DNA from: a virus
Direction: 5' to 3' (one strand)
DNA: 23,993 bases
Virus record (IMG/VR): IMGVR_UViG_3300017760_000095
Location: 1 to 23,993 of that record
Under the pieces are notes generated by a model, which searched no databases, was not told where the DNA came from, and was given only the letters and a program-made list of their open reading frames with translations. Both the position numbers and the translations under genes were made by a program. Every line of letters begins with the position of its first letter. Position 1 is the stretch's first letter. Below, piece after piece: positions 1 through 23,993 of the stretch.

Positions 1-213
1 CAAGCCATTAGACAGCTTGACAGTATATGTGCTGCCTTTGCTGCCCTTGACCTGCCATGTCTTCTCGCCCGCTGCAGCTTGGCGCTCACGCGGCTTGTAG
101 ACCATGTATTCAGACAACTCATCGAGTGTCGTTGATACAGGCACCTCAATCCACACGTTCCCGGCGATCCCATAACGGATTCCGGTGTGACTAGTGAACA
201 GAGCCGGTGGCAT
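1..213 (-). CDS. Partial gene, N-terminus of a possible SWIM-type small protein
   Basis: An open frame starts with ATG at 213 and runs off the left edge, giving 71 residues without a stop. It begins MPPALFTSHTGIRYGIAG and ends with a segment reading TWQVKGSKGSTYTVKLSNG. That ending resembles the stretch just before the CxC...CxH zinc ligands of SWIM-type phage proteins (W.V.GS.G..YTV...NG followed by Cys residues). The predicted cysteines would lie outside the window, so the zinc site cannot be seen. It follows the 231..689 gene after 17 nt on the same strand; the ribosome-binding site is weak (AGTAGAAG). The coding call is fairly good; the family call is inference. Confidence 0.55.
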   Translation of the reverse strand, partial: MPPALFTSHTGIRYGIAGNVWIEVPVSTTLDELSEYMVYKPRERQAAAGEKTWQVKGSKGSTYTVKLSNGL

Positions 214-230
214 ACTGACTTCTACTGGAT

Positions 231-689
231 TCAAGATACCAACTCCAAGTCACGAACAGAAATGTGATTGCTGTTCTGTGTATCTTTTCTGACGCCGATC
301 CACTGCACGCTGCAGCTATCGTTTGTCTCTTTAGTAACCATGCCAGTCAAGCCAGCAAAGCCATAACGCCTAGCACGCTTGGTCTGCTTGCCGCGAACCA
401 GTTGCCCAGTGTTGTACTTGCAAGGCGGTGCCTTCAGCGAGTGAAGCAGTTGCGTCAGGTTGTCGCGGAACGAACCAGCAAAGTAGTCGCTCATCGAATC
501 AGAGTGATCATCATAACGGCGCATGTGCCAGTTACATGCTTCAGCTTCCATAACATCATCGCCACGATGACCATTGACAAGAAACGAACCGACGTAACCG
601 TCATAGGTGAACCAAAATCTGCCTCCGTCATGCTCGACCTCGGTGCCAAGGTATTTCTCGATCTTCTTGATTGCTTTTCCGACTTTCAT
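231..689 (-). CDS. Phage protein with C-terminal SH3/KOW-like segment
   Basis: Unrecognised 152-aa protein. I chose the ATG at 689 (MKVGKAIKKIEKYLG) rather than an upstream in-frame ATG at 749, because GAGAGGAC sits just before it and the upstream stretch overlaps a promoter-like element. The N-terminal ~95 residues are unique and rich in His, Asp and aromatics. The C-terminal ~55 residues (TGQLVRGKQTKRARRYG, then GLTGMVTKE, SVQWIGVR and ending DLELVS) match the pattern of the small SH3-like proteins encoded just upstream. It is the first gene after the element at 721..751, so it is likely to be transcribed from it. Function unknown. Confidence 0.8.
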   Translation of the reverse strand: MKVGKAIKKIEKYLGTEVEHDGGRFWFTYDGYVGSFLVNGHRGDDVMEAEACNWHMRRYDDHSDSMSDYFAGSFRDNLTQLLHSLKAPPCKYNTGQLVRGKQTKRARRYGFAGLTGMVTKETNDSCSVQWIGVRKDTQNSNHISVRDLELVS

Positions 690-720
690 ATATGTCCTCT
701 CTCTTAGTTGGTGACATTTA

Positions 721-751
721 TTAGACGTGTGAGCGCGAGTTTTATTCAAAG
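721..751 (-). promoter_or_regulatory. Promoter-like repeat, copy 1
   Basis: Read on the minus strand this is TTTGAATAAAA, an 11-nt spacer, then ACGTCTAA. It is one of three near-identical elements (see 3504..3535 and 5099..5132), each ending 24-31 nt before a start codon. TTGAAT and TCTAAT could act as -35 and -10 boxes with an 18-nt spacer. The distance to the ATG at 689 is about 31 nt. Repetition and placement are seen; promoter activity is inferred. Confidence 0.6.
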
Positions 752-766
752 AAAATCGATCTTTTT

Positions 767-1015
767 TTAAAAAACTTTGCGAATATGTGTGAAGCCGTTG
801 GGCAAGCCATCCACTACGATGAGCGCGCCTCGGTTGTAGTCTGACTCCTCGTAGGTTTCTAGCTTAAACCGAGTTAGAACCTGCGTTACCAAGTCTTTCA
901 TTCGTTGAGAGTTGCCAGTGATGATCCTAAACGGAGCCTCGTTTTTGTGAGTGAAATCAATCACTTGTGTCTCCACGTCCAAGTGTTTCACGCCATGTAA
1001 ATCAAGTGTCTTCAT
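767..1015 (-). CDS. Small Smr-domain-like protein
   Basis: An 82-aa protein starting MKTLDLHGVKHLDVETQVIDF. The LDLHG motif (residues 4-8) near the N-terminus, and the later PFRIITGNSQRMKDLV (about 28-43), follow the layout of the Smr (small MutS-related) domain: LDLHG, helix, then a hydrophobic strand leading into a TG-containing loop. Smr domains bind or nick nucleic acids in MutS2 and stand-alone proteins. The usual TGxG loop is TGNS here, so catalytic ability is uncertain. The start overlaps the upstream gene by 14 nt, with GGAGG inside that gene serving as ribosome-binding site. Last gene before promoter copy 1. Family assignment is from motif only. Confidence 0.65.
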   Translation of the reverse strand: MKTLDLHGVKHLDVETQVIDFTHKNEAPFRIITGNSQRMKDLVTQVLTRFKLETYEESDYNRGALIVVDGLPNGFTHIRKVF

Positions 1016-1208
1016 TTTTTAGTGCCTCCAAGTTTTTTGCACGTACTTTAATAATCTTTGCTGTCCCATCGTCGATACAGATTTCGTAATCGTAGAAGGG
1101 TTCGTCATTCAAGACAGCCAACACGACTGCCCGGTATTTCTCCTCACGGAGATATTTAGTGTCAGGGAACTGGCAATACAGAACCCAGTCATCAACTTTG
1201 TAGCCCAT
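1002..1208 (-). CDS. Small SH3-like protein
   Basis: A 68-aa protein of the tandem small-protein family. It starts MGYKVDDWVLYCQFPD, then has a hydrophobic YRAVVLAVL strand, an acidic YEICIDDGTAKIIKV strand pair and ends in NLEALKNEDT. This order (V-D-x-V-L-Y, hydrophobic strand, I.V...., N/DLEAL) repeats in its neighbours and suggests a small all-beta SH3/KOW-like barrel. The ATG overlaps the TAA of the 1208..1417 gene (TAATG), implying coupled translation; no clear Shine-Dalgarno is visible. Function unknown. Confidence 0.75.
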   Translation of the reverse strand: MGYKVDDWVLYCQFPDTKYLREEKYRAVVLAVLNDEPFYDYEICIDDGTAKIIKVRAKNLEALKNEDT

Positions 1209-1417
1209 TACGGGCTGGACTTTGCGCGAGATAGCACACTGACATCAGATTTCCGGCATGCTGTGACCGTGGGACCACCACGCTCACCAAACCAAACAAC
1301 TCTAATGCCGGGATACGCATACTCATCAGTATCGCAGATCTCGACAACTACGCCCATCACTTGCGGTTCGGTCTTCCACCATAGGACAAGATCGCCCACT
1401 ATAATATCTCCAATCAC
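1208..1417 (-). CDS. Small SH3-like protein
   Basis: A 69-aa member of the small-barrel array: VGDLVLWWKTEPQVMGVVVEI then IRVVWFGERGG and ending KSDVSVLS. It shows the array signature most clearly (GDLV, GVVVE, I.V.W, VSVLS). The start is GTG, overlapping the preceding stop as GTGA; an alternative GTG at 1399, preceded by GGAG, would begin the protein directly at the GDLV strand and is nearly as likely. Possible roles of this fold in phages include binding nucleic acid or host proteins, but nothing here decides that. Confidence 0.75.
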   Translation of the reverse strand: MIGDIIVGDLVLWWKTEPQVMGVVVEICDTDEYAYPGIRVVWFGERGGPTVTACRKSDVSVLSRAKSSP

Positions 1418-1623
1418 TCACCGACCACCTCTACTTGCCAAACAGGTAGACCGCGCTTAGAGGTACCGAAAAGCACTTCCACGAAAGGCTCATAAGGGCA
1501 GAGGTCAAAGTTTACTTTCTTGCCTCTTTCGTCAACGTTCCAAAGTTTATGCTCATATGTCCTCACAACAACGCCTAAATCGCCTTTGTGACCAACCAAC
1601 CTAACTAAATCACCCACTTTCAC
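1414..1623 (-). CDS. Small SH3-like protein
   Basis: A 69-aa protein starting at GTG 1623 (MKVGDLVRLVGHKGDLGVVV). I preferred this to the ATG at 1641 because GGAGG lies six bases before the GTG and because the start then matches the MKVGDLV form of the paralogue at 2117..2353. After GVVVRTYEHKLW come FVEVLFGTSKRG and the ending PVWQVEVVGE, again the SH3-like order of strands. It overlaps the end of the 1610..1831 gene by 14 nt and its own stop overlaps the next start. Function unknown. Confidence 0.75.
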   Translation of the reverse strand: MKVGDLVRLVGHKGDLGVVVRTYEHKLWNVDERGKKVNFDLCPYEPFVEVLFGTSKRGLPVWQVEVVGE

Positions 1624-1831
1624 TAAGAACCTCCAAAGCATCCATTGAAAAATCTGATATTGGGGTATACCGTCCAGCGTATTTAACTGGCTTTACCCAT
1701 CGAATCCGAGCATGAGCGCGCCCATCGCTGCCCTTGGCTGTATAGTGAAGGATCAGCCCGTGTGCGCCAATAAAATCCTCGTACACATAGCCTGTGGCTG
1801 CTCCCACATATTTAACTAGTGTGCCGATCAT
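1610..1831 (-). CDS. Small SH3-like protein
   Basis: A 73-aa protein: MIGTLVKYVGAATGYVYED, then AHGLILHYTAKG, ARIRWVKPVKYAG and ending DALEVLSESG. The start ATG overlaps the previous stop (ATGA). The G-T-L-V-K-Y opening, GLILH strand, RIRWV strand and LEVLS ending fit the array of paralogue-like barrels in this region. No enzyme motif is visible and no function can be given. Confidence 0.75.
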   Translation of the reverse strand: MIGTLVKYVGAATGYVYEDFIGAHGLILHYTAKGSDGRAHARIRWVKPVKYAGRYTPISDFSMDALEVLSESG

Positions 1832-2130
1832 GATTGTCTCACCATCAACACAGGAAACCCGGCGGGCAACTCGCCCGAAACCATACCGCCATGCTTAGCG
1901 ATCACGTTAATAACTGTCATGCGCGGAACCCAACCGTATACTGTGCCGGTAAGATCATCAGGGTCTTCGGCATGCTTAGACAGCAATGACTCCTCTTGAT
2001 TAGGAAACCCTACTTCAACCTCATCATAGAAGTCAGCGCCGGCGTGCCTAGGCGTACAATACGCTGTACTATCCGCTTGCACGCTCATAGAAAACCCATC
2101 AACGCAAACAACTGGTTTATTTTTCTTCAT
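1828..2130 (-). CDS. Conserved phage hypothetical protein (VDGFSMSVQ type)
   Basis: A 100-aa protein starting MKKNKPVVCVDGFSMSVQ, with AYCTPR, YDEVEVGFPNQEESLL, HAEDPDDLTGTVYGWVP and INVIAKHGGM. I recognise this layout (CVDGFSMSVQA..AYC.PR...EVE.GFP...E..L..YAEDP...TGTVYG.VP......I..HGG) as a recurring small protein of phage and bacterial genomes without an assigned function. GGAGAAAATA precedes the ATG. It breaks the run of SH3-like genes, so the cluster is not simply one tandem duplication. Confidence 0.8.
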   Translation of the reverse strand: MKKNKPVVCVDGFSMSVQADSTAYCTPRHAGADFYDEVEVGFPNQEESLLSKHAEDPDDLTGTVYGWVPRMTVINVIAKHGGMVSGELPAGFPVLMVRQS

Positions 2131-2353
2131 TATTTTCTCCTGCTTTTACTAAAAACATTTCGTGGAAGTTTAATGTTCTTCCGTTTGTCATCCACAACTT
2201 ATAGATTGCTGTGAACTTTTTATTAGGGTTCTTGCCTGCACCAGTTGCAGTATGAACTTCTTCAATAATCAAACCCATGCGACTATCGGGCATTGCCGAA
2301 TCGTCTGTGCCTTCTTTGATCTTTACCAGATCGCCAACCTTAAACTTTCCCAT
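2117..2353 (-). CDS. Small SH3-like protein
   Basis: A 78-aa protein beginning MGKFKVGDLVKIKEGTDD, followed by RMGLIIEEVHTATGAG, FTAIYKLWMTNGRTLNFHE and ending in an acidic, charged tail (AGENNEEK). The GDLVKI, GLIIEEV and YKLWM strands match the array signature. AAAGGAAG sits directly before the ATG; the start overlaps the upstream gene by 14 nt. Function unknown. Confidence 0.75.
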   Translation of the reverse strand: MGKFKVGDLVKIKEGTDDSAMPDSRMGLIIEEVHTATGAGKNPNKKFTAIYKLWMTNGRTLNFHEMFLVKAGENNEEK

Positions 2354-2615
2354 CTTCCTTTGCCTTTATGACTCTACAATCTGCCACATTGAGAAGCCTG
2401 ATTGCGTTGAAGTTCGTCAGTGGTCTGACTTTGACTATGCTGCCCCAACCGACCTCTACCACTATTCCGTGCTCTGGAGCGGTGCCATGTCTCGATGGTG
2501 AAGCGGGGGTATTGAATGCGGCATCGGTCAGAAACACATCATAACACACCATGTCTCCGACATTAATATCTCTTGATGTCGACAGGCTATTAATGTTTGG
2601 TTTAGTTTTCTTCAT
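2340..2615 (-). CDS. Small SH3-like protein with N-terminal extension
   Basis: A 91-aa protein. About 18 polar residues precede the barrel signature VGDMVCYDVFLTDA, then HGIVVEVGWGSIVKVRPL and LLNVADCRVIKAKEDG. GDMV, GIVVEV and IVKVRPL are the array strands. The ATG overlaps the preceding TGA (ATGA). The Ser/Thr/Asn-rich leader is unusual compared with siblings that start within four residues of GDLV. Function unknown. Confidence 0.75.
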   Translation of the reverse strand: MKKTKPNINSLSTSRDINVGDMVCYDVFLTDAAFNTPASPSRHGTAPEHGIVVEVGWGSIVKVRPLTNFNAIRLLNVADCRVIKAKEDGKV

Positions 2616-2887
2616 CCTGACAACAACTCTACATTATGTGAGTGTACGTTGGGGTAAGTCTGCCCGTCCTTGAGAACCTTGAGGATCTGATAATACCTAC
2701 GGCAACCCGGTGGCACGTCACCACCAACAGAGTTGGGGGATATGTGATGCCACGATGATGCGCGCACTACAACAGCCGCCCCAGTCGGACACGGAATAAA
2801 ATCAATCTCATTGAGGCGAATCACTCTTATGAGATCTCCGGTCTTGTATGCTCTCTCGATGATAGCTCCTAGCGGCATTCTTCTCAC
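2612..2887 (-). CDS. Small SH3-like protein
   Basis: A 91-aa protein starting at GTG 2887, which overlaps the upstream TAG (TAGTG) and has GGAGG four bases before it; an upstream GTG at 2908 and ATG at 2878 are weaker. The chain reads MRRMPLGAIIERAYKTGD, then LIRVIRLNEIDFIPCPTG, AAVVVRASSWHHISPNS, YYQILKVLKDG and ends HNVELLSG. TGDLIRV, AAVVVRA and NVELLS follow the array pattern. Function unknown. Confidence 0.75.
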   Translation of the reverse strand: MRRMPLGAIIERAYKTGDLIRVIRLNEIDFIPCPTGAAVVVRASSWHHISPNSVGGDVPPGCRRYYQILKVLKDGQTYPNVHSHNVELLSG

Positions 2888-3108
2888 TAAGCCTCCGCAG
2901 TCACACAACCGGGAACGCTCACGATTGCAGTAAGAACATTTTCAATAGCGAATCGCTCAGCCATGCCTTCAGGTGAATCAGGATCGCCAATGGTATCTAG
3001 TTTCTCAGCCATCGTTGCCCACACAGTGTGTTGCGTTACGTTCTCGCCAAACTCGGCTGCTCTGAGTGTCACCAGCTCAAATGGTGTTAGGTTTATTTCA
3101 AAAGTCAT
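2887..3108 (-). CDS. Small helical hypothetical protein
   Basis: A 73-aa protein starting MTFEINLTPFELVTLRAAEF. It looks mainly helical and mildly acidic (MAERFAIENVLTAIVSV near the end) and lacks the SH3-like pattern of its neighbours. AAAGGAAAG precedes the ATG at 3108. It follows the 3121..3477 gene after 12 nt and so probably shares the promoter at 3504..3535. I do not recognise it. Confidence 0.75.
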   Translation of the reverse strand: MTFEINLTPFELVTLRAAEFGENVTQHTVWATMAEKLDTIGDPDSPEGMAERFAIENVLTAIVSVPGCVTAEA

Positions 3109-3120
3109 AGTCTTTCCTTT

Positions 3121-3477
3121 TTAGCTAGCGTATTTAATACTGTATGCGGTTGTGGCATCCATGCCATTAGAGTTGTCGCAGACGTATCCACGGATCGCGG
3201 AGTTGCCTTTGGTATAGGGAGCCTTCCAAGTTGCAGCCTTGAAGATTGCTCCGTCCGACTTACGAACAAAACCATACACAGAGCAGTTGATCCCCAAATC
3301 TTCCCCTTCTTCTCGTACGACCTTCCAATAGACTCGACCGGGATGTACCGTGATCTTGGGTGCCTTAAGGTTTTTATAGTTGCTGACGAAGTGATCGTTG
3401 ATCTTGTCCTGAACCTTCTCAACGAAAGTCTCAAATGCGTATTCGATTTCTTCAGGGGTTCGTTTTACCAGTTGCAT
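3121..3477 (-). CDS. Conserved phage hypothetical protein (SVYGFV / KAATWKAP type)
   Basis: A 118-aa protein starting MQLVKRTPEEIEYAFETF. I preferred the ATG at 3477 (AAAGGAAAGAGCT before it) to one at 3519, which falls within the promoter-like element. The middle and end carry KITVHPGRVYWKVVREEG, SVYGFVRKSDGAIFKAATW and RGYVCD. These motifs recur in many tailed-phage small proteins of unknown role, which I know as conserved hypotheticals. It is the first gene downstream of promoter copy 2, about 26 nt away, so it is likely expressed strongly. Confidence 0.85.
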   Translation of the reverse strand: MQLVKRTPEEIEYAFETFVEKVQDKINDHFVSNYKNLKAPKITVHPGRVYWKVVREEGEDLGINCSVYGFVRKSDGAIFKAATWKAPYTKGNSAIRGYVCDNSNGMDATTAYSIKYAS

Positions 3478-3503
3478 AGCTCTTTCCTTTTGTTGTCTAT
3501 AGA

Positions 3504-3535
3504 TTAGACGTATGGGCATCGGATTTTATTCAAAG
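3504..3535 (-). promoter_or_regulatory. Promoter-like repeat, copy 2
   Basis: Minus-strand reading: CTTTGAATAAAA, a 12-nt spacer, then ACGTCTAA, followed by TCTATAGACAACAAAAGGAA leading to the ATG at 3477. The downstream GTCTA..TAGAC could form a short hairpin. Matches the copies at 721..751 and 5099..5132; the spacer is not conserved, so the conserved blocks are likely functional rather than from recent duplication. Confidence 0.65.
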
Positions 3536-3549
3536 TTTTTTTATTATTT

Positions 3550-3846
3550 TTAATAATCATCGCGCTTGGTTGCAAGGATGATGGCACCGATGTAACCGGG
3601 TGGCACCTTGAGGATGAGTGTTCTCCATCCTTTCCATTTTGCACCAACATATAATAGATCTTTTAAGTGAGGCTCTAGCTGCTTGCTTGGTTCTTCAACT
3701 TCAACAACTAGCTCCAAGATATGTCCACCATCGTCAGAAGTAGTTCTGACGTGATATACCCCATTATATATCGAACCGATAAGCTCTGTCAAGCTCTCGA
3801 TTGCTTCTTCTTTAGATGCCTTCTCTCCTAAATTAAACTTACCCAT
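3550..3846 (-). CDS. Hypothetical small alpha/beta protein
   Basis: A 98-aa protein starting MGKFNLGEKASKEEAIESL with CTAAAGGAGAGA before the ATG. It has an N-terminal helix, a glycine-rich turn (SDDGGHILELVVEVEE), and a hydrophobic C-terminus (WRTLILKVPPGYIGAIILA). No known motif. It is the last gene before promoter copy 2. The stop is followed by an AT-only stretch; that stretch lacks a T run on this strand, so it is not a usual terminator. Confidence 0.75.
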   Translation of the reverse strand: MGKFNLGEKASKEEAIESLTELIGSIYNGVYHVRTTSDDGGHILELVVEVEEPSKQLEPHLKDLLYVGAKWKGWRTLILKVPPGYIGAIILATKRDDY

Positions 3847-3883
3847 TCCAATCTCTCCTTTAGTTAGGTTGTACCTGTAATAA

Positions 3884-4327
3884 TTAGAATGGAACTAGAA
3901 TCCTGTCCAGCCTTTCTGTCCTAGGAAAAGCATGCCAAACCGCCGGTGACCAGACTGCAGCTTCGGGGCATTTGTCGATTGTCATTTCAACATGGGTAAT
4001 GATCTCATGCATTGCAGCCGCATTCAGCATATAAGCATTGTTAATAAGATAGTCTAGATCGTAGTTGGCAACAACAAGCGTGCCCTTGCTGTTCAAAGCT
4101 ATTGGGACATCATTCGATGTAAGCCATGTATCCTCATAGGTTTCTGCAGCAAAGCGCGTGTTGTACCGACGAGATCTTATACGCTCGCCGCTTGGATTCA
4201 TTTCGGCTGCGATAGACCAATAATAGATCGCCGACTCAATGACGGTATAGTCAGTTTGGTAAGTGTTGTAGGATGCATCTTCCCAGTCTACGTCTGAAAC
4301 AAACGGCACCTTTATTAGCTGCTTCAT
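3884..4327 (-). CDS. Hypothetical protein
   Basis: A 147-aa protein starting MKQLIKVPFVSDVDWEDASY; the ATG overlaps the upstream TGA as ATGA. It is rich in Tyr, Trp, Asn and Ala, with a likely helical centre (VIESAIYYWSIAAEMNPSG) and a second helical region (YLINNAYMLNAAAMHEIITH). No membrane segment and no catalytic motif that I recognise. Position within the small-gene cluster is the only context. Confidence 0.75.
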   Translation of the reverse strand: MKQLIKVPFVSDVDWEDASYNTYQTDYTVIESAIYYWSIAAEMNPSGERIRSRRYNTRFAAETYEDTWLTSNDVPIALNSKGTLVVANYDLDYLINNAYMLNAAAMHEIITHVEMTIDKCPEAAVWSPAVWHAFPRTERLDRILVPF

Positions 4328-4692
4328 CTTTGTCGTTCCTGTACTTCACTCATGACCTTAAAGAAGCGACCTTCGTACCATTCATGCCCCAAGTGTACGC
4401 CCTCTGCTGGGACTGTGCCTTCAATAAGCAAATCATCATCGGACATACCTGCCTGTGCTGTCAGCACCCACTCTGTTTCATAGATTGGAGGCGATATAGC
4501 CTTCGGCTTAAACTTTCCTTTTCGCATCCACTTGATTCGGATGCAGTTCTTATAGCGCTTGTTGGTAGATTCCCATGGTGAACGGTGTCGCCACATAGAG
4601 TCGCGCACATCAACTACCAGACCGATGGTTTCATGTCCTCGACCACCGACATTGTACCAAACAATGTCACCTATTCGCGGAGTTTTTTCCAT
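4324..4692 (-). CDS. SH3-like protein, longer member
   Basis: A 122-aa protein: MEKTPRIGDIVWYNVGG, then ETIGLVVDVRDSMWRHRS, a basic IRIKWMRKGKFKPKAI segment, and a C-terminal stretch with HEWYEGRFFKVMSEVQ. GDIVWYNV, IGLVVDV and IRIKWM repeat the array signature, with a longer inserted loop and tail. GAGGGTACAA precedes the ATG. The middle carries many Lys and Arg, which would suit contact with nucleic acid, but that is inference. Confidence 0.75.
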   Translation of the reverse strand: MEKTPRIGDIVWYNVGGRGHETIGLVVDVRDSMWRHRSPWESTNKRYKNCIRIKWMRKGKFKPKAISPPIYETEWVLTAQAGMSDDDLLIEGTVPAEGVHLGHEWYEGRFFKVMSEVQERQR

Positions 4693-4945
4693 TTGTACCC
4701 TCTACGCTCGACAAAACCTCAAAGTTGTACTTAGAAATGTCTAGCATATGATATTCGTGTGAACGTGGTATGTAAACCACTATTTTTGGCGAACCGTCAT
4801 TAGCGGCTTCGACAACAAGTCCGTAACAATAGATAGGCTCGTATGGATATACATTGCCTGTATCGTCAGCGGTAAAGACAGCGTAGCTTATCACCCATCT
4901 TACGAAGTCACCAGTTGTAACCTTCGGTATGTCATAGTAATCCAC
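4667..4945 (-). CDS. SH3-like protein
   Basis: A 92-aa protein starting at GTG 4945 (MDYYDIPKVTTGDFVRWV). No other in-frame start lies before the conserved GDFVRW strand, and the Shine-Dalgarno is weak. YCYGLVVEAANDG, IVVYIPRSHEYHML and NFEVLSSVEG continue the array pattern. It overlaps the next gene by 26 nt and follows the 41-aa gene at 4949..5074 with only a 3-nt gap, so the two are probably coupled. Function unknown. Confidence 0.75.
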   Translation of the reverse strand: MDYYDIPKVTTGDFVRWVISYAVFTADDTGNVYPYEPIYCYGLVVEAANDGSPKIVVYIPRSHEYHMLDISKYNFEVLSSVEGTNGKNSANR

Positions 4946-4948
4946 ATA

Positions 4949-5074
4949 TTAAGTAGACTGCTTCGACACCTTCTTGACCTTCTCCATGATTTCGTCTGTC
5001 ATCTTTGTTGCTTGTGCTTGGGTTAATACCGGCAAGCTATGCCTTAATATGTATGAGATATACCAGTGTTGCAT
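4949..5074 (-). CDS. 41-aa small protein behind promoter copy 3
   Basis: A short frame from ATG 5074 to TAA 4949 encodes 41 residues: MQHWYISYILRHSLPVL then TQAQATKMTDEIMEKVKK and VSKQST. AAAGGAAAACAC precedes the ATG and promoter copy 3 lies 24 nt further upstream. It fills the space between the 4667 gene and the promoter exactly, in the slot occupied by full-length genes behind the other two copies. The N-terminus is aromatic, the C-terminus a basic amphipathic helix. Function unknown. Confidence 0.7.
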   Translation of the reverse strand: MQHWYISYILRHSLPVLTQAQATKMTDEIMEKVKKVSKQST

Positions 5075-5098
5075 GTGTTTTCCTTTGTTGGTTGTCTG

Positions 5099-5132
5099 TT
5101 AGACGTATCAGGGTCTGTTTTTATTCATTCAG
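5099..5132 (-). promoter_or_regulatory. Promoter-like repeat, copy 3
   Basis: Minus-strand reading: ATGAATAAAA, a 12-nt spacer, ACGTCTAA, then CAGACAACCAACAAAGGAAA before the ATG at 5074. Shares both blocks and the downstream GACAAC with copy 2. GTCT-GTT-AGAC just after the second block could pair. Promoter role inferred from three-fold repetition and constant placement. Confidence 0.6.
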
Positions 5133-5136
5133 AAGA

Positions 5137-5149
5137 GGAAAAATTTTCC
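5137..5149. promoter_or_regulatory. AT-rich palindrome beside promoter copy 3, possible operator
   Basis: GGAAAAATTTTCC reads nearly the same on both strands (six-base arms around one base). It lies directly upstream of promoter copy 3, between it and the end of the zinc-knuckle gene. Such a site could bind a dimeric regulator; no partner copy was noticed at the other two promoters, so the role is speculative. Confidence 0.3.
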
Positions 5150-5169
5150 GCGAAGTTTTCTGAGGAGAT

Positions 5170-5835
5170 TCATATTATTCTCGACTCTTTATCGAAATCA
5201 CGAAACAACGTATCAATGCCCAATTCACCGGAGAACCATTTTGACGGTAATGCGAAATCATACGAAGGTGATACAACTTCCCAACCCGTAAAGGTTAATG
5301 ATGGGTTGACTAGCGTTGGTGGAATTGTGAGCCACATACGTCGACCAACGTTTGATATTTGTTGGCACAAGACAGCGCGCTCACCTTCATTAATATAATT
5401 GATGCTTTCCCACTCATGACGTAAAACCATCCACAAAAGCCCATCGGTGGACTTGCGATGATCCTTGACTTTCAACATAGCTCCAATACCAATACCTAAA
5501 CGCTTAACATTCGTATAATATTCTTTGCGCCATGATGTATTTCTTTCAACAGCTAGTTTCATATCGCTCTTTAGAGTATTGCACGTTCTTCGGTTGTGAC
5601 CAAGCGTATGACAGTAAGTGCAGCTTCGCGGCATGCGTGCGCGCTCGGAGGCACTTTTTGAAATAGACTTCCGATTCTTTTTATACTCGACAATCAAAGG
5701 ATGGTTGGGTCCATGCTTTTGCTCCACCCTTTTCATATCGGATGCTAGCTGCGGGCATGTTTGCCTATTATGTCCTTTCGTAAAGCAGTAACCACACACA
5801 ACCGTCTTGGATTCGTTTTTGTTGCTTGTAGACAT
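5170..5835 (-). CDS. Double CCHC zinc-knuckle protein
   Basis: A 221-aa protein with two C-x2-C-x4-H-x4-C knuckles: CGYCFTKGHNRQTC (C14, C17, H22, C27) and CTYCHTLGHNRRTC (C72, C75, H80, C85), separated by a basic linker. Knuckles of this kind bind single-stranded nucleic acid, as in retroviral nucleocapsids; the GHNxRTC form also occurs in plant MYB-related proteins. The C-terminal half (about 113-200: GAMLKVKDHRKSTDGLLW, then VLRHEWESIN and WEVVSPSYDF) looks like a beta domain related in style to the SH3-like array. CGAGGAAC precedes the ATG. Likely a nucleic-acid-binding protein; target unknown. Confidence 0.85.
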   Translation of the reverse strand: MSTSNKNESKTVVCGYCFTKGHNRQTCPQLASDMKRVEQKHGPNHPLIVEYKKNRKSISKSASERARMPRSCTYCHTLGHNRRTCNTLKSDMKLAVERNTSWRKEYYTNVKRLGIGIGAMLKVKDHRKSTDGLLWMVLRHEWESINYINEGERAVLCQQISNVGRRMWLTIPPTLVNPSLTFTGWEVVSPSYDFALPSKWFSGELGIDTLFRDFDKESRII

Positions 5836-5881
5836 GTTCCTCGTTTAGCTAATGTACACTAAGTAGTTTCGAGTTGGTTCT

Positions 5882-6127
5882 TCATTCCGATTTTTGTCGG
5901 ATGATAATATGACTTTCGCTGTACCTCTCGTATATGTCATCCACAAACCAAGTTATGTGCCTATTCTCTTTCCATGGATATTTCACTTCATATGTGCAGG
6001 GCTTGTCTCCGTACTTCTCTTTAAGCACCTCAAGGTCACCCGGCATCAAAATATGTGACAAGTCTTCGGGATACGTTTCTGTTATGATAATCTCTTGACC
6101 TTTAGTACTCTTTGGGGTCTTGCCCAT
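5882..6127 (-). CDS. Hypothetical small protein
   Basis: An 81-aa protein, MGKTPKSTKGQEIIITETYP, with LMPGDLEVLKEKYGDKPCTY, YEVKYPWKENRHITWFVDD and ending SESHIIIRQKSE. A GDLEVL...YEVKY...ITWF order could again be a small beta barrel, but the match to the array is weaker. The ATG overlaps the TAA of the HAD gene by one base (TAATG). No function recognised. Confidence 0.7.
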   Translation of the reverse strand: MGKTPKSTKGQEIIITETYPEDLSHILMPGDLEVLKEKYGDKPCTYEVKYPWKENRHITWFVDDIYERYSESHIIIRQKSE

Positions 6128-6921
6128 TACACACCGCCGGGAGGAGAAGACTTGCCACGCTTCATCTTAGGTTTCGTGTGACCTTTGCCGCCACCAGTCT
6201 CTTTGTTGTCGCCTTTGCCAATCAAGTCTTTCTTATGTCCTGCGTGCTGCCTTCTCATTCTCGTTTGAAACTCTCCATGATCTAGATCCGGCTCCTTGTT
6301 TTCTTCCATGCCTTCCGCATAGCTAACAAGGCGCGTCACGATTGTCGCGTTGGGGTATTCTTTCTTTAGCTCATCTACCGCTGCGATATTCTTAGGGGAG
6401 TCGTCGAAGAACAAAATATCAAGCATGCCAAGGTTATTAATCTGGTCCTCGATCCATGCCTTCTTTGCATACGGGTCGCTGGTTCCCAGTGTAATCATCT
6501 CAAACATGCTGGCATCAATGCCCAACACATTGTCAATGAAGCTCATGATGTCGTTGGCTGCAGCATCGGCGCGGGCGGTAAGGATTGCGATCTTCCTGCC
6601 TGCACCATCACGGCGCTCAGCATCTACAACCTTCTGCATGATTCGTGCAACCTGCTGAACTTGTCTAGGGTTAATAAGCTGGTCGAACTCGCTAAAGTCG
6701 AACACCTCATCCTTGTCATTAATGTACTCGCCGGTCGCAGGGTTGAGATCTGGGATAGGCTCATACACTGCGTACTCGGCTGGCGTCATTCTAAACACAC
6801 TGCCGTCTGCTCGGGTCACAATAACGTCTGCGTCGGTCACAGCCAACGTATCGTCAAAGTCAAACACTCGTAGCTTAGACTCATTAAGGAAATGACTCCA
6901 TGTATCGAGATGCTTCTTCAT
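6127..6921 (-). CDS. HAD-superfamily phosphatase with basic C-terminal tail
   Basis: A 264-aa protein with the full HAD set: motif I VFDFDDTLA (nucleophile D21, acid D23), motif II ILTAR (113-117, T115), a motif III Lys in KKAW (153-154) and motif IV FFDDSPKN (171-178). The substrate could be a nucleotide, a DNA 3' end or a sugar phosphate; the sequence does not decide. The first 15 residues (MKKHLDTWSHFLNES) form a separate leader containing LNE|S, which fits a T4-type prohead protease site. The last ~50 residues are Lys/Gly-rich (RMRRQHAGHKKDLIGKG ... KPKMKRGKSSPPGGV) and probably disordered. GGAGTAAAT precedes the ATG; it directly follows the 1201-aa gene. Confidence 0.85.
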   Translation of the reverse strand: MKKHLDTWSHFLNESKLRVFDFDDTLAVTDADVIVTRADGSVFRMTPAEYAVYEPIPDLNPATGEYINDKDEVFDFSEFDQLINPRQVQQVARIMQKVVDAERRDGAGRKIAILTARADAAANDIMSFIDNVLGIDASMFEMITLGTSDPYAKKAWIEDQINNLGMLDILFFDDSPKNIAAVDELKKEYPNATIVTRLVSYAEGMEENKEPDLDHGEFQTRMRRQHAGHKKDLIGKGDNKETGGGKGHTKPKMKRGKSSPPGGV

Positions 6922-6923
6922 AT

Positions 6924-9900
6924 TTACTCCGCTTCTTTAATAATCTTTCTTATATTAGCACGGATTTTTGATTCTGTCAACTGTTTCTTTAAGTATGCGA
7001 TGCGCTCGGACATAGCGTTAGTACCTAATGGGGCTGCGTCACCCATGCCTAACTGGTTTCTAATCTCTTGGCGCCATGATGCGACCTCTTCTTCGGAAGG
7101 CGGCTTGCCGCCGTGCGCCATCTTCCAACGATTCCTAGCTATCTTCAACTCATATTCAACACGCTTCTCGTTTCTTTCTTCTTCTGTTCCGAAATGCTTT
7201 AATGTTATCTCTGGGTTGGCGTGTGCCTTGAAGTTTAAGTTGTCAATGATTGCGGAGGCTACTCCAGCCTCATGCATATGACCTCTTAGTGCGCCCTCCC
7301 AGCCAGCGGGTAGGTGCTTCTTGTCATCCCACTCAATATGCCTACCGGCTGACATGGGGCGCAAATATCTTTCAGTTACAATCTCTTTTTCAAAGTCGTT
7401 CATCTTGCTCCAAGTGTCGCCGCTTGACCACCACTCTACGATAGCTCTGCTGTGCTTCGATAGGCTGTCATCGTGACCAAAGGTTTCAAGCACTTCTTTG
7501 GACATGCCAAGCTGCTTATCGCCGCTAAGGTATTCTTCTTTAATCTCTGCTGCAATCTCAAGGTTAGGTTCGATAACAAAGCTTTGTGTTATGTCCTTCG
7601 CTGCCTCAAGTAGCATGTCCATATGGTTGTCGATAAACTCAATAAAGTGGAACGCTCCCTCTAATTCTTCTAAGTTGTCCTTGCTTTTGACTACAACCCT
7701 AAATTTTAGGAAGATAGGGCGAGTGTCGGATTCGCGGTGTTCAGCATCGCCAAACTTCAAGCCAATCTGTGTGTCCTTGGCAAAGTTAATACCTTCATAG
7801 GTTGGCTTCGCGTACTTCTCTCCGAACGGAAGATCAATCTGCTTCGATGCGTAGTTGTTTGCCGCCATCTCCAACTTTAATAACTTCTCTCTAAAGAAAC
7901 GATTGAATGATGAGTTGGTGCCGGGACCGACCCAGACCACATTACGCTCTCTCCTGCCTGCTACAGCCTTAGCCACGATGTCTGGGACACCACCGCTTTG
8001 GTGAAACACATTGCGTCCCTGTGCGCCATAGCCAGCACCCCAACGGGAATGCTTGGTTAGCCAATAAAACTTTTTAACGGGTAGCGTTATGTCTAATGGC
8101 ACGTCTGGGTTCGCGTTGTGGTCGCCTACGCCAAGGTTGAACCAGATTTCGCCTGACGGATCGTCATCGTCGTCATCTCCAATAATATTAAAGTTCTTGA
8201 GTTTTGCTCCCAACTCATCGATCTCGCTGGCGGTGTTGTCCCAAGCGCTAGAATTTGCGTATCCTTCTTCGACTAGCTTTCTTCTGATTATCTCATAATA
8301 CCGGTCGTACTTGCCATCCAACTCTCGCATGTGATCTAGGAAATAGTCAGCGTCGTCTGGGGCGTTACAGTCCTCGCAGTTAAATCGCCATGTGATCTCT
8401 AGACCTTCTTCTGTGTGGTCCCACTGGATCTCTTCTGGATATGCATCAGGCAGATCCAATAGGTTTTCAAAGTCGCGGCGACCTGCGGCTTGCCAATTGT
8501 CTTCGGGAATGTCATATGTCGGATGAACATCGTTGCCTTTGCCATCGTCGCCCCAACCAAGCGGGATCACTATACGAAGTGATCCGTCTGCATAAACATG
8601 AGGCTCAGCCATGTCGTAGTCATCACTAACATGTGCGCCGAAAGTTGCGTGTTCCAACTCGTTGTTTGCCTGATCGTTCAGGTCATCGACGGCGTTGTTG
8701 TACTCCTCAAACAAGGCTTCGTTTTGATCTTCTTCTTCACCTTCTGCATCGTGGTGAACGTCCATGCCGTATGAGTAAGGGTCTTCCGCGTCTGGGTTCA
8801 TACCATTTTTAAAGAACAAGCTAAGGATCTCGCCGTCGCGGGTGTCACCGTAGCTACCGCCATGGCGCTCAAGGTAGTCCGACTGCGGTATGAAATACGT
8901 GGTTGCTTCGCCCTTGCCAGTCTCAGGATCAATGTCGCCTAGCTCTTGAGCGAATATCTCTTTCTGCTTATCCCACACAAACTCCCTGACTGCACCGACA
9001 AAGCCGGGAATGCCCCTGCCGTATGTTCTGCTCTCTGGTGCTGCAAAGGTTAGATCGTTGGGGGAATCGGTGTACTTCCGAAGCCTAACGCGAGCCTGTA
9101 CGCCGATGCCGTCAATGTTTCTATCGCGATCCGTGAAGATCTCTTCGTCATCAAAGTCGCCAATGTCTTTCGGGTCTGGCGCTCGGGTGGCTTCTTCGCT
9201 GTGCTTCTTTAATGCGGTATCGTATTCTTCTTGTGACGTGATGCCTTCGTATGGCTTGAATCCTGGCCACCCAGCCGCTTTTGCATCTTCATAGTTTTTA
9301 ATGTACTGCTTGAATAACTCAGGACCGATGTTAAGCTGTCTAGCTTGGGAAATCATCATAAGCTCTTGATGTCTCTCAGGCTTCGCAGCCATCTCAGCCT
9401 TATTCTTATATTCTTTCATCCACTTTGCGCCTACGTTGGTCCTAGCCCACACCCACAGCAGCACTAACGCGCCCTCGGGCGTTTCGGTGTCATAGTCCTG
9501 ACGGATGGCAGTGATTCTCTCACCCTTTGCCATATCACTAAACATTCTGTCCATCTTTGCAATCGGCTTTTCTCTTTCTTCGCTTGGCGTCAGAAGCTTA
9601 TTAAGTTGCTGCTCTGTAACTGCGTACGCGATAGGTCCATGACCCTTCGCCTCTTGCTTGGCACAATGGAAATACTCGCTGCCCTCGCTGTGGCATGAGT
9701 GAATGTTACTAATGTCGCTCATGCGCAGTACATCGATTGGGTGGCGGGACAGGATGATGTGCATGTTCTCTGTCTTGTCGCCATCCCTGTCGCTAAGCCC
9801 TCGCTGGATCTTGCCGTGGTTATTATCTTTTGTGTAGCGTGTCTGGTTCTTAGTCCACCATGCACCTGAACCCTCTGGGATCTCGCCTTTCTTCTCAAGA

Positions 9901-10529
9901 CCTCCGATGATTTTGTTGATACCCTGCTTCTGAACCTTAATAATCTTTTCGCCTGCTCTCGGTCCTTTCGGGATTACCTGCTCGACGATCTTCTCAAGGG
10001 TGAAATCTGCTACATCAATCTCTACTTCGTACTCGCCGCCGCCATCAGCAGCAAGGCGCTGACGCTTCTGCTTTACCTTCTTTGTGGAGAACGCTCTTTC
10101 GGGTACCTCTGAGACTTCCCATGCCTTCCATTCTTCTTTGGTTGGCTCCCACATCTCGTCTGTGTCTGGGTTGCGTCGTTGACCTGTTTCGGTTGTCTTC
10201 TCATAGTTGTAAATGCTGCGATATCGCTCACGGGAGCTATCAGAGATTGGTGGTTTCCAGCCTGCGTCTTTGATGCCGCGCAGGATTGCCTTGAGCGTGC
10301 GGGTATCCGCGCCGTCCAAGGGGATGACCACGCGCATGTTATCGCCAAAGATCTCGTTGAAGTCGTAATGACCATAATCCGCAGCGTCCGCAGACGCCAT
10401 CCAGTCATAGATCTTATCAGCAACTTGCTTTGAGACTTCATTCATGATGTCTCGGCGCTCGCTAAGAGTTAGGGGTTTTGTGCTTTGGGTGAACTTTTGC
10501 CAGTTCTCTACAATAGTTTTATAATCCAT
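6924..10529 (-). CDS. 1201-aa phage protein of unknown function with SRHP...SCHS motif
   Basis: Largest gene of the window; AGGTAAGCAC precedes the ATG. It starts MDYKTIVENWQKFTQS and ends in a helical segment (KKQLTESKIRANIRKIIKE) like tails of other large phage structural or capsid-internal proteins. The one sharp motif lies at residues 258-304: IILSRHPIDVLRMSD, then NIHSCHSEG, YFHCAKQEA and PIAYAV. Related S-R-x-P-x-D-x-x-x-M-S...SC patterns occur in other large phage proteins without known function. C279, H280, H288 and C289 could bind metal, or C279/H280 could be catalytic. The centre is highly acidic, with a run of six Asp near residue 788, and another W-x-T-K-H-S-R-W-G stretch follows. 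Size suggests a virion or injected protein (inference). Confidence 0.85.
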   Translation of the reverse strand: MDYKTIVENWQKFTQSTKPLTLSERRDIMNEVSKQVADKIYDWMASADAADYGHYDFNEIFGDNMRVVIPLDGADTRTLKAILRGIKDAGWKPPISDSSRERYRSIYNYEKTTETGQRRNPDTDEMWEPTKEEWKAWEVSEVPERAFSTKKVKQKRQRLAADGGGEYEVEIDVADFTLEKIVEQVIPKGPRAGEKIIKVQKQGINKIIGGLEKKGEIPEGSGAWWTKNQTRYTKDNNHGKIQRGLSDRDGDKTENMHIILSRHPIDVLRMSDISNIHSCHSEGSEYFHCAKQEAKGHGPIAYAVTEQQLNKLLTPSEEREKPIAKMDRMFSDMAKGERITAIRQDYDTETPEGALVLLWVWARTNVGAKWMKEYKNKAEMAAKPERHQELMMISQARQLNIGPELFKQYIKNYEDAKAAGWPGFKPYEGITSQEEYDTALKKHSEEATRAPDPKDIGDFDDEEIFTDRDRNIDGIGVQARVRLRKYTDSPNDLTFAAPESRTYGRGIPGFVGAVREFVWDKQKEIFAQELGDIDPETGKGEATTYFIPQSDYLERHGGSYGDTRDGEILSLFFKNGMNPDAEDPYSYGMDVHHDAEGEEEDQNEALFEEYNNAVDDLNDQANNELEHATFGAHVSDDYDMAEPHVYADGSLRIVIPLGWGDDGKGNDVHPTYDIPEDNWQAAGRRDFENLLDLPDAYPEEIQWDHTEEGLEITWRFNCEDCNAPDDADYFLDHMRELDGKYDRYYEIIRRKLVEEGYANSSAWDNTASEIDELGAKLKNFNIIGDDDDDDPSGEIWFNLGVGDHNANPDVPLDITLPVKKFYWLTKHSRWGAGYGAQGRNVFHQSGGVPDIVAKAVAGRRERNVVWVGPGTNSSFNRFFREKLLKLEMAANNYASKQIDLPFGEKYAKPTYEGINFAKDTQIGLKFGDAEHRESDTRPIFLKFRVVVKSKDNLEELEGAFHFIEFIDNHMDMLLEAAKDITQSFVIEPNLEIAAEIKEEYLSGDKQLGMSKEVLETFGHDDSLSKHSRAIVEWWSSGDTWSKMNDFEKEIVTERYLRPMSAGRHIEWDDKKHLPAGWEGALRGHMHEAGVASAIIDNLNFKAHANPEITLKHFGTEEERNEKRVEYELKIARNRWKMAHGGKPPSEEEVASWRQEIRNQLGMGDAAPLGTNAMSERIAYLKKQLTESKIRANIRKIIKEAE

Positions 10530-10546
10530 GTGCTTACCTGCTATAA

Positions 10547-10897
10547 TTAGTATGTATTTTGCTCTCCATCCTCAAACGTAATGATTGTTTTGTTTGCAGG
10601 ATGTGGCTCTACATGGACTTTAAGGAAGTCGCCTAGGCTGTCGAAAATGGCGATACCACCTCTTGGCGGTGGATACAGCCAGTGAATGATGCAGTGACCA
10701 GACGCTAGCTCTACGCCCTCGATAACCACGCCTTCACCTGACACTCCTGTTTCGTCGCTCTGCCTACACACCGTAAACGTACGAATGCCACGGGGGGCTA
10801 GCTTCGGTGGAGGCTTGGGCTTAAGACTTTCATCTATCTCACCCATGTCATCAGTTGTGACCATTTCGATAACGTCATCGTCATAATCGGTATTCAT
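10547..10897 (-). CDS. Conserved small protein (DETGVSGEG / VEGV domain)
   Basis: A 116-aa protein. After an acidic, Pro-rich N-terminus (KPKPPPKLAPRG) comes FTVCRQSDETGVSGEGVVIE, GVELASGHCIIHWLYPPPRG, IAIFDSLGDFLKVH and KTIITFEDG. This order (F.V.R.EDVSG.SG.G.VAEGV.F..G.....W.....S..V..S..D...VHGH.G.T.I) is a small domain I know from actinobacterial and phage proteins with no assigned role. AGGAGATGCATAA precedes the ATG, which abuts the preceding TAA. Confidence 0.8.
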   Translation of the reverse strand: MNTDYDDDVIEMVTTDDMGEIDESLKPKPPPKLAPRGIRTFTVCRQSDETGVSGEGVVIEGVELASGHCIIHWLYPPPRGGIAIFDSLGDFLKVHVEPHPANKTIITFEDGEQNTY

Positions 10898-11191
10898 TTA
10901 TGCATCTCCTACGGGCGTTAGTGTTCTCATCATCTGCGCCTCTATCTCCTCGGTCAAAGTTTTCATTATCGCTTTTTCCGATTCTTTCATTTCATCCATA
11001 TGCTGCCATAGCAATATGTTCTCGTCTTTGACCGCTTGCAATTTGGTCAAAAGCTTATCGTTTTGGTCTTTAAGTAGTTCTAGTTTATATCTCAGTTCAT
11101 GATTTTCGCGGGTTAGAGAGGACTTTGATGTTCCCCTCGTAAACAGCTTCCTGAAAGCTGTCGATATCGATTGCCTTACGCTTCTTGCCAT
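10898..11191 (-). CDS. Coiled-coil protein with basic N-terminus
   Basis: A 97-aa protein from ATG 11191, chosen because GGGGAGTAGCA precedes it; an upstream ATG at 11218 lacks a site. Residues 1-25 (MARSVRQSISTAFRKLF) form a basic amphipathic helix; residues 33-90 are a long heptad-like helix (NHELRYKLELLKDQNDKLLT ...), predicted coiled coil. It overlaps the 3' end of the 11097..11333 gene by 95 nt in another frame, far more than elsewhere in this window. Could be a membrane-associated or oligomeric structural factor; not recognised. Confidence 0.7.
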   Translation of the reverse strand: MARSVRQSISTAFRKLFTRGTSKSSLTRENHELRYKLELLKDQNDKLLTKLQAVKDENILLWQHMDEMKESEKAIMKTLTEEIEAQMMRTLTPVGDA

Positions 11192-11333
11192 TGCTACTCC
11201 CCATTGAAAAAATTTCATAATAATGTACCATCTTCATTTCTTGTGATAATTCCCCGTCGTTTTTAAAGCCGACTGGGAACTTTGAAATCACTATGGCACG
11301 CTCCGTGCCGATTTCGATTAATGCGCCAATCAT
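11097..11333 (-). CDS. Small beta-rich hypothetical protein
   Basis: A 78-aa protein from ATG 11333 (MIGALIEIGTERAIVISKF), which overlaps the upstream TGA (ATGA) and has GGAGATCGC before it. VHYYEIFSMGSSNGKKRKAI leads to an ending NIKVLSNPRKS that recalls the VLS endings of the SH3-like array. The last 95 nt also encode the start of the next gene in another frame. Function unknown; a distant array member is possible. Confidence 0.65.
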   Translation of the reverse strand: MIGALIEIGTERAIVISKFPVGFKNDGELSQEMKMVHYYEIFSMGSSNGKKRKAIDIDSFQEAVYEGNIKVLSNPRKS

Positions 11334-11710
11334 GCGATCTCCACGGGGTCGCCCCACCGCACAATACTAAGACCCTTGACGTTAGCCAAGTCTGCGACCA
11401 AATAGCGACGGACCCAATATCTGGGTGCTAAATCCGAATTCAGCTCAAACTTAATAATATATCGGTTAAACCAATATTCGTCCGTTGCTCTCGCACGGGT
11501 AGTGTGTCCCGCTCTAGCAGGGTCAGTAACCGTGGTAACTCTCTCGATGGCGCGAATGTCATCAATCGTCTGGTCTTTGTTGCCGCCCTTGACTTTGCTG
11601 ATTCGGACATCAACTTCGACTTCATAAGTACGATGAATATAAGTCGGATCATCGGTGGCTGCCTCTTTCAAAAGACTAAACCATTTGTCTGTTGCTCTTT
11701 CTGTGCTCAT
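11330..11710 (-). CDS. Hypothetical protein with leader peptide and ferredoxin-like segment
   Basis: A 126-aa protein. The first 18 residues, MSTERATDKWFSLLKEAA, form a W-x-x-L-L-x-E leader like that of the HAD gene at 6127, with LKE|A fitting a prohead-protease site. The rest (YEVEVDVRISKVKGGNKDQT, IDDIRAIERVTTVTDPARAG, YIIKFELNSD, RRYLVADLANVKGLSIVRWG) has a beta-alpha-beta-beta-alpha-beta order typical of an ACT/ferredoxin-like domain, seen in other phage hypotheticals (inference). No Shine-Dalgarno is visible; the leader is AT-rich (CTATTTATTAAC). Confidence 0.75.
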   Translation of the reverse strand: MSTERATDKWFSLLKEAATDDPTYIHRTYEVEVDVRISKVKGGNKDQTIDDIRAIERVTTVTDPARAGHTTRARATDEYWFNRYIIKFELNSDLAPRYWVRRYLVADLANVKGLSIVRWGDPVEIA

Positions 11711-11734
11711 GTTAATAAATAGTTTGCTTTATGG

Positions 11735-12484
11735 TTAAACGCTAAAAGCGGCGTTGCTTAGAAGAACAGCGGTATCTTGCCAAGATTCCACAGAGTGAGC
11801 TTTGCCATTTTTCATTCTCTCGACCTCAACAGCAAGAGCATAGTCGTTACCCGGTGCCTCTATTCTGTCTCCTACAAAGTTTATTGTAGCATCTTTTGGT
11901 AAGTCCTTAAAATAATTCCTCATTATCTGTGATTTGTCATGACCGATGGGAAAAATGTCGATGCTCACAGCCCCACCAATAACAAAGTCTAGCTCTTTGT
12001 GTCCCTTCCTGAGAGATTCCACTATCTTTGCTCGCTCCTCATGCTCTGCATCATATTTTGCGTATTCTTCGCGCTGCTTGTTGTCTGCTTTTCTGCCTAC
12101 GATTGAAAAATTCATAGCGCCGGTGCGAACCTCATAATGAAGACCGGTTTTGGTTTTATAAGGCGACATAGATACAATCAAGTCTAGCTCATCTAAAAGA
12201 GTCTTCGATGGCTCAAACTCGTTCTCGTACTCTTTGAACCATGCGCGAGGTTCGTCCTTCTTACGCCGATAACACACGTTACCCATACAGGAAAAGACTG
12301 CTGACATGTTATCCATGACATCTGGACCAAGCTGTTCGCACAATCGCACAAAGCTCCCGCCGGAAACAAGATAAACCTCCTTATCAGAAGACCATTTGTA
12401 GAACTGCTTCTTAAACTTTGGTATAGCCTTTCGCTTCGGAGGAGTCAGAGTGCCATCGACATCAAACATATATATTTTTCTCAT
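11735..12484 (-). CDS. Eukaryotic-type phosphomannomutase (HAD fold)
   Basis: A 249-aa protein matching the PMM family of HAD enzymes that interconvert mannose-6-phosphate and mannose-1-phosphate. Visible: motif I FDVDGTLTPP (nucleophile D8, acid D10), SGGS (41-44), the cap substrate stretch EVRTGAMNFSIVGR (118-131, two Arg as in human PMM2), GGAVSIDIFPIGHDKSQ (170-186, K184), GDRIEAPGND (205-214), and a final GKAHSVESWQDT like the GHSV..P.DT ending. Length matches the family (about 245). The ATG overlaps the stop of the mannose-isomerase-type cupin upstream (ATGA), so the two are co-translated and likely one pathway. This PMM type is far commoner in eukaryotes than in bacteria, which generally use an unrelated PMM. 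Confidence 0.85.
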   Translation of the reverse strand: MRKIYMFDVDGTLTPPKRKAIPKFKKQFYKWSSDKEVYLVSGGSFVRLCEQLGPDVMDNMSAVFSCMGNVCYRRKKDEPRAWFKEYENEFEPSKTLLDELDLIVSMSPYKTKTGLHYEVRTGAMNFSIVGRKADNKQREEYAKYDAEHEERAKIVESLRKGHKELDFVIGGAVSIDIFPIGHDKSQIMRNYFKDLPKDATINFVGDRIEAPGNDYALAVEVERMKNGKAHSVESWQDTAVLLSNAAFSV

Positions 12485-12834
12485 CTGTTATAGTCGTCCT
12501 GCAGTCGTACTACATCGTCAATTTCTGCGGTGCTTACTTCAATGAGTGTCACGTCTTCCTTGTCGGCACAGTAACGATGGATAAGTCCGGGTCGGATACG
12601 TTGACTCTCGCCCTCTTTCATTACTACCCTAATCCCTGTCTCCGTATCTGTGTATTCGTGATGTGGTCCCATCTCCAGCAGCAGGGAACCCTTAAGGACA
12701 TAGATTGTCTCATCCTTCTCCCTGTGATATTGCAAGCTCAGTCTGTGCCCTGCCTTGATGTGCAGAATCTTTCCCAAATACCTATCAGTGATTGCCCACC
12801 GATCTTCATAGCCCCATGGCTTCTCTACTCTCAT
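12481..12834 (-). CDS. Cupin of mannose-6-phosphate isomerase type II class
   Basis: A 117-aa single-domain cupin from ATG 12834, preceded by a strong GGAGGTAGC; an in-frame ATG at 12858 overlaps the upstream gene. It starts MRVEKPWGYEDRW and carries cupin motif 1 (G29-H30 ... H37, E42 ... G49) and motif 2 (P82-G83-L-I-H86). The ending IEVSTAEIDDVVRLQDDYNR is the hallmark end of the isomerase domain of ManC/AlgA proteins (EDDIVRLEDDYGR). The pyrophosphorylase domain is missing, so it most likely interconverts fructose-6-P and mannose-6-P, feeding the PMM encoded next. Metal and substrate are inferred from the family. Confidence 0.85.
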   Translation of the reverse strand: MRVEKPWGYEDRWAITDRYLGKILHIKAGHRLSLQYHREKDETIYVLKGSLLLEMGPHHEYTDTETGIRVVMKEGESQRIRPGLIHRYCADKEDVTLIEVSTAEIDDVVRLQDDYNR

Positions 12835-12835
12835 G

Positions 12836-13186
12836 CTACCTCCAAAAAAGCTGCACACCCATGATGCAGCATGACAAGGCGATGCAGATCATCGTCTTAG
12901 TTGTGAACATACTCTCGTTTAACAAGAGCCATGTAAGTACGGGGAAAACAAAGTATGACGCGGCGAAGCCCATGAAGCGTGCCGACCATGCCTCTCCTGT
13001 TTCCTCAAAAATATAGCGAGTAGCCATCCAAAAGCTCAGCCCAACAGGGACAGAATAGATACCAACTGCAAGCAAAGGCTTGTCTTTCCACCACTCCCAC
13101 GCAAACTGGGAGTTTAGTTGGAACCATGCACAAACATGACCAAGAAAGAAAAAGCCAAGCCCATAAAGAAAATTGACATTAGGCAT
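12836..13186 (-). CDS. Small four-helix membrane protein
   Basis: A 116-aa protein with four probable transmembrane helices: about 5-24 (FLYGLGFFFLGHVCAW), 37-55 (LLAVGIYSVPVGLSF), 70-90 (FMGFAASYFVFPVLTWLLL) and 96-115 (TMICIALSCCIMGVQLFW). TGGAGTAACA precedes the ATG. Size and topology resemble small drug/metabolite-transporter or DUF486-like proteins, but I see no diagnostic residue. A holin is possible from size alone, yet the endolysin gene lies more than 5 kb away. Confidence 0.75.
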   Translation of the reverse strand: MPNVNFLYGLGFFFLGHVCAWFQLNSQFAWEWWKDKPLLAVGIYSVPVGLSFWMATRYIFEETGEAWSARFMGFAASYFVFPVLTWLLLNESMFTTKTMICIALSCCIMGVQLFWR

Positions 13187-13628
13187 TGTTACTCCATTTT
13201 ATATACTTGTGCAATGCACTGGTGACCATCGAATTCCAAAGCTTATTGTCGACTGGTATGTCAAAGTTGCGAGCCATGTCGCGACCAGCTTCCCAAGCCA
13301 GCACCTCTTCTCTGAGAGTGTCTACCGTAAAAGCTTTTCCTCTCTTTGACTCGGCGGCTGGGAACCTCTTTATATGCTCTTGTGTGTCCTCTCTTAAGAG
13401 AACATGACCGGCTTCATGTAGCAGCATGTATAGCTGCTTCTCCAGCTTCACGCGATTATTGACTACGATAAAGTCTCCATCAACCAACTGTCTGCCTGTG
13501 TGATACAGTGCCGTGTCTGCATCGCGCTCAAATACCACAGGGATGTCGTATTTCATATCCAAATAAATAACAACTCTGTTGATGTATTGTCTGATTTCAT
13601 TTTTTGTCGTTGCAAGACTGGCAGTCAT
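13179..13628 (-). CDS. HExxH metallopeptidase-like protein (ImmA/IrrE style)
   Basis: A 149-aa protein with LLHEAGHVLL: H71, E72 and H75 form a zincin HExxH, and REEVLAWEAG (106-115) supplies a likely third ligand (E107 or E108), as in the IrrE/ImmA (DUF955) family. An N-terminal helix and LYHTGRQLVDGDFIVVNNR strands before the motif also fit. ImmA-type peptidases cleave phage or mobile-element repressors; here the target is unknown. The gene overlaps the glutaredoxin-like gene by 32 nt and has AGGATACGAAG before its ATG. Confidence 0.8.
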   Translation of the reverse strand: MTASLATTKNEIRQYINRVVIYLDMKYDIPVVFERDADTALYHTGRQLVDGDFIVVNNRVKLEKQLYMLLHEAGHVLLREDTQEHIKRFPAAESKRGKAFTVDTLREEVLAWEAGRDMARNFDIPVDNKLWNSMVTSALHKYIKWSNNA

Positions 13629-13875
13629 CTTCGTATCCTAGATGTTCTTTTAGATCCATGAAGCCGCCGATAACTTCCTCGTCTCCATTTATATCGCATT
13701 TGATAACTAGCGGTAAGCTTGGCCACTTATATCTTTTCCCCACAAGGATACGCATCTCATCGCTCTTATCAAGAAAAGTCAGAGCGTATTCATACCCAGA
13801 CTTGTCTAATTGCTTGACTGCTTCAAGCGCGTACGGATCGTGTCCAGTCCCATAAACATGATAAAAGTGTACCAT
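13597..13875 (-). CDS. Glutaredoxin-fold protein with degenerate active site
   Basis: A 92-aa protein with the glutaredoxin layout: strand VHFYHVYG, active-site position at 13-16, helix ALEAVKQLDKSGYEY, LTFLDKSDE, a cis-Pro region WPSLPLVI (P55), and GGFMDLKEHL (70-79) like GG..DL. The active-site CPYC is DPYA here (D13-P14-Y15-A16), so both redox cysteines are gone. A separate C-x2-C (C85, C88) sits at the C-terminus, DDCQSCNDKK. It may be a non-redox binding protein, or may use the C-terminal pair. GGGGTAGA precedes the ATG. Confidence 0.75.
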   Translation of the reverse strand: MVHFYHVYGTGHDPYALEAVKQLDKSGYEYALTFLDKSDEMRILVGKRYKWPSLPLVIKCDINGDEEVIGGFMDLKEHLGYEDDCQSCNDKK

Positions 13876-13876
13876 T

Positions 13877-14179
13877 CTACCCCTTTAACAGTTGCTTCTG
13901 TTGGATGCTGAGTTTGTCCTCGATGATCGTGATGCCGCCGACAACAACTATGTCTAAGCCGCCAGTACCTCTGCTCATCTGAATCTTTGTGAACTCTTGC
14001 CTATCGTCCAGCCCGTCTGGTAGCGAGCCTTCTGCCAACAGCTTTGTCGCTCTCATGTCTGGTCGTAAGCATACCACAAAATCTGGGTTTACAACGACTT
14101 CTCGCAGAGTCCAGCGATTATTAGTGGTGTTATTGTGGGTTGGCTGTTCAAACAGCTCTACTAGTTTAATTCCTTTCAT
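13877..14179 (-). CDS. Conserved phage hypothetical protein (REVVVNPDFVVCLR)
   Basis: A 100-aa protein; ATG overlaps the upstream TGA as ATGA, with GGGAGTGAAAT before it. WTLREVVVNPDFVVCLRPD, LLAEGSLPDGLDDRQEFTKI and GGLDIVVVGGITIIEDKL resemble a small beta-rich protein seen in phages (LREV.VNP..VV..R.....LL.EG.LP.GLD.RQ.FT.I). No function known to me. Confidence 0.8.
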   Translation of the reverse strand: MKGIKLVELFEQPTHNNTTNNRWTLREVVVNPDFVVCLRPDMRATKLLAEGSLPDGLDDRQEFTKIQMSRGTGGLDIVVVGGITIIEDKLSIQQKQLLKG

Positions 14180-14415
14180 ATTTCACTCCCGTTCAATAAA
14201 GGATATACATGTCTTTTCTTTGCCATGAAGCGCTGCCCTCTTACAAAAAGCAGGTAACCATTTAGCCTCTCTTCTATAAATACTGCGGTTGTAGGCTCTT
14301 TAGTTTTAGTAAGATTGTAGCCTCCAGCCACATCTACAATCCACAGTCGCACATCTTGAGGAAGGTAGACAAGATCTCCCTTCTCAAAACCGCTATTACT
14401 CTGGTGTACTTCCAT
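14176..14415 (-). CDS. SH3-like small protein, distant from the main array
   Basis: A 79-aa protein with FEKGDLVYLPQDVRLWIVDV, TTAVFIEERLNGYLLFVRG and MAKKRHVYPLLNG. GDLVYL and LWIVDV match the barrel signature of the genes at 1.0-4.9 kb. AGAAGGCG precedes the ATG, and the start overlaps the previous gene by 20 nt. It shows the family is dispersed over the genome. Function unknown. Confidence 0.75.
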   Translation of the reverse strand: MEVHQSNSGFEKGDLVYLPQDVRLWIVDVAGGYNLTKTKEPTTAVFIEERLNGYLLFVRGQRFMAKKRHVYPLLNGSEI

Positions 14416-14695
14416 CGCCTTCTTCGTGAGTGTTGCCTTTCACGGCGTTGTTGTAGCCTGACAACAAGGACTGGATGTCCATCAGTCTTTGATCGATTCT
14501 GGACATCTCTTGCCTTACATTATCGACCTTTTCTATCATCTCTTCGCCCTTCAGTATATCTCTAACTGAAGTTTCGTCAAGGTTACCGACGTGATTCGCC
14601 ATAAGCAACAATGACTTGCCGCTTTCTTTTAGAAATTCAGCCACCAAACATGGAATATTGTCTAGTTCCTCTGAATAAGTAATTTGTACTCTCAT
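14396..14695 (-). CDS. Coiled-coil hypothetical protein
   Basis: A 99-aa protein beginning MRVQITYSEELDNIPCLVAE, with a helix AEFLKESGKSLLLMANHV and a predicted coiled coil MIEKVDNVRQEMSRIDQRLM (about 53-80), then a polar acidic tail ending EEGDGSTPE. CGGAGTATAG precedes the ATG. The phage marine-type opening (M.V.I.Y...LD.IP) is familiar to me only as hypothetical. Confidence 0.75.
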   Translation of the reverse strand: MRVQITYSEELDNIPCLVAEFLKESGKSLLLMANHVGNLDETSVRDILKGEEMIEKVDNVRQEMSRIDQRLMDIQSLLSGYNNAVKGNTHEEGDGSTPE

Positions 14696-14716
14696 CTATA
14701 CTCCGAATAGATACTG

Positions 14717-15043
14717 TCAGCCTGCGACGATCATGCCCCAAATACTGTTCATCACCAACGCAATCGTCAAGCTCACTATAGCCCAAACAACCTTGGTATT
14801 GCCGGCTTTCCAAGACTCCAGTTGCACAACGCGGGCTTCAAGTAACGCCTGCCGTGCGTATAATCCCTTGTCTGGATTATACATAGCTTCTTTGATCTTG
14901 GAGATATCATCAGCCATGCCGTCGATATCTTCTTTGATTCCTGAAATTCCACTGCCGAGTACATCAATCTTTGTGCCCAAATTTGACATAGATTGATTGA
15001 TTTCTAATAGTGTGATAACTTCTTCTGGAATGTTGCCTGCCAT
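14717..15043 (-). CDS. Coiled coil plus C-terminal membrane anchor
   Basis: A 108-aa protein. Residues 10-58 look like coiled coil (ISGIKEDIDGMADDISKIKE), then YNPDKGLYARQALLEARVVQ, and a single C-terminal transmembrane segment VVWAIVSLTIALVMNSIWGM (about 84-104). The layout is like the XhlA/hemolysin-type accessory of phage holins. It sits 16 nt after groEL in the same transcript. Its start lacks a Shine-Dalgarno; instead CTAATTATTA sits just before the ATG. A role in lysis or membrane anchoring is inference. Confidence 0.75.
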   Translation of the reverse strand: MAGNIPEEVITLLEINQSMSNLGTKIDVLGSGISGIKEDIDGMADDISKIKEAMYNPDKGLYARQALLEARVVQLESWKAGNTKVVWAIVSLTIALVMNSIWGMIVAG

Positions 15044-15059
15044 AGTATAATAATTAGTG

Positions 15060-16643
15060 TCAGCCAGCTATAATGGCGTGACTTGTTGTGAATAAAGTTC
15101 CAGCAGCGGAAGCCGCATTCTGTAACGCAGAGCGCGTTACCTTTACTGGATCAATAATACCAGAAGCAATCATCTTTGTCAAGCCTCCTCTATGAAAATC
15201 CCACCCGTACTCGTCGTCGGCTTCCATTACCTTGCTTACAATTATGTCTGGGGATTCTCCAGCATTCTTAGCCATCTGATAAAGTGGCGCGTAAACTGCA
15301 TTTTTGATGATCTCAATGCCATGGCGCTGGTCCTCGTTCTCTGGCGTTACTCCGATTGATACGGATGCACGAATCAACGCGACACCACCGCCGGGTACGA
15401 TTCCTTCCTGCTGTGCGGAGCGTACTGCCTCTAGTGCATCTTCGATTCGGTGACGCTTTTCGGTCATCTCAACTTCGGTGGCTGCTCCCACTCGGATAAC
15501 AGCCACTCCAGAAGCCAAACGAGTGATGCGCTCTTGAATCTTTTCGCACTCATGCAAAGAATCAGTTTGTTCTAGCTCTGCTTTAAGGTTAATAATCTGC
15601 TCTTCGACTGCAGAATGATCTCCAACACCACCGGCTACTGTAGTCCAGCCCTTGGTAATCTCAACAGTCTTGCATGAACCAAGATCCGCCAGTGTCACAT
15701 TTGCGGGAGACATGCCCTTGGAAAGATTAATGAACGTTGCGCCGGTTGATAAAGCCAAGTCCTGCATAATATTGCGGCGGTCCTCTCCATAGCGAGGCGC
15801 CTTGACTGCAGCGACCTTGATGCCTGAGTTCATTTCCTGTCGTCTGATAGCGTTCATGATCAAAGCTGCTAGCGCCTGACCTTCTACTTCGTCTGCAACA
15901 ATGATGAGAGGGCGGCTGCTTCGGTCTGCAATCTCAAGGACCGGCATCAACTCGTCGACTCTTTCAATCTTTGAGTCCGTGACCATAATCAGCGCGTCAT
16001 CATAGCGCACCATATTACGGCGAGCGTCAGTAACAAAAGCAGTAGCCACATACCCTGAGTCGAACCGGAAACCTTCAATCAAGTCAAGGCTCGTCTCTAA
16101 GCTTCTCGCTTCTTCGACTGTGACTGCTCCGTCCTTGCCAACACTGTCAACCGCAGTTGCCACAAGATCACCAAGCTTTCTATCGTTGTTCGCAGAAATG
16201 GTAGCTACGTGGGCGATGTCGTCTTTGCTGCGAATCGGTTGCGCCATTTCCTTAAGGTTCTCGACGATACCAGCAACAGCCTTATCCATTCCGCGCTTAA
16301 GCTCAACTGGCGATGAGCCTGCAGCAAGAAACCTCTGTGACTGTTCTAGGATCTCGCGAGCCAACACAGTTGCTGTAGTGGTTCCGTCGCCAGCAGCGCT
16401 GTTAGTTTGTGAAGATGCCTGTTTAATAATCTGAGCACCTACGTTCTCAAATGGATCTTCTAAGTCAACGTGGCGCGCAACTGTAACGCCATCCTTTGTG
16501 ATGATGGGCTTACCGTCAGCAGATTGCAGAATTACATTCCTGCCGCGTGGACCCAAGGTTGCTGCCGTATAATCGGCTAGTAAATTGACACCGTTTAGAA
16601 TCTTCTGACTCAAAGCGGTACCATGCTCATAATGTTTGGACAA
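15060..16643 (-). CDS. groEL: GroEL-type chaperonin
   Basis: A 527-aa group I chaperonin. Nucleotide-site motifs are intact: LGPRGRNVIL (30-39), ITKDGVTVA (48-56), AAGDGTTTA (83-91, D86 matching E. coli D87), RIEDALEAVRSA with the hydrolysis Asp, and PGGGVALIRA. The apical domain carries DELMPVLEIADRSSRPLIIV and VKAPRYGEDRRN, a one-residue change from the usual GFGD. The usual GGM-repeat tail is absent; it ends SHAIIAG, somewhat shorter than the 548-aa E. coli protein. Start is TTG 16643 with GAGAGGTG before it. No groES is seen in the window, so it may use host GroES, a distant one, or none. A perfect sigma-70 promoter precedes it. Confidence 0.95.
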   Translation of the reverse strand: MSKHYEHGTALSQKILNGVNLLADYTAATLGPRGRNVILQSADGKPIITKDGVTVARHVDLEDPFENVGAQIIKQASSQTNSAAGDGTTTATVLAREILEQSQRFLAAGSSPVELKRGMDKAVAGIVENLKEMAQPIRSKDDIAHVATISANNDRKLGDLVATAVDSVGKDGAVTVEEARSLETSLDLIEGFRFDSGYVATAFVTDARRNMVRYDDALIMVTDSKIERVDELMPVLEIADRSSRPLIIVADEVEGQALAALIMNAIRRQEMNSGIKVAAVKAPRYGEDRRNIMQDLALSTGATFINLSKGMSPANVTLADLGSCKTVEITKGWTTVAGGVGDHSAVEEQIINLKAELEQTDSLHECEKIQERITRLASGVAVIRVGAATEVEMTEKRHRIEDALEAVRSAQQEGIVPGGGVALIRASVSIGVTPENEDQRHGIEIIKNAVYAPLYQMAKNAGESPDIIVSKVMEADDEYGWDFHRGGLTKMIASGIIDPVKVTRSALQNAASAAGTLFTTSHAIIAG

Positions 16644-16666
16644 TGTACACCTCTCGTTTATGTCCT

Positions 16667-16695
16667 ATTATACCCCAACTACACTGGGATGTCAA
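16667..16695 (-). promoter_or_regulatory. Consensus sigma-70 promoter of groEL
   Basis: On the minus strand: TTGACA (16695-16690), exactly 17 nt, then TATAAT (16672-16667), followed 23 nt later by the groEL TTG start. Both boxes match the sigma-70 consensus at all six positions, with ideal spacing. The -35 lies six bases past the stop of the upstream gene. Expected to be read by host RNA polymerase. Confidence 0.85.
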
Positions 16696-16701
16696 ATTGT
16701 T

Positions 16702-18648
16702 TTATTCAGAACCTTCAGTTTTCTTGAGCGTATCGACGATTGTATTGCCGTCGTCAATCGCTTCTTTGGCGTAACCTGATGCGTGGTCCCTGCGCTTTGA
16801 ACTGAAGTACTTTCCGATGTTCTCACTGAAGCCCTTTGTTGTCTCCAGCAGGGTCATCACATCGCCTTCCATCTTCTCAATATAGATGTTGGCGCACTTG
16901 TCGATGTTCTCAGCCGACAGATTGAGGATGCCATAGAACTGAACGGTGGCTAGCTTTCTCATGTTAGTCATCTCTGTTCTGGTGATTGTCCACTGACTGC
17001 CACCTTCCTTGCCTGACTCAGCGAGAAGCCTTTCTTCCTTCATCAGCATTTTCTCTCGCTCATGGAATGTACCGAAGTAAGATTCCGAAACCGGCTCGGC
17101 GCCCTTTTCCTTGATAGCTGCAGCGTACGCCTTATCGTAAGCTCTCTTTAAGCCCTTTATTGTCTTCTCATCAGTAATCTCTGGATGATTCGTCAGCCAC
17201 GCCTCAAAGCTTCCCTTGCCAGTTGCAGCGTCAGACTCCGCTTGCTCTGCGGCATTGAGTCCGATGCCCTGCACGCGAGCCGCTTTGTCAAACTTGTCTC
17301 TCTTCCTCTGCGGATCCGGCGGGAGTGCAGCTTGTTCATCGAAGTTACCTTCGGCATCGAGGTTCTTATAGAACATGCCTCTACCCTTTGTGTAGCCCGG
17401 TGTTTGCTGTAGGATTTGGAACATCTGTAGCTTCCACTCGGGAGAGTCTTGCCAGCCTCTAATGTGCCCTGCCAAGGTCGGACCCATTTTGCCGAGAAGA
17501 CTCGCCTCATTATTAGACTCGCCCATGATATCGATGAAGTTGTTGCGATCAATAATAAAATCCCAGATTGCCAACTCAGAAATATTATCGTCCTCAGTGT
17601 TCTTTCGAGCGATGAGGTACTTAATCTGTGGAACGCCAGAGCCTCCACGAATAAACAGATAATCTATAAGGTTAGTAAAGCTCCCGTGGATGCCCGTGTC
17701 AGGACTGAGCAGCTTCAAGCTAACCGGCTCGTCATTGCCAGTCACAAAGTCCTCAATAGGTAGCGTGCCACCGACACGACCAGCGATCTGCTTGCCGCCA
17801 GTGACTGCTGCCATGAATCCCTCAAAGACAAAACCGGCTGAAGACTCACTATAATCATTGAGACATGCTTGAAGCGACTCGATAATCTGCATCATGTTTA
17901 GCACTGCGTTGAATCTACCGCCGCGAGCCTTGTTGACTGCCTCATTTGGATCGATGAAAGAGTTGATGTGCAGGATTCGTGACTTGATATCAGGCTGTCT
18001 CGTAATCGATGCAAAGATTCTCTCAATGTCTTCTCGCGATTGACTCTTGGGATCTCCCCAAGCCTCATTAGGAACCAGTGCGGGGATATCAATCTTATAG
18101 CTGAAGCGACCTCCCCTCTTTTTCTTCTCATTCATCTGCTGCATACCGCGTGCATCTTGCATCGCGTTTTGTGTGAGCATCGCCTGAAGATCGTCCTTGC
18201 TCATGCCGCTGTCAGCCAACATCTTAATAGCCTCGACCATTTCAGAGTCTACACCAACCATTAGAAGCTGTCGATAGATCTCCTTCCATTGCTCGGGCGC
18301 AAGGCGTGACTCATGCATCGTTTGGACGTTGGGTCTGTCTCCAAGTCCTTGCGGATTTGCGATGTGAAGCATTACAGCGTCTACCATTTCCACATCAACC
18401 TCGCCCATGATTGCAGTGACTGTGCGCTCAACCATTCCGCGATCAATCTGACCCGGTGGTAGTTCATTAGCAATCATCTCGGGATTGATCTGTTGATCAA
18501 AAGCAGACGGCTTACCGCCGGCGCCATGGTCAGGGTACACATTCTCGATCATTTCGACCAGCATATCTAAATTTAGCTGTGACTCTGGCTGTGTTTTCTT
18601 GTTAAAATAACTTTCGATTAGCGAATCTAATTCGGTCTTCTTGTCCAT
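16702..18648 (-). CDS. 648-aa phage protein, possible PD-(D/E)XK-like core
   Basis: Large unknown protein. The N-terminal third is acidic and helical and begins MDKKTELDSLIESYFNKK. Residues 181-330 look most conserved: KIDIPALVPNEAWGDPKSQS, then GGRFNAVLNMMQIIESLQAC, SSAGFVFEGFMAAVTGGKQI, GTLPIEDFV, PVSLKLLS, GIHGSFTNL. E276, D300 and K312 (in S-L-K) are placed like the E...D...(E)xK of a PD-(D/E)XK nuclease fold, but motif III has Ser instead of Glu. The C-terminal helical region (ETTKGFSENIGKYFSSKRRD) may bind. GGAG precedes the ATG at some distance. It could equally be a structural protein; context (ClpP, endolysin, GroEL) does not decide. Confidence 0.8.
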   Translation of the reverse strand: MDKKTELDSLIESYFNKKTQPESQLNLDMLVEMIENVYPDHGAGGKPSAFDQQINPEMIANELPPGQIDRGMVERTVTAIMGEVDVEMVDAVMLHIANPQGLGDRPNVQTMHESRLAPEQWKEIYRQLLMVGVDSEMVEAIKMLADSGMSKDDLQAMLTQNAMQDARGMQQMNEKKKRGGRFSYKIDIPALVPNEAWGDPKSQSREDIERIFASITRQPDIKSRILHINSFIDPNEAVNKARGGRFNAVLNMMQIIESLQACLNDYSESSAGFVFEGFMAAVTGGKQIAGRVGGTLPIEDFVTGNDEPVSLKLLSPDTGIHGSFTNLIDYLFIRGGSGVPQIKYLIARKNTEDDNISELAIWDFIIDRNNFIDIMGESNNEASLLGKMGPTLAGHIRGWQDSPEWKLQMFQILQQTPGYTKGRGMFYKNLDAEGNFDEQAALPPDPQRKRDKFDKAARVQGIGLNAAEQAESDAATGKGSFEAWLTNHPEITDEKTIKGLKRAYDKAYAAAIKEKGAEPVSESYFGTFHEREKMLMKEERLLAESGKEGGSQWTITRTEMTNMRKLATVQFYGILNLSAENIDKCANIYIEKMEGDVMTLLETTKGFSENIGKYFSSKRRDHASGYAKEAIDDGNTIVDTLKKTEGSE

Positions 18649-18655
18649 ATACTAA

Positions 18656-19588
18656 CTAGTCTCCTATCTTGTCTTTTACTTCGTCAGCTAACTGCAAAAG
18701 GTCTAGCCCAGCACAATCAATCTTTTTTCTTGTCAGATTATAGTGGTTGACAAAGCCCTTAAACTTAGCGCGTGCAGCACTTGAGTCCACGCCCGTATTC
18801 ATGCTACCATTCTTCAAGGGTACATCTAGCGGGATGCCGATGCCTTTGTGAATCGCTTCCCACAGCGCCTTAAGCGCCTCAATCTGCACTGGATAGAAAT
18901 CTGTAAAGGGCTTGAGCTTGCTACCGTGTACCCACGCATTCTCCTGCAGGGGTCGTTCACCAAAACCATTCTTGATATACCAGTCTTGATATTTAGGATA
19001 GTAAGCGTTGCTGATCTCAACACCAATAGACGCATGGTTCACCTTGCCAATACCAGCATGCCATGCGCCGTGCTGCGTGTCTAGCAGTTGATAGATTGTA
19101 CCATCGTTATCGATGCAAAAGTGTACAGAGATGCCTCTACGTGCCAGCACAATCGCACAAGACTCTGCGGAGAGGCATACATCCCAATGGTTTACGAATA
19201 TTGTCGGCTTTCTATCTGGCTTGCCGGCATAGTTATAATATGTATTGTCCGCGCAGTCTAGACCTAGGTGATCATCCCATAGCACAACCTTGCTCCAGTC
19301 AATCTCAATAAATTTGCTATTGTGGACGATGTACTTTTTGTCGGCACAGCCTTTACCTTTCGCATAAGGCGATGGGTGCGGGGAGTGATCCGAGATCTCT
19401 GCCTCTCTCTCCGTCCAAATACGACGAAAGGAAACGGGACCAACCATGCCATCGGCTTTCAAGCCAATTGATTTCTGCCAGCTTTTCACAGCCGAGATTA
19501 GCTCATCATCATTGTGCGAGCAACCAAACCAAGATGGCTCCCAGCCTAGGGAGTCTTGAGAAGATTTATTATAAAATACTTTGTCCAC
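18656..19588 (-). CDS. Endolysin: peptidoglycan-binding plus N-acetylmuramoyl-L-alanine amidase
   Basis: A 310-aa protein. N-terminal peptidoglycan-binding domain (about 27-58: AVKSWQKSIGLKADGMVGP) is followed by a linker and an Amidase_2 domain (about 125-295). Zinc ligands fit T7 lysozyme: H134 in VNHWD, H282 in VNHYN and C292 in KKIDC; E191 in GVEISN and K288/K289 lie in catalytic-side positions, and AWHAG (175-179) is the family motif. It cleaves the amide bond between MurNAc and L-Ala to lyse the host. No signal peptide, so it needs a holin. Start is GTG 19588 with AGGA upstream; an ATG nearby is out of frame. No GroEL, ClpP or tail motif intrudes. Confidence 0.9.
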   Translation of the reverse strand: MDKVFYNKSSQDSLGWEPSWFGCSHNDDELISAVKSWQKSIGLKADGMVGPVSFRRIWTEREAEISDHSPHPSPYAKGKGCADKKYIVHNSKFIEIDWSKVVLWDDHLGLDCADNTYYNYAGKPDRKPTIFVNHWDVCLSAESCAIVLARRGISVHFCIDNDGTIYQLLDTQHGAWHAGIGKVNHASIGVEISNAYYPKYQDWYIKNGFGERPLQENAWVHGSKLKPFTDFYPVQIEALKALWEAIHKGIGIPLDVPLKNGSMNTGVDSSAARAKFKGFVNHYNLTRKKIDCAGLDLLQLADEVKDKIGD

Positions 19589-19615
19589 TTCGCATGTCCT
19601 AAAGGTTAATAATAT

Positions 19616-20272
19616 TTAGACAATTATGTCTGCGATGCCGTACTCTATCGCTTCTGTTGCAGAAAGATATACGTTGACCTTTCTTTCCAAAAGCTTTTTA
19701 AGCGTGCGCTTGGTTAGGCTCGTTTCCTTGACCAGCGCTTCCATGTATGTTTCTTGAGAGTTTCTAATCTCTTCCATCTCGTTCTCTAAGCTGTGAATAG
19801 AGCCGTGGTTGCCCCCGATAACCGAATGGATCATAACGCGGCAATTCTTGCCAATCTTTCGCTGACCCTTCGTACCAGCAGCCAATAAAAGGACGCCTGC
19901 TGACATTACCTTGCCGATTCCAAAAGTGTGAATCTCACAGTTCTGCTGAATCATTCTCATGATATCATAAAGAGCGAACATATCGTCTGCGTTGCCGCCA
20001 TATGTCGAGATAAGAAACTCCATCGGTTCCCACACTAGTTCGCCCTCTTCATCCTCTCTCTTTCCCGAATTATGCAACACAAGCAGACCGCTTAAGGTTT
20101 CCTGTGCCTTTTCTTCGTTAATGTCGCCATACAGTCCGACGATGCGCATCTCATCATCTGGTGGACCTCCTGCCAGCAAAGCTTCTAAGGCTGCTGGAGT
20201 AAGCTCTTCGACTTGTGGCTTCTCTTCTTCTGCTTCTGCTTCAACTTTTTCTTTCTTTGGACTCATAATCAT
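19616..20272 (-). CDS. ClpP-like serine protease (S14) with Asn at the Asp position
   Basis: A 218-aa ClpP-fold protein. After an acidic N-terminus (EAEAEEEKPQVEEL) come STYGGNADDMFALYDIM, GKVMSAGVLLLAAG with nucleophile S124, and CRVMIHS with H149. In E. coli ClpP the third residue is the Asp of DRFLSAPEA; the aligned segment is NVYLSATEA, putting N200 there. ClpP-like phage proteases serve as prohead proteases in some families or as general proteases; the triad change leaves activity open. AGGAAAGGC precedes ATG 20272, which overlaps the preceding stop (ATGA); ATG 20266 is an alternative. Confidence 0.88.
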   Translation of the reverse strand: MIMSPKKEKVEAEAEEEKPQVEELTPAALEALLAGGPPDDEMRIVGLYGDINEEKAQETLSGLLVLHNSGKREDEEGELVWEPMEFLISTYGGNADDMFALYDIMRMIQQNCEIHTFGIGKVMSAGVLLLAAGTKGQRKIGKNCRVMIHSVIGGNHGSIHSLENEMEEIRNSQETYMEALVKETSLTKRTLKKLLERKVNVYLSATEAIEYGIADIIV

Positions 20273-20646
20273 CTGCCTTTCCTGTGTTGTTCGTTTAAGT
20301 GCTGAATAGCTCCATCCCAGTCTGAAAATTTAACAAACTGACGGCGATACAATGTCGGATAATTATCCAAGTAACCCTGAATGACCGAAGATTTCCACCT
20401 CTTATAGTTGTACTCATCCATGTTTCGCTCTCTGATAGCTGTCGCACTATCAGCGCCCTGCTCAATGGCATCGTATTTCATAGCTTTTACAAACTCAACA
20501 TCTTCAGCAACATTAATAATGAGTTTAAGGGTCTGATCACCGACCTTTTGGACGAACAGACCTGTTCTACCAATTGTCACCAGATTAGACCACACAATTC
20601 CTAACACATATCCTGCTACAAGTGGCAAGATCCATGTAAATTCCAT
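20269..20646 (-). CDS. Membrane-anchored hypothetical protein
   Basis: A 125-aa protein. Residues 4-22 (TWILPLVAGYVLGIVW) are a transmembrane or signal-anchor helix; the rest is soluble with TLKLIINVAEDVEFVKAM, ATAIRERNMDEYNYKRWKSS and YRRQFVKFSDWDGAIQHLN. CGGAGTTGTT precedes the ATG. It follows the hairpin at 20667..20698 and is translationally coupled to the ClpP-like gene. Not recognised. Confidence 0.8.
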   Translation of the reverse strand: MEFTWILPLVAGYVLGIVWSNLVTIGRTGLFVQKVGDQTLKLIINVAEDVEFVKAMKYDAIEQGADSATAIRERNMDEYNYKRWKSSVIQGYLDNYPTLYRRQFVKFSDWDGAIQHLNEQHRKGR

Positions 20647-20666
20647 AACAACTCCGTTATATACGC

Positions 20667-20698
20667 AACTACCCCATAGTATACACTATAGGGTAGTT
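20667..20698 (-). terminator. Long hairpin, possible terminator or processing site
   Basis: Minus-strand arms AACTACCC and ATAGT pair with ACTAT and GGGTAGTT around an ATAC-type loop: 13 paired positions with a single mismatch. No T run follows on the minus strand, so a classic intrinsic terminator is doubtful. It lies in the 86-nt gap between the acidic gene and the membrane-anchored gene, the longest clean gap in this half, with AT-rich TAATATATTA beside it. Confidence 0.55.
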
Positions 20699-20732
20699 AT
20701 GTTAAAGTAATATATTATCTAAGGTTGGCATT

Positions 20733-21236
20733 TTACCGCTTGTTAGACTTGGAAGCCTTGATTAGTCTAGCAGCGACTCTACGAGCAACCTCGTTGATAG
20801 TAGCTTCATCTTCAGCAAGTCTGATCCCTGCCTTTTCAAGCTCCTGCATTAGAGGCTCTTCGCCACCCTCTTCAGGGGGTAGCTCTTCATCACCCATAGT
20901 TGGCTCCATTTCTTCACCATCTTCGGGCATTTCTTCTTCGCCGCCTTCCATACTAACGTCAGCGCCCTGCTTCTGCAGTGCTGCGACAATATCTCCGACC
21001 AGCTCTGTTGCGTCAACTTCTACAGTCTCCGCTCCCTCTTCGGGCATTTCTTCTTCTGGTCCTTCGTCGCCGGGAAGCTCTTCTTCCTCGCCGCCCATTT
21101 CGGGACCGCCCAATTCCATCTCTACGTCTTCTTCACCGAGTTCAGTTAGAAACTTGTCCGTGAAGGTATTCTCGATCTCAGCCAAACGCATAAACCTGCG
21201 TGTGATTGATTCATTTAAAATTAATTTTTTGCTCAT
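20733..21236 (-). CDS. Highly acidic phage protein, possible capsid-core/scaffold-like
   Basis: A 167-aa protein beginning MSKKLILNESITRRFMRLAE. Residues 33-130 are dominated by Glu, Gly, Met and Pro in repeats such as GGEEEELPGDEGPEEEMPEEG; a helical C-terminus (EATINEVARRVAARLIKASK) is basic. The composition recalls prohead-core or scaffold proteins of tailed phages, which are removed by the prohead protease; the N-terminal LNE|S fits that protease's consensus. TAGGAGATTACACGGCT precedes the ATG. The 73-nt gap upstream holds CATATAATATATTATTAGG, which could include a -10-like box. Role is inference. Confidence 0.75.
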   Translation of the reverse strand: MSKKLILNESITRRFMRLAEIENTFTDKFLTELGEEDVEMELGGPEMGGEEEELPGDEGPEEEMPEEGAETVEVDATELVGDIVAALQKQGADVSMEGGEEEMPEDGEEMEPTMGDEELPPEEGGEEPLMQELEKAGIRLAEDEATINEVARRVAARLIKASKSNKR

Positions 21237-21309
21237 AGCCGTGTAATCTCCTAATAATATATTATATGAAGGCTTCGATAGTAAATAGTTGGCTGATTAG
21301 CAAACATCC

Positions 21310-21564
21310 CTAACTGTCAAATAAAAAATCTTTTAAATCCGCTGCTCGTAAAGCAATTTTCTTCAGTGCGCGCTTTTCTATTTGCTGAATTCTAGCCGGA
21401 GTGTAGCCTAATCGTTTTGCAACCTCTGCCAAGGTCATCGAACCGTGTCTCTTTACTGCCACCAAAGTACAGTTTAGATCTTCCGAGTAGTTCATCCATA
21501 GGCGACACTCATCGTTCTTGCAATCTTTATTTTTCCTGAAGCACTCCCTCGCGCAGTGCCTCAT
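21310..21564 (-). CDS. Sigma-70 region-4-like protein with Cys cluster
   Basis: An 84-aa protein. Residues 43-69 (MTLAEVAKRLGYTPARIQQI then EKRALKKI) match the sigma-70 region 4 helix-turn-helix, typically LTLEEIG..LG.S.ERVRQIE..AL.KL, which contacts the -35 element and the RNA polymerase flap. Upstream lies a cysteine cluster C4-x3-C8-x6-C15-x4-C20 plus C32, likely binding zinc. No regions 2 or 3 are present, so it cannot act alone as a sigma factor. Might redirect host polymerase or act with another phage factor. The ATG overlaps the preceding TGA (ATGA). Confidence 0.8.
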   Translation of the reverse strand: MRHCARECFRKNKDCKNDECRLWMNYSEDLNCTLVAVKRHGSMTLAEVAKRLGYTPARIQQIEKRALKKIALRAADLKDFLFDS

Positions 21565-21827
21565 TCCATGTCCATCGCACTTTGTTCTGTCATTGCTGCG
21601 TGAATCTTGGAGATTTCCATGTACCCATCAACAACATTGACGTGATCGCAACGGTGCCACTCCTCTGTAAATTCTGGCGGTGTTGGGTTCGTAAACTTAA
21701 TCTTGAACCACCGCCATGGTGCGAGCGAGCCTCCGCAATCCCTCATCTCCGTATCCACAATTACTCCATAATATGCCGGTGTGGTTTTTCTATTCCAACA
21801 TACAATCTTGCCTTTATAGTCCATCAT
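21561..21827 (-). CDS. SH3-like small protein
   Basis: An 88-aa protein: MMDYKGKIVCWNRKTTPAYY, GVIVDTEMRDCGG, WFKIKFTNPTPPEF and HVNVVDGYMEISKIHAA. KIVCW, YGVIVDTE and FKIKF follow the array signature seen at 1-5 kb, now in the DNA-metabolism region. GAGGAA precedes ATG 21827 (a second ATG follows at once); it overlaps the upstream gene by 14 nt. Function unknown. Confidence 0.75.
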   Translation of the reverse strand: MMDYKGKIVCWNRKTTPAYYGVIVDTEMRDCGGSLAPWRWFKIKFTNPTPPEFTEEWHRCDHVNVVDGYMEISKIHAAMTEQSAMDME

Positions 21828-22140
21828 GTTCCTCTTCGATCATATCGAATATATTTTCAATTTCTGCGGGGTCAAGAGCCAAACTGTTTTTCAACTCTTC
21901 ACCCTTTTCTCTCAACTTCTTAGATTTTTCGTTCCTAAGCTTACTGAGAGAACCCTTTTCAGACTTTAATGTTTCCATGAATGCCATGAAATCTTTGTCC
22001 TGATTCAAGTATGCGTCAATGCATCCCCGAAAAAACTGTGACTGCTTAACACCGTCATAATGCAACCTTACCCGCAGGTTGGCATGGGTTGTGTCATTCT
22101 CTCGGAACACGACCCTCTTGTTGTACTGTTCATCAGACAC
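21814..22140 (-). CDS. Ribbon-helix-helix-like protein with charged helical tail
   Basis: A 108-aa protein with start GTG 22140, overlapping the preceding TAG (TAGTG) with TTGGGGAA before it. Residues 9-45 (RVVFRENDTTHANLRVRLHY then DGVKQSQFFRGCIDAYL) look like a ribbon-helix-helix: a strand, then two helices with KQSQFFR. The C-terminal half is helical and highly charged (KLRNEKSKKLREKGEELKNS, ending IENIFDMIEEEHDGL). I recognise the same layout in other phage small proteins. Likely a DNA-binding regulator; the target is unknown. Confidence 0.75.
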   Translation of the reverse strand: MSDEQYNKRVVFRENDTTHANLRVRLHYDGVKQSQFFRGCIDAYLNQDKDFMAFMETLKSEKGSLSKLRNEKSKKLREKGEELKNSLALDPAEIENIFDMIEEEHDGL

Positions 22141-23189
22141 TAGTTGTTCCCCAAGATGTGAGTATTAGACTCAGAAATACCCGATGCAGTCTGCCTGACA
22201 AAAAGACTCTTGGTCTGTAACTCTTTAAGGTTGCGGGCGCCTGAATACGAGAAGCCGCTACGGATACCATTATCTAACTGAGATAGCACATCTGCGACAT
22301 AGCCCTTGTATGGGATAGTTGTCGAAATCCCTTCTAGAGATGAAGTAGTGCCTCGCCAATCTTTCTGCGCTTCTTGGCTAGCCATGCCCCTATATGTCTT
22401 TCTCTTGTCGCCGTCGACATAAACAAACTCTCCGGGTGCTTCAGCCGTGCCAGCTAGCAGCGAGCCAACCATCACACAGTCAGCGCCTGCAGCAATTGCC
22501 TTAACAATGTCGCCACTGTTGCGAAGCCCGCCATCGGCAATAATAGAAACATCACTATCGGTCAAGGAACAGTTTAAGATAGTTTGCAGACCCGGTACTC
22601 CGTGACCTGTTTGAATTCGTGTTGAGCAGATTGAGCCTCCACCGATGTTGCATCGAACAGAGTCAGCACCCCACTCAGCCAAGTCATTAACTCCCTTTAG
22701 GGTGGCAACGTTGCCAGCCATAATGTGACAGCCAGTGCCACATGCTTCGCGGATCTTCTCAATTGCTTCCTGCATCAAAATGTGGTGACCATGAGCGACA
22801 TCGATACAGATAAGGTCGGCGCCGGCATATCGTAAAAGCACAGCGCGATTTATATAATCTCCAGTAACTCCAACTGCAGCACCCACTTGAACACCGCCAT
22901 CTGTCTTAAATCGGTTATCTTTAGCCAGCCTAACCATATCTGTCTGCTCTTCAATCGTGCAGTAGCGATGAACGATGCCGATGCCGCCGAAGCGGTTCAT
23001 GCACTCTGCCATTAAAGGTCCAGTAACTGTGTCCATCGGGGATGAAATGACTGGCAACCCAAGTTTAATCTTTCTTTCAGGGTGCCAGCCCAAAGTTGTA
23101 CCAACATCCACCTCTTTACGGCTACGAATATCTGAGTACTGTGGCTGAAGCAGCACGTCATCATAGCTCAGAGCTACCTTGGCTCTCAT
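22140..23189 (-). CDS. IMP dehydrogenase/GMP reductase family enzyme, GMP-reductase-like
   Basis: A 349-aa single TIM-barrel enzyme from ATG 23189 ([20 protein letters not shown]); GGGAG precedes it and the ATG overlaps the previous stop. Seen: [10 protein letters not shown] (48-57), DVAHGHH (130-136), [13 protein letters not shown] with catalytic C188 and T190, [23 protein letters not shown], and [10 protein letters not shown]. No CBS domain. The flap between GMAS and LEGI is short and lacks the Arg-Tyr pair that IMP dehydrogenases use for hydrolysis, which favours GMP reductase (GMP to IMP plus ammonia, with NADPH); the C-terminal [12 protein letters not shown] is IMPDH-like. It would feed purine pools for phage DNA synthesis. 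Confidence 0.85.
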
Positions 23190-23452
23190 TTTAATTCTCC
23201 CTTTTCGTAATTCTCGACCACTTGCTGCGCTGCACTCCAACAATCTGGGCAGTATAATCGAACAACCTTTTCTTGCTCTCGTACAACCACGTTCCACGTA
23301 GCCAACATTTCTCTGTCCTGCTTGTTAAACTCTTTCTCACACATCATACAAAACTCTGGCAGCTTTGTGTAGATGTTCATTTTGTCGGCGAGGTCTTGGT
23401 TGCCGTGCTGTTTTTCCATCTTGGCTGAAGCGCGGCGCTGCTTTCGATTCAC
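23186..23452 (-). CDS. Small zinc-ribbon protein
   Basis: An 88-aa protein starting at GTG 23452, which overlaps the methylase stop as GTGA and has GGAGAAATC before it; the chain then reads MNRKQRRASAKMEKQHG, a common opening for small phage zinc proteins. FCMMCEKEF and YCPDCW give a C-x2-C...C-x2-C ribbon. An upstream ATG at 23503 would lie inside the methylase gene and is unlikely. Function unknown; zinc ribbons often bind nucleic acid or protein. Confidence 0.75.
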   Translation of the reverse strand: MNRKQRRASAKMEKQHGNQDLADKMNIYTKLPEFCMMCEKEFNKQDREMLATWNVVVREQEKVVRLYCPDCWSAAQQVVENYEKGELK

Positions 23453-23940
23453 GATTTCTCCATCGTGTAAACAATTGGCTTGTGAGTCGGCGATGGACCC
23501 CAAGCATTATCGAACACCACAACGGCTGACGGAAATGGTGCAGAGTTTTTACTGTCGCCGAACTTAAGCCTGCCCTTAACAAGATGAATCTCAGCCGCCT
23601 TCATAACATAGTCATGCCAGTAGCGTGTATCGGTGCGTGCAGGAATTAACATTACCACTCGGGTCTTGTGCTTCTGCCCTTCGCGATGTGCCTTGGCAAT
23701 CCACTGGTCAATGCCGCGACCATACGGGGGATTGACAAAAACATTTTCGCCTTCCCAGTCCTTAGTAAGTCCATCCTCTACTTCTGTATAGAAGTTGGCA
23801 CACTTAGTATTGTACGGGGTCGCACAAGGATCCAGAGTGAACTTCCCAAATCGCCAGTTTAGCTTGTCGAAGAATTCTTGTGGTGTTGCCCAGTTGCCTG
23901 TGGCACTGGAAAACATTGTCTTTTGTGTTGCTGTGTTCAT
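23449..23940 (-). CDS. Phage DNA N-6-adenine methyltransferase (Dam type)
   Basis: A 163-aa protein of the phage Dam-like family. The catalytic NPPY (70-73), WATPQEFF (17-24) and FTLDPCATPYNTKC (34-47) are diagnostic. It transfers methyl from S-adenosylmethionine to N6 of adenine in DNA. Target sequence cannot be read from the protein. The ATG at 23940 overlaps the TGA of the dUTPase gene (ATGA), so the two are co-translated. Probably protects phage DNA from host restriction or regulates it. Confidence 0.88.
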   Translation of the reverse strand: MNTATQKTMFSSATGNWATPQEFFDKLNWRFGKFTLDPCATPYNTKCANFYTEVEDGLTKDWEGENVFVNPPYGRGIDQWIAKAHREGQKHKTRVVMLIPARTDTRYWHDYVMKAAEIHLVKGRLKFGDSKNSAPFPSAVVVFDNAWGPSPTHKPIVYTMEKS

Positions 23941-23993
23941 TCGCCTGTACTCCCTAGTGCGCCGTCGCCACGGTCGCTGATTGTGATTGGATA
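23937..23993 (-). CDS. dut: C-terminal end of dUTPase (partial)
   Basis: The frame entering from the right edge reads YPITISDRGDGALGSTGE then TGA at 23937. RGxGxxGSTG is the motif V of trimeric dUTPases, which folds over the active site; here the usual GFGSTG is ALGSTG. Only 18 residues are visible. The enzyme hydrolyses dUTP to dUMP and pyrophosphate. The stop overlaps the methylase start (ATGA). The call rests on motif V alone. Confidence 0.7.
   Translation of the reverse strand, partial: YPITISDRGDGALGSTGE

Follow-up and report, generated by a model that had tools for sequence, protein, structure and literature searches.

What family of genes crowds one end of this viral contig, and by what process did it become so diverse? 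The window, that is, the whole 23,993-nt stretch analyzed, carries between positions 231 and 4945 a run of small genes that the original prediction assigned, together with copies at 14176 and 21561, to a dispersed family of SH3/KOW-like barrels, old and diversified rather than freshly duplicated. The open reading frames named there are present at those positions, on the minus strand throughout.

Membership and fold of the barrel genes

Membership was assessed by profile–profile comparison (hhalign) of a 250-sequence family alignment with the window genes, using 28 other small window genes as controls, among which the highest probability was 2.4%. Judged from these sequence profiles, six genes are secure members, well above all 28 controls: g1414 (1414..1623; 96.8%; family HMM E 1.4e-7), g1610 (1610..1831; 93.1%), g4667 (4667..4945; 91.5%), g2117 (2117..2353; 90.3%; E 6.7e-6), g1208 (1208..1417; 84.1%; family HMM E 1.7e-6), and g4324 (4324..4692; 75.9%; orthologue E 5.8e-5). 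Two are probable, with moderate scores: g2340 (2340..2615; 34.5%), whose orthologue in the related contig G001 scored E 5.5e-7 against the family HMM when 59 ORFs were searched, and g231 (231..689; 33.3%; orthologue E 0.0011), in which the C-terminal half is a possible barrel and the N-terminal part is unrelated to the family. Weak candidates are g14176 (14176..14415; 15.7%), a distant one that is single-copy and conserved among relatives; g2612 (2612..2878; 6.0%), which carries a long insert; and g21561 (21561..21827; 4.9%). For g1002 (1002..1208; 0.5%), membership is unsupported. The proposed relation among the listed genes was thus recovered for six of them, with the others graded.

The fold proposed for the family held up. 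The AlphaFold2 model of g1208 (mean pLDDT 85.4) is an SH3/KOW-like barrel with strands at residues 10–13, 20–28, 37–43, 50–55, and 59–63 and a short helix preceding the last strand. VIA-align superimposed it on the Spt5 KOW domain (Z 9.8, rmsd 1.9, 62 residues), with the KOW domains of NusG and MutS2 also among the top rows and ribosomal KOW domains close, while the family sequence profile reached Spt5 at E 7e-4. This one good model supports a predicted five-stranded SH3-like/KOW barrel for the family; a model of g2612 built from three sequences reached a pLDDT of 54.9. Pfam and PHROG matches are sparse. The only window protein with even a weak KOW match is g1414 (PF00467; 14.7 bits, E 0.027, under the curated cut-off of 22.3 bits), and PF00467 was not among the Pfam matches of 113 sampled family members. 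Three of these 113 matched phrog_1690, whose function is not known (best E 1.8e-5), and the other 110 did not match it, so likeness to that group is limited to one corner of the family. The phage proteins have their fold in common with NusG, Spt5, and MutS2 KOW domains and with SH3-like barrels generally; unlike the KOW domains of those three proteins, they are free-standing, single-barrel gene products.

Beyond the window, a seed HMM retrieved 941 members at E<1e-3, and iteration raised the number to 1150 genes. These sampled members form about 713 clusters at 50% identity, 512 of them singletons; mean column identity is 17% (A1), and just five within-locus member pairs, across all loci, reach at least 50%. 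The expectation of an old, strongly diverged family of low identity is therefore borne out. The bodies of the genes are under purifying selection: dN/dS is 0.164 and pN is below pS in 229 of 231 pairs, which indicates that the barrel genes encode real proteins. Related marine contigs of 180–290 kb, T4-type by their gp23 (found in 21 of 24), carry 11–32 family genes each, in arrays. Searches of named phages by tblastn, with the family consensus and with a concatenate of several members, returned no family match, and a single-protein search of viral contigs with g1208 found none; profile and joint-pattern searches were needed.

The two-frame joint

The closing LEVLS, which had been listed as a protein motif of the family, corresponds in the DNA to the ribosome-binding site and start codon of the following gene. 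What had been overlooked is that a single piece of sequence, depending on the frame, gives both the ending LEVLSES-G/R-stop of one gene and the opening (V/M)KVGDLV of the next, with an overlap of exactly 14 nt; ribosome-binding site, start codon, and the stop of the upstream gene are packed into about 30 nt. The window retains this canonical barrel–barrel joint once only, at 1610..1635 on the minus strand, where TTGGAGGTTCTTAGTGAAAGTGGGTGAT reads as LEVLSESG-stop at the end of g1610 and as VKVGDLV at the start of g1414. A GGAGG ribosome-binding site lies 6 nt upstream of the GTG at 1623, which is probably the true start of g1414 rather than the ATG at 1641. Further 14-nt overlaps in the window occur at 2340/2117, 2117/1828, and 1002/767. 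The last two each involve a non-barrel guest gene, g1828 (1828..2130) and g767 (767..1015) respectively, both on the minus strand; the latter is Smr-like by eye, without a Pfam match.

Across the family, a barrel start lies exactly 14 nt inside the end of a gene in 576 of 1150 members and is absent from that position in 462 (about 40%), and member–member offsets peak at −14 (502 of 920 candidate starts, as against 13 at −11 and 3 at −17), counts that are inflated because most joint-bearing loci were retrieved by the joint pattern. In the unbiased subset, comprising loci found solely via a ClpP-like gene, there are 31 pairs of members that overlap or lie close together, and 23 of these stand at −14. 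Other genes have no such peak (50 of 1722). Comparing tails with and without a −14 start is partly circular, since AGT GAA itself contains GTG, and we therefore relied on the share of SESR-type tails that contain a barrel start, about 532 of 570. Among 321 overlapped genes, 316 encode the Glu of LEV with GAG, a codon used for 43% of Glu in the bodies. At starts unable to overlap a gene, defined as those whose overlapping frame is closed by a stop, GTC makes up 58% of Val codons and GGT 76% of Gly codons, compared with 21–22% and 32–33% elsewhere. Joints of one genome resemble each other slightly more than they resemble those of other genomes (0.774 versus 0.757, p 1e-4, a small effect), and strong intragenomic homogenization was not seen in this comparison. 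When a 36-nt joint was searched against named phages, only chance-level matches were returned (E 0.4–5). One of the candidates, in Det7, was rejected, the Det7 gene being on the opposite strand.

Exchange of cassettes between phages

The arrays also proved to be made of genes that are exchanged as cassettes, a feature missed in the first reading of the window. By genome comparison, cassettes have evidently been exchanged at the joint between phages. There are 64 orthologous pairs that carry different downstream cassettes joined at −14, and at these switches DNA identity is 0.69–0.83 up to the joint and 0.26–0.33 beyond +21; the profile of 68 upstream switches is its mirror image. Contigs L115 and L146 have single-gene blocks in common in shuffled order, a 55-aa cassette shared by L103 and L146 at 98% identity has unrelated cassettes after it in the two contigs, and L073 and L158, whose flanks are 97–98% identical, differ by three exact single-cassette insertions or deletions cut from joint to joint. 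Window genes are rearranged among relatives as well: the G001 orthologue of g1208 has been relocated, the G001 counterpart of g767 is joined at −14 to the orthologue of g1414 instead of g1002, and g1828 recurs beside barrel cassettes in other phages, a g1828-like gene standing in L099 on the opposite side of a cassette that resembles an orthologue of g1610. Neighbor conservation was compared through reciprocal best hits, matched by contig pair and by identity band, giving 15% for members versus 30–47% for other genes at 60–80% identity, and 46% versus 63–73% at 80% or above; in an unmatched adjacency control, members were not separated from other genes.

An old tandem-duplication family inherited vertically without exchange, in line with the original prediction of an old family, agrees with the extreme divergence of the bodies. 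However, orthologous cassettes of 60–98% identity stand beside unrelated cassettes in different phages and near-identical phages differ by single cassettes; with neighbors switched in this way, that account is refuted, and we give it next to no probability. Because genes of the array are exchanged as cassettes, the makeup of an array changes quickly despite the age of the bodies. A second possibility is that the joint is kept for translation only, illegitimate recombination doing the shuffling and selection keeping intact joints, so that the joint would not be a recombination site. Its positions do match ribosome-binding site, start, and stop, and a breakpoint placed elsewhere would disrupt one of the overlapping genes, such that selection alone also predicts joint-bounded blocks. 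Nevertheless, the carry-over of GTC and GGT to starts where no overlap is possible is not needed for translation, and the exact single-cassette differences between near-identical phages resemble short-repeat recombination. We consider this explanation doubtful, though it carries appreciable weight.

The reading we prefer, at a probability of roughly three in four, is that the window is the diverged edge of an exchangeable cassette-array system of small binding proteins in gp23-bearing (T4-type) marine phages. One cassette would correspond to one gene of about 64 codons encoding an SH3/KOW-like barrel. The first codons of a cassette, RTG AAA GTC GGT GAT, would both open its reading frame and, shifted by one frame, provide the stop of the preceding gene; its last codons (LEV-I-S-E-S-R) would hold the start of the following gene together with the ribosome-binding site for it. 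Any two cassettes meeting at the 30-nt coding joint should then yield two intact genes, properly initiated and terminated; since any joined pair stays intact, recombination between joints would insert, delete, or swap whole genes with the frames unbroken. The exchange itself may proceed by homologous recombination, a phage RecA/UvsX-like recombinase acting on the short repeated joints, and the 14-nt overlap may also couple translation. A RecA-family protein was found in 17 of 17 contigs. As a counterpoint, the exchange is known from genome comparison, and the changes of order could also stem from illegitimate recombination with selection for intact joints.

Possible roles, related systems, and significance

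Host-interacting adaptors, one of two roles suggested at the outset, seem the most likely function. The other, nucleic-acid binding as a general role, is not supported, given a mean net charge of −0.8 and only 13% of members reaching +4 or more. The same absence of general basic charge weighs against NusG/Spt5 KOW-type nucleic-acid-binding, transcription, or translation factors serving the phage's own expression. Such factors would suit the nearest folds (Spt5, NusG, ribosomal, and MutS2 KOW domains) and the partners to which the Smr-like gene is joined, a barrel-like gene in the window and a barrel in G001, an arrangement that recalls the KOW–Smr order of MutS2. Yet KOW/SH3-like barrels bind proteins too, a common fold does not reveal function, and high turnover and diversity are ill-suited to a conserved housekeeping role; we judge this alternative unlikely. 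SH3-like barrels are likewise found in phage structural proteins, which might suggest virion decoration or structural modules. For free-standing proteins of 64 aa in variable arrays, with few PHROG matches and none bearing a structural annotation, this is very improbable.

We infer, at slightly less than even odds, that the barrels serve as small binding proteins directed at variable proteins of the host (or of rival phages), forming an interchangeable takeover or counter-defense set. More tentative still is the broader proposal of a phage-borne combinatorial protein-diversity system, in which single-gene cassettes of one fold, with the two-frame joint as recombination site and without a dedicated integrase, would reassort host-binding barrels in the manner of an integron. 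Integrons hold rows of single-gene cassettes that lack promoters and pass from genome to genome. The barrel arrays resemble them in this exchange of single-gene cassettes, unlike them having a 14-nt overlap and no intergenic site. The variation observed in the barrel arrays is whole-gene exchange. Lambdoid phages have short conserved linker or boundary sequences where modules meet, for which a guiding part in homologous recombination has been proposed; those borders lie between unrelated modules and are few per genome, whereas most genes of a 10–30-gene barrel array share the border, which is protein-coding in two frames. In T4-type phages, modular shuffling mediated by PeSLs, composite promoter–terminator stem-loop motifs, has been described (Arbiol 2010; Comeau 2014; both as cited in PMC4503421). 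As far as that account of them goes, both systems involve T4-type phages, small accessory genes, and short repeats at gene boundaries, and cassette switches in gp23-bearing contigs conform to small-gene shuffling in T4-type genomes. The barrel arrays differ in that the repeat is a 30-nt coding overlap lying in both genes and linking genes of one fold; the 14-nt overlap leaves no intergenic space for an intergenic promoter and stem-loop.

If this reading is correct, T4-type ocean phages would have in common an extensive pool of very small barrel genes, able to follow one another in whatever order with every gene left intact, which would explain the fast turnover of accessory-gene regions in large phages. 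The pool would also be a ready source from which small proteins, probably host-binding, could be mined. Moreover, with the boundary known to single-nucleotide precision, the long-standing idea that short boundary sequences drive the modular evolution of phages would become directly testable.

Family membership and predicted fold

The window, a 23,993-base virus fragment from IMG/VR, has no near match among named phages. The twelve genes originally assigned to one dispersed barrel family are all open reading frames on its − strand, and most lack a convincing PHROG or Pfam match by direct search. Using the ClpP-like head maturation protease gene (19616–20272, − strand) as a query, 59 relatives were recovered from IMG/VR; their extension yielded a collinear region in contig G001, and four larger contigs proved to carry arrays. 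Membership was assessed by hhalign against the family; 28 further small genes of the window served as controls and scored 2.4% at most. The single-family proposal held clearly for six genes, named here by lower coordinate (g1414, g1610, g4667, g2117, g1208, and g4324), and moderately for g2340 and the C-terminus of g231. Calls for g14176, g2612, and g21561 were weak and, with so small a control set, should not be leaned on, and g1002 was unsupported. The family HMM agreed for g1414, g1208, and g2117 (E 1.4e-7 to 6.7e-6 among 15,206 ORFs), although these values are mildly optimistic, as the motif-chosen seed alignment may include some of them.

An AlphaFold2 model of g1208, based on a 113-sequence alignment, reached a pLDDT of 85.4 and a pTM of 0.73. 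Among its top VIA-align 2 matches were the KOW domains of Spt5 (Z 9.8, 1.9 Å, 62 residues) and MutS2 (Z 8.4, 1.4 Å), along with ribosomal proteins and NusG. Foldseek E-values were weak (best 0.044), as expected for a barrel of only 69 residues; Spt5 was also matched in sequence by the A2 profile (E 7e-4). One good model underlies the SH3/KOW-like fold assignment.

A two-frame coding joint between barrel genes

The small proteins of the larger contigs follow the pattern MKVGDLV...GIVVEV...VxW...LEVISESR. Both protein ends are conserved because each gene's final codons and its successor's opening codons share a single stretch of bases, read in two frames; the LEVLS ending, initially taken as a family feature, is actually this DNA-level joint. 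The 379 joints whose coordinates are exact yield the consensus TTGGAGGTgATcA-GTGAAAGTCGGTGATTTgGTaA, beyond which conservation all but vanishes in both directions. The consensus contains the ribosome-binding site (GGAGG), the start of the downstream gene (GTG/ATG), and the stop of the upstream gene (TGA). Since the g1610/g1414 joint is intact in the window, the true start of g1414 would probably be the GTG at 1623, giving a 14-nt overlap.

Between neighboring members, a candidate start lies 14 nt inside the preceding end (−14) in 502 cases, at −11 in 13, and at −17 in 3; other genes of the same loci show no peak (50 at −14, 78 at −11, and 101 at −8). GAG encodes the Glu of LEV in 316 of the 321 overlapped cases, compared with 43% in gene bodies. 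At starts whose closed upstream frame makes overlap impossible, the Val codon is GTC in 58% and the Gly codon GGT in 76%, against 21–22% and 32–33% elsewhere. Loci retrieved by the joint pattern over-represent joined members; however, the overlap is not a retrieval artifact, because in the subset of loci found independently of the joint it is present in 23 of the 31 member pairs that are near each other or overlap.

The closest known system is the PeSL-mediated shuffling of T4-type phages, cited in PMC4503421. PeSLs are promoter-terminator motifs located between genes, whereas the joint described here is coding in both frames. A literature search with limited reach into subscription journals found no paper describing overlapping barrel-gene arrays.

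Guest genes and exchange of cassettes

Loci L115 and L146 have eight small, mostly gene-sized DNA blocks in common, at 75–95% identity. The order of these blocks differs between the two loci, and several of them end at joints. For 64 orthologous pairs followed by different −14-joined cassettes (single barrel genes bounded by joints), identity, aligned on the joint, was 0.69–0.83 before it and 0.26–0.33 past +21; random joints gave 0.26–0.30 and 0.26–0.34, respectively; 68 upstream switches produced the mirror image. The flanking DNA of L073 and L158 is 97–98% identical, yet three cassette differences separate them, each running from joint to joint: L158 has one additional cassette after a GIY-YIG-like gene and another before the MKVGDLVSV gene, and L073 has one before VNNTHALDRSG. 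The upstream gene joined to g767 at −14 is g1002 in the window, but for the g767 orthologue of G001 it is the g1414 orthologue; the orthologue of g1208 has a different location there. In matched contig pairs, which are not independent, members keep the same neighbors less frequently than other genes do. By sequence comparison, cassettes appear to be exchanged between uncultivated phages at joints.

Non-barrel guests also occur. The small g767 (767–1015, − strand) appears Smr-like by eye, with conserved LDLHG and ITGxS motifs and no Pfam match at 0.01; unrelated upstream genes are joined at −14 to g767-type genes in L047, L040, and L038. MutS2 has the domain order KOW then Smr. Homologues of g1828 (1828–2130, − strand) are neighbors of barrel cassettes in three loci (L073, L158, and L099), where they precede or follow a g1610-like cassette, and constitute a guest cassette family of unassigned function. 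GIY-YIG-like guests, recognized by eye, are joined at −14 inside arrays (L073, 9928–10188; also L056), and a MazG-like gene, likewise by eye, is a similar guest in the L078 array. A protein with two zinc-knuckle-like motifs (5170–5835, − strand; Pfam zf-CCHC_2, below cut-off) has homologues close to barrel arrays in several relatives. Elsewhere on the − strand, the window encodes a GroEL (15060–16643; named-phage matches all below 60% identity), an IMPDH/GMP-reductase-like enzyme (22140–23186), a 1201-aa protein kept in relatives and without a PHROG match (6924–10529), and a HAD protein matching the Pfam 'eukaryotic phosphomannomutase' family (11735–12484; E 4.6e-30), a type unusual in phages.

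Carriers and possible role

The degenerate joint pattern occurs at no fewer than 120 loci in viral contigs, where by our own calculation chance alone would give far fewer than one match; bacterial and archaeal genomes (257 Gb) gave 10 stretches, all in metagenome-assembled records. L207 (PBIO01000025.1), filed in a Halobacteriovorax MAG, and L145, an IMG/VR virus contig, both measure 101,404; L207 is probably a phage contig binned into the MAG. The seed HMM, built from 623 sequences, found 941 members, and iteration with re-inclusion of duplicates raised this to 1150 genes. Sixteen large contigs carry 11–32 members each; 21 of 24 contigs were T4-type by gp23, and all 17 tested encode a RecA-family protein. 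Arrays come within 25 kb of one end of the contig, and sometimes of both, in about 12 of the 16 large contigs (G008–G010, G016–G028). Such ends would be either the genome's natural termini or places where assembly broke in an array that varies across the population.

With joints excluded, pooled dN/dS was 0.164 over 231 pairs, and pN was below pS in 229. Members are short (length quartiles 59–71 aa) and enriched in Trp and Val, with a mean net charge of −0.8. By inference, these properties fit protein binding better than nucleic-acid binding as a general role. Highly diverse, rapidly exchanged, and encoding single barrels that stand alone, these genes resemble host-takeover or counter-defense gene sets and may have a similar role.
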